A stretch of DNA of 64,000 nucleotides from positions 67,990,033 to 68,054,032 of the forward strand of contig OX485804.1 of assembly GCA_950295325.1 (NCBI GenBank). The letters are read 5' to 3'. Of the stretch, positions 1 to 64,000 are shown in pieces. Within the stretch, counting starts at the first letter, position 1; each line of letters opens with the position of its first letter. A program made the translations under genes and the position numbers. This DNA comes from Polytrichum commune (taxonomy: Eukaryota > Streptophyta > Polytrichopsida > Polytrichales > Polytrichaceae). The notes below the pieces were generated by a model. The model was not told the DNA's origin, did no database searches, and worked only from the letters and a program-made list of their open reading frames with translations.

Positions 1-849
1 GAGGGAGGACCCCCACACACCAAACAATACTCGTCCCACATGCTCATGGTAACCTCCAAATCCAACCGAAACCCACCAAGTAAATTCCTCAGTAAAATTC
101 AATCCTTGTTCCAAAAAAGTCTCAAGAACAATATAAACTAGACGTCGCACTCCACGACTTTTCTCTGTGATTCCTCGCAACAAATTAAAGTGCACTTCTA
201 ATCTCGACTCGCGTACACACAGCTCTCAACAACTAGATGTTCACGATTTCCATCTCCAACCATCTCCACCGATCCAACAAGGCCCCTACCAACTAGTAAA
301 ACAGGAGCTTAATAAATTCTTTGTTCACGATGTTCACAATTCTAGACGGAGATTGGTGGAGGGAGTTCCTAAAGTCTAACTCTCACCGCAACAGTAAGCT
401 GAAACCTGTGGCCTTTTTCCAGTACTGATTCCTCCCCCAACAGAAGTGAAGCTCCTCATGAAATTCTCAACTCTCATACAACAACAGACTGAATCATGAG
501 TTTAGGGCATTATCTCATGAATCTGAAGATGGATAGGTACTGATGCGGAGCTTCCTTATGATGATCTAGAGATATACAAAAGGATAGTTTTCTGTAGATT
601 TGAATCTAGCTGCTGTGAGTAAGAAGCTTGAAGGTTTGAAGCTTGAGCTACAAGCCTCTCCACCGGCCACCTCCTTTGATTCTCATTTTCTTCTTCTTAA
701 GTTAGTCTTCCTGGAGATGCCTAAGCACTATGTGGTCGTGTAGTAAATGTTTGTTGTTTTATGAAGGAAATAGAATATAGTGGCCAAGGCCCACCCGGTG
801 TCAAAAGACACCCCCATTACTAGGGTGGTGTTTAGTAGCACCTAGGTTA
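1..849. other. Intergenic, no gene recognised
   Basis: No open reading frame here has recognisable protein motifs, and no RNA gene is seen. The sequence is ordinary AT-rich spacer up to the first MITE. Confidence 0.6.
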
Positions 850-1184
850 GGGCCACTTCACACACAAGCCAAGGGCCGTGACCGTGTAATTGTGAGGGCC
901 CTCGACTCTCATTAATATGGCCGTTCCAGTTGTTTGACTGATATGGTATATTGGAATTTGCTGAGGACTGTCTTTTGGAGGTGGGCCTGACTCAAGTTCC
1001 AGCATATCATGAAACATTATTTTATAATCTATCATGTAGGAATCCATGTAGATTTTTCATCCATAATACTTTCTTTGGGCCTTTAGGCTTTCACCTTCTA
1101 ATGTGAAGTCTTGGCCTTTCTGACCAATGAGAGATCGTAGAATGCAATGGTCACATGCCTTCAATCTCATGTATGAAGCGATTC
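850..1184. mobile_element. PIF/Harbinger-like MITE, copy 1 (decayed)
   Basis: The element begins GGGCCACTTCACACACAAGC and ends in a degenerate inverted copy (GTATGAAGCGATTC). It is flanked on both sides by TTA (847-849 and 1185-1187). A three-base TTA target duplication with GGGCC termini is typical of Tourist/PIF-Harbinger MITEs. It shares the inner sequence GGAATCCATGTAGA with the copy at 7402-7901, which supports one family. It has no coding capacity. Confidence 0.7.
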
Positions 1185-1192
1185 TTATACCA

Positions 1193-1624
1193 GAGAGAAG
1201 GAACTATCGTATACGAGTGTACCTCTCACTCATCTAATATAACATCTTGACCCCTATAGGTTTCTTGCCAATTCATCTTAAATGACTTCGAGTCGACTAA
1301 TTCAGGGTTCATTCATCTAATATAAAAGCCATGAATAGTATGTAGCCCAGAGTTTTTTTTCTAGTTGATTTGACATCATAATTAACTTTAATTTGAGTCA
1401 AGTAGATTCATTTGGAAACTTCAAACGAAATATGATGTCAAATCAACCAACCAAAATTTACCTCCAGGCTACATGCCATTTTAAGGTTTGTATGTTGGAT
1501 GAATGGATTTCAAATTGATACACTCAAAGTTGTTTCAGATGAAATGGCAACAAATCTATAGAGGGTCAAGATGTTATGTTGGATGAATGAGAGGTATGCT
1601 CGTATACAATAATTCCCTCTCTCC
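1193..1624. mobile_element. Foldback (palindromic) MITE, copy 1
   Basis: The two halves are near-perfect inverted copies. The left arm starts GAGAGAAGGAACTATCGTAT and continues with CTCTCACTCATCTAATATAA. The right arm is its reverse complement at about 1556-1624. The centre also pairs: TTGATTTGACATCAT near 1366 with ATGATGTCAAATCAA near 1432. The whole 430-bp element could fold into one long hairpin. Related copies lie at 42422-42679 and 43069-43140. It abuts the Harbinger MITE on its left. Confidence 0.7.
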
Positions 1625-1714
1625 GTTGTACTCAAGGAGAGGGTGAGAAAGTTGATTGCTATGTACATCATGAAAGCTACTATTTAAAGCCAATTTAACA
1701 TCTAGATAAAGATG

Positions 1715-2007
1715 CTCAGCAAATGTTAGGATGCTTAAGAATGTCTTCCTCTTGCATACTAGACTATAAATACATGACACTTGCCATTAAAATGCTCACT
1801 AATGTCTTTTTCTTGGATTCAAAACGCAAAACTATCATCTCAAGTATCCCAATGTGCTACGTTAAATGTCGTAATTTGTTTCACTTTAAAAAGTTACTTG
1901 TGTTGACAAATAGTATCATATTGGCAACTATCGGACATGACACTTTGAGACTTCTAGGCATCTAGTTAAGGCCCTTCACAAATAGTGTATGTGACACTAA
2001 ATACCAT
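1715..2007 (+). mobile_element. Partial copy of a ~0.5 kb TIR element family
   Basis: This stretch matches 9790-10089 on the same strand and 7905-8230 on the opposite strand. Shared blocks include CTTCCTCTTGCATACTA and GGCATCTAG. It ends in the family terminus GTGACACTAAATACCAT at about 1991-2007. The left half of the element is missing, possibly lost next to the neighbouring foldback element. Confidence 0.6.
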
Positions 2008-3285
2008 ATACGGTGTACCACGACATAATAAGAAGTGCACACATTGAACTACAACAAAGAAAACACAATGTTTTAACTCTTGTGCCTCCATACAGTGGCC
2101 CAACCTAATATGACCATAATTGATGTGGTAAAGGATCCCTTAGTAGGTCCAAGGAGTTTTTCATTATGTGCTACTAAAGAATATCTCCAAATTGGCACTT
2201 CAATTCGATCACCCAACATGAGTTGTGAGGCACTCAAGGGGGTTACTCCCGTATTTTTAGAAAACTACGTGAGAACGAATATAGGGTCCACATTAAAGTT
2301 GCAAGCTACAAATTATAAAGCTTTTACTTGTAATAGAGCTCAAGTTATATATTGAACTTTGTGTAATAAATAAATTAGGGTGTTTACAAATTGATCATGT
2401 TAGAGAAGTTTTAAAACTAGCATAATATAGGGTTCAGTAGGGTGGGGAATCAAAATAATATATATTAAAGCCCCACTATGGATGAGCACCATTAGATGAC
2501 ATCTCATGGATGTCTCTTGGTACTTGGATGTGATGTGTTGGGTCAGATGTGGGAAGGGCTCATAATGGGTTTGTGCATTGTATTTGGCTTTGTGAGCTCC
2601 TGATTAGGATTTGTGGGAGCTCTTTGAAGTTTTTATGTATGTGCAAACTCCCACCATCTTGCAAACTAGGTGAATGTTGATTATTGGTTATTGAAGGTTG
2701 GATAGTAGTGCAAACACATAGTTGTGCTCCTCTATGCGCCCATCCCACAACTTCATTTTTCCTAGTTTCAAAAAAAACAAATTTTGCTCGCTTGGTATAT
2801 GGGTAGGGTTTTGAATTCTCCTTGTGATTTCTCACTTTTTGGGGAGCATTGTCGATGCAAAAGAGGTGGTGACATCAACACGAGGCGTTCGTATGAGTGA
2901 TACCTATTGCAACTCGAGGTATTCGGTTCTAGTGAGGTTGTTGGTCACAAACCAAGTTTGCAATGTCTTTGAAGTTGAAATTGTTCTCACTTGCTAATGC
3001 CTCCGCTAGTCCAACACAATGGATTTTGCAAGTGTAATGAGGGCAACACATATGCAAAACTAATACTACTACTTGAAGGTATTCATATTGTACAATGACC
3101 CTTTCAATTCTTTAATATTGAGAGTAGACGAAGGATTAATTGTAAGCTTGAGGTGCTAAATAGGATTTTTTCGAATGTATATGCTTTACCACTAGTTGAT
3201 CCCAACCTTGAATCCAGAAAGTGGATGCGTATGGTTGACATAGGTTTTGTTTATGACTCCTAACAAACTATAAAATGCATAACAT
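2008..3285. other. Intergenic, no gene recognised
   Basis: Only short ORFs without recognisable motifs occur here. No RNA gene or well-formed repeat was seen. Confidence 0.5.
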
Positions 3286-3700
3286 ATGAGGTTGAAATCC
3301 AAGATCTTACCCCTCTCGACTACTATGATTAGCCATTGCCTCCACATGTTGGTTCTAGAGTTAGCAATGAGAGCATTGACATGTGTGGCATCTTACATGA
3401 AGTCCACATTGGTGAGTGCCAAGGTTATGGCCATATACTTGTTGATCAAAGAGAAACTCGAGAAAGATATGAAATTAATAACCCTAGAGGATCACCAATG
3501 GCACTTGATGTCTTCATACCATAATTTTGTGGGTGTAGTAAAGGTCAATTGTGTGGAGTGTTGTAAAGAGTTTGGATCCCCCATTGAAGATCATTTCCAA
3601 ATACAAAATCCACAACCTCTTTGCCAGTTTTCTAAAATGTCACCTCATGTCTAGCATACATATTCGAAATTGGTGCCAAAAAAAATGAATGTAGTTCATT
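3286..3700 (+). pseudogene. Possible decayed transposase fragment with BED-like zinc-finger remnant
   Basis: A 122-codon open frame contains VNCVECCKEFG, a CxxC arrangement like the start of a BED-type finger. After a frame change, the stretch that would hold the histidines (CHLMSSIHIRNWC) can be read at about 3635-3680. Residues in two frames suggest a broken gene. BED fingers occur in hAT-type transposases, but no catalytic core is seen nearby, so the assignment is weak. Confidence 0.25.
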
Positions 3701-3755
3701 GATCATCCCCAATCACAAGCCTTTGAAGGGAAGTTTATTTGTCTTGACCATCAAG

Positions 3756-4147
3756 CACTACACCATATAGGATATTTAGTGTTTGATTGTATTTAGTGTT
3801 GTTGCCACCCTTTATGTCTAACACTAATTTTCAATATCTTGCTAATTAGTGTTAGACATAAATATGTTGCTATCTTCCCTACTGCCACCTCCCTTATTAT
3901 ATCTTTCTTTTCATATCCTTACTAACAATAAATTCAAACATTTAACTTCCACATATTACCATAGTTGATATTTAGTGTTAGAGTTTACATTTAATGATAC
4001 TTACTTTCATAGGGTTATTGATATTTAGTGCATGCATTCGTATTTAGTGTATCCAACACTAAATACCCTATTTAGTGTTGTTGAGCAGGGTGGGGTGGTA
4101 ACAACACTAAATATAATCAAACACTAAATATCATGTTTAGTGTAGTG
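3756..4147. mobile_element. CACTA (En/Spm)-like non-autonomous element, copy 1
   Basis: The element starts CACTACA and ends TGTAGTG, the hallmark termini of CACTA transposons. The terminal inverted repeats extend about 50 bp (GATATTTAGTGTTTGAT with its complement, then GTGTTGTTGCCACCC with its complement). The motif ATTTAGTGT recurs many times just inside both ends, as expected for subterminal transposase sites. Flanks AAG and AAT give only a two-of-three match for a 3-bp duplication. At 392 bp it has no coding capacity. Confidence 0.8.
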
Positions 4148-4149
4148 AA

Positions 4150-7100
4150 TGTTAGAAAATTACATAATAGTAAGGTCCATAATATTTACCTGTCTATGAT
4201 ATAACATCCCCCTAAAAACACCTTGTGTTCTCACATGTTCCCATTGAATATAGGGGAGTGAGCCCCCCGAGGTGAGCCATCACCATAGAATCTCATCAAT
4301 GTGATAAAAAATGTAAATAATATACAACCACTTCAATCCTTCCATGATGGATTTAGAATTTAACAATCTAAACATTCATCGTAATCACAACTCTTGTTGT
4401 TTTGATCACATGTCTCATAATGTGTCATGACATCATAGATAGTAGACTAGATTGACAAAGAGTTGCAAGCATGATATACTCTTGAAATGATCATATTGTC
4501 ATAGTGTATCTTGAGATGTTAGGACTTCTTGCTCAATATAAATAATCATTACTTATGAAACTTCATAATTGAGCCTCTAGAAGTGATAGACAATTTTGAT
4601 ATGTGCAAGTGGAAAATCATGTAAACTAGCCAAACTCGATCATTTGTATTCAAAGATCTTATTTTGGGACGTATAGGTCATGGACTCTTTAAGGGCTAAG
4701 GATCCCCACATTGGCTTTTTGAATGCGTTTTGTGAATTTGGACACCTACATAAGTGTATTTTTGGTCGATCTCGTCAACTAGGACACAAACTTGATGTAG
4801 ATGATCTATCTATCTATTTGTATTATCTTGGTCGGTTTAAAACAAATGTCTTAAAAGAGAATTGGATCCAAAAACATGATTGCACACAAGTACACAATTG
4901 TGATTCAAAGTAAATAGGTACCAATTTTTTTTTTGTCTTAGCATTGAATATAGCAAATGAGAGTATTACATGCTTGTGTCATCAGTTTATGCACATTACA
5001 ACAACCAAAAATGGGAGGACAAAACTCGAGCGAGTCAAAGCATATGATGGAAACCCTAAGTAAATTCCATACTTCCAAGAAGTAAGATGGTTGAAATACC
5101 ACCCTATATGTGCATTTTTCATAAACAACGCAATGCACATGCAACAAGATTGTGTTTACAACAAGAGATTCATTAATAAGATTCAATCATAAGATTCACT
5201 AATAAAATCACATGCGTTCGTTATAGTGTCCAAATTTCATGCATAAGTCTACCTAGTTATACCAATGTTAGTTTTTTTCTTCCAATGTTGCGGAATGTTG
5301 TGCCAAGTGTTGGTTAAATAATATCATGCACAAATTTATACTCCTTCAATAATACTTGAATTAAGGATAGTTTTTTGAATCAAAATCTTTGGAAGGTTGT
5401 TTCTTTCACACAACAAGTGTGAAGAGAACTTTGAAATGTGCAAACGTTTTCTTTACGCCAAGTCCATAAATTTAAATGCTAGAATCTAAGTGGCTTTAAA
5501 GTCATTCACCCTTAACTTCCCAAGCCCATGAAGGGTTGTTTTTAAGTGCATTTCACTCAATATTGGTTGTGGACTTTTCATGGACAAGTTTTGAGGTTAA
5601 AATGGGATTTATCCATAGGATCTTAGAACATGGGCAAATGAGCTATTTGAAGGGGAGAAATTGGCATGATTGACCTTTTGGTTTTTCAAATGATAACAAT
5701 TGCATGAAGTGATGCACAAGAAAATGCCATGTACTATCCCCCAAAAAAGGCCTTTGACTAATCAAACTCACTTGGAAAGTGAGCAAATGCTTGTGTGATC
5801 CATTAGATGTGAACAACTCAATAGTTTAGCACTTCCAGAAATTCTCATGCCATTGTGCAAACCATGACAATTTAGCCACCTTGCATTTGGAGTATGTAAA
5901 TTGTCCCATATTTCTAACCACAAATATGCAAAGAATTCTTAAAAATCACAAAGTGTCCAAATGTTAAATTGGATGTGTCATGTGATCACAAAAGGCCTCT
6001 TTTACATGAACATCAAAAATTATTTTACTTTTACCAAATTAAATTATTTTGATCTTCATGCAAAGTTTGCATTGAGGTGGCAAACATTGATTGGAGTCAA
6101 CACCCTCACAACACAACAAAACATGATTATTATCCACTTTTAACATTTTATTTTTACACATTCTAATCATCTTCAAGCTATAGGGGTCAAGAGTTTATAG
6201 ATAGATATCCACGTTGGCTTGATGTTTATGTTTATTTTGATTGTCATCCATTAAACATAAATGGGTTGCTTGGGAAGTTACAGGGCTAAGCCATGTTTCA
6301 TCTTAGACCATCTTACACTGAACAAAATGCTTTGGACCTTTCAAGTTCAAGGGTTAGAAGTGCATACAAGGAGGACTTGGGTGTGCTTTACCCGGTAGAC
6401 TCTCATGATAAACCCTAAACCCTAATTTAAAATCACGATAGTTACGATCACCTACATTGGATATCTGGGGCCAAGGAAAATCAACCGACCCCGGTGTCAA
6501 ATCGTTTATTTTAAATTAAAACACTTATAAATTACTTTGCATTATTCTCACAAGATGTTGAAGCAGAAGAATGCTTGTAGATATTGTAATTAGTCACGGC
6601 CGTTTTTGTAGTTGATTTGCACCCGTACTAATCATATTTTATATGGAAACTTATATTTGAGTGGTGCATGGTTGGGTGTGAATCTAAGAACAAAAATCAA
6701 ACAAGCGTGTGTCATAAAGAAATTGGACTATGTGCTCACAATCTGGTAACCATTCTATACATAAAGAGTCAACATGACTGAGAGAACCTGTACGATCTTT
6801 TGTTAACAACCAGAACCTCACATTGACTGTAACGAACATGATATTTGCTACGAGCTCCAAAAATCAAAAGGACGATGGCTTCAACGCGCACTCCGATTTG
6901 GATTTGCTAATCATCTCACACTAATTGTTGTTTCATACCCCACGAGAAGTGGGTGGAGATAGAGAGAGAAAGAAAAAGTGTCCATTTAAGGCCCGCTTAC
7001 GTTACCCCATGGAACGGGCCCTCCCTTGACAATTCATCTCGGATGATTACAAAGACCGAGACTGAGCTCACATGATAATGAAAGTGCCATAAATGGATAG

Positions 7101-7390
7101 CTTGTGAGTTGATTATGTGTGTGTACTACTCTACATGTTCCCTCTCTTTTTAGTATTTGTAATATTTGAAAACTAGATCCGAGTCCCAAAATTGTGCCTA
7201 ATCTAAACAAAGGGAAGTTAGCCCCATCGCACTTTGCTGGCCTCCTGCAGGCCCACCTCAAACAGCAAGTGCGTGTATACAATTTTATAAGATAAAAATA
7301 TGAAAACCGAATGACGGGTTTCCATTGTCAAAGTTATAAAAAAAAATTACAACTCCCACAACACCATCCCCTCACCACTACTATATTGTT
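4150..7390. other. Intergenic, no gene recognised; short telomere-like tract
   Basis: More than 3 kb of AT-rich spacer holds only short ORFs without recognisable motifs. At 6410-6425 there are two units of the plant telomere repeat (AAACCCTAAACCCTAA). This is too short to be a former chromosome end and may be chance or a telo-box. Confidence 0.5.
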
Positions 7391-7391
7391 T

Positions 7392-8417
7392 ATGGTATTT
7401 AGGGCCACTTCACATACGAGCCAAGAGCCGTGACCATGAAATTGTGAGAGCCCAAAAGAAAATGTCCAAAGGCCGTCCCAACACACCTCCAAAATCATGT
7501 AGTGTGGTCACGGACCGTCGAGTGTTAGTGTGAAGTCATATGTGATTGGGCCCTTAACCAAATGCTATTTCAAGAAATTTTTATTCATGTGGGTCCTCAC
7601 GCATGATAAAATAGAATAAATCAACGGGTGTGAGCATTCGGAGTGCCATGGTCTTTCGGTTTTGTGTTAGGCCTACCTCCAAGAGGTGGTTTTTGAAAAT
7701 AGTCCAAGTGACCATGAAACGCGAGCCATTCGATGCCGTGGAGGAATCCATGTAGACTTTACATCCATCTTGCATTCACATACTCCGTTGGTCCCTCAAG
7801 CGGAGTGCGAAGCGAACTTGGACCGGCTCTGCCTTTTCCACCAATGAGAGTGCTTGAAGTGTAATGGTCACGGGCTCTCGGTCTTGTGTGTGAAGTGGCC
7901 CTTAGTGTCAGAACACTATTTGCAAACAATCTAAACTAGATGCCTAGAGGTTTTAAAATGTCACGTCTAGTAAATGTCAACGTGATACTATTTGTCAACA
8001 TAAACAACTTCTTGAAGTGAAATTTTGTTTACATTATGACATTTAGCATAGCAAATTGGGATACTTGAGACAATAGATTTGCGTTTTAGTATGCCAGGGG
8101 GGATGTACTATTGAGCATACTAATGGCAAGTACCATGTGTTTACATTTTAGTATGGAAGAGGAGGATTTTCTTGAGCATACTAATGCCAAGTGTCATTTG
8201 TGTACACTTTTAATCAACTTGTACATTATTGTGTGACATAAACATAAACTTCATAAGACTATTGAGCATATCTCATGCTAAGATATTAGAAAGTGCACTT
8301 GAACGCCAAGTGTCATGAGGTGACAGTGATGTTGAACTTGTTGATCATTACTGTAACCTAGCACACTCCTCAAAATAAGGTAAGTGACATTACTATGCAC
8401 GTGACACTAAATACCAT
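7392..8417 (-). mobile_element. ~0.5 kb TIR element, reverse copy, interrupted by a nested MITE
   Basis: On the minus strand this copy aligns with 9588-10089. Both ends carry inverted ATGGTATTTA / TAAATACCAT termini. The left terminus is split: ATGGTATTTA (7392-7401) is separated from GTGTCAG (7905) by the Harbinger MITE at 7402-7901. Without the insert the element is about 520 bp. It has no ORF resembling a transposase. Confidence 0.7.
7402..7901. mobile_element. PIF/Harbinger-like MITE, copy 2 (nested)
   Basis: This 500-bp element starts GGGCCACTTCACATACGAGC and ends GTGTGTGAAGTGGCC plus C, a clear inverted pair. It is flanked by TTA at 7399-7401 and 7902-7904, a perfect 3-bp target duplication. 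The TTA comes from the target sequence GGTATTTAGTGTCA, which is the end of another element, so the insertion order can be read directly. A short ORF on the minus strand (7581-7775) is not transposase-like. Confidence 0.8.
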
Positions 8418-8419
8418 CA

Positions 8420-9108
8420 CATCATGTGACCCCCAATCCTTATCAAAGTGGGGTTAGAATGGACATAGATCTATTCACACCTATTATTGTGGGTTGAAAG
8501 CTAACACGGGTAGAAAATATCGTGATCCACTACATACTTATGTGAGGGTTAAAATTAGATTGTCTTATGAATAAAAAAAGATCAATATTCATATCTAAAA
8601 TGATGCTATTTTTTTATTAAAAAATGATGATTTTAATAAAAGATTGATATTCTAATCTCCAACCCACGTCCATTCATGTTTGTGTAGAACACATTGATTT
8701 CAAATTCTTAGTTTTTGAACACATGCTATTACGGACTCAAAAATGACATGGGGTCAAGAAAGCCACATTGACCATACTTATTGCATCAAAATCATAGTGA
8801 ACCACAATCGTGGATGTAGTAGAAGGTTAAGAATTGACACATGTGGGTTTGGTACTTGAATGTCACTCTTGCAATGTTCGTCAACGAGACTCCACACTCA
8901 AGCATGAGAATGTGTAGTGGCCCTAGGGTTATTTATGGTCCTGTCAAGCATCACCTTACGTTGCAATAATAAGCAAAGTCTAAAGAGCGAACGGCACAGT
9001 TCCCAACTACCTATGCTCCATCCGGCTTCCATTATTTCAACCAAAATAAAGTAATGAATAACCAACGTGAATTTGAGCCTGTTGGCCTTACCCTGCTCAA
9101 GAATCCTC
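8420..9108. other. Intergenic, no gene recognised
   Basis: No gene is seen. A lone block near 8913-8936 (TAGTGGCCCTAGGGTTA) resembles the Harbinger MITE terminus but has no partner. Confidence 0.4.
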
Positions 9109-9109
9109 T

Positions 9110-9310
9110 TGATGTAGGGTGGGATTTACTGCCTACGTTGTGGTGGGTGGGCTTTTGGCTTCTTACCTATCCAATTAGTTTTTTCTCTTTTGTCAAGTAG
9201 ATAGAAGATTTCGCAAGCGGGAATCGAACTGACGACCACTTCATTCGGAAATGGGTACCTCTCCACTAACACCTGATAGTTTGGGGTCATCTCATACCAT
9301 TCTTTCAACC
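9110..9310 (-). mobile_element. SINE-like, tRNA-derived sequence
   Basis: On the minus strand, TTAGTGGAGAGG (9269-9258) fits an RNA polymerase III A box. CAGTTCGATTCCCGC (9231-9217) fits a B box, about 27 bases downstream. This order and spacing match the tRNA-derived head of plant SINEs. The acceptor stem and anticodon arm do not fold into a tRNA, so it is not a tRNA gene. The 3' boundary and any target duplication were not found. Confidence 0.45.
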
Positions 9311-9587
9311 ATAAGTAAACCCACCGTCCATTCACACGTAAGGTGTAACATTTAGGTAAAATCATAAGCGTGAAGATATCTTTGAATGCAGGTGGTAAGT
9401 AGAACAAAGGACCTCTCCTAATTTGGATTAGTGGAATGACAAGCATTTTCCAATGTCTCACAAAGTTAGCAACATGTTTAGTGGTTTGGTTTCCAAACAC
9501 CTATATATTGAAGGGTAATAGGAAAAAACTGACCTCCTATAGGTTGGTTGTTGATTCATCCCTAATTAAAAGCCCACCACACCATTT

Positions 9588-10089
9588 ATGGTATTTAATG
9601 CCACATACGTAATTAGTGTCACTCACCTTATTTTGAGGTGTATGCAAGGTGAACACTAATGACCAACAACTTCGTCATGAGTGTCACCTCACGACTCTGA
9701 TATCGTGGCATGAGTATGTTTAATAGTGTTATGAGGTGTATGCTTATGTTACACGATGATGGTCTACGAGTCGACTGAAAGTGCACACGAGTGACACTTT
9801 TAAAGTGCTCAAGAACATCTTCCTCTTGCATACTAAAAATGTAAACACGTGACACTTGTCAGTAGTATGCTCAATAACCTTTCCATTGGATACTAAAACA
9901 CAAAACTATCATCTTAAGTATCCCGACGTGCTACTCTAAATGTCACGGTGTAAATATTTGTTCACTTTAAGAAATCACTTTTGTTGGCAAATAGTATCAT
10001 ATAGGCAATTATTGGATGTGACACTTTGAGACCTCTAGGCATCTAGATTTAGGCCCTTCACAAACAATGCATGTGACACTAAACATCAC
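9588..10089 (+). mobile_element. ~0.5 kb TIR element, forward copy
   Basis: The copy begins ATGGTATTTAATGCCACATA and ends in the inverted form GTGACACTAAACATCAC. It matches the reverse copy at 7392-8417 along its length, including CACCTTATTTTGAGG near 9621. Together with 1715-2007 this makes at least three copies within 9 kb. The superfamily is uncertain because no clear target duplication was seen. Confidence 0.7.
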
Positions 10090-11290
10090 AAATAATGTAG
10101 ACTAGTTTTGCGGTGTCTGACCACACTTTTAGAGTTGATTTATCTAAAATAATAATCTTGAGATTTTAGAGCAATAATCGACGTTTTCATCATCCCCTCC
10201 TCAGGTTTGATCCTACCTTGGGCAACATTTTTCACCTATAATGAAAGTTACCACAACCCTTTGGCATCAACTGAGGCCCATAATAAGGGCCAACACTAAG
10301 GTGTCAACAATGAACACCGTGCATAAAGACCCAAAGTATGTGTGTGTTATTTGGTTAACTTGTCATGTTCTCCAACTTCCACAAACTCACTAGATTTACA
10401 CAATAGAACTTGTGGAGTTATAGTAGAAGTGCATATTTGTTGATTCTTTACTTGAACACGTGTGTCCCCCATTGTGGTCATTTTGAGTGTGGAGTAGTTA
10501 AAGATAATTGGAAGACATAGCTAGTCGAGTCTCTTTCAAACATGTATCTCTATGATGTTCATTCGTCAATTCTCATCTAACCACACATCGATCAAATATA
10601 GGTGACCGATTAAGAAAAGTAACCAAATAGCACCTGTGTACCTTAACCGTTTTTCTCATCCAGCGTAGTGTTCATCCCATCATCCAATAACTCTAATTTT
10701 TTAAACTAAAAACTAGCGTGAAGTGGAGGAAACCTGCCGTCATCAGTTGTTGAGTGCAATTAAGCACAATAACAAGTCCTTCAAAAACATTACAGAAAAA
10801 CCGATCGGTTCTTTACGAGATGCATAACATTACATAGCAGGAGCGCATGTTTTGTGGGCCCAACCTAAGTTATAGGAATAAAAAAACATTCGTATCCCTG
10901 ACAAGCCATAAATTACAGTTGGAATCTTGAGTTCATCAAAGAGATATCAATGATGGCTACAACTTAAACATTGTAGAGCATGGAGAATCGAACCCAATAA
11001 TAGAAAAGAGAACAACCTTGCCTCTTGGTAATGTTATGTGGGAGCATGTCTTTTATTTAGTTATGTGGATTCATCTCAATTATATCAAAAAGGGGAGGAT
11101 TCAAATCTCTCCTCCCCTTTATCCTCTTTCATCCACTCCATCTGCGAACCCCAAACCAAATTCATCCACATCCACCCACATCCATCCGCATGGCTCACTC
11201 GTGAGGTGTTAAATTTAGGGTGTGGGGTTTGAAGGGCGATGACGGGGAGCTTTTACCGCGGAAAGGGGAAAACAGCCCCCATTCAAAATC
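10090..11290. other. Intergenic upstream of the kinesin-12 gene
   Basis: No gene is seen. A B-box-like GGTTCGATTCTCC is present on the minus strand near 10985-10998 but lacks a convincing A box. Confidence 0.4.
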
Positions 11291-11300
11291 GCAACGGTCA
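11290..11300 (+). promoter_or_regulatory. MSA-like element (mitosis-specific activator)
   Basis: CGCAACGGTCA carries the AACGG core and fits the MSA consensus YCYAACGGYYA at 10 of 11 positions. MSA sites are bound by MYB3R factors that drive G2/M genes, including several cytokinetic kinesins. The site lies about 0.8 kb upstream of the kinesin-12 start codon, near the probable promoter. A second AACGG core on the minus strand near 11743 is a weaker match. Confidence 0.45.
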
Positions 11301-11329
11301 CAGCCCCCCCTCGGCCCGCCTTAACACTC

Positions 11330-12095
11330 TCCGTCGTCATTGCTTCATTGCTCGCTTCCTCCGACGCCATCTCTCCCCTCGTCCAGAGCGGTGCTTAACT
11401 TAGGACCTCCTCTGGACCATCAAGGTAAGTCCGCAGGTTTCCTCTCTACCGCCAGGATTTTGTGTCGTGGAACGAGGTGCACGGGAGGCAAAGAAATCCG
11501 CGTTTGCGATCAAGAGTGCTCGGAGAGGTTGAGTTTGGGGGGAAGTGTTTGGATTTGACGTCTTAAAATCTCAGGACCTTACAGGTAAGTCCTTAGGTCC
11601 GCACTCTAGAGCCTGCTTATTGTTGCGTTGAACGAGGGGGAGCTTAAAGGAAGAGATTCTCTGTGTGAAGATCAAGAGGAGGCACGGGAGACAAAGAAAT
11701 CTGCATTTACGATCAGCAGTGCTCGGGGAGGTTGAAGAGATTTTCCGTTTTGAGATCAAGAGGGGGACCATAGCCGGGGAAATTGACGTGTGAGGATGAG
11801 AGTGAGAGATCTGGGACGTTGAAGTGGCTGTGTTATGTTGTTGTTGTAGAGTGGCGGTTTGTTTGCTTCGTAAGGGCGAGATGGACGGGAGGTGGAGGAG
11901 TTAAGGTTTGGGGGAGAGTGTGTAAGAGATCTGGTAGTGGGAAAAAGTAGGAAGAAGTTTGGGATTGACGTCTTGTCAATCGGGGGATGAGGACTAGGGT
12001 GACAGAGAGTGTGAGTGAAGAAGGTGAGTGACAGTAAAGAGAGCGAGAGAAATAGAAGGGAGAGAGAGAGAGGGTTAGGGAAGTGTGAGGGTGGA
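11330..12095 (+). other. Probable 5' leader of the kinesin-12 gene, with internal duplication
   Basis: Two GTAAGTCC donor-like sites (about 11423 and 11584) suggest untranslated exons. About 55 bp starting GCACGGGAGGCAAAGAAATC (11478-11532) recurs at 11680-11735 with a few changes, so the leader contains a roughly 200-bp imperfect tandem duplication. A GA-rich run (GAGAGAGAGAGAG) lies at about 12060-12073, just before the ATG. Open frames on the opposite strand here are shadows. Confidence 0.4.
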
Positions 12096-15000
12096 ATGGG
12101 AAGGGGAGCTTCGCCGCTCCGTGCTATTGTGCGAAACTCTCCCAAGAAGCCAGCGCAGGAGAATATGGACGTGGGTTTCTTGAGCGTTGGAGAGTTGACG
12201 CCGACGAGGAAGCCACTGAGCTCTATTGCGGAATGTGGACGGAACCCTCTGTCGTCGTCGGACGAAAACTTGCCGGACGCTTCGACACCGAAAGGGAAAC
12301 TGGATGCTACAACTCCTAAAGCGAAGAAGAAGAGCGGCGGCGGGGGCCAGTGTCTGTTTCCTTTGGCAGAGAATGTAGATCGCTCTGAGGGGGCCAGTGG
12401 AACCCCAGATAAGCAGCATGGAAATGGGAAGAACCACAAGAAGTCGCAGAGCCGCCAGCCTTCCCCAATGAAAACGCAGGCTGTGGTTAATAAAACTCTG
12501 CAGGAGAATCCTCCCACGGAGACTTGTACTGGTGCGGAAATTGCTGGTGACATGTCTCAATCAGCAGCAGCAGCAGGAGGCCAAATTGTTAAGGGGCCGC
12601 AATTTGAGCAGCATGGACACACTCCCCGTTCAAATAGGCACGAACGCGGGTCAAAGTTAAGCAATGAGGCAGAAGTAGTGTCATCATCCCGGCCTAATTC
12701 GAGCAGCAGCTTGCAACCCTCCGCTACACCTGCCAAGAGCGTGACCCGTACTCTTAAATACGGAGCAGCTGGAGGTCCTATTGCGGCAGGTTTGTCAACC
12801 TCTCGTGCCATCGTGCCTCTTGCAACTAGTGGACGAAATATGCAGCCTGGAACCAGTGAGCAGCACTTCGAGCTCGAGGAGGATCACGAATTTTGGCATG
12901 ACCATAATGTCCAGGTCCGTTCTTGACGTAGTAGCTCTTTCCATTACTATTTGTGTCCTTGAAAGTTTTTACACAAGCAAATAGTGTCCTAAGTTCAAGT
13001 CTGGAATGCAATTATCCTTGTTTATCCCAATGCGTTGGTCTGCGTCTTATGACTGGAGGAATTTCCTATTGTTCAAGTTTTGGATTGTGTACTAAATTTC
13101 CCCATTTATTAAGACAGGCATCTTGTCTGCATTTTCTTTAAGTGCCGATGTCACTTCATCAAAAGACTCCATGATTACCCAATGCGGATACATGCCTACC
13201 CTATATTTCATGCTTCATTCGCATACCTGAATTCAATTTAGTTTTCAATGCAATTACCATTGTCTCTCGTATTGTGTTGGTCTACCTATGACGACGCAGC
13301 AGTTCCCTCCTCAAATTTTGGGTTGTCTCCCTGTTAGACATCCATTTCCTTTAAATCCTGATGTCATTTCCTCGACAGTCTCCATAATTACCCAATGCAG
13401 ATAGATGCCCTGCCGATATTTCATTCGTTCGTTGTAACTAAGCATTTCAATACACTGTAGTTTCAATGCCAGTAAGAAAGCACAGTTTGTAGCTCTCTGA
13501 AAGGTTGATGTGGTTGCGCTCTCTCTATATGGCTCACGATCTGGTGTCAGGTTACTTCACTGTACACTGAATTGTTTCTGGACTGCTTCGCTCCTCTGTG
13601 TACCGTTGTATGCCAATTTATGCAATGGTTGTGTGCACAGGTTCTAATTCGAACAAGGCCCATGAGCAGCACGGAGGTGGCCTCTCAGGGATTCAGCAGA
13701 TGCTTGAAGCAAGAAAGTCCACATACAATCACCTGGGTTGGACCACCAGAATCTCGCTTCACTTTTGACCACGTGGCGGGTGAAATTGTGACACAGGTTT
13801 GACTTCAGAACTAATTTGGATATTGAACTAACTGCAGAGTCGCTTACTCGTCAAATTGAAACTGTCTCTATAGACTTTTACCTGATGCCATACTGACGAT
13901 TCGGAATGGATGCCATTGATTGTCTTGGTGGATTCCTCACATCAGCTTTCCTGAAATTGCAGGAAAAGCTGTTCAAAGTGGCAGGATTGCCAATGGTGGA
14001 AAACTGCATGGCAGGGTATAACAGCTGCATGTTTGCATACGGACAGGTTATTTCTTGCACCTGGAGCTCTTGCTGTCATCGAACTACTTAACAGATAATG
14101 GGTATCTTGGGTAATCTCCGGCATTTGTGCTTTGTTCCTTCTTGCGCCTCTAAGCAATCATGCACTAACAAATTCTTCGACACTGCAACAGACTGGTAGT
14201 GGTAAAACCCACACAATGCTCGGAGACATCGATCACCTTGGCGATAAACCTAGCGATAACCGAGGAATGACTCCACGGGTGTTCGAGTACCTATTTTCAA
14301 GAATTCACCTGGTATACATAATTTCATGCTCGTTTCTGTGAGTGAACCTTGATCGATATATGAGTAACACAATTTGTCAAAAAAGATTATTTGTCGCAAA
14401 GTGTCGACTGGTTCTGAGTTAAGAAATCTTGGTTCTGCAGGAAGAAGAACAGCGAAGCAATGAGAATTTGAAATTCTTGACGAAATGCTCCTTCCTGGAA
14501 ATCTACAATGAGCAAATTACTGATTTGCTGGAGCCATCCTCAACTAATTTGCAGGTAATCCACATGAAAGTAGAATTGAATTTGGCAAAACTTAGTAAAG
14601 TTGCATCATTCTGGAGAAGGAAAGTGAATTTTGTTGGTGGTTTAACCATTTTCTGGGCGCTTGCAAACTCTCTGGCAGATGCGAGAGGATGCACGAAAGG
14701 GAGTCTACGTGGAAGGATTAACGGAGATCGAAGTTCACAGTGTGCAAGATGTGATCCAGTTGCTACTCCAGGTGTGTTTGTGCATCCTCTACCTGAGATA
14801 CAGACATTGAGTATTCTAGTCGCATAGTGGTTCGATAAATCAAAAATTCTTATTATAGCTTACGTGCTATTATAGGGTTCGGCCAACAGGAAAGTGGCAG
14901 CCACAAATATGAATAGAGAGTCCAGCCGTTCGCACAGCGTGTTCACATGTATTATCGAAAGCAAGTGGGAAAGTGAATCGATGACTAACATTCGATTTGG

Positions 15001-18000
15001 ACGACTGAACCTGGTTGATCTGGCTGGCTCTGAGAGGTAAGTCTTTTACAATGATCACATTTTTCAGTTTTAGAATTCCTCAGTGCCTTTCATGCTTATA
15101 ATTATTGTTTCAAAATCCTCATTACAAACTGTTTGGGATAGGCAAAAAACATCAGGAGCTGAAGGCGAGCGGCTGAAAGAAGCTGCCAACATCAATAAGT
15201 CTCTGTCCACTCTAGGGTAAGCATATAATCTGTGAAGCATCAATGAGGCAAGAAGAGATTATTACACTTAGTATTCAGTAAGATTATATTTTCTCAAGAA
15301 GTTGACTCTCTTCGGTCTCTTTGCAGACTGGTGATAATGATATTAGTTGATGTGGCGAATGGGAAACAACGTCATGTTCCTTATCGCGACTCCAAACTCA
15401 CCTTTCTTTTACAGGTTTGTTATCAATGTTATTGTTGCTCTGGCCATCAAGAACTTGAAATTGACTCATTTCATTTTGGTTCTCTGCAAATCATCTTAAT
15501 AATATGCTGATTAGATGGATGGTACCTTTGGCCTTGCAGGATTCTCTCGGAGGAAACTCAAAGACTACCATCATAGCCACCGTGAGCCCGTCAAGCTGGT
15601 ATGTAAGAAGTCGTATTGTCAAGTGTATTTTAAGCGTTTCAATAATTTTCCTCGCATTCAGCGCGCGAAGAAAGGAACGTTTCAATCATCGATACAAGTA
15701 GACTAGGTGTTCTTCTGTTCAATTACTGACAACGTTTTCTGGTCGCAGCAATGCACTGGAGACTTTGAGCACTCTGAAGTTTGCACAGCGGGCGAAGCTT
15801 ATTCGCAACACGGTGTGCTTCAGACTCTTGACAATTCTCTTCACACGGTGGATTTGTTAGTTCTTAACAGTTTAACTGTACCTCTGCTTACAATCCAGAC
15901 ACTCAATTGAAGATTAATTCGGAGTATTTGTAACAGGCTGTCGTCAACGAGGATGCTTCTGGGGATGTGAAAGTCCTGCGGGCTCAAATTCAACAAATGA
16001 AGGTTAGCGTCGTACTATTTACAATCCCTGTTGTTCATGCACATGTCTACAATAAAGTGTTTGTTTCATTGCTTGTCTGCAATTATGCTCTACTCATACC
16101 TTTGAACTTGTGATGGTATACGTGTGCCACAACACAGGAAGAGTTGGATCGCCTCCGTCGACAGAGCATTTCCAGGATTCCGTTGTCACAGGATGACTTC
16201 AATCCAGTCCGAAGTTCATTCGACTCGTGGGGAGATGCAAACAAGTTTTTCGGGAGCCCACAAGTATCAAACAGAAAGGTGCCCTGGTTACGAGCTTTTA
16301 ATTGTTCAGATTTCTTTTCAAAAATTGGATGTTCGTACTTGGTGGTGGATGTATTGGTCATCATAGTATTAACCTTATAAAGAATGCCGCATTTTGCCAG
16401 GTGAGACAAATGGAGGCGGTAGTGGCTGGAGCATTGAGACGTGAGCAGGCAGCTGATGTGGCTACGAAGCGTCTTGCAGCTGAAATTGAGCAACTCAATC
16501 GTCTGGTATGTTAACACCCCTCTCGAGCCACAGTGCTTTTTCTTTCTTTCTTTCCAACACCGTTTGGTAAAGAGTTGTTTCTAATGAGTTATTGGTATAT
16601 TCCAGGTCCATCAGAGGGAGGCTGATACACAGAGCAGCAAAATGATTTTGAGGTTCCGTGAAGACAAAATTAGGAGGTTGGAGACCCTCTCAAAGGGACT
16701 ACTGTCTGTGGACTCTTATCTTGCTGAAGAAAAGAACATGTTGATGGAGGAGATCCAGCTGATGCGAGAGAAAGTGGACCGTAATCCTGAACTAACAAGA
16801 TTCGCAATGGAGAATATTCGCCTGCTAGACCAACTTCGCAGGTATGACGGTTTTGTGTTCCAATCCGCAGTTTTTCAGGTCGTTGAGGTGTCGTTCAGGT
16901 CTGTGCCGAGAAGGTGCAATTAAAGTTGCATCACCACCATACATGTCACCAACTTATTCTATATGAATTTGGGTATCTGCGTATTGGCAGTGTACAAGAA
17001 TACCATAATGGGGGAGAAAGGGAGGTCATGCTAGAGGAAATTGCCAACTTGCGGGACCAGCTTTTGGAAGTACTAGATGGCAAGATTGCTGTTGATCAAG
17101 GCCTTGTTCCTCTGACAACCCCTCAGGTATGCTACAGACATACAGATATATAGGATTTCACTTGTGATTTGCACTTTCTGTAGAAATTTGCTCAGAAATG
17201 TTTTGGCATATTTTGACAGTGATATCTTTTGCGCAGAAAAAAGCTCTTGCACCAGAGCTAGCTTCTGCAGCTCGGGAGAATGAGCTTCTGCGAATTGAGG
17301 CTGATAACTATCGTTCCGAAGTGGAAGAGTTGAGAAGCAATTTAAGCTCTTCTCTAGAAGGCTATGCCAAAATGGGAAAGTGAGTATCTCTTAAGTTTGT
17401 AATATTTGTGAATATCTGCATGTTCCAGGAACAATCATGGTCTTCCTTTTGAAGTCTCACAAATTTCATTTTGAAGTCTATACCTCTACTTGTTCTAAAC
17501 CTACTGGTACATGGATGTAGGCAAGTCGATGAACTTCAGGAAGAGATAACAAAACTGAAGGCGGAACTCGAAACAAAAGTGGATATTCCAGAGTTACCAA
17601 ACCTTGAGGCTACTGAAGTGGAGCAAGCCAGGCAACAGGAATTAATTGCCGACCTTAAGTTGCAGTTGGAGCAGGTCAAACATCTTCATGCCCATTTATT
17701 CGTTAATATGTTGATTTGTTCGTCGTCAGCTAATTTGCGAAAACTTGAATGATATTGAAAAAAAATCATGACATGTGCGTACTTATACAGAGTATGGAAA
17801 AATCGAAAATGCAAGAAAGCGTCAGTGAGCAGTTGGATCATCAATTGAAAGAAGCTTTGCAGGAGGCGCAGAAGTTCCAGGCTGAGCTTGAGGTGTGATA
17901 CAGTACATTGCATTGCATTGCATTACATCTCTTCACTGCTCTTCTGGGTACTGTATTTGGGCATTGCATGGCATGCTGTAAATTGTATGTCGAGATAACC

Positions 18001-21000
18001 CCTTTGTGGCTGCAGGCTACTAAGGAGGCATTCGAATCAGCAAGGGTGTTAATGAAGAAACTTCAGAGCAAAGAAGCACATCTGGTAGCAGCACAGGTAT
18101 GGCTATAGTACCCTGAGGCCTGTTCATTCAAGGATGTTTGCATCAAGTGGAGTCTCGACTTACAATTGCTTTGACCTTTGCTGTGCACAGTACACTGCAG
18201 CGGTGAAGCAAATTAGACTCGAGACAGAGGAAATGGCTGTGCAACAAAGTCAATCCTTGACAAATATTCAAGAAATGGCAGTTCTCTGGCGCATGAAAGA
18301 GACTGAGCTGAGAGAGCAGCTTGAAGCAGCTCATTTAACCATCGAGAAGCTTTCGGGAAGGGGACGAGAGCAGGGTTCTTCTCCAGGCCCTGTACGTGGA
18401 TTCTCTGGCACTGGGGTTCACAGTGTGGGAGCAGAAGATGGGTCTTTCGAACGGTTACAAAGAGCTCAAGAGATTGAGATGCGTCATGCTGAGGAGGTCA
18501 TGCAACTCCAACTGGTATTGGAGTCATTGGAGGCTGTCCTTGAAGAAGAGCGATCTCAAAGAAAAGAAGTAGAAGATAAACTTGCACAGCTTGACGTGCC
18601 CGTTGGAGAGGCAGCCGGCAGCTCTGAAGCAACAACTCAATTGGAGTCGGAACTTGCGACCATCCAAGCGACTCTAAGTGAGGAGAGATCCCTTCGTCAG
18701 GGGTTGGAAGAGAAGGTAGCAAAGCTCCTACAGCAGTTGCAAGATGCTCAAGAGGTCACATCTACCTTGCATGCTGAGGAAGTAAGACAGACAAACGAGA
18801 CAACATATTTTGATGCTGTTTCTAGATTGCAAATGTTTTCTCCAGAGCAGAAATCATCTCGTCTGTGTGAGCAACTTGATCATGAGAAGGCACTGGTGGA
18901 GGCCCTAGAGAGTCAAAATCTTTTATCCATCCAGGAATTGGAGGCCCTGCAATGTGAGCACAACAAGGCCATGGAGAAGTTGAAGAGGAGGGAAGAGAGA
19001 GAGAGAATATTGCGGAAGAAGATAGAGCGCTTGGAATTTGAGTTAGTAAAAGAGCAAGAGCTTCGTGCACTGGAACGAGAATATGCAGAAATGAATGAAG
19101 ACGACGAGGAAAAGTTGACACTCGAGAAGAAACTGGAGGCCGCAAAAAGAGAGCTGGAGGTTGCCCATACGGACAATCTGAAACTCAAGGAAGAAGAAAT
19201 GGAGAAGGACGTGACACGTTGTCAAGCAGAAAGTGAGACTGTCCTGGCTATTACTTCCATGCAATCCGAGATCCTAAACCTGAAAGATGACGCTGAATCA
19301 GCAAACAAAGAGCTAGCAGCTGCAAGAGAACAGGTGGCGCAGCTCACTAATCAGCTGGACAATGTGAGCTTGATGTTAGCTGCAATGAAGGAAGAGAATG
19401 TGCAGTTGGTGGGTAAATACGAGGCACTGCAGAAGGAAAAAGATACGCTGATTGATTACTCTGCTGACCAAGCTCAAGCTTTGAATGAAACAGATCACTC
19501 CCTGAATGAAGCTTCACATGAAATGGAGCAGATATTCAGTTATTTCCCACCTTTACATCCCACTAGGTCGAGCCGAGATGGTACTGTTGTCTCGAGAACA
19601 GCAGAGAAGAAGAAGGCTGTTGAACAACTGAAACAACAGTTGCAGCACGCCCAAGAACTTGCCAAGGACACTGAAGGTAGGGTGAGGGTCCTCAGTGAGG
19701 CGGCTTTCGCAATGGCAGCATCCCAACTTCATGAAACACCACAGAAACAACACATGGAAACTCTTCAAAGTGAGATGGAGCTTGCCAAGCGGGAGTTTGA
19801 GAAAAGTGCCTATGCAATGTCCATTTTCGTGCGTTGGCTGTCGGATGTCCTTATTGTTAAGGAGGAAGCAGCAACTAACATGTCTTCGATACTCAAAGAA
19901 CGAGCTCTTGACATAGAGCGAAAGGAGGAACAAATTCTGTCTCTGCAGACTCGCCAAGAGGTCGACCTGTCCATCCTAAGAGAGTCGGAAGAGAATCTCT
20001 TGCAACTTGGCAAGGATCTGGAGGAGGCGAAGGTAAAGGCCACAGAAAATGAGACACTTGTTTCAGACTTGGAAAAGGAGATTACCAGGCTTCAATTGGC
20101 GATGGAAGTACTTGAAACAGAGAAGATGCAACTGTCTGAAGAGAAGTTGAAGTCTGACTGTCAATTGAAGGAAAATTCATCAGCTTTACAGTGCATAGAG
20201 GAGCATTTGACACAGTTGCAGTTTCAACTGAAAGAGTCAGAAGAGAAGGCAGGGGATGCTGCAAAAGCTCAAGAGAGTTTGGCAGTGGCGAAAGAAGAAT
20301 GGGAGGTGGAGAAGGGGGCATTGCAAAATAGTCTCGTAGACCTGGAACAAGCGAAAGTAGAGCTCGATGAGGAGATTCTACGACTCAGAGAGGAGGTAAA
20401 CAAAGTCAATGCTCAGTCTAATGAGCTCCAGGCCTTGTCAGTTGCCATAGACAGGCTGGAGACCGAAAAGTCAGCAGCACTAAACAGTCTCGCAAGACTC
20501 CAGGACGAGAGGGCTATCCTCGATGCCAGTGTAGTGGAATTGAAGGAGCAATTGGCTGAGGTGCGGGAACAGTGCGACGTTCTGAAGTGCCAGGTACGGT
20601 CCCATCGGTACTTGCTCGTGCATTGTGGCTAGAGCTACATCTTTCTTGTTGTTGACTTGGATTGTTCTGAATATAACGTGTATTCCATTGTTGATTCCAG
20701 CTAACTGAAAAGGAGGAGTTGGTCACTCTCAAGGATGAGAGCGAAAGGATTTCGTGCATGAGTATTAAGAAAGAAGAAGAGAAGTCTGCTGAACTAGAAT
20801 GCGAACTGGAAGCAGTGCGCGCAGAACTGAAGCGTAAGGAGTTGCGCTCCAAGGATTTGGAAAGTGAGCTCAGTGAGGCCGTTAAGACCTCAGAATTACT
20901 CGTGAAGGAAGGTGACGAGAAGATTACCGCGCTTGAGGAAGGGAGAGTGGAGTTGTCCCAGGCGATCGAAATGAAAGAGCAGGAACTGGCTGAGAATAAG

Positions 21001-24000
21001 AAGGAGCTAGATGCTCTCCAGATTGAATTACAGGGGCATCAAAACAAATTGAAGCAAGAGGAGGAGAAGACCCTTGAGGCACTCCAGTACTCGCAGCACT
21101 TGCTCAGAGAGAAAGATGAGGAAATTGCCTTGCTCAAGGAGGAAGGTACTCGGATGTCATGTATGAGTGTCAAGAAAGAGGAGGCCGAAGTGGTTGAATT
21201 GAAGAAAGAGGTCGAATTGTTGCGAGAGGATCTACAAAGGAAGGAGACGAGCTTGCGACAAGCAGATACACAGCTCCTTGAAATCCCAAAACAGAAGGAT
21301 GAGCAAATAACAGTCCTGAAGGAAGAAATTGAGATACTGATATCCATGAATGCCAAGATTGACATAGAGCTAGCTGAGTGTAAGGAGGAGTTACAGATGC
21401 TTCAAGTTGAGAGAGAGTCGCATGACTTGATTTTACAAGAAGCTGAGAGCCGTGTTGTTCAGGCAGAGTCTGCATCTGAGAAATTAAAGGAAGAGTTGGA
21501 AGCAGTCAAACTGGAGATTGAGGATCTCAAATCTGTAGAAGAGAAGGCATCCGAACTGCAATCTGCCTCAGTGATGAAGGATGAGCAGATCAAAGAGCTT
21601 GAGGGAGAGCTCGAAAGACTATCCACCAGAAGTGCAGAGCATGAGAAAGAGCTAGCTGAATGTAAAGGCCAATTGCAAGCACTGCTATCACAGGTTGAGG
21701 AAAAGGATTCTCGTCTTAAGGAAGCAGAGAAGAGTGTCAATCAGGCAGTTGCAGCCTCAGAGAAACTAACAGGAGAAAAGGAAGCTCTTGAGCTGGAAGT
21801 TGAGAATCTGATACTTGCAGCAAACGACACCTCTGTTAGGCTCTCAGAGGCTGAGAAAGTGCGGTCTGCTCTGCAAGAGAAGATCACTGATATTGAAATG
21901 CGTATGGCACAACTGGAGGACAGAGAGCAATCCCTGATCATGGAGATTGACATGCTTTCTTCTGTGAACAACAGTGGTGTCAACGATGTGCACGACTTGG
22001 AGCAGGAGGTTCTGAAGCTTAAGGAAGAAAGGGATAGGTTAACTTTAGAGGTATCGAGTATGGACATGCAAGGGGCAATAAGTGACAGATTACAGTTCAT
22101 TCAGACGTTGTGTATCGACACCGATGACCGGATAACCTCAATGCAGTCAGAAATTGATGAGCTCACCTCTGCAAGGGACGCTTTAGAAGCAGAAGTGCAG
22201 GCAATCGAAGCTCATGCTTCACGCCTGTTGCTGGAGCTTGCTGAGAAGGAGCAAATTATTGAACTCTCCCGAAACCATCAAAACATGGATGCAAGCAGCT
22301 GCATACAAGCAGATGCCAGTAAGGAAGATCTCATGGCTGCACAAACCAAGCTCCATGCCGCTGAAGAAAGTATCGTTACTATGGCTCGTACTATTGAGGC
22401 ATTGAACAAGACGAAAGCTGAGAAGGAGGAAATGTTTGCTTCATTGCAGGAGCGATTGGAGAAGACGAAGGAAAATCGCAATCAAGCACAAGACAAGCTC
22501 AATGCACTCACAGTGGCTATGCATGAATTCTCTGTCCTAGAGGAAAGCTGGAGGAATGAAAAGGAGAACATTCTTTCTGAGATTGAGGATGCTAAGTCTC
22601 AATTGACAATGAAAGAAGCAGAATGTTTGGCCTTGCAGGAGAAGAACAGAATGCTTGAGGTTCGTCTTCAAGAATTAGAAGTCGAAGAGGCAGCTACAGC
22701 GGCTGAGCTTGCTGCTTTGGAAAACGATCCAAAGGAAGTGAAGGCCCTGCTAAACGATGACCAAGTGGAACTTGCGAAGACTCAGGCGGCCTTGGCTGGT
22801 GCAGAAGAGAGAGTTAAGCTGTTGGTGGATGCCAATGCCACAATGAGGGATGATTGGGAAGGTGAACGAACTAGGCTGAATTCGGAGAAAGAATTGCTGC
22901 AATTAGAAATTTCTCGGCTGGAGAATTCTACATCGACTCCATTGATGGAGAATAGGGCTGTGGGTGTTGATGCTGAAAACAGCAATGATCAGTTCATTGA
23001 TGAGCTGAAGAGGGAAATTAAGAGAACAAGGGCTGATTGTGAGAATCTAAGAATCAAGATTCGCGAAAGAGATGATACAATCTTGTCAGTGCGATTGGAA
23101 CTGGAGAAAGCTGCAGTCGCACTGAAGGAGACGAATATTGAGATTGAGAAGTATATCAGGGAGAAGGAGGATGCTCTAAGGCGAATTGCAGCATTGGATG
23201 TTGAGCTGGAGGACGCTCGCAAGGAAATCATGAGACAGGAAGAGCAGGTATTCAAACTAGAGATTGAATTGGAGGACTCTCAGAAGGAGCTCATGAGGCG
23301 GGAAGAAGAGGTGTACAAATTTGAGGTTGAATTGGACAGCGTCGTAATGAGAGTGACAGCTTCGGAATCCCAATGGAAATCGAAAATGGACGAGCTGGAA
23401 ATGGAGAGGGAAGAAGCTAAGCTAGAGGCTTACACGATGGCCGAAAAATTCGAGACTTTGAAGAAAGAAATGGAGGATGCACAAGCCGCTGCAGAGGAAG
23501 AATCTCCTGCACGTAAGCAATCCATGCAGGAATTGGAGGACTCCGTCAATCTTTCTCTTGAGAGTATAGCTGCCATCGCCTCGGCCAAGGAAGAAGTTGA
23601 CATCACAAAAGACCATTGTGAGAAAGAGATGGAGACTCTTGCTGTGGACATGCAGTCTCTGAGAGCAGATATTAGCAACAGCTTCTTTGAGTTTCCCGTT
23701 GTCGAGATTCAACAAGATGTAAAATCCATCATTGAGGGTCATCGGGTCGAAATCGCTACCCTGACTGGAAAGGTCAAAAGCCTAGAAGGTCTTCTAGCAG
23801 ATAGTGCCGAGAAAGTTTCTTCCTTGGAAGCTGATCTTGAAGAAGCTCAGAGAGCCCGTGCATCTCTTGAGGCAGCTGAAAAGAAGATCAGTCTTTTGGA
23901 TGCGGAGAACTCTAGGAAGGAGCTTGAGATGTCTGAGGCTGCTGTAACTGAACTGTTAGCGGCTGTATCGGAGAGAGACACTTCTCTATCCGTTTTAAGG

Positions 24001-27000
24001 GAAAGACTTGAGCAGACACAAAGTCTTCTGGAACAGGCCGAAGCTCGATTGGAGGCCAGCCAGTTGGAAGTTGAATCTGCTAAGGTTGCACTCAATGAGA
24101 CTGAGCAGCTGCGCAGTCACGTCCAGTCTCTCCAAAATAAAGTTGCGAAGAAAGAGGAATTTATTAAGGGTCTGGAATATGATATCAATCTGCTGGAGGA
24201 GACGGGTGCTGCTGAGACAGAACAGAAGCAAGAAATTATCAACCAGCTGCAGAAAGAGGTGGATGCGAAGAAGGATGAGCTAGAAGGGTTGAAAAACCAG
24301 ATGGTCATTCAGGAGACCCACCTTCGAGAGATGAAGGAGGAGCTTGTCTCGTCTAAGGCAATAGCTGCCCGAGCAGCTGAAGAAAGCTTAGACATGCGTT
24401 CGAAGTTGGAATCTCGAGTAGCTCTACTGGAAGCAAAGGTGGAGGAAAATGACTGCACTGTGAGTTCGCTGAGCAAAGAGTTACAGGCAACTCAAACACT
24501 TTTGCAGGAGAGCGAAGCGGATGCTGCTAAAGCGCGCGAGGTAACATACCTACTTCGCATGTGCGCTCTCTCTCTTTCTTTGGTCTCTAATCCGTTTTCA
24601 ATGTTCATAATAAACCTTTGAGTTAAAACCTTCAAATCCTTCTGCGCTTCTGATGATAGTTTGTATTGTGATCACTAATCTCTCCATTCCATTTCGGAGC
24701 AGTCTGCAGAAATTTTCAAGACCTATGCTACAAGCCGGTCTCAGGAAGTGATCTTGAGAGAGGAAGAGTTGAAGATTCAGGTAAGGCGTACCTCTAATTA
24801 TTTATACCAACTCTTGCGTTGACTACTACCAAGCTCTGAACTTCATTTTGTGATTGCATGTGTGGTTGCTCACCTCTATCGAATTTAACGACAGGTGGTG
24901 ACACTGGAGAAGAAGGTGGCAGAGCAGCTTCAGATGAGAGAGGATGCAGAGAAGGAACTCAGGCAGTTGAGACAGCAGAAGTTCACTTCACAGGCTGTAG
25001 AATCTCGAGAAGCCCAAGCTGCCGCATTATCCTTGGAAAGGTTAGACAAAAAGTTGTGACACTCATTGACACTCATTGACAATCACACTTGACACTCATT
25101 GGTGATATTTTCATGTTTCCTCACCTGTTATACGCAAATGAAGTGCCACTCACTATGCTTATTCTCTCTGGTAATATACAGGAAAGTGAAGGACATGGAT
25201 GGCCAGCTATCACTTATGCACCAAAAGCTTGAAGTCACAAAGGCTCAGTGTGACAAGAAGGAGGCAGAATGTGTTGAGAAGGACTCACAGGTACTAAGTT
25301 GCCCAGAGCGATGCTATTTTCCTTTTGTTCAGGTTCAGGGTGATTCGTTTGGTGTACCCTATATAACAGAATTCGTACTCCACTCCCTCCCTTATCAGAG
25401 TCATGAAGTGTCTTTAAGTTCCTGGATAATTGCCATGCAGATCAATGTCCTCAAGACACAAATTAGCCAAGTGCCATTTTCAGCCGGAAAGCATGGTCTT
25501 GAAAATCACCAGAAGATAAAGGGGCTTGAAGTATTTGTAGAGCAAATGAATACTAGCAAATCTCTAGCCAGAACAGCCAGTATGGGCCACCATCTAGATT
25601 ACAGCAACGCCGACTTCGCTGCCAAGCGCCGAATCGAAGAACTTGAAGCTCTTGCAGAGAAGCGATTGAGAGAGGTGAGAATCATGCCCTTTTCTTGCAT
25701 GTTTTTTTCGCTGGTAAACTGTACACTTCCAGCCTACAGCATCAATGATGACACAATCGCTAAGTATTGGTGTGGATGCTATTGGATGCAGGTTTACGCG
25801 TTGAATATGAAACTTGCGGAGACTGAAAGTATCATGCACGATGTAATCCGAGAAATTGCTGGAGAGAAGTTGGATATTGAAAATTACAAGGTAGGGCTTT
25901 CGATTTACTTCCTGCCGGGTTTCAAAGTATTTCGGATGATTTCAAACGAATGACGGTCTGACCTGGATTTTATGCAATGCAGGCCATGATTAGCGGGCTA
26001 CAACCGAAAGACATTGTTGCCACTGTTCGACGTCAAAGCCTTGAGAGCCAGGAGAAGGTATTGATAGGTTCTGTGTGAGAAACAATTACAAACAATCACG
26101 ATGTTACATTTTTCTGGGTTAAACAACACATCTAGAACTCTGCCTGATACCATGGATCATTGTCTTTGCAGGGCCAAATGCAAGAACAAGAAGTGCACAA
26201 ATTGAGAAATCAACTGAACGAACTCATTGAAGAGAGAGCAAGGTAAATCATTTGCACTGCCTTCCACAGCTGCCAACTGTTCCTATATTTATCGACCATT
26301 GTACTTTTGTTATAATATGTTACCGCGATTTCTCTTGCTCATTTCCTGATTTCCTTAAAATTCCTTCGCAACAGCTGGCTGGAGGAAATTCAGAGAAGGC
26401 AGGCCGAGGTGGTGGCTTTCCGTGTTACTGCTGAGAAGCTGCGACACCAGGATGAAATTCTTACAGCTGAGAATGAGAAGTTGAAGGTGAATGATAGTTC
26501 TTCATTTCGTCATTTCCACGAATCTTGGGAAGATGCGTGCATCCGCATCCGTGTCTCATATTTACAGTAGCTGATGCTTTCGATGATGATTGCAGACACA
26601 CACCACAGGGCAACAGAAAAGGATAGGAGAGCTGGAACAAGAGATCAAAAAACTCTCTGGCCAACAAAATCTACAGCAACGAATCCACCACCATGCCAAA
26701 ATCAAGGTATTTTGAATCTTGAGGCCCTACATCTCAAAACGGATCAAATTGCCTAGCTTTGTGTTGACGAGTCCTCTAAATCGAGAAATTCCAGCTTTCG
26801 TGGTGTTAACTTTCTTGGGACACTATTGCAGGATGAAAATAATACTTTGAGACTCCAGGTGGAGGAGCTTGGTAACAAGCTCAGACGCTCGGACATGATG
26901 TTCGCTAGGGTTAAAGATGAGCTTGAACGATATAGAATAGGTGCAGGCAAAACCCCCTTCCCCAACATCGATGAAGAACAGCGATTAAAGATTAAGCTAC

Positions 27001-27843
27001 AGGTAATTTCTTCATACTTAGTACAGAATGTACTTGACTTGTTTTATTTGCAAGGAAATATCTGTATGACTTGCTGTGATATATTTTGACGTGTTGTGAT
27101 ATTGGATCTGTGTAACAGGAAGCAGAAGAGGCCAAGATCCAAGTTGCTCAAAAGTTTATTACGCTGAGTAATGCCGTTCTACAGGTATGAACCCATTTGC
27201 CTTCGGAAAGTTGCCTTCTCGATTTTGCGAAGCCGATCAATATGTCTTTGGAGCTATAACTTCTCGAAAGGTGTAAAGTTTCTCATGTTGCCCATATTGC
27301 TATTTATTTACCAGGCGGCAGGTATTCCCAATCCTACAAGGCAAGTTGATCAGTCGGCTGCATTGGAAGCTCTTCGGAGATTGGAGTCACGTCTTCGGTC
27401 AACAGAAGACGAGCTTTCGGAAATGAAACTCAAGGTGAATAAACAATTACACTACATTGTTATTCGTCTGACTTAGTGTGGTCCATATTATTCGTAAATG
27501 ATTTTGCAATGACTGTGGAACTCTAATCAACAACGCAATCTAATCAGCATGGCACATCACTGTTATAGCAAATCACTTTTATAACCACACCAAATCGAGT
27601 ATATAGTGTACCTACAATTCCTTAATTACTTTGTGAGTGGCTTTGTGAGTTCCTTGGCGAGTTCCCTTGTTCTGTGTCATCGTCGTCTATCGCCCTGACG
27701 AATGTGTCTTGGATATGGTGATGCAGACAAGGATAGCAGGCGAGAAGCGGCGGCTCACTGATTTGCGAGGGGTTCAGACGCCTGTGAAGGGAAGTAGTTT
27801 GGCAACCTCGCCCTACTTCTACAGCAGCCCTGCTCCTCGCTAG
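12096..27843 (+). CDS. Kinesin-12, phragmoplast-orienting (POK) class, 3,582 aa
   Basis: This is a plus-end-type motor with a very long coiled-coil tail. POK-class kinesin-12 proteins act at the preprophase band site and phragmoplast to place the division plane. I read 35 exons: 12096-12914, 13641-13796, 13963-14046, 14192-14311, 14441-14554, 14679-14771, 14876-15036, 15142-15216, 15327-15414, 15540-15598, 15749-15812, 15937-16002, 16138-16278, 16401-16505, 16606-16841, 16991-17126, 17237-17379, 17521-17674, 17791-17892, 18016-18096, 18191-20593, 20701-24540, 24703-24780, 24895-25040, 25182-25290, 25441-25674, 25792-25890, 25983-26057, 26172-26242, 26375-26486, 26596-26706, 26832-27002, 27119-27184, 27315-27434 and 27727-27843. 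The total of 10,749 nt is a whole number of codons. The motor is near residues 274-611, with P-loop GQTGSGKT (352-359), switch I NRESSRSH (475-482) and switch [11 protein letters not shown] (508-516). The low-complexity N-terminus (1-273) holds SP/TP sites. The conserved POK tail block ([19 protein letters not shown]) is in exon 26. It is longer than Arabidopsis POK1 and POK2 (about 2,070 and 2,770 aa from memory). The start is the ATG opening [13 protein letters not shown]; an upstream in-frame ATG at 12015 lies in GA-rich leader. Confidence 0.93.
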
Positions 27844-27894
27844 TTAGTTAGGTTGGGGGATAGAAATATATGGTCAGTCACTTTGTACAGGTAA

Positions 27895-28275
27895 TTGTTG
27901 TGCATACAATATGTAATTGGATCCGAATTTCTTATTTTGCTGCTCTCTTAGCAACAAATTTAATCCATCAATTTTGTCTCCCAAAATTACGCAGCTTGGT
28001 TCTTCATTATGTGTTTGCAAGTTTCAATCCAGTCTCGATCCAAGCTTCGCCTTTGGACGGAGTTCTAGGACACTGATTGGCAATGCTTGGCAGTGTTGAG
28101 CGCGCTAAAGTCCCTCCCATTTACACTCCACAAGCATTTCATGCGTCGTTTACATTATACCGAAGCATTGATGGCCCATACAATATGTCAGTTGATCCGA
28201 GTTTCTTGTTTTTACAATACTTCTTGAGCAACAGATTTTATCCTTATTTTGTTCCCCAACTCACTCCCAACTTCG
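27895..28275 (+). repeat. Imperfect tandem duplication downstream of kinesin-12
   Basis: CATACAATATGTAATTGGAT, followed by CCGAATTTCTT and AGCAACAAATTTAATCC (27903-27966), recurs as CATACAATATGTCAGTTGAT with matching following blocks at 28179-28243. The offset is about 275 bp. It probably lies in the 3' untranslated region or just beyond it. Confidence 0.5.
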
Positions 28276-29798
28276 TTGTTTGTGCATATCTAGAGTTTGC
28301 TATTATTTACTTCCAGTTCATTTGCATTGCAATGTGCTTGTGTCAATGTTAGTTGCAATTTAACAAAACTAGGTCATTCTATTTGAGGTTGTTGCATTAG
28401 GAGAGGTTCTGCTCCGCTGATTAAAAGTGGAGTCCACTTTTCAACAACTCTCGCGTTGTTTTTTATCCATAAACTTGATAACATTGCGTGCATAACCTTC
28501 AGAGAACATCTCATGCATGTCCAGGAGCATATCGGTTATGTCCCATTAACGGCTGGAGTAGAAAGGATGTCTTGATACTTTTGCAGCTCGTCGTCATCCA
28601 CTCTCGCACTGGTTGTGTAGTTCATTCTTCATGTTCACACGAGACTAAGTCTGATAAGCTGTGGTAGCCAGAACACGAGATACCGAGCAACACAACACAA
28701 GAGAGGAGCATGGTTATAAATGTGAGTTTGAAGCAACTGATCGATTTTAATTTGGAGAGGTGAACTTTATACTTCGAAGTTGCATCAGGAAATTGCACTA
28801 CAACTTTCAATTACATGTAACAAAGTGTTCCAAATAGATTACTTGAGGTTAGATTTATTATTTTTGTAATATAGTTCAGGTGTTGATTGAATGTTCCTGA
28901 ACACCGCTGATATAGTGCAGTCTTGCAAGTTCTGACTTTTGACTCGGTAGTAGGATAATTAGAAACTCTTAGGGGGGAGGTACTTCACACACTCTAAATT
29001 GAGCATATTGACGTATGTGGTACGCATGGTAAATGTGTTTCAAATCATTGGGGGTGCTAGTGTACAGATGATATTTTCAGAAATTTTTAATTGGAGAAAA
29101 ACGTCAGATTGCTCAACTTCACATTGTACCTGAGGTATGTTGAGCTATGGTGTGATGTGTCTGCATCCACTCGAGTTTTGTGACTGCTTGGCCTGTGTCA
29201 CAATGCATCTCACCATAGAGAACTTGCATGATATGAGTGATTCAAAACTTTGCTCAAAAACTTGTAACAAGCAGATGACAAATACAACCTTCTGTGCTCT
29301 CCTTTCTCATGTTATTGGAGAGTCATACAAATCACACTAGAGCTTATAAATGTCATGAAACTCTTGGGATCCTAGTAATTATGAATACTATTGGTTTCCT
29401 TGCAACAAAGAATTGCACTTCATACTCGAACAATCTCACTTGCCACAGCAGCTAGCAATGCAGTTTCTATCATTGTGGTTGCAGAACCACTAACATATAC
29501 CGTCAAAACGAATTCACCTAGACTCCTAAGACACAAGAACCCAGTTTAAGGCCCACTGTGCAAAGAATGATGCGATCAGATACCTTCTTCACCTTGCAAA
29601 ACTTTCTCGACACATCTACTGTATATCTATACATACAAGCAGCTCCACACATTTTGAGTGCAAAACGGGTGTTGGGGCTCCAAACAGTCTAATAGAGAGG
29701 AGGAACAGAGCCCATCTATCTATCTATCTATCTAGGCGCCCACTGTACAAAATGAATCTCAATCGTCCACTTGCATGAAGCAGTATACAAGAGCGCCT
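28276..29798. other. Convergent intergenic region between kinesin-12 and DRP1
   Basis: No gene is seen. A TCTA microsatellite occupies about 29714-29734. The 3' ends of both flanking genes must terminate within this stretch, but no strong poly(A) signal could be singled out. Confidence 0.5.
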
Positions 29799-32700
29799 CT
29801 ATTTTGCCCATGCCACAGAATCAATCTCGTCACGGGCACTCTTGTAAAGTTCGAGACGCTGTGCACAAGCCTTCCTGCGGTCCATCAAGGCAGGGTCTTC
29901 ATCCAACATCTGTGCAAGACGCTTACCCTGGGTACAAAATTTGACCAAAGCAAACAACAGTGGTTAGAAATGAATGAAAACCTTCCTGCTGATTTCTTTT
30001 GGCATCCTAGTCAAATCTCAAATGATAATGCAACAATTTTGTGTTTGATTAGTATTACCACTGAAAAAAAGAGTAATGTAATGAACTTGTGCTCACTTTC
30101 ATTGGTTGGCTTTCTGATGCTTGTATATGATTTAACAGAGCCAATCAGGATCTGTATCAATCTATTGAAAGCTTCATACTCTGAGGTGCTAAAAAAATAC
30201 AGCTAATCTTGAATTGCTGCCTAGTTAACTTTGGGTATAAGATTAATCAAACACCAAATGGTTTTCTGCAATCACATATATGTGACATAGAGCTGAGCCC
30301 ATAATCCCACCTACCTCAACTTTGCCGACTTGGGTGTAGAAGGTGTCAAGTAATGACCGCTTCGCCTCTCGGACCTGGCAGTGAACCACTGCTTTTGGGA
30401 TTGCATTCCTTAACACGTCGTTGACCATGCCAACATAAGCTGATACATTTGACCCTGTACACAAAAACCATAAAATGAGAAATTTAAATATTCATTGTAA
30501 AGACATATAAGCCTTCATTTCCTAAAAGGGGTAGTGACAAATCTTCCTACTTTAGAGGCAGGAATATAACAAAAGGTCTTTTGAGTAAGTGGACGCTTGC
30601 CTATCCTACGCAAATGTGCATCACTGTAGCGGTCCAAAGTAGACGAAGCAGGGTTTCCGCCCTTCTCCACTTCTTGAGGAAGTTTTCTGAAAAAGTCCAC
30701 CGTCAAGTAACTTTGCTCCATCTCAACTAATCTCACAGAAGTCTTCTTACTGTCATCGCGGAACCTCTCTAATGCTGCTGTTGCAGCAGCTGCAAGTTCT
30801 CCTTGCAATGTAGGGAAACGCCTGAGCTCCTGATGACACGATTTACAAACATTAATCCACATCGCTTATCATAATTGTGTTGTGAACTAATGACCCTCCT
30901 CCAGATTTAAATTCAATGCATTCATATGAGCATGGAATGTTCACAGTAGCATGCTGTCACAAGTAGCTAGAATTGAGTCACTTCCGTGAATCGGTGACTT
31001 CCATGCCAAACATACATTTGTTGTGTATCAGTGAAGCAAGAATCTGATACCTAAACTACTTTGAGAAACGGAAAGTTTGAATGCTTACTTGAGTTTCACC
31101 AACAGATTTACGCACCAGATCCCTCAGGATAAAATGAACCTGCACAATATCCCCAAGATGAGTATTATACATATTAACCGGGTCGTACCAGATATTTGTG
31201 TAGTGAAAACTTGCTACCTAAATAGCCGTTTTGGTTCCCAAAGACCGGTTAGGATGTTCACATACCGCATCCACAACAGCCTCTGCTGGTCCTCGGAATA
31301 GGTCTATGGAACCCTCAATAAGGCGTCTGTAACCTTGCTCTGGAGCAATCAAATGTGGTTGGTAGCCATCTGCCTCTGATACAACTTTGCGAATGTTTTG
31401 CATTGACAGCTTTCTATCAAAAGGGAGTTTTCTTAAAGCTGCAGGTAACTGGTTATCAAAGACACCATAAATACGCTCTCCACCAGGCCGCCTGCAAATG
31501 ATGAACCAATCTTCATGTCAAACTCCAACATCTCCTAACTCTCCACGTAATGATCCACACTATTCAACCCATGACGACCAGATGAGATAAAGGATGAGAA
31601 ATAACTCATAAAAATAATACAAAATGTTCAAATAGTCCAGAGTACATAGAGCACAAAGTGCACTGAGAAGAGAGAGAGAGAGAGAGTTTTTCCAAATAAA
31701 TGTACGCACCCCCCATCTAGATGTTCTTTGAAAATATGATCAAATGCTCTGCATATCTCCAAAATCGTATACAATTGAGCCTGCAATAATTGATAGGATA
31801 TAACCAGACATTAGACGAAATTAGCAGGGATAAATTTCAAATAAATAAATATCACGATTTTGTGATCTGCTTTGTTGAGAAAAACCAATTGTATGTAATC
31901 TATGCAAAAATGAAATTTTATCCCTACAGTGCCAGTAAAACCCTGCTATACAAACTGGAAAAGGAGATGACTCACCCCACCATCCACAGCAATTGGCCTT
32001 CCAAGTTGGTTCATTTCATTCTCAAGCTCGTCAATAGTTTTGTTAATAAGAGCCTGAATACTTGGGATACGATTCTTTATTACAGCTTCCAAATGCTGCA
32101 ACCAAGAACATGCAATACCACTCAAGTTGTCAATTCGAAAACTGCAAGAACTTCCATACCGGGACCGCAGAAGTCACCAACCGAAAACTTGATAAATACG
32201 CCATTCTCCACTCACTCCTATCCCAACTAGGGTGGATAGTACTGTGACCCATTATAATCACACCAGGAATAAGGGGCACTATACATACAACAACTGTTAA
32301 ACTCCAAGACCTACAAATCCCCAACTCGAAAATCCATAAACTAATGGAATCTTTCACCCAAATTGCTATAAGGTGCTTGACACACATAATCCTAAACAAA
32401 AGAGAATTAGAAAAGAAACAAGCCCCGGTCCCACTTGACTAAACACAATTACTAACACTAAATCCCAAAACTAACATAGAACACATGGCCCTAACACTAG
32501 CCACACGGTCCACCTATGAAAATAGGCACTAAGCCACCCAAATTCCCATGCTCATGTGGACATGAGAGAGAGGCGGTGAACGGAAATTACGTGTCAGGGT
32601 AAAAGACACTGAAGTTCCTTTTTCTTTCTTTCTTTCCAAACCGGCAAATGTAGATTTCGTGAAATAAGTTCCATCCATGACCTTAGCAAGTAGTCAGGTG

Positions 32701-35022
32701 GACTTTAACACCTGGCAAAGTAATAAAATTTATAGTGGAGCTACTGACGTTTCTAGTTGCTACAAATGCATAATCTACCAATTATCGTACCTTGGAGAGA
32801 AGCTTTGCTAAGTACTCTGAACCCATTCGACTGACAAGATGTCCATAATCTGGACTACTCTGAAAATACTCCCGCTCTTTTCGCCTTGCAGCCACAATAT
32901 CAACATTTCTGTTAATATCGGCTTGTGATCTGTTTACCACTCCAACCCAGGGGTTGACCAAGCGGTATGCTCTTCCTTCAAGGACCTGCCAATAGAGGTG
33001 CATAATTCAGCAGAAGAAACCAGTTTTTAACTTTCAAGTACAAAGTTCCCTTAAACCCATTTGGTGCCCAGACAATTTTGCGTGTTCCAAATCGGCTTGA
33101 TATAGCACCACATGTCTCATCTTCGAGCATTCTTCATATAAAAACTCAGGAGTATGCTTGAAAGAAACTCACATCAACAGCGTTTGTTCCCTTATCCATG
33201 AGATCAAGTTTTGTCAAGACTCCAAATGTCCTCTCGCCTGCCAGTACGACCAGTCAAAGTTACTAAGTTTGAAAAGAGAAACACTTCATGCATTTCCTTA
33301 AATTTTTGTAGTCAAGGTCACGAATTAATACCTCCAGGGTCAACCTCACGAGCAAGCTTGATTGCATCCGAAGTTGCAATATCCTGGTTCGCTGGTGAAA
33401 TCGCCAAAATGAGGGAATTTGGCTGTATTGAACAACATTTTGAAGTTAAGCTAGAAAGTGATAGGAAGAGGAAACATATCATGACATGCAACTCGATAAT
33501 ACTCGAGTACAAATATGATGCAGAGACAGGAATCCAAGCAATGCCTGATAAGTGCTTTTGACTCAATAGAGTAATGACATGAGAAAACAGGGGCTGGACG
33601 AACCTTTTCCACATATGACCTAACCATGTCATCAATATCTTTGACGATACTGTCTGGTTGTCCCTCTGGATATTCCATAAGCACGAGCTTATTAGTAACA
33701 ATGTTGAATTTCATATCAATGCAATCAATCCTAGATGTGTAAACATCTCAAGGCAATGAAATCCATAATGGAGTAAAGAAACACAAGAATGATAATTACA
33801 TTGAAGAAACGTACCTACGGCAACCTTCGTCAACCCAGGTAGATCAATGAGAGTCAAATTCACCACTGCAGTTACAGCACATAGAATTATTATTTCCTGA
33901 AATGATGCAAGGTGATACATTCCAAATGCAGAACTAGATAAAACAGCTCCTGAGAAGGTCTCCCAACACAACTTCAATTTCTTAGATGGAATCGTACCAT
34001 GAGGAGAGTAGATGCTAAGATGGATTGGTACAGGAGATATTTGCTTGCTGCGACCTGTGACTCTGTCCGTCTCCTCTTGGATCTCCCTTCGCACGTATTC
34101 TGGAACAGGATCAATACTCCCCATTATAAGGAGAACATGCCTTGAATGCTCCAAAGAGTTCTAATATCAACTCACTCATATAACATTGCAACGTGGTCTA
34201 CATATGTGTCGTTGCGTCTACAGAAAGTAGGATTATTCGCAAAGTTAGCCATACTCTGCTCTTCGACAGATCACTAAAGAGATACATAGCACTCCAACTC
34301 CGAAACTTCCGTCTATTGTACATTGAGCACCCAAAAACTAGACTTACCAAAGTCATAGAACTTCTTCTTCGGGAGATGAAGAAATTCTCCATATTCCTTC
34401 CCTTCCTCTGTCTTATGTAATTGAAGTACAAGAGGTCGTCGTGTCACAATTCCTGAAGCATTAACAGGGAAAAGTTAGAATAGGTTGCCTCTATATAAAT
34501 GATCTGCCACTGTAGTTCTAACATTTACAATAAGTCCAACCATATTTTTGCCGAAACGCGCGAATACCTGAACCGCGAGGTAGGAAATCTCTGCCTACGA
34601 TGCTCTCCAGCACTGAGGACTTGCCAGAACTCTGTTTCAAACGAGACGAGACAATCAGAAGTCAGACCTCCACGAGAAGTAGACATGCAGGCTCTCATGA
34701 CCAAATAAGTACACATGGAAGTGTGACAGAAGTACAAAAAGAGATAACTGATTGGAAAACAAATCCATGAGTCCTGCTACAAACGTCATTTATTGCCAAG
34801 AAAGATTCTAGAAACGCAGAGACGTATACACGAGTTTCACAGATAATATTAAGTTTTGCAATTTGAAAGTGCGACGGCTGCACAGTTGCGTACCTGGCCT
34901 CCTACAACGACGACCGAAGGTAATGATTCCCAAAGAGTGGGAAGAGCGTTATCACCTCCATAATCTCCTAAAGCCGTGCATATCCTTTGTATTCTATTCA
35001 CCAGTCCTATTAGGCTCTCCAT
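29799..35022 (-). CDS. Dynamin-related protein 1 (DRP1 family), 609 aa
   Basis: DRP1 is a plant-specific dynamin GTPase that constricts and tubulates membrane at the cell plate and in clathrin-mediated endocytosis. I read 16 exons on the minus strand: 35022-34894, 34631-34568, 34452-34348, 34099-33998, 33865-33815, 33665-33604, 33422-33332, 33237-33173, 32985-32791, 32095-31976, 31780-31710, 31491-31266, 31139-31089, 30829-30601, 30454-30315 and 29927-29799. They sum to 1,830 nt, exactly 610 codons with the stop, the usual DRP1 length. The G1 loop GGQSSGKSS is at 41-49, the G3 motif DLPG at 141-144 and the G4 motif TKLD at 210-213. The C-terminus carries a GTPase effector domain with [11 protein letters not shown] and ends [10 protein letters not shown]. 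There is no PH or proline-rich domain, as expected for DRP1. The intron after exon 14 has a GC donor (AG|GCAAGC). Intron 9 is unusually long (695 nt). Confidence 0.95.
30455..30600 (-). other. GC-AG intron in DRP1
   Basis: Exon 14 must end ...AGG ATA G to continue as IGSNVSAY, the conserved start of the effector domain. The bases that follow are GCAAGC, so the donor is GC rather than GT. The acceptor is TGTACAG. No in-frame GT alternative keeps the conserved residues. Confidence 0.75.
32096..32790 (-). other. Long ninth intron of DRP1
   Basis: At 695 nt this is several times longer than the other DRP1 introns here. Short ORFs in it have no recognisable motifs, and no complete transposon boundary was found. 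Confidence 0.6.
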
Positions 35023-35029
35023 TTCGCTA

Positions 35030-36400
35030 CTTCCACCTTAAACACCTTGTAGTCGCTCCCTAAACTGCAAGAAATGTTCAATTCCTTAAATTCGGTGACC
35101 AAGATATCGTCAGCAATTAGGTCAGTGTTCTAACAAGCATCGTTTGGAGAGTACAATCCCGGTAAACCACCTATACGGCACTCAGAGAAATTCCAAGAGT
35201 CCTCCCTACAGTAACTTTTCCAGCGGAGAGGCAAGGTATCTCCTGATAAAGTCGTGGAACTTACCATCAACAAAATAACTCCTGTTACAATTGCTTAATA
35301 CGCAGCGAGTAACAGCTCAGCAAACTAGCCCTTTCGAGACACGGGGAAAGCTACTGCGTGTCACAAAGCTATATTCCGCAGAACACCGAACAACTACAGG
35401 CGGTTCAAAACTTCTGCTCGGGTTTTTCCACGTGCTTTGAACAGAGCAAATAAAAGCTCGGGCTACACCTCATCGAATTTCTCCAAGCCAGGGCTTCCCG
35501 TAACGCAAAGTCTAGTAAGTATTCTGTGAGCTCCACCAAACTAACACTACTACCACCTCCTGATGTCTAAACGCTTCAAACAATGCAACAAAGAGCAACA
35601 GCTACTGGAATTGCTACAATCCAGTCTGAAGAGACGAGAGAAAAAGGAAGCGGTGCCAACAAACACTCCTGCTGCTAATGCTGCTACCTGATGATCCACT
35701 TCGTTATTGCCAAACTTCGTCCTGCTGCTTCAACCAAAGACTCGAGGAAGCGGATAATTCTCAAATTGCTCCAATCAAGCACTAAAGAGATGAGAACCGA
35801 AAAAGAAAAAAAAAAAGAGGAAAAAAAGTGCCGTACTTAACTACTACGGCCTCTCCAGTCCGTACTAATACCTCAAGTCCCTCAACCTGTCCCAACTAAG
35901 CCAAACAAGAACCTGGTATAAGCAAAGCTATTCGAATTGCTCCGAAGACTAGGAGCAAAAGAGCTCTGAGCGTCACGAATTTTTCTAGCAATACTTGTGG
36001 TCCGCGCTTCTGAACAACAAACGGGCCCCGAATACTCCAATTGCGCCAGAAAATGGCTCAGGAGACGAAAAAGAAAGACGAGAGAGAAAAGAAGAAGAAG
36101 ACGTGTGCGGTACTTAACTACGTGAGGGGCCTCAAGTCCCTCCACCCGCCTCAACCAAGCCAAACAAGAAGCCGGTACAGGAAAAACTAATGGAATTGCT
36201 CAAGCCGCTAGGGAAGGACAAAAATTCAAGGGCCAAGGAATTTTCTAGCAATACCTGTGGTCCGCACTTCTGTCACAGCTTGTCCACCTGCTTTGAACAA
36301 CAAACAGGCCTCAAACACGCCAGAGGCACTCCAATTGCGCCGAAGAGAAGTGCTCAGGAGACGAGAAAGAAAGCTGTGAAGTTAAGCGGCACCGCAAGCG
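35030..36400 (-). repeat. DRP1 upstream/leader region with repeated segments
   Basis: A segment of about 270-280 bp is duplicated in tandem. 35830-36110 and 36111-36385 share GGTACTTAACTAC-like, CCTCAAGTCCCTC, AAGCCAAACAAGAA, TTTTCTAGCAATAC and CCAATTGCGCC blocks in the same order. A weaker third relative lies at 35400-35830 (CACGTGCTTTGAACA). Probable untranslated exons are not resolved. Poly-purine runs occur near 35802-35827. Confidence 0.55.
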
Positions 36401-36702
36401 TGAGGGTTAGAAGCAGCAAGAATAAGCACAAGCACAAGAAACAATGACGAAAGAGCTCTGAATTTTCGCGTTTGCGTGGGTCGGAGGAGAGGCGAGGCAA
36501 GGCGAGGCGAGCAGCGGAGAAGAGACACGAGGAGGAAAGCGGGAGGAGGCCTGCCGGCTCCTCCGTAGACCGGGTCCCATCGCCTTGACCAAAGACGCAA
36601 CCCGTCATTTTGCCACCTGGAGGGACGTGTGGCGATGGGCACCCTTTACCGTGGACCTCAACTTTGCTCCATTGACCGGGTCTCGGGGTGTCCTTTTGTG
36701 CC

Positions 36703-36713
36703 GGGCCGTTAGA
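36703..36713 (-). promoter_or_regulatory. MSA-like element upstream of DRP1 (distal pair, site 1)
   Basis: On the minus strand TCTAACGGCCC matches the MSA consensus YCYAACGGYYA at 10 of 11 positions. It lies about 1.7 kb upstream of the DRP1 start codon in a GC-rich block that could be the promoter if the leader contains an intron. Confidence 0.45.
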
Positions 36714-36778
36714 CCCCACGTCACTGAGGGCGAACTGTTACTTGTGCCTCTTGCTACGCCCTTGACCGTGTCTCGGAG

Positions 36779-36789
36779 TGGCCGTTAGC
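36779..36789 (-). promoter_or_regulatory. MSA-like element upstream of DRP1 (distal pair, site 2)
   Basis: On the minus strand GCTAACGGCCA matches the MSA consensus at 10 of 11 positions. Two such sites 76 bp apart in the same orientation as the gene strengthen the case, since MSA sites often act in pairs. Confidence 0.45.
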
Positions 36790-36849
36790 AGCTGTCAGGT
36801 GGAGGTCCCCATCACCGTGGACGGTCCCATTCCTGCAGTTAACTGTGTC

Positions 36850-39400
36850 TATGTCTGCAGTTAACTCATGACTAGCACATGAGATAGGCATACGGCATTC
36901 AGTAACTTTTCGTAACTGGACCTTTTTTTTAAACTTTTTTTTTAATTTTTTTTAAAATTAATTGGTGTGTGGTTAGTGAGGATCAAAGAATAAACACCAT
37001 AAAGTCACATGTTCAAAAGATATCGGACTATGTCGTCACATGTTATTAATCGTGCTTGTATTAATAAACACACATGGCAGGACCTATGTATTTAGTTAAG
37101 GAATCAACAAACATGTACATTTACTAATCGTAATTATATCAAGGTTGATTTAAATTTTTGTTGATATGTCATGATAGATTTGCTAACGTCACACAAGTTT
37201 TGATGTGTAAATCTAATATTTTAATTAAAAGTTGGAGTACATGAAAAAATAAACCGAAGAACACCCACACTTCTTAACCAATACCAACATTGTGTATCAA
37301 TCTCAGACACTTAAACCTCCAAATGTATGCTTATGGTATGTATTAGTGGTTTGGGAAGCACGTACTCTAGTTACGAGTGCTCATATCAACTTACATATAG
37401 TAAGATGAGGTGTAGATAAATTGTGACCATCCAAGAAAGAAAGAAAAAGCAACAGGATCTACTACACTTTGATTTCTTTATACCTTTTGCATTGCAACTT
37501 CAACTTTGACACTTAAAAAAAAAATCCTTATGATTCATAATTGCTAACTAGATAAGACAATTCACAATCCCATTCAAACGCCAAATGTCTATGTGGAGTT
37601 GAAAGTGTCCACTATAGGCCCCTTCTACATTAAGGTATATGTTGGCAGATTAGAAACCCTTTCAATTGATAATAAGAAACATTTAAAGTTGCATCAATTT
37701 GATAGTAGTAGTTACACTCAACACTTAAAGTGACAGTTTTCAAGCACACTTCCATGTGTTGGCAAAGTTGGCAAAACATGCTAGATTACAAAAGTTTGGA
37801 TCCCATCCACATTAAAGTGTGGGCTAATTTCCCCCTTGAAAACTAGATTCTATGATGGGCATGATTGTAGGGGAAAGTTGCAGTTTGAGGGGAACTTGAT
37901 CCCCTTTATGTTTCATGACCTAGAAATTGACTTTCATTTGAGCAAACAAACTTTAAATTTCATAACCTATTGGTGTGGACATGAGATTGTCATATTTTGC
38001 ACCAATTATTTTCATGGTGAAGTATACTTACTATGCAAACCTTGACAGAAATATTCATATTTTTTGGATTTTTTTTTTCATGTTTCTTGAATCTCAAGGT
38101 ATAAATAACTATGCTTCAACTAAGTATGGACATACTTTGAGAAGCAAGATCATCAAATATTCCCTCAAGATTTGTATGTATTCACAAATGACACTGTGTG
38201 CATGCAACTAATGCGATGTACAACAAGAGATGTACTAGTCCACATCTAAGAATAGATGTTGTCATTTCTATCATTGGGGTATGCCGATAAAAATGCACAT
38301 ATAAATTTTCATTTTGTCCAAAATGCATGAATAAGTCTAGATTTACTTAAAACATAGTATAATCCAAATAAATCTAGTTGTGCATACATTAAAGTGGGTA
38401 AGTGCGAGGATGAGCACATTCCAACTTGCATGTTGACCAACAAAAAAAACTTCTCTCATGTTGACCAATGCACGGGAAGAGCTGGTAGTTAATGTAAAAT
38501 TAGCCGATGGACCTTGGCAAATAAATGGATGAAAATTGAATACATAGGCCTTAAAACAGATGGTAAAATAGAAAATATAGGAATTTGACCAGTCTTATAA
38601 AGAAAAAAGATGGTAAATTAGCCGTTTGATATCAAGAGGAGGTGGAAATTGGTTGGACCCCCGAGGGTATAGGTAGTTCTCAGCTAGGTCTCTTGAGGGT
38701 ATGGTTGGGTATCATTAGGCTTTGGTGTACACTTCACTTCTTGGCTCCCCCTACCTCGCTCCGCTTACTTGCTTCCTAGCTCTCCACTTGCTTCTAAGTT
38801 CTTCGCTCCTTTTCTCCCTCCCATTCTATTTGACGTTTCTTAGTGTCATGTTGAGTAGTATTCCGGGCTAAGTGGAAGTCAGTAAGTTAACACGTTCGAC
38901 TAGGAATGTTTTCATTCTCCAACAAAGATTTTTGTATAATGCTTTGTAGATTGGTTGGAGATTAATGATATTGTTTAATTGATTAGAATAATTGGAATGT
39001 AATAACTATCCATTGGTGTCAAATTTGAGTGCAAGGTTTGGCCCCTATTTTTTTTCCGAGTTTAATTTTTTTTTTCAAATTTAAAACATTAACTATAATG
39101 GCTAAAAAACAAAGAACAATGAGAGATATGTGCTTGAGGGGAGGGAAATAGAGATGAATGTGATTGTATTGAAGTACAATAGAGCTAGAGATTAGATTGC
39201 ATGAGCAAATACACATACACAAAGGCATATGAATTACATTTGAAGTGACATAATCACCTTCACCTTTTGCCTTGTTCTTTATTTTATTTTTCCTGCTCGG
39301 TTCATACAATGCATATGGGATACCTCAACCCCCAGGCCACTTCTCACAAATCGTATGTGTTATTCAAACCTTATCCGTTCTTACACCTGTGACAATCATC
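36850..39400. other. Intergenic, no gene recognised
   Basis: The sequence is AT-rich spacer with only short ORFs lacking recognisable motifs. No element boundaries could be defined. Confidence 0.5.
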
Positions 39401-39499
39401 ATTTTATGACTATGAGCAACCTAATGCTCTAACTTGCACAATCTTATTTTGCGAGTAGTCAAAGGATTGTAGCTTTTCTGCCTTGATAGTGATTGTTGC

Positions 39500-40130
39500 C
39501 TCTCATTTCCAAAGAGCCATGTTTTGGAATGACATGGCTTCACACAACTTCAAACAATCACCAAAATATACCACATCGGCCTTTTTTCTTTACCATTTTG
39601 GGATAATATGTGGTTCTTCCATCATTCACCAAATAGTCGATGTTGCTTTGTGGGGTATCTTCGCTCCTCTACAAGCTACCCCTCTCCATGAACACCTAGA
39701 GTATATTGCATTTCCTCATTAGACTGGTCTTGGTGTGAAGCTATTGAAGAACACCCTTTGCTTGTTGGTCCTTCTCTTGTTGCTTGAATTACAACTTGGT
39801 TATCTCCCACTTGCTCCTCACGCTCCTCAATATCTTCATTGAGATTAATCAAAGGTGATTTAGAAGATTCGTCCACCCCATCCACCATAGGGACATCATT
39901 TCTCACACTTGGACGTATCTTCAAATCATTTTCAAATACTCGTCCTATCCTTCATAAACACGACATCTCTACTTTTGATAATCTTGTTGATTTTCAAACA
40001 CATGAGTCTGTATGGTTTGGTGCTTTCACCATAACCAAGAAACAAACATTTGGTGTCTTTTGCATCAAACTTACCTCTTTTTTCATCCGGCAATATTACA
40101 TATTCAATGCATCCAAATGCATGCATGTTT
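39500..40130 (-). mobile_element. Decayed Ty1/Copia retrotransposon fragment
   Basis: On the minus strand the frame at 40126-39932 reads FGCIEYVILPDEKRGK...CLFLGYGE...SRDVVF, the conserved stretch after the integrase core of Copia polyproteins. Further along (about 39590-39490) short stretches typical of the region before the reverse transcriptase appear, such as LCEAM, but in other frames and with in-frame stops. No LTRs, primer-binding site or reverse transcriptase were found, so this is an old partial copy. Confidence 0.75.
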
Positions 40131-40134
40131 GCAA

Positions 40135-41000
40135 TCTTTTAATATTGATGAAATCATTAATTTTCTAGCAAAAAAATTTGAGAGGTCAGGAAAGAATAAA
40201 AATCTATCCTTCGAGAGCTTCAAAAAGAACATGTTCAATTAGCATTATGAAGATTCTATAAAATAAAATGGTTATCTAGGTCTGATGCTATTTCTACCTT
40301 GTGTGATACCTTAGAATTTGTACATGTTTTTATATAGAGATCATTCAAAAATAAAGATGATAGGACATTTGTCCTTCTTTTCAAAAAATTAAGAAATTTT
40401 AAATACAATACATTTTCTATTTCTTAGACGATTTGCTTAAAAGTTGTCTACGGGTTTTCAACACAAATATATTGATGTAACTATTGTAGGATCTTTTGTT
40501 AGAATCAAAATGAAAAAAATTGGACTGTTGTATGTTATAGAGAATACTAGCCTGAACCAAAAGACATCCAATTCCAATACAAAAACCCATGCTATACTAG
40601 ACCATGGCCCCTTTAGTAGATATTTGCAAAGGTTGCCAATTGAATTTTATATGGCTAAATTCTATATTTGCAAATTTTCAAATATATATTGATTTGTCAA
40701 AGTATTTGGGAGTTGAGAATCCTTGGCCCTCAAAAGGTAAAGGGCTAGACCAAGTTCGAATCATGACAAGGATGTTATTTATGTGCACTACAATGTCAAT
40801 TTAATGTTGTTTTGATGTTTTACAATGCTTCTTCTAGTTTGAAGATCCAAAATTGAAGTGCTGAAATTGAGGTAAAAAATTAACTATTACTGTGATAATA
40901 TTCAAAATAATGCAGAATTTCAATAATTAGTGTGGGGCAACCTAATTGCACATACGAGTGCACCTAATTACTCAGACTTTTGTGCAACTCAACATGAAGT
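40135..41000. other. Intergenic, no gene recognised
   Basis: AT-rich spacer. A B-box-like GTTCGAATC near 40753 has no good A box. No gene is seen. Confidence 0.4.
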
Positions 41001-41383
41001 GCCTACACTAAATATGATATTTAGTGTCACCAATTCTAATTGTCTTGCTCAATACTAATTGCAAACCGCAGTATAGTGCCACCGACACTAAATCTTAATC
41101 CAACATAAATCGTCATTCCTTGTAAAAAATTTGGGGGGTTGTAGATATACAAAGTTGCAAATACTGTCACTTACCAATTGATGTTTCATCCAAGTTTCGT
41201 TCATCCATGACAATATTTCGTCACAAGTTGCTGACAAGCAAAAGTAGGGTTTTGGCCAACAGATGAACTTATCCATCCTCTGTGACAACAATTGTTCACT
41301 TATTCGTAAGAAGTGTCATCCGAAAAGTTAGCATAGTGACATTAAAATACCATATGACATTAAATATCGTATTTAGTGTAGTT
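41001..41383. mobile_element. CACTA-like non-autonomous element, copy 2
   Basis: The left end GCCTACACTAAATATGATAT and the right end, whose complement reads AACTACACTAAATACGATAT, form inverted repeats. They match the CACTA termini at 3756-4147 with two decayed outer bases. ATTTAGTGT motifs recur inside both ends. The size (383 bp) is close to copy 1 (392 bp). Confidence 0.7.
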
Positions 41384-41893
41384 CCTTCTAGAGCGTTTTT
41401 AACGAACTTCATCTTAATAATGAAACCCAAGTAGCCGACCAAGTATGATATACACCGGCTAGTACAAAGTTGCCAAAAGGGGGGTGGCGGGTGAGTCATC
41501 ACAAGCTTCATGAGAAGCAACCACAGCCTTTCCTCGCAATTTGCAAAAAAAACCTTCCCTAGAGAGAGCCTAGCGTGCAAATACGAGGCAATGGGCAATG
41601 GGCCCACTTGTTGAGAGCCTCTTGATACGTTAAATGGGGTTTTTCATCGTATGTATCTAGACTAGTATGGGTCCATGTCATCTTGGCCCTTTGTGCCCTT
41701 ACATACAATACATCATTTTCTCCATCTTTTTGGACCGATGGGCCGGGAATGGTGGGGAACAGGAGGGGAACGGCTTCACCACCATCACCACCATGTTGTT
41801 CATTATATCTAGATCTTTTGCTGACGTCACCCAAGCCCTTTTGGCTACATTCTAGAAATCACCTTCCAAGTTCAACTGATACGGTCCTTTTTA

Positions 41894-42344
41894 GGGCCAC
41901 TTTACACTCTGACCATGGCTCGTGACCATGGAATGTTGAGGACCCTTGAAGTCCTTCATCTCAGGGTTGTTTTATGGACAATTGATATTTCATTTGTGTG
42001 GTCATGGGACCTTCAAGTGTAGTGTAAAGACATACACGAACAATCTCTCCACTGGATGGAATGTCATTACCATGCTATTCATGTGGCTACTTTTCCATAG
42101 TAGATCAAGGGGTAGAGAGATCTTTGAAATGTCATGGTCACTCTATTTTGTGTTTACACTAAGTTCCTGGGGATGAGGTTGATGTAAAATCCTTCAAACT
42201 AAAGAAGTTTGGAAAAACTTATAGTCTCTACACCATCCATCCATTCATTCATTCAAACTTCTTGGGTCTCCCAAGGCCCTCAAGCTCTAGTGCAAAGTAA
42301 AGTGGGACGGTCACAACCTCTCAAGCTCTAGTGTAAAGTGCCCC
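41894..42344. mobile_element. PIF/Harbinger-like MITE, copy 3
   Basis: The element begins GGGCCACTTTACACTCTGAC and ends GTGTAAAGTGCCCC, with GTGACC/GGTCAC further inside both ends, as in the copies at 850 and 7402. The left flank is TTA, the right flank is TAG, so one side of the target duplication has changed or the end is ragged. Confidence 0.65.
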
Positions 42345-42421
42345 TAGTTGTATCCTCTACTAGGCTCTAATCATGAAAGGGTTATCTTTCTAAATAATGA
42401 TACGGCTATCCTTCTCAACAA

Positions 42422-42679
42422 TAAGGAATAATCGCATACAAACACGCCTCTCATCCATCGATCCAACATAAAAATGTCGTCCCCTGAAAAATTGTGGCCG
42501 ATTTATCTCATGAATCATCTCATGGGCTAGAATAATTCAAGATCTTTGAAGCTAATTATGATGTCGAATAACCCCCCCCCCAAAAAAAAAAACAACCTCT
42601 TCATCGTATACTATTATAAAGTGTTTATGTCGAATGAATGAGAAGTACCCTCGTAATGCAATAACCCCCTCTCTCCATC
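42422..42679. mobile_element. Foldback MITE, copy 2
   Basis: The left arm (AAGGAATAATCGCATACAAA, then CTCTCATCCATC) and the right arm (GAATGAATGAGAAGTACC, then AATAACCCCCTCTCTCC) are inverted copies that match the foldback element at 1193-1624. A C-run followed by an A-run marks about 42572-42591. Confidence 0.55.
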
Positions 42680-43068
42680 CTTCCCAATGAACGTGTTCAC
42701 CACAAGGTTTTTCCCGTCAATGTTTTTAAACAAATTGAGCCCCGTTTTTGTCATTGAGTCGTGGAGAAGTGAACGGTTTTAGGCTACTCTTTTGAGTTGG
42801 AAGTTTCTAGAAAAGGCTCACAAGGCACAAGGGTGAAGAAATCGTGACCTGCTCTAATTTGTTTGACTCTAATGGGATTGTTGAAAAAAATCTCACTCTT
42901 CACACAATTCGGAATTAATTAAAGGCTTGCGAAACTTCAAAGAGATGAGGAAGAAATGCTTCCATATTTTGACCATTATAAAGCAGGGTGGACTGCCTAG
43001 GATGCTATCCGGCAATAAGTGGGGGTGATCTTTTGAACCGTTTTTCTTACTATATATGGAGCAAGGGA

Positions 43069-43140
43069 ATTATCATACACGAGTGTAACTCTCATTCATC
43101 CAACATAAGAGCCCTGAAATAGTATGCAGTCCAAGAGGTT
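43069..43140 (+). mobile_element. Solo arm of the foldback MITE family
   Basis: GCAAGGGAATTATCATACAC, then GAGTGTAACTCTCATTCATC, matches one arm of the element at 1193-1624, including AGTATGCAGTCCAAGAG compared with AGTATGTAGCCCAGAG. The second arm is not seen. Confidence 0.5.
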
Positions 43141-43149
43141 ACGTTGTTT

Positions 43150-45188
43150 AGTTTATTTGCGGTGTTATTTATTGGTAGGTGGATACAAAATGCACAGAGC
43201 TATAGGATACCAATTTTCTTCGTTTTGTAGATATATTGGACTATTTCTAATGAAGTATGAGCTGTAAGTCTACATTGATGGTTATGGACATCATGTTTAT
43301 GGTGTATGCATGTGTTAGGCACTTCATTTACCAGTTTTTTTTTCTAACCTTGTATAAATACTCAAGGCTATTTCTTACCTAGAAATTTGTACGTGTATCT
43401 TCTTTTTGTGGCCTGGAACTCTTTATATAAGAGTTATAATTCAGATGGGATGAATGCACGTCATTTTTTAATTTCAACTATGTGTGCACCTCTTAGACTT
43501 TGTAGATTTGAAGTGGTTATTTTTAATTTTAGAAATATAAAAAATTAATTCAATGGGAATGAGAAGAAAAGTGGGCAACTCTGTACTTGGTTAAATTTCA
43601 CCTTCAAATTGGAGGATGAGGTTAGAGATGTTGAATTGGAATGAATCAACCCTCAACCCTGTAGGACCCAGACTTATTGTTACTATGAGCCCCTGATGGA
43701 TGAGTTTACATAGATGCCACGAACCCCAAGCCCATGTGGGCATGTGTTTTATGTACGTGAGCCTAGCCTAGTGAGCACATCATGTCACTTGTGGAATTAC
43801 ACATAGAAGTATAACATGTGGCGTGTTCCAATAAGATCAAATATTGCATTCGTATCAACTCTTTGTTGCCTATGTCGGGAAGATAGTTGGGTTGATACTT
43901 GTGTGCCATGTGGCATATAAATTGAGCTTAAAGTGGTGAATTGGTTTTGGAGGGGGGGCTTTTTAAACCATGGATTGGTTCAACACCAATCCATGGTAGG
44001 CTTGTCTTCAAAAACATCTCCAACTTCAGGTACTAGGGCCATGATGTCCAAACCTAACGCATAACCTAGAACCAATGCTTTTAATTCACTTTCATACATT
44101 TGAAGCCATCAACTTAGTCGTGTTGGCTTTAGGTTTAGTGTTTGGTCTTGTGATACGCATGTCTTAGTCAAACATCTATCTTATTCAAAAATCTATTTTT
44201 AGGTGCAAGAATGGTTCATTATTCTTTTTTGAACCAACCATTATGATAGTTCTTTAAAAGGATTAATATGAAGGCTTAGTGGTTGGGAAGTCAAAAAGTC
44301 AATGGTCGACACTCACTCAACACCAATCACCTTAGGCACATATATATATATACAAAATATCGCATGTAAGTAACTAGGATTATAAGTGTATTTGGATTCA
44401 TGCATGAATTTGGAACAATTCCAATCGTCAATACGACGTATAGTAGATCGTAAAACTACACAAAATATGGTGGTTGGCGAACACAAAACACAAATATTCA
44501 AAGTTGTGGTTGTTGTGTTTTTTAATGTGTTGATGTCGTTTGATGTTTTTGTCTTCACAAGTGTGCATCCCTTATTATGTTTGGATAGGTGGTTTGTCCA
44601 AATATACTTAAATGTCAGTTAATTTCTTTAAAATTCATCGTGAATTGAGGTTTAATCACTAAAGTCTCATAATTTACTATGGCACTGAATATATACAAGG
44701 TTTGCTAACGATTTTTTTTTTTGCTTGAATTCATTGCACATCTAAAGAAGAAAATTTCCTAGATGTAACCATAATAAGCTCACTTCCCTTACCTTTTTTT
44801 ATGTCTCAATATCATTCAATTCCCTTAGTCTTTGTCATACAACATTCGATTTCTACAATATTTGTTAATCAAAGGAAAATTATCACTTGGATTTTTGGCA
44901 CGTCAACAAAGGAAAATCTACTAAAAGTAACCATACTAAGGTAGTTTACCTTGTCCTATGTTTTTCCAATAAGGTTTTAGTCACCTTGGTCTCATTCTTA
45001 TGGCATACATTCCCCCCCCCCCCCCCCCCCCCGAAATTTATCACATATCAAAAGAGGCAAGACCATCTTGAAAATTTGAGGATTAACCCCCTAAAGGTCC
45101 CGGTATATGCTCTATGGTCTACACAATAGTTTGTACAAGCCCCCAACAAATATTACGATAAAATTTTCCATGGTCTATGAGATTGAAG
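43150..45188. other. Intergenic, no gene recognised; poly-C tract
   Basis: No gene is seen. An AT microsatellite lies near 44340-44352. An uninterrupted run of 21 C occupies 45012-45032 and may be an assembly or sequencing weak point. Confidence 0.5.
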
Positions 45189-45190
45189 TA

Positions 45191-45864
45191 CAGTGTTCTC
45201 CCACTTAAGTACTCACTATGAACCAGAGTCGTTAGTGCGCACTTAGTTGGTAGGTGCATACTTTACTTATATCACTTTCTAGACGCTGTGTTTTGATGAA
45301 TCGCAATGGAAAACAGATGAAACCTAAGGCAACCCGCTTCACCAATGTCCAACAATGTGAAATCATTGCAAAGTTGAGCAAGTCGAACGTGCCGAGCAAA
45401 CGGGCAGCGTTTGATGACACAAACATCGAAGATTATTGTGTTGTTATGCTTGAGGACATTGATGAAGTTTTGGAAACGAAGCAAATTGAAGAAGAACCAC
45501 CTATCGATGACAAAGTCCAACCTATCGAGATATTTGCTCCATCTGAAAGTGTTGCTGACTTCAAAGGCTTTGAAGCTCTACACAACATTGTCCTTGACAT
45601 CGACGACCAATTGCTTTGCTCCGATGTTCAAACAGAAGGTGGACAAAATGTATGATGAACTGCGACGATCGTTTGAGACGTTTCAGCGAAATGTTAACAA
45701 ACTGACATTGAATGTCAAGCGTTAAAAACACATGCATTCACAACAAATGACTATGCATGACATGTTCAAACAATAAAGTATGAACCTTGATTTCTGTCAA
45801 AAAAATTGCGCACTTAACAAGGATGCGTACTTAAATGGGTGCGTACTTAAGTGGGAGATTACTG
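45191..45864 (+). mobile_element. pogo/Tc1-mariner-like deletion derivative with transposase remnant
   Basis: The element is bounded by TA on both sides (45189-45190 and 45865-45866). It starts CAGTGTTCTCCCACTTAAGT and ends with the inverted ACTTAAGTGGGAGATTACTG. CAGT termini with a TA duplication are typical of pogo/Tigger elements. Inside, a frame from 45254 reads RFTNVQQCEIIAKLSKSNVP, like the N-terminal pogo/CENP-B helix-turn-helix. It then passes directly into an acidic stretch and, in another frame, YDELRRSFETFQRNVNKL, which could be a C-terminal tail. The catalytic DDE core is absent, so it cannot move by itself. Confidence 0.7.
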
Positions 45865-45869
45865 TATAT

Positions 45870-46580
45870 TATCACAACTTACTACAAAAAAGAAAGTGAA
45901 AGCGTGATCGATCAGTTGGGGCAACAATGACAAGATTTATGTGGTATGTATCTCAATATAGGTCATTTATATGAGCTCAAATCTCCCAATATGTCCTTTT
46001 ACATGTATGTGTGTTGAGTTTTTAATTGGACCATGCAATTGATAAATGAGTCAAATCTAGGTGGGGCCACTTTTGATAGTTTCAACTAAAAACTTCATCA
46101 AGTAATTGCACAACATCTTGAGATCCATTTACGGGTATGTTGAATCTTTCTAAATTAGCGTTTAAAAGGTCCAAGAGGAAGGTGAGAGGCCCATTATGCA
46201 CGTCAAGATGTCACACAAAGGGGTTTGAAATATTTTCTTGATGTTTTTAGTAAAAGTGTCAAAAATGCTCCTATCTCAAATTAGCCTAAACAGCATATAC
46301 CTTATTGCAATCAAACTTGAGAGTATGATTCATAGGGAAATTTGAGCCCATACACATATCACACATAGATATACCACGTATATATAATCATTGTTGTCAC
46401 ATATGACTTTCTTCCCACTTTCTCTCTTTAATAAGGTCTTAATAAGATGTGCTAAATATGGACTCACAACCATACACTAGAGAAAATAAAAATTTGAATA
46501 CTTGTTGCAGGTTAGTACAAAACATCACATGTGACGTATTGCATATAAACCCACCCGGTTCTTTAAAGATTAATTGCTAA
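45870..46580. other. Intergenic, no gene recognised
   Basis: AT-rich spacer with no recognisable feature. Confidence 0.4.
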
Positions 46581-46587
46581 GCGTCTA

Positions 46588-47246
46588 GGAGGCCCATACT
46601 AAGCCTCTCCAAACTAAATAGTGTATTTGAATTACATTCTTTCACTTTGATGTTATTGACGATCTAAGTTCAAATACGCAACTTAGGTGCCCTTAAATGC
46701 AAATACATGTGTTGTATTTTGGTCGTCAATGTCTAGTATGAGTACATTTTTTTCTCCTTGCCTTAAAACAATGTATACAATAAGTTTTCAAACACATATT
46801 TTATATAAAGAATTCATTCTAGAACTTTATGAAGCCCATACAAATTGTGTATATGGTTGTATATTGAAACCCCACATCCCTTACCCTTAAGTGTATGAGA
46901 GGCCCAAAGTGAGCCTCTCCATGCACAAAATAGCGTATTTAAACTACACACTTTTCAATTTATCAAATTGTGTAAAAAGTGACCCTATCTAATATTAACT
47001 TTCTCTCCAAGTACACTTTTCAAATAAGTTGAATACCTTGATATTATAAAATATTGAAGTTCAAATACGCGACATGGACGCCCTTGGATGCAAATACATA
47101 TGTTGTATCTGATCATCAATGTCTACTACGAGATACTCATATATTCTCCTTGAAATAACACAATTATATATTATAAAATTATAAACACATAAAATAGGAT
47201 TTATGAACGCAATTTACAAATTGTGTATGTAGCTGTCATATATATT
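46588..47246 (+). repeat. Imperfect tandem duplication (~300-350 bp unit)
   Basis: AGGCCCATACTAAGCCTCTC (46591) is followed by AGTTCAAATACGC, GCAAATACATGTGTTGTAT and CGTCAATGTCTA. The same blocks recur in order from 46901 (AGGCCCAAAGTGAGCCTCTC and so on) to 47246. The second unit carries an extra segment near 46960-47050. Confidence 0.6.
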
Positions 47247-47249
47247 GAA

Positions 47250-47613
47250 GGGGAGGCTGCACACGTTCGAAAATGGCCGGTTTTGAAACAGAGTTTGGTA
47301 AGCCAGGGTTAAAGAATTTCGGCCTTGGCATATGCCTAACCTCAAGGAGCTCGGTTTCAAAATCAATCGGTCCCTCATTTATTGGGTAGAATCTCATGTT
47401 TTCAACTCCAATCCAAAACCGCGTTTTTGCTCGGCTTAAAACCTCCAAATCCGATCGAAGTTTGAAACACACATTTTCACCAAAAAAATAAGAGAGGCCA
47501 ACCTTGAAACCTAGTTCCTCGAAGTTAGGCACATATCAAGGCTGAAATTCTTTTACCTCGGATTACCAAACTCCATTTTGAAACCGGCGTTTTTGAACAT
47601 GTGTGGCCTCCCC
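47250..47613. mobile_element. Palindromic MITE with ~115-bp inverted arms
   Basis: The left arm from GGGGAGGCTGCACACGTTCG through GAGTTTGGTAAGCC and GGAGCTCGGTTTC is mirrored by the right arm ending GTGTGGCCTCCCC. The loop is about 130 bp. The 98-codon ORF on the minus strand (47236-47532) lies across the left arm and the loop and is a by-product of the element, not a gene. Confidence 0.65.
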
Positions 47614-47619
47614 TCGAGA

Positions 47620-48923
47620 CCCCATGTCCTTGAAGGGTTAACTGTTTTTCAGTTATAGTTGGATGATAGTGAAGGAGCCCCCAAGAGTAGCTTAGTGCAC
47701 TTCTCTTACTAATAATCGTGTTCTTGAGAGATGTCTGTTGGAATCCAATTGCTCCTCCTTTCCTCTTCGCAGTCATTGCTTCCGAGTCCCTGCCGCTTCA
47801 CAATTCTTCAATCTTCTGTAGCCCCAACATCCGTAGAATACTATACAAGCTTTGTGACTATGTATGATGATCAGAAAGGTATTTTAAAATTTCTTGTTGT
47901 TTTGTTTTTTGGGGGGGGAACTATGGGTGGTTTCGTCAGGATTAGAGGTTGGTTTCTGTCTGCAATCCCTCGTCACCAGGCTGGGGACAAGACGCCGAGG
48001 GTTTGTGATTGAATATTGTAAGCTTAGTTGTAAATTGCCATGAGGTTACATATCTCTTGAATATTCTCGTATAAGAATATACGAGGAGAATTTGGCAAGA
48101 AACGTATGGTCATGTACAACATTCCAACAAGAAATGAACTACGATGTGATGAGAGATGATGGTTGTCGTGTTTTGGATTAATACTTTCGGTTGTGAGACC
48201 TAAGAAGAGGTTAAGAAGGTTTAGTCATGTCCGAGTTCTCGGATAACAGGATATGGTGGAGGTGGTGGAAGGAAATTAGGACGGAGAGACATGGAAGCCG
48301 TTGCGAACTCGTCTCCTGACTCACAAATATGGATCAGCGTAATTTGAGAACAATTCAGAGTACAAGGATTGTTGTCGCCCTCTGAGAGTAGTCTCGTGAA
48401 CAGGTTAGCATACTTTCTTAAAATTGTCATTCCTTGCATTTGAGAAACATCGGTTACCGAGGCATATGCAAAGTAGAGTTGAAGGTTTTGTATCGTCTTG
48501 TCACATTCGGGGCCTTGTTTTGCTCATATAATAAATGTTGATTGAGCAAGAGACACTCCCAAGAACTTTATGAATTATCTCACTAAGAGAATAACTGACG
48601 GGTTCCTTTGAGCACATTCTTATATTAAGATGGGTAAGAATAACTCCATTTCAATTTGCCCCACCTGTTGAGGCTTTGCTACTGATGTTGATCCTTTGCA
48701 ACTCTAAAACCTATCAAATGATAGATATGCAAAAAGATATTGCAAGGAGTTGAGGTTTTGGCGCTAGTTGTCATTTGATCATCTAACATCTTGTAATGTC
48801 AAGAAACATAACATGCTCTTCTTGCTTGCATGCAATCTCTTAGCACTCCATTTTGTTGACTTCATTGTGATACCGCTCGAACAGGGGTTCCTTCCAACTG
48901 TTGGACAATTACAAAGGTCCAAT
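47620..48923. other. Upstream region of the kinesin-3-like gene
   Basis: No clear gene is seen. A short ORF at 47731-48012 has a hydrophobic start but no other support. Untranslated exons of the downstream gene may lie here. Confidence 0.35.
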
Positions 48924-51900
48924 ATGGGATCAACATCTGAAAGTCCACGAGAGGATCTTACAATACCACTCCATGCCAATGTTTCGTCCGTGGAATTAAT
49001 AGATACAAGAACAGTCCTCACACGGAGGAGTTCTAGTGCTGGAGCACCCACAAATAATCATTCACCCTTTTGGTCCGCGGAAGACATTGAAGACAAACAC
49101 AGTAAATTCTAATCTCCTAAAAGCTTCCAACGTAGATAAGTAGTTGTAAAATAGTGCAAATGTAATATGTTGGAAAATAAAGGTTACGTGCGCACACATT
49201 TTGAGATTTGGTTTTGTTTTTACCGAAATGTGCATCCTCTGAAAGTTGTGCTCAATGAACATTTCTTCTTGCAATTATCAAGATGATGTTCCTTCATAAC
49301 TTCTCTTAACTCAATTCATGTTATTTTTCCTCCTATGGATGACTTCCAGCAAGGCGATCAAACGTTACTGCATCAGAATGTAACATGAGCACAGGGACGC
49401 CACGGTCACCACATTCCCAAAGCGGTGATAAAGACAAGGTGATGATTGATGATTCCAAGTTTTCAGAATATTCTTTGGAAAGCTCAACTATCTACTGATG
49501 GTTACTTGTTTGTTAAGTAATCATAAGGGAATGTAATTTCATATTCTAAAAGCACTGTTGGCATTCAACCCTCACACGAGTTTCATCTATGTTGCTCTCA
49601 ATTAACCCTGAAGTAGACTTCCTTGGCAATACATGTAGGTTAAGGTTTTTGTTCGAATGCGACCATTTTCCGAGCATGAGAAAGTATGCCCTCTACGACA
49701 GGTAATCCTATCGACGTGATGGAAATTGGAAATATGAAAATGGATATCTTTTTGAAGCCGGGTGGTCTTGCTCAATGCTTTGTGATTGTTGTTGTCGTTG
49801 GTGCTCATGTTCAGAAAGTATTTCCAGCAAAGAAAGGTAGCAAACCATATTCTAGACTCCATTTAACCATGCAAATTACTCTTCAGGTAATTTGCTTGAT
49901 CGGTGACAAGATCGTGGTGCGTGAGGTGGATCACCAACGCCACAAGATTGGCCCTACATCTAAAGATTGGCGTCGCACTGAATCTTTGGAGTTCAAAGTA
50001 GACTACGTTCAGGTATGTATCCACACCACTTTCATCCACTTTGAAAAGAGAATGGAAATGTTTTGAACAAGAGCAAAGAGATTCAAACAATATTTCTACT
50101 GCACTTTTGTTGGTAGTAATGTGTTCTCCCAATCCATGCTTGGTCAGCCCCCTTGGGATTCTTACACCTTATGTTGTAGTTCTTCGTCGAGATGAATCAC
50201 TTAAATAAATTGCGTGTAGGATGACAGCTATTTGCAGGTTCAGAGCTCGGATGCAAAGGAAGAGTCTCAACGCCGCATGTATGATACGCTTGGAGTCCCT
50301 TGTGTCCAAAATGCCCTAGACGGCTTGAATACAACGGTGCAGTTCCACGCCCCCCCTCATAGGCTACTCCTCCCTCTTTAGTAATTGAGTTGACCTTTGA
50401 GTGCAACAATATTATCAAATCAACATAGTGTGTTGTTCAATGTTGGGAAACATATATATTGTTCTGAATATGCACCTTGTCTTTCGTCAAACCAGATCAT
50501 AGCTTATGGTCAGACAGGCTCAGGGAAGACATACACAATGATGGGGGATGATACAACCTCAGGAAGAGGCTTGGTATGTGATGTATTTCATGTATTACCT
50601 TTATTTTCAAGAGCCTAAGCTTAGCAAATAGTCATTATATCGTCCTAAAACATTGTGCACACATTGACCCCAAAAAACGAACACTTTAGATAGTTGTCAA
50701 ATGGATCCAAATTTTGCGTTGTCAAAAGACAATCAATACAGAAAAAAAATTATGAATATATAGTAATGATTGTCCACTCATACCAATCAATGGCATGGTA
50801 CTCTATTTTTTGCCAGATGCCGAGGCTGGGTTGCCAGTTGATGCATCGCGTCAACAACGAGTGTGCGAAAGGTTCACACATCACTGTTCAGGTAATGCTG
50901 GATCCTATACTTTGGTGTGTACTCAAACTCTCTTTGGCACAAATCAAATACTGATGTAAGAAATTGATTTAATCAGGTGAGTTATTTTGAAATTTATCAA
51001 GAAAAGATTCGTGATCTGCTATCGTTTGAGAAATCGACTGATCCTCCTCCACGAGCAACACGACCCCGAACACCTACCTTTACAGTCAGCGAAGTGGGAA
51101 GTCCGGTGGAGGGTGAGCGTGCCGATGAAGATCGATCGTCACAATCCGAGTATGTTCTTGACGAATGTAATCATCCCGCAATTCAAGCAGACGACTCCGC
51201 ATTAGAGGTTGCCAGTGCAGAGAGTGACCCTGGCTTTACTGTGATTGATGAGCTCGGCAACGCCATGGAGGGCCGTCCCCAACAACCAAAATTTGAGTCA
51301 ACTGCTAGGCTCAAAGCAAAGAGAAAATCTAGTATGTCAACGACCTTGAAGGATGCAACACCGCAAAAACGAAGTAACCAATTTTCATCTCTTGTGTTTG
51401 GAGATTCTGGCGGGGTGAAGAAAGAGACGTTCCTCAGGGTTCGAGAGCACCCTGTGACGGGCCCTTATGTGGAAGGTTTAATTTGGAAAGAGGTGAGAGA
51501 ATGGGCGGACATGGAGAGGTTGTTTAAACAAGGTGCAGCAAATCGCACAACCTATGCTACAGACATGAATGAGCACTCCAGCCGCAGCCATGCCCTTTGC
51601 ACCATCAAAGTTACACGGGTACAACGTGTTTTTATTTTTTTCCTTTGATTCTTTAGCCCCAGCAACTCATTGTGATGTGGTTAGTTTTAAAGTGGGCCTA
51701 TCAGTACATTTAGATCTTTCATATGCTCACAAAGGAAATCGGTGTTCCGAAAGAGTTCTATACACAATTCTCAAGAGCCTAATTAACAGAATTGACACTT
51801 GAGAAACATTTGAGTCTCATTTGATGGTGCTTAGTGAAGGTGTACGCCCATTCAAGCAATATCTTGATGGAAGCATACCACTAACTCTCCAAGACGATAG

Positions 51901-54900
51901 AAAACTCTACTAATATGGTGTTGTGTTTGTTCTCTTGCTCATCCATTGCTTTGAATATAGCACAAAACACACTTTACGAAATCATATGTTTCGATTAGCC
52001 TCATTACAAAAGTTTTATACTTGTTGGATTCAACATGACGTTTAGTGCCTAAATGCATCTACTTGATGTCCCCAAACAACTAGGTCATTTTGAGTAAACG
52101 TTAGACAGACTCAAACTGAAGAGAAGATCATCATTGAACAAATGGATCATGTATAGAATATCTACGAATTAATAGCGATTACATGTATGGTACATTTGAG
52201 CAGGAGAACACTATGTGTTGAATTTTTGACAAAAGGTATTCGGTTTTGAATAACAGAGTCACGGGGCAAATATTCCTGGTTTATGCTCCAGTTTTATCCA
52301 TCTCGTTGATCTTGCAGGTTATTCCTTGATCTTCTCTACTGTATTCAACATAAAGAACCCGAGATTATATTGATGAGAATGGTCTGACTTACTTCCCTTC
52401 ACCTCTCCTCTCCAATGTCACGTAACATTAGTTGTTCTTTAAATGGGATATCCTCTTTGAAAATTCTTATTTTAAGACTTCAAAATGAGTTATCACACAT
52501 CACGTACAGTAGTTCAAAAAAACAGAAAATCTATAGTATGATATTCACCATTATGTATCTATGGATCGCTTAGATGAGTAAAGTTTTCTCACTACAGTTA
52601 TCTTGAATGCCCCTTGAATCATAATAGGCAGTGAAAGAGGAGGCACAGATTTGGCAGCATCACGCGCTGATGAATCTCGCTGCATAAATAAATCTTTGTC
52701 TATGTTGAACGAGGTAAATTGCATGTTCTTACCTCCAAGCCAATTCTCATGTCACCGATTTGTTGCATCGTAATAATTGATCTATTTGTGAGAGAAGTTA
52801 TTGTATTGACTGATGAAATTGCAGTGTTGAATTAACCGAGAGATACAAGCCGAATGCAATTGACATTTCTCTTGTGATTGTAGGTGATCCTAAGCCTTTC
52901 CAAGAATACATTCGTGTCGTATAGAAACTCAGTCCTGACATGGCTACTTCGAGATTCATTTGGCGGCAACAATAAAACATATATGGTTGCAAATATATCT
53001 CCAACAGAGCAGGTTCAAAATGAAATCCCCAAAATATATTAAAAGATACCATACTAAATTTCTCAAATATCCATATTCATTTATTGCATGTTTACTTTAA
53101 AACATGTTGTAGAGATCCTCATATGTTATGATGGATTTTACTAGCTTCAATGAGCACCGTCCACTTTTTGAGCCCGTTGAAATAAGGTAGATTGAGCCCA
53201 AGGTTCTAAATTCCGTTGGATATTGTATGTGTGGCAGGATTTGCGAGAGAGCGTGAATACACTTCGTTATGCTACGAAGGCAAATAAAATACAAAGCAAC
53301 CCACATGTTGTTGAGGCAGATCCACGAAATAGTCTCATCTACAAGCTGAAAGAAGAAATCTGCACTTTGCGCTATTTGTTAGCTTCTTTCTCGACCGACA
53401 AAAATAATGGAACCCCTGCTCCATCCGTTCATACCATTCCACAAATCGCAGAGGTGCAATCTTTGTTGCTCTATTTTCTTTGTAAACTTCCAAATCTTTG
53501 TAGTCAGGCAATATGTGGATGAAAACTATGTTTTCCAGGAATAATCCCCTCTTTCCACAAGATAATTTCAGGCATATAGGACTATAACTACAACCTTTAC
53601 TCTCTCGAAATCAACGCAAAACAGAGTTACTTCTGAACTCACATATTTTATGACCAGAATATCCTATGCAGGCATGCCCACAGGTCATAGACAACTTAAA
53701 CAGAAGGGAGAACGATGATATTGAATTGTGTTGCCTTGAGCCAAGTACAATAACAAGTGTTCCCAGGGTGTCACCCGTAACAACACCTCCAAATACTCCA
53801 CAAAGCCCGGTCCATGAATTGATGTGCGCAAAAGAAGGAACCATCACAAAATCCACTTCAGTCTTCAAGGCGACGATGGCAAGTTATGCCATCAACAACA
53901 TGAATCAGAGGACTTTAGAGCTTACCAACAGATTAACAGCTTTCTCACAGCATCGGCCAAGTCATCTAAGCCTCCAAGCAACTCCATCCCAAGGAAGTGT
54001 CAATCGAGTTGTTTCTTCCATTACCACATATACAAAGAGTGCACATGCCTCAGAAATGCCTGCCATTTTCTTTAACATACGTCCAAATGCTCAACCAAGT
54101 AGTGCAACACAAGAAGACACTTTTGAAGATGCTGAAGAAGAACTTGACAAGGTAACGGATGCAGGATGTCAAGTGGATTGCACTATGTGTGGATTGACCC
54201 AGACTGTTGAGCAAGGGAACAATACACAAGACTGTGGATTGGCTTCTCTTATGATGGGGTACATAGATTTTCAAAGTCCATATGAAACGGCTGAGGTGGA
54301 ACAACAAAGGCAATCAAATCATCCTGTAACTGAAGCGGAGGATGATAGTAGAATGGTTATTATTGAAGGAGGGCAATCTACTGGTTTGAGCCAATTGGAA
54401 GATGATAAACATGACAAATCCACGCCTCAAATACTGGCAACTCAAGTTGAGGAGCAACAAACCCCTAATGTTGGTGCTCCAATAATAACTAGTCCTAAAC
54501 AATCAACAATGTATATTAAGTGTGGCCAGACAACTTCACGTAAGAGAAGTGTTGCAGATATGATGCATCAGACGAAAGGATTTCGATGCATGGATGATTC
54601 CCGTGGCATCATAGAGCAAGAGTTCCTGAGAAATGTCAAGGCCACTGAGGTGGGACACCGACCTATTCCTGACATTCCCGATGCTAGCAACCAAATCAAA
54701 TGGGATCAACTGGCAAATATGGGTTCTGGACATCATAGTACAGTCAAGGAATCTGAAGATATGGATATTAAGAGAGAAAGTGATGCAACTCAGTTGGGAA
54801 ACCCGATGGTATGGATGGACTTTGGCACATCTTTTGCTGCACATAAGGTTCCAAATAATAATTTTGAGGCAGAAAGTGGAGGGCAATTGATGACTATGAA

Positions 54901-57900
54901 AAGGTGCGTACCAACTAATGTCTCCCCTCACGTGCACCTAAATGACTGCGGAGCACATGTTGAAGGTCATCGAATCCCAGGGATTGAGGCTGGGGTCTCT
55001 AATGTGGGCCACCAAATAGAATTGGAGGAGTGTGGAGGAATCGGTGCAGGTCATCAGAGTGACTTGAGAGAATGCGGGGTGATTGGCATTTGGGATGAAA
55101 CAGTCCCCAAGGATTTTGAAAATACAAAAGTGGGTCAAGTTATGGTGGAAGATTGTAGGCGAGAGCAACCAAATTCTAGATTTGTAGATGGGGGGCAACA
55201 AATTACACACAAAGGCCATGGAGTTGTTGATGTGGAGAATCAAACTTACCTCAAAGATTGCGGGGCACGTGATATTGGGCTCCAGACCTTTTGGAATAGC
55301 TTTGGGGCGTCCGATGCTGGTCACCAAGTTACTTTGAAAAAATGTGGAGCCATCGATGTCGGACACCAAGTGACCTTAAAGGATTGTGGAGCACTTGATG
55401 TAGGACAACAAATTACCTTGAAAACCTGTGGAGCTATAGATGTGGGGTATCAGATTAGCTTGAAAGATTGCGGGGCACTTGACATTGGCCATCAAACAAC
55501 CTTGAAGGAATGCGGAGCCAATGATGTTGGACATCAAACTACACTTAAGGATTGTGGAGCGGCAGACGTAGGACACCAGACAATTATAAAAGAATTTGGA
55601 GCTGCAGATTTTGGGCAACAGATTGTTTGGAACCAATTTGCATCCTCTGATGTTGGACATCAAATTCCAGCGAAATGTTTTGGCGTTGTCGATGAGGGGC
55701 ACCAAACTACCCTCAAAGATTGTGGGGCACGTGATATTGGGCACCAGAGTTCTTGGAATGACTTTGGGGCCTCTAATGCTAATCACCAAGTAACTTTAAA
55801 GAAGTGCGGAGCCATTGATGTAGGCCACCAAGTTAGTCTGAAAGCATGCGGGGTTGTTGACGTTGGATATCAAATTAATTTGAAATACCGTGGGGCAATC
55901 GATGTTGGGCACCAAACAAGTCTTAAAGATTGCAGAGCAAGAGATGTTGGCCAACAGATCACGTTACAAGATTGTGGAGCAGTCGATGTGGGACATCAGA
56001 CAACTTTGAAGGAATGTGGAGCTACAGACGTCGGACATCAAACAACCCTTCATGATTGTGGAGCTTCTGATGTAGGTCAACAAACCGATGTCGATGGGTT
56101 TGGAGCAATCGATTTTGGGCAACAAATTGTGTGGAACGAGTTTGCAGGCGGGGATGTTGGATGCCAAATAACTCTGCAAGATTGTGGGGTTATTGGTGCG
56201 ACACATCATGATACGTTAAAAGATTGTGGGAGGAATGATATTGGGCACCAAACCCTTTGGATAGATTTTGGGTCCTCTGATGCAAGTCACCAGGTGAGCT
56301 TGAAGGACTATGGAGCCATTGATGCTGGCAATCATGCAACATGGGAAAAATACGGAGTAATCGATGCAGGACATCAGACTAACTTGAAAGGTTGCGAAGC
56401 TACTGATGTTGGATACCAAATTACTTTGAAAGATTGTGAAGTCGTTGATGTTGGACACCAGACCGTAATGAAAGAGAGTGGACGTACAGACTTAAGGCAT
56501 CAGACCACACATAATGATTGTGGAGTTGCCGATGTGGGACAACAAACCATCTCCGGTAAATTTAGGTCAACTGATGTTGGGCACCACATTGTATTGAATC
56601 ATTGTGCATCTGCAGATGTTGGCAACCAAGTTTCATTCAAAGATTGTGAAGGTATTGATGTTAGCCATCAGATAGTATGGAATGAGTTTGGGTCCACCGA
56701 TGTGGAAAATCAAACCGTTCTGGAAGAGTTTGGTACTATTGATGTAGCCAATCGAGCTACCTTGAAAGACTGTGGAGCATCGGATGTAGGGTACCAAACT
56801 ATATGGAATGAGTTCTGGTCCTCTGATATTGGGCAACAGATCACTTGGCAAGATTGTGGAGCCATGCATGTAGGGCATCAGACCTCTTTGAAAGATTGTG
56901 GTGCATCTGATGTCGGACATCAGATCGTCTGGAATGAAGTTGGCTCATATAACATGGGCCATCAAGTCATCTTGAGAGATTGTGGAGCAATGGACAAAGG
57001 CCACCAAACCATTTGGAATGAGCTCGGGACCTCGGATGTTGGGAATCAAGTTTCCTTGCAAGTTCTCGGAGACCTCAACACCGAAAATCAGTCGACCTCA
57101 ACAGACCACTATGCTAATGACGTCGGGAACCAAATCACGTGGAACGAGCTTGGGGTTTTGGATGTTGGGCTTCAAATTACATTGCGAGAATGTGGCGCCA
57201 TCGACGAGTGTCAACAAATAACTTCAGAAGATTTTCAAACAACTACAGAGTCTAGACATGGGATTGTTTGGAATGATTCCAAAAGCCTAGATGCTTGTAA
57301 CCAGATTACATTGAACGAAAACGCATGCCTTGACACAAGACACCGAATGAATTTAGAAGATTATAGAGCAACTGATGCGGGACATCGGGTCTGTTGGTCA
57401 CAATTTGGGTCTTCTAATGTTGGACACCAAAGGTACATGAGAGAATGTGGAGTGATTGATGTTGGCCATCAAAGCACTCTTCATGGTTGCCACGCAACTG
57501 AGGTGGGTATTCAAAGTAGTGTAGGGGACTGTTGGACAAAGGAAATTCAACAACAACGTTTCTGGCACACAACGTGGTCTCTTGATGTTGGGTATCAAAC
57601 TACTTGGAATGATTTTGGAGTCGTTGAAACTAGCATTCAAATCGTACCAAAAGAATATGAAGAAATTGATATGGCAATCCAATATGATCAAATAGGCACA
57701 GATGAGTGCAGCCAATCATCAAACTACCATCATCCTTTCGATGCAAGGCACCAACCTCCTTGCAGTGAAACTGGTTCCAACGATACAATTTGTGAACCAA
57801 CAGACTCGGATAACCAAATCACGTGGAGGGACAACAAGATTGCTGAGGCAGGTAATCAATGTACTTTGAGGGATTGAAAGAATGTCATTGTTAGACCAAT

Positions 57901-59988
57901 AACAAAGCCGAGTTGTTGTGGGCAACGAAAGTTTTCCACCAAATCATGTGGCACAGCAGTGGGTCTTATCATGTGGGCCCTCCAATCAATTTATAGGATT
58001 GTGCAGTGTCGAATGTCAGCAATCAAACGGTGCGGGAAGAGTTTGGATACCTTGATGGATTGAGCGGGACTTGCACGTTAAAAGATTTCCCAGGGATCAG
58101 TGCACGTCAATAATACCCATATTGAGAGTACTGGGCAAGATAAAATCAGGCCACCAAGTGTCATCGTAAAACATTGAAGGGTTGTGTACCGGACCTGGTG
58201 GATGAGTGTATCTATTGAGTGGCATGGTGCAAACCGTCAAACCTCTGATAGCATCATACTAAAAAGAGAATGATTGTCATGAGCACCCAACAGGTCCCAA
58301 CACAGGATTGAATGTGCAAGGTGGACTTGATAAGGATCCACTAACTCTCAAGTCAATTTTATAAAAAAAAGTCCCACTTAGGTTTGATTCATGTTTAATA
58401 ACTGAAGCAGAGACACAAAGTGGACTTGCAGGATGGGACACAACCTGGAGGAATGTGGATACGGAAACAAGTATCCATGAGACATGTCTCTCAACACAAC
58501 AAAGGATCTCAAGTATGGCAAACAACAGCATGCTCCAAAAATGCTCAAGGTTCGGGACGGAGCAACAGCTTCCTGTCCTGAGATCATGTAAGTCACCACT
58601 GTGACCACAATGCTGTAACAAAGAGATAAGAGGCCACAGGATTATATTTTATCATAGAAGTAAGCACGACAGGAATGGAATTTAGACACCCATAGAGATT
58701 TATCCACCAGGAGTTTCTGATGGTTAACCTGGAGTACCATGGGAACTTGGAGCTATAGGTGCATGAAGGTAGATGTATCCAAACAAATCTGGAGACTTTT
58801 CTCCAAAGTAACAAGCTGCCACATCATAAAATTTGTAATTTACGCTTTTTGAACTGTTTTTCCCAGAGAGCCTTCAAAACAGCATTCTTCTTGCCACTCA
58901 CTGTAAATGATGCAGGTCAGGTTCAACACATTAATTTCCAAAAGGGAGACTGGAACAATCTTGATGGCCAAATTTACTCAGAAGAACAGACTATGCTTGA
59001 TAGGGGTGTTCAAACAAATACCTCAATGAATGGAGTCCAGGCGATTGATGGGTGCACTTGCTTTGATTATAAGAATGAGGAATCGGCTTCACACTCCAAG
59101 TGCAGCAATTCTCCAAGGATCGGACTGACCCTCTGCATTCTTTGGCTATATTTACAGGGTATTAACAAGATGACAAGATACAGGTCTCAAAAGAAAGTTC
59201 ACAAAACAGTACAAACTGCAGGAGAAACAAGTCCAGACTTCTCATATGACCACCAACTTCAATTATCAAAACCTAACAACTGCGCCCTTGGCAACTTTGG
59301 GAGCCAAGAAAGCAAAAACATATCTCCCATCTCTAGCCTGACACTAACCATCTCCTCTGTGTGGATCCTCTTCAAGCTATCTAGTGCTGCCAGGGAAACG
59401 GAGGTGACAAGAGGACAAGTGACTAGAATTGAGTTTGTTCCCATAAATCACCAAAGGGGTCTTGCAACTGCAGCTCATAGCCAAAGAGTTTTCATATGCT
59501 CCAGGCCTGAGCCAACTACAAATCAGCTGCAGTATACAGGAGTAGATTCGATAACATTCAGGAGCTCAACACCATTTCTGATACAACTATGTGGATGCCG
59601 TTCACTTTTGAAAGCCACCATTGTTGCAGGTTCAGGCTATGGAGCAGTAAGGAAACGAGCTTGCAAGGTTGTCTGCCACAAACCTGGAGAATGGATCATC
59701 CATTTCCTAAGGGCTGGAGTGAACCAATTAAGCTCTGGAAGGACGGTGCACCTCCAAGTGGAGCCATGCTTAGAGGAACAAGCAGAGTTCATATACATGC
59801 CGGCTGAGCGTTGTACAGGAAGAAACGGATTTGTCGTGGCACGTGTAAAGGCTGAGGCAAGAGGTAACCTCAATGGGCAACCAATGTTGAAACCCATGGA
59901 GCTTACTACAGGAGATAAGCTTGTGCTTTACAGTTCGGACTGGTCTACAACTTGCACCATGTATTTTTTCAATCTTATCACTTCATAA
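48924..59988 (+). CDS. Kinesin-3-like motor fused to a ~69 x 14-residue tandem-repeat tail (~2,370 aa)
   Basis: My model has 14 exons: 48924-49101, 49350-49438, 49639-49701, 49887-50012, 50220-50336, 50496-50573, 50817-50891, 50977-51618, 52257-52317, 52628-52713, 52884-53012, 53238-53453, 53672-57851 and 58916-59988. All phases close (7,113 nt). The motor starts [14 protein letters not shown] (residue 90) and keeps P-loop GQTGSGKT (196-203), switch I NEHSSRSH (440-447) and switch [11 protein letters not shown] (472-480), so ATPase activity is plausible. [30 protein letters not shown] and a neck reading LIYKLKEEI are kinesin-3 (KIF1/Unc104) signatures. The lysine-rich loop-12 insert is absent, and about 137 extra residues sit before LRVREHP. 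No FHA or PH domain was recognised. A Ser/Thr-rich linker (621-1042) precedes the repeats (about 1043-2013), then an unrecognised C-terminal region. The start codon and the last splice are uncertain: without that splice the protein stops at 57877. Confidence 0.82.
54940..57874 (+). repeat. 42-bp coding minisatellite: ~69 tandem 14-residue units
   Basis: Units read close to LKDCGAxDVGHQ(T/V/I)(T/S), alternating with an aromatic form near [13 protein letters not shown]. The period is 42 bp, a multiple of three, and the frame stays open for the full 2.9 kb. I count about 69 units, of which some 55 keep the Gln after a Gly-x pair. Units differ from each other in both sequence and codons, so the array is not a fresh slippage product. 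A block of 11 units repeats at higher order: ARDIG at 55268 recurs 462 bp later at 55730. Confidence 0.93.
57878..58250 (+). repeat. Decayed extension of the 14-residue repeat array
   Basis: Beyond the stop at 57875-57877 repeat-like text continues in other frames with stops. Examples are a HQIMW-like unit at about 57937, then [11 protein letters not shown] at 58007-58040 and CTLKDF at 58074. In my gene model this segment is intronic (57852-58915). It may be former coding sequence lost by frameshift. Confidence 0.6.
58251..58915 (+). other. Rest of the proposed last intron
   Basis: No repeats or motifs were recognised. The proposed acceptor is ATGATGCAG at 58907-58915. A second possible acceptor is TTTTTCCCAG at 58857-58866, which would put the next exon out of phase with the donor at 57852. 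Confidence 0.4.
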
Positions 59989-60756
59989 GAATGATGAACA
60001 TCTCCTCCGACATGCAACAAGCAACAAGCTCTGCCCAGAACAAATGCTTCCACAGGCAGCAGAGCCCAGTCTCCACGCACAGATTTAAAACACGGATTGA
60101 GCGCACAGAAAGTTGACATGGACCCATTTATCATGGACATTTCCAGCAACGAGGGGTTTCATGTCCAAGATGCCTGACCACCACCAACAGGTGTTCGAGG
60201 GCAGAAAATGACAGACAGAAATCCAAGGGCAGTGCTGAAAACCAAGAGCCTACACATCCACCATCCAAATCGCCTACTGTGAGTCCTGACTCCCCATCGC
60301 AACAATTATGCTTCAGAAATCAATACATGTGTCCACTCTCATCCCAAATACATAAATTGCAGAAAACATACTGGGAATGACAATAGCAAGCCTTCAGCAT
60401 TGACAAGTACTGGTAGACCCCTCCTAACAGGCCTTGGAATATGTTGAAGCAACTGGTCTTCAGCACTTGGGAAAGTTGATTCCAGTATGTTTCCTCGTAG
60501 TTCCGAACCCATACATCCGGTTGCTCTCGCATTAAACAGCACTGGCCCCTTTCATCGCCACTTAAAGTCATACAAAACGACTGATTTGATGTTGTAGCTC
60601 CCACTTTTAGTGACCATGAAACCAAAAAGCGGTTCATAAAGTAGCTTGAATTTTTAAATGGGAGAAGTCGTTTCCTGCTGTCCTGGCCAAATGGTATATC
60701 CTTATGGTACAACTAACATTCCATCTTCAACAGCCTTACTCATGGTTGCTGCAATT
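59989..60756. other. Convergent intergenic stretch
   Basis: The stretch lies between two convergent stops. ORFs on the minus strand at 60320-60712 have no recognisable motif and probably lie in the untranslated end of the flanking gene. Confidence 0.45.
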
Positions 60757-61997
60757 TCAATCTTTTAAAGATTTTAGCAACCCTGCAACTGCCTCTGATA
60801 CTAGTCCCAGCTCTTTCCTTTGCGCCAAAATGCTCGGTGCCCCATCCTGAGCATCAAGTATATGAAGAGGACTCCCTTCAAAATCTGCCTCTTCAGTGAG
60901 AGAAGGTTGCACTTTATCTGAGTCGCATGTACCCAATTTTGGCATTGCACTTGGCTCCCATGGACCTAATTCTAATGCTGGAGCAGGTGTGGTGGAGTCA
61001 GGAGACAAGCATACCATAATCCTATAACCTTTGGATCCTGGAACAGGGGAACCATGGCAGCCAGCTGATATAAAGGCTTCCTGCAATTCCACAGGGCACG
61101 TTCAGAGTTACGTTCAGAGTTGACAACAATGAAATATACTGGAGTGATTTCACTACAAGCACTTCATAATGCAGGACAATGGAAACTAGAGAAAAATATG
61201 ATGCAGGTGTGTACTGAAAACCATTTCCTGGTTACTTCCAGTCAAGTGCTAATATAGAATTCAACCTGTTTTATCTGCAGAATATTGTAAGTTTCTGGTG
61301 TTAAACCATGTTTATCCACACCAAAATTCACAAGAGAATAGGTATGACTCCACCTCACAAGTGGCATAGAAATAAAAATCAATGCTCAGATGCAAAATTT
61401 TATGCTCTAGCCGAGTCTTAAGAGTTTGACAGATCCCAAATGAAGACTGATTCCAAAGACTGTCATGCAAAAAAAGTGAGCTGAAAAACTAGTCATAAGC
61501 AATGCTCTCTCCTGAAAATCAATTGAGGCAACTATCTTGCTATGGCCACTCACAAATACGTTCAGATCTGCAGATAGAAATGTACCTTTGATGGCAGCCA
61601 TGGGAATATTTCATCAAACTCTTCAGTGCTCTTCTTGAGGAGGCTTATCATTCTGTTCTACGAACTAAAGCCCTTGGCCAAGACAAAACGTGTCAACTCT
61701 CCGGTCACCATCTATAACAGCAGACTTTCCAGTCACTGAGCATTACAGAGCCAAACTCCTCTCACAGTTTATCCATTACAAGTAAAGCATGACACAAGAC
61801 TTAAGATGCAAAAAGAACGTGCCTGCAAGATGGCCACCAACAATCTGGCAAGAACTGCATCATTAACATCATTTGATGCAAGGAGAGGGATGTTCATTGC
61901 AGTATAAGCAAAGTCCTGCATGTTCCGATTCCAACTCCAGATTAGACACAACAATAAATGCATCTAGGCCATTTACAAGAGCTGCTGATTGAGAAAC
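60757..61997 (-). CDS. Unrecognised protein, C-terminal part (177 aa seen)
   Basis: Four exons join without phase errors: 61997-61953, 61915-61823, 61657-61586 and 61080-60757 (stop TGA at 60759-60757). They read VSQSAALVNGLDAFI, then DFAYTAMNIPLLASNDVNDA..., then NRMISLLKKSTEEFDEIFPW..., then a 107-residue part ending SEAVAGLLKSLKD. The first three are mostly helical in character. The last contains a Pro-rich linker (TTPAPALELGPWEP). I do not recognise the family. The donor after the second exon is GC (CAG|GCACGT). The 5' end was not found: upstream sequence beyond 62.1 kb is repetitive, so the gene may be truncated or have a long first intron. It is convergent with the kinesin-3-like gene. 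Confidence 0.6.
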
Positions 61998-62276
61998 CTG
62001 CCTCTATGTATGTACGTGGCTCAAGTGCAAAAACACACTAAAGTGCTCCACATCAACTACAAAATCTAAGAGCATGATAACATTTTTGGAGATTGACACA
62101 GCTTAAGCCAGTACTTTGTCCCTCTCCTTGTCAAGTACAGGCCGTGTCTTCGGACAATCGGCTACTAAATGATTTATCTGCTGATTTGCTTCAGCTTGTC
62201 ATGCCTTGATATCGCCACTGCTTGACGTGCTTGCGGGTTTAAGCCCACGTTAAATTGTGAGATGTAATGTCTTGTA

Positions 62277-62418
62277 CACTACACTAATCTCTCAAATTTG
62301 TAAAATAGTGTGGTGTTCTCTTATGGAGTATACCACATTAAATCAATCAAGATAACTAAACTAGTTACAAAAGTTGGAAATGGTGAATCCCACACTAAAC
62401 AGAAGAAAGGGTGTAGTG
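62277..62418. mobile_element. Short CACTA-like fragment or mini-MITE
   Basis: The stretch begins CACTACACTAATC and ends GGGTGTAGTG, with TAGTGTGG and CACACTA internally. It has the CACTACA/TGTAGTG termini but only short inverted repeats and no matching target duplication. It could be chance or a shrunken relative of the elements at 3756 and 41001. Confidence 0.35.
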
Positions 62419-62539
62419 CTTTAAGCTGCTCACCAAGACTGCTGCAGCCGATGCTTAACAACTAAATAAAGCGCCATGTTGTGTACGGGCCCCCTAACAC
62501 CGCAATTTGCTGCCATCCAACGCCTGTAATCCACATATC

Positions 62540-63310
62540 CTCAAACATCTTCACAAAAATCTATCACACCAAAACATGACTTTGCGGTTTTCCGCCCCTT
62601 CCAATTCCTATTTGCAGGGTATCTCATCTCTACACATCATCATCAAACGCAACATGTGACGCAAAACTCTCGGTGAAAAAAATGCTCTTGCTTCCTCTTC
62701 TTCTCTCTTCTCACCATCTTCACGAAAATCACTACCGCTTCCTCTTTTTCTCTCCAAATCAGCTTCACAAAGTTCGATCACATCGGAGCATTACTTTGCG
62801 GTTTTCATCCCCTTCCAAATCCTACTTACAAAATCTCTAATGTCCACGGATCATAATATCAAACGCAACATGTAACGCACAACTCTCGATAGAACATAAA
62901 CTACCGTTTCCTCTTCTTCTCTTCACATCATCTTCGCAAAAATCTATCACACTATCGTAGGGTGCCATCTGGTTCGACATAAAATAATTCTTTGCTTGAA
63001 GAAAATTGAAATGTATCATATGCACATTGGTCAAAACGTATTGAATCCTACGTGGAAATTCCCTTTCGGCACTCAAAGTGCTGAACCCCACATTATCTAC
63101 AGTACTTCGCGGTATTCAGCCCTTCCATTTCCTACTTACAATATCAAAAGCAACATATGAGGCAAAACTCTCAACAGAAAAAAAATTCACCTCTTCTTCT
63201 TCTCTTCACATCATCTTCGCAAGAATCTATTGCAGTGCCCTCCGACATTTGCGGTGTTTCGGCCTTCCAAATCCTAGTTGCAATCTCGCTCAGCTCCACG
63301 GATCACAACA
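62540..63310. repeat. Imperfect tandem repeat array (~140-300 bp spacing)
   Basis: A unit containing TTTGCGGTTTTC, CCCCTTCCAA, CAAACGCAACATGTGACGCA and CTTCCTCTTCTTCTC recurs about four times. TTGCGGT-like blocks lie near 62582, 62796, 63107 and 63249. Related CCACGGATCA blocks lie near 62836 and 63296. The array is CT-rich on the plus strand. ORFs crossing it (63078-63647) are not gene-like. Confidence 0.6.
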
Positions 63311-64000
63311 CCACTGGCCGAGTACTCGACCTCGATCAGAAGCAAAACCCACCAAAAAAAAACTACGAACTGAAGGCCAATGTGACCGAGCGATGCAACT
63401 CGCAACCTACCAATGTGATCCTGTGGCCCAAGCCATGTCGCAGCAATTCTTTTGGCGAAGGCGCCATCATGTGTGTCAAGCGCGGCGGTGTCGTGGAGAC
63501 GATGCTGTGACGACGCCACCATTGTTCCTGGCTATTGCTATGGCCAACACTTTGCAACTATCAATTGCAACTAATAAGTTTATCAATCCTTCTTTCTTTC
63601 AAGCATCTTCAACGTCTGAGTCGTCTTCTTCGTATTTTATAAGGTAGCTAATGTGGGTCAAATCATCAATTTCCAAATCTATGTTGGAGATACTTCTTTC
63701 ATAAGATGTTTCAGTTACGTTCTTATGCATATTTTGATTGTTGGGATTGAGTAAAAGAATTTATTTGTATATTATGCACCGTTGAGAAAATTGAACTTTG
63801 AGTGTTCAAATTGCAAACCGAATTTTAAGGATGTTTCAAATCATATGTTTCTTGTAACCTTTTTCTTTCCAACTTCTATCTAATAATGAATACGTACTAT
63901 CTCTACCACAAATGAAAATTCGGATGAAATTTCATGCTTAGATTATATTTATTTTCAATTTATCCTTATTACATGCAAAAAATCATAATGAATCCAAATA
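63311..64000. other. Window end, no gene recognised
   Basis: AT-rich sequence without recognisable features. Confidence 0.4.

Follow-up and report, generated by a model that had tools for sequence, protein, structure and literature searches.

A predicted kinesin gene of the moss Polytrichum commune with a kinesin-3-like motor and an old, selected array of 14-residue repeats

In a 64,000-nt stretch of Polytrichum commune DNA (the window), reading frame and splice borders reveal a kinesin motor followed in phase by an exon of 14-residue repeats. Motor and array are most likely parts of one predicted gene (approximately 49385-59988), whose product would consist of a kinesin-3-like motor, a lead of ~440 residues, an array in which a 14-residue unit occurs more than 50 times, and an FHA-like domain at the C-terminus. 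Our leading reading of this gene, held at somewhat short of even confidence, is that the array forms an ordered rod which spaces the C-terminal domain from the motor. The gene model comprises the following features:

49385-49438, forward strand: probable exon 1 (18 residues), running from ATG to a GT donor that keeps phase 0 with exon 2
49639-49701, 49887-50012, 50220-50336, and 50496-50573, forward strand: motor exons 2-5, with AG/GT borders; GQTGSGKT, which we take to be the P-loop
50817-50891 and 50977-51618, forward strand: motor exons 6-7, from Pfam and splice borders; NEHSSRSH, presumably switch I
52257-52317, 52628-52713, 52884-53012, and 53238-53453, forward strand: motor exons 8-11, with AG/GT borders; DLAGSE, presumably switch II, and SVLTWLLRD
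53684-57851, forward strand: exon 12, the ~440-residue lead and then the 14-residue array; open frame, in-phase acceptor
55004-57628, forward strand: array of 52 clear units, consensus VGHQ[ITV]TLKDCGAxD; WNEFGSSD marks a second type
57852-58915, forward strand: probable intron 12, from donor and acceptor phases, with in-register decayed array units at 57931, 57973, and 58015
58916-59988, forward strand: last exon, a linker (DRGVQTN, KTVQTAG) and the C-terminal domain common to the paralogue; phase-1 acceptor as in the paralogue

Each of the ten motor exons (49639-53453) has an AG acceptor and a GT donor. Their spliced frame is open, keeps P-loop, switch I, and switch II intact, and runs into the array exon. 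The original prediction of a motor spliced in phase to a repeat exon is thus borne out, in that one gene model fits. Its start at 48924 is doubtful; translation probably begins at 49385, because exon 49385-49438 closes with a GT donor that matches the motor's phase. At the array exon the in-phase acceptor is 53684, with 53672 as an alternative, and the stop-free frame 53654-57877 (1407 codons) contains the array. The exon 12 donor (CAG/GTAATC at 57852) and the acceptor at 58916 are both in phase 1. The intron between them probably joins the array exon to the last exon, a splice that may bypass the stop codon at 57875-57877. The model using this junction is open, has 13 exons and 2295 residues, and ends at 59988. 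An Rfam search of the window gave no match.

A paralogue (L011) shares 54% identity in the motor, and its exon lengths give motor phases equal to those of the window copy. The C-terminal domain reveals 44% identity over ~150 residues to the paralogue (G000:C4:24947939-24948382), whose C-terminal exon has a phase-1 acceptor similar to that at 58916. Scanning the paralogue with the unit matrix described below yielded no unit scoring at least 10. It is because this array-free paralogue has matching motor exons, phases, and C-terminal domain that we consider the array most likely to lie inside a single gene. A third kinesin copy in the genome (L012) is partial. On the paralogue, the FHA model PF00498 stayed below its cut-off of 20.7, with 18.0 bits (E 0.0041) for a query of 87 residues and 16.3 bits (E 0.014) for one of 185. 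It gave no match on the window copy, and a genome search with it at E ≤ 0.001 returned nine places, neither kinesin copy among them. AlphaFold2 modelled the window domain with low confidence (pLDDT 32), and comparison of the domain with solved chains gave only a ribosomal protein (E ~0.2).

The motor itself is recognized by the Pfam Kinesin model in the frame 50968-51645 (E 2.7e-20). Among the best 60 of 156 matches of the spliced motor to solved chains, KIF1A, KIF13B, and KIF14 are closest (196-225 bits), and the best match from another family, KIF3B, reaches 177 bits versus 225 for the top. The top 25 of these 60 are KIF13B, KIF1A, KIF14, KIF1C-related, or titled kinesin-3, some of them being chimeras. 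By this best-hit comparison, the predicted motor is closest to kinesin-3. Directly behind it, Kinesin_assoc appears below threshold (E 0.018), and in the exon 7 region EKIRDLL and LRVREHP are separated by a long insertion. The kinesin-3-like motor, the paralogue, and the absence of a second array copy in the genome search go beyond what had been noted for this DNA.

Within residues 430-1400 of the array frame, residue identity at lags of 14, 28, 42, and 56 is 0.345, 0.342, 0.336, and 0.301, respectively, and never rises above 0.12 at other lags below 60. Units were counted with a position matrix built from 46 core units, and therefore not independent of them. At a cut of 20.7, the top score among 1000 shuffles of the ORF, it finds 52 clear non-overlapping units over 55004-57628 (875 residues), besides which there are about ten degenerate ones. 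The count is 61 at cut 10 and 67 at cut 4, where a shuffle yields ~3 positions. The earlier figure of ~69 units over ~970 residues was therefore slightly high. At cut 8, the decayed units of intron 57852-58915 form two in-register pairs, versus none in the other 57.6 kb of the window; isolated chance matches elsewhere in the window score up to 17.9. Within the array, Tandem Repeats Finder detects only 55313-55560, ~70% alike at the DNA level. Pfam gave nothing over cut-off on the array exon, with three sub-threshold rows (best E 0.07), none of them a repeat family, and a profile of the array had no match among solved chains.

At the sensitivity of the search, the genome yielded no further copy of the array. 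Three weak genome matches (L006-L008) were rejected as minisatellites of 39, 42, and 42 bases with DNA 85-92% alike; none of their positions reaches a score of 10 with the unit matrix, and we take the 42-base period common to the array and two of them as coincidence. A pattern search of viral contigs matched 75 stretches with no relative among them. One prokaryote-genome match (L013, 32% over ~50 residues) holds no repeat in frame and was dismissed as chance.

Selection was assessed on 46 core in-register units (55274-57205), a choice that favours constraint by leaving out the degenerate flanking units: comparison of units shows saturation at synonymous sites (pS 0.755, pN 0.343), and dN/dS is 0.18 over 37 nearest-neighbour unit pairs. 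The array contains no stop, versus ~20 expected in a neutral simulation. The array is old, and because of these values its unit protein sequence is seen to be under purifying selection, in agreement with the earlier proposal. Drift would provide another account, in which the motor is a real gene and the array a neutral or selfish coding minisatellite. The array does terminate in decayed units and a stop within the probable intron, the paralogue manages without an array, and other coding-length minisatellites are present in the genome. However, the protein was kept while synonymous sites saturated and stops stayed absent, and the compared minisatellites are 85-92% alike, versus ~70% for the segment detected by Tandem Repeats Finder; we consider drift very unlikely.

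The composition of the array is consistent with an ordered structure. Proline accounts for one of 664 array residues versus 24 of 410 in the lead, and W, F, Y, I, L, V, and C together for 31% versus 23%. Mean hydropathy is positive at columns 0, 4, 6, 9, and 11; columns 5 and 12 are mildly hydrophobic too, so that the in-out alternation is not clean. In the charge-hydropathy comparison the array falls on the ordered side by a small margin (0.462 versus 0.439). AlphaFold2 drew strands across most of a 16-unit segment, with mean pLDDT of 60, 48, 43, 32, and 31 in the five models and residues 106-138 under 50; according to the cited passages of PMC11795689, the program is prone to unrealistic beta-solenoids on repeats. 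None of 118 Foldseek matches had E ≤ 0.001, the top row being an ice-binding protein (E 0.01).

We propose that the array would form a nearly proline-free rod, probably of strand-turn-strand units. Given one beta-solenoid coil per unit, the rod would be ~30 nm long and would keep the C-terminal domain distant from the motor. It may have grown long ago via unit and block duplication, with later loss of units at the 3' end. The array lies between a motor and a C-terminal domain which are also present in the array-free paralogue, and therefore fits a spacer.

A different role is suggested by the best-conserved array columns, which read D-x-G-x-Q-[T/I/V], near the LC8 motif [D/S]-K-x-[T/V/I]-Q-[T/V]-[D/E] given in the cited part of PMC3078936. 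Each unit could be a linear motif for an LC8 (DYNLL)-type dimeric hub, whose dimers would zip two tails, as in Nup159; for the yeast protein, the cited passages of PMC5963919 describe five LC8 dimers in a linear stack. It speaks against the rod that an LC8-like motif would likewise preserve D, G, and Q, three of the four columns that are conserved best. In the 62 units scored for the anchor, a list set by register, T, V, or I follows Q in 47, but H, N, Q, or Y precedes it in 56. The canonical anchor occurs in three with permissive letters and is absent in 59; a deviation such as RQT makes a nonbinding sequence, as stated in the cited part of PMC6607443. The hydrophobic enrichment of the array over the lead and its near lack of proline also speak against docking. 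Array flanks and paralogue tail together contain six [TVIC]Q[TVI] triads versus 2.7 expected (P 0.055), namely DAGCQVD, LTQTV, LATQVE, DRGVQTN, and KTVQTA in the flanks and VETQTP in the tail. The right flank began at 58867, 49 bases upstream of the modelled exon, and a start at 58916 gives the same two triads. This enrichment is marginal, and the motor domains have triads too (one in the window copy, two in the paralogue). The genome has two canonical LC8 genes, with canonical exons in L003 and L004. On balance, docking to LC8 appears unlikely. Of the multivalent docking and the spacer rod originally suggested, either may apply: in the gene model the array separates two domains, as a spacer might, and LC8, the multivalent docking mode known best, has a failing anchor.

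Two of the four LC8-type genes found, with LC8-like exons at L001 and L002, retain most of the C-terminal LC8 sequence but have His and Cys at the positions of groove tyrosines 75 and 77; such a groove could have room for H, N, Q, or Y before Q. On this reading, LC8-like light chains of the plant would dock along the array at more than 50 sites, a possibility that we judge quite improbable. If it were so, kinesin tail and light-chain branch would have evolved together into a long motor-hub rod. To our knowledge, this lineage is without cytoplasmic dynein; any docking would make the array a test of dynein light-chain roles in such plants.

Column 9 is Cys in 26 of 47 units and column 2 is His in 25 of 47; these residues could bind metal or build a disulphide ladder. 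Yet Cys and His are unassociated within the unit (P 0.25) and between neighbours (P 0.55), Cys of neighbouring units are not linked (P 0.77), and column 9 Cys alternates with Phe, with a link to Leu or Trp at column 6. Because Cys and His show no association, we rejected metal binding, and this account as a whole is the least probable of those weighed.

With the spacer rod as preferred reading, the array offers a natural test of how tail length and repetition serve a motor. The presence of two kinesin-3-like genes in a moss genome, one of them with an old repeat tail under selection, suggests that land plants retained the family and rebuilt it. In its cited passages, a 2006 survey (PMC1434745) places no plant kinesins in family 3, leaves a flowering-plant clade unresolved, and reports kinesins of the photosynthetic eukaryotes covered to be without an FHA domain. 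The cited part of a 2012 moss survey (PMC3472504) assigns no kinesin unequivocally to family 3. It describes the Physcomitrella orphan class I kinesins, without homologues in Arabidopsis or animals, as two related moss kinesins with poorly predicted tails, and by this description our pair may be likened to them.

Nup159 and ASCIZ resemble the array in their tail repeats of Q and a beta-branched residue. They have five LC8 sites and, in human ASCIZ, 11 functional ones (cited part of PMC5963919), whereas more than 50 units are found here, 59 of the 62 scored being without canonical anchor and the whole nearly proline-free. Short-coil beta-solenoids such as ice-binding proteins share the short regular unit, the conserved G, D, and Q, and the hydrophobic columns, but for the array neither a significant structural match nor a sequence match among solved chains or in Pfam was found. 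The likeness to kinesin-3 (KIF1A, KIF13B, KIF14) lies in the motor and perhaps in the C-terminal domain, which in the paralogue is weakly FHA-like, below cut-off. The predicted protein differs by the 14-residue array, the long insertion in motor exon 7, and the C-terminal position of the FHA-like domain, whereas known kinesin-3 members have an FHA domain soon after the neck.

The array lies in an open frame of the kinesin gene (53654-57877) of 1,407 codons without a stop, a length expected by chance at about 10^-40 for one given stretch of the same base composition, and a 14-residue periodicity marks the second part of this frame. Using a position matrix trained on 46 core units, 52 non-overlapping units were recognized at a score of at least 20.7 (the top score among 1,000 shuffles), while lowering the cut to 10 gave 61 and to 4 gave 67; the 52 clear units cover 55004-57628. 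The consensus reads V-G-[HNQY]-Q-[ITV]-T-[LW]-[KN]-[DE]-[CF]-G-[AS]-x-D, and two unit types, LKDCGA and WNEFGSS, are mixed, with linkage within units of Leu to Cys (P 3e-6) and of Trp to Phe/Tyr (P 0.003). Likeness between units is highest at a spacing of 11 (0.50), which suggests old block duplications.

The array is old and maintained at the protein level, since synonymous sites are saturated (pS 0.755, pN 0.343; 46 in-register units, all 1,035 pairs), dN/dS is low (0.18 for 37 nearest-neighbour pairs) and the frame has no stop where a neutral simulation at equal mean divergence from the consensus gave about 20. The original prediction that selection keeps the protein sequence of the units is thereby borne out, with the dN/dS set, which leaves aside the degenerate array ends, gauging constraint on the unit type rather than on each single unit. 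Pair identity at codon positions 1, 2 and 3 is 0.66, 0.66 and 0.39, and the two other forward frames contain 36 and 45 stops.

The window corresponds to G000:C2:67990033-68054032 (genome G000, contig C2) in a genome of 408 Mb and 64 contigs. The large contigs C1-C5 and C7 measure 78, 70, 59, 59, 53 and 42 Mb, respectively; adding C6 would give a set of about seven chromosomes, in keeping with a polytrichaceous moss. A whole-genome search with the array-exon protein, which scores the best candidates only so that diverged copies may escape, found the array at the window locus only. Three weak hits were rejected as unrelated minisatellites, among them two of 42-base period: L008 1465-2476 (G000:C7; 19.7 copies, 92% alike) and L007 1385-1780 (G000:C4; 9.3 copies, 91% alike).

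That motor and repeats form one gene is favored by comparison with L011, an array-free paralogue on G000:C4, while we infer all exon joins of the window gene from the sequence. In the window gene, AG and GT flank each of the ten motor exons, which have ten counterparts of identical phase in L011 (54% motor identity over 460 aligned residues). Both genes share a C-terminal domain (44% identity, about 150 residues), located downstream of the motor in L011, where no place scores at least 10 on the unit matrix. The last-exon acceptors agree in phase and are similar in sequence (CAG|GTCAGGTT and CAG|GACAGTTT), and the window donor at 57852 matches this phase; the L011 exon preceding the last one could not be placed. 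With an intron from 57852 the open reading comprises 2,295 codons in 13 exons, without it 1,946. This probable intron carries three decayed units in register, and part of the array thus appears to lie inside an intron now.

A third, more diverged kinesin of this kind, L012 (G000:C1:45616500-45626000, minus strand), has a stop in one match, and neither C-terminal domain nor array was recognized in the 9.5 kb examined. The window also holds a second, larger kinesin gene (12015-27500; motor exons about 14189-15040), presumably of kinesin-12 type by resemblance, with long open frames of coiled-coil look at 18089-20632 and 20695-24621. A related motor about 38 kb upstream of it (G000:C2:67965588-67966581) suggests a tandem pair. 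Further features of the window are:

33711-34157, minus strand: piece of a dynamin-family gene (PF00350, E 3.6e-7, above cut-off)
51022-51430: long insertion in the motor of the array kinesin, EKIRDLL to LRVREHP; the L011 insertion is shorter and diverged
62542-62944: a 214-base unit present twice in tandem (76% matches)

Composition and unit pattern seem to favor a folded rod over a flexible strand. Proline occurs once in 664 array residues versus 24 times in the 410 residues of the lead preceding the array, W/F/Y/I/L/V/C make up 31% versus 23%, and hydrophobic residues occupy unit columns 0, 4, 6, 9 and 11, with columns 5 and 12 mildly so. Beta-solenoid coils rise by 0.48 nm; with one coil per unit, the rod would by arithmetic be about 30 nm long. 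AlphaFold2, given 16 units alone, drew strands across most of the chain (mean pLDDT of the five models between 31 and 60), and none of 118 Foldseek matches reached E 0.001 or better. The strands lend weak support to the rod, because AlphaFold2 is described in the available text of PMC11795689 as drawing unrealistic beta-solenoids for repeats.

Alternatively, the array could be a docking strand of LC8-binding sites: its best-conserved columns, D-x-G-x-Q-[T/I/V], resemble the LC8 motif in the accessible part of PMC3078936, and its flanks together with the L011 tail hold 6 LC8-kind triads versus 2.7 expected (P 0.055). However, H, N, Q or Y precedes Q in 56 of 62 units, and the canonical anchor is found in only three. 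We do not class the array as an LC8 client, because the anchor is non-canonical in 59 of 62 units and anchor deviation leads to nonbinding according to the text available of PMC6607443. A modified version with LC8-like proteins still has some, though low, probability, since two of the four LC8-type genes (L001, G000:C7:34073093-34073245; L002, G000:C3:7778635-7778766) have His and Cys replacing groove Tyr75 and Tyr77 in a comparison covering the last 44 residues; the same genome also carries two canonical LC8 genes. Our numbering, counted back from the C-terminus, agrees with the groove residues named in PMC3078936, as far as its accessible part goes.

As to the family of the array kinesin, the titles and abstract openings listed in searches of the open-access literature described neither a plant kinesin-3 nor a kinesin with such a repeat tail. 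In the available portions of these surveys, Richardson et al. list family 3 without plant kinesins and the kinesins of the photosynthetic eukaryotes covered without FHA (PMC1434745), and the Physcomitrella survey made no unequivocal assignment to family 3 (PMC3472504). Run against the genome, the FHA model gave nine places, neither the window copy nor L011 among them, and the window-copy C-terminal domain had no FHA match. That of L011 matched FHA at E 0.0041 (87 residues) and 0.014 (185 residues), with further chance-like matches starting at E 0.025. We tentatively call the domain FHA-like, since FHA is expected in the kinesin-3 family (the combination KISc-FHA belongs to the inferred ancestral set in the part available of PMC2867816), yet the L011 match lies below the curated cut-off. 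Among the best 60 of 156 matched sequences, KIF13B, KIF1A and KIF14 score highest against the spliced motor (196-225 bits), with KIF3B at 177 and the best kinesin-1 at 162 bits.
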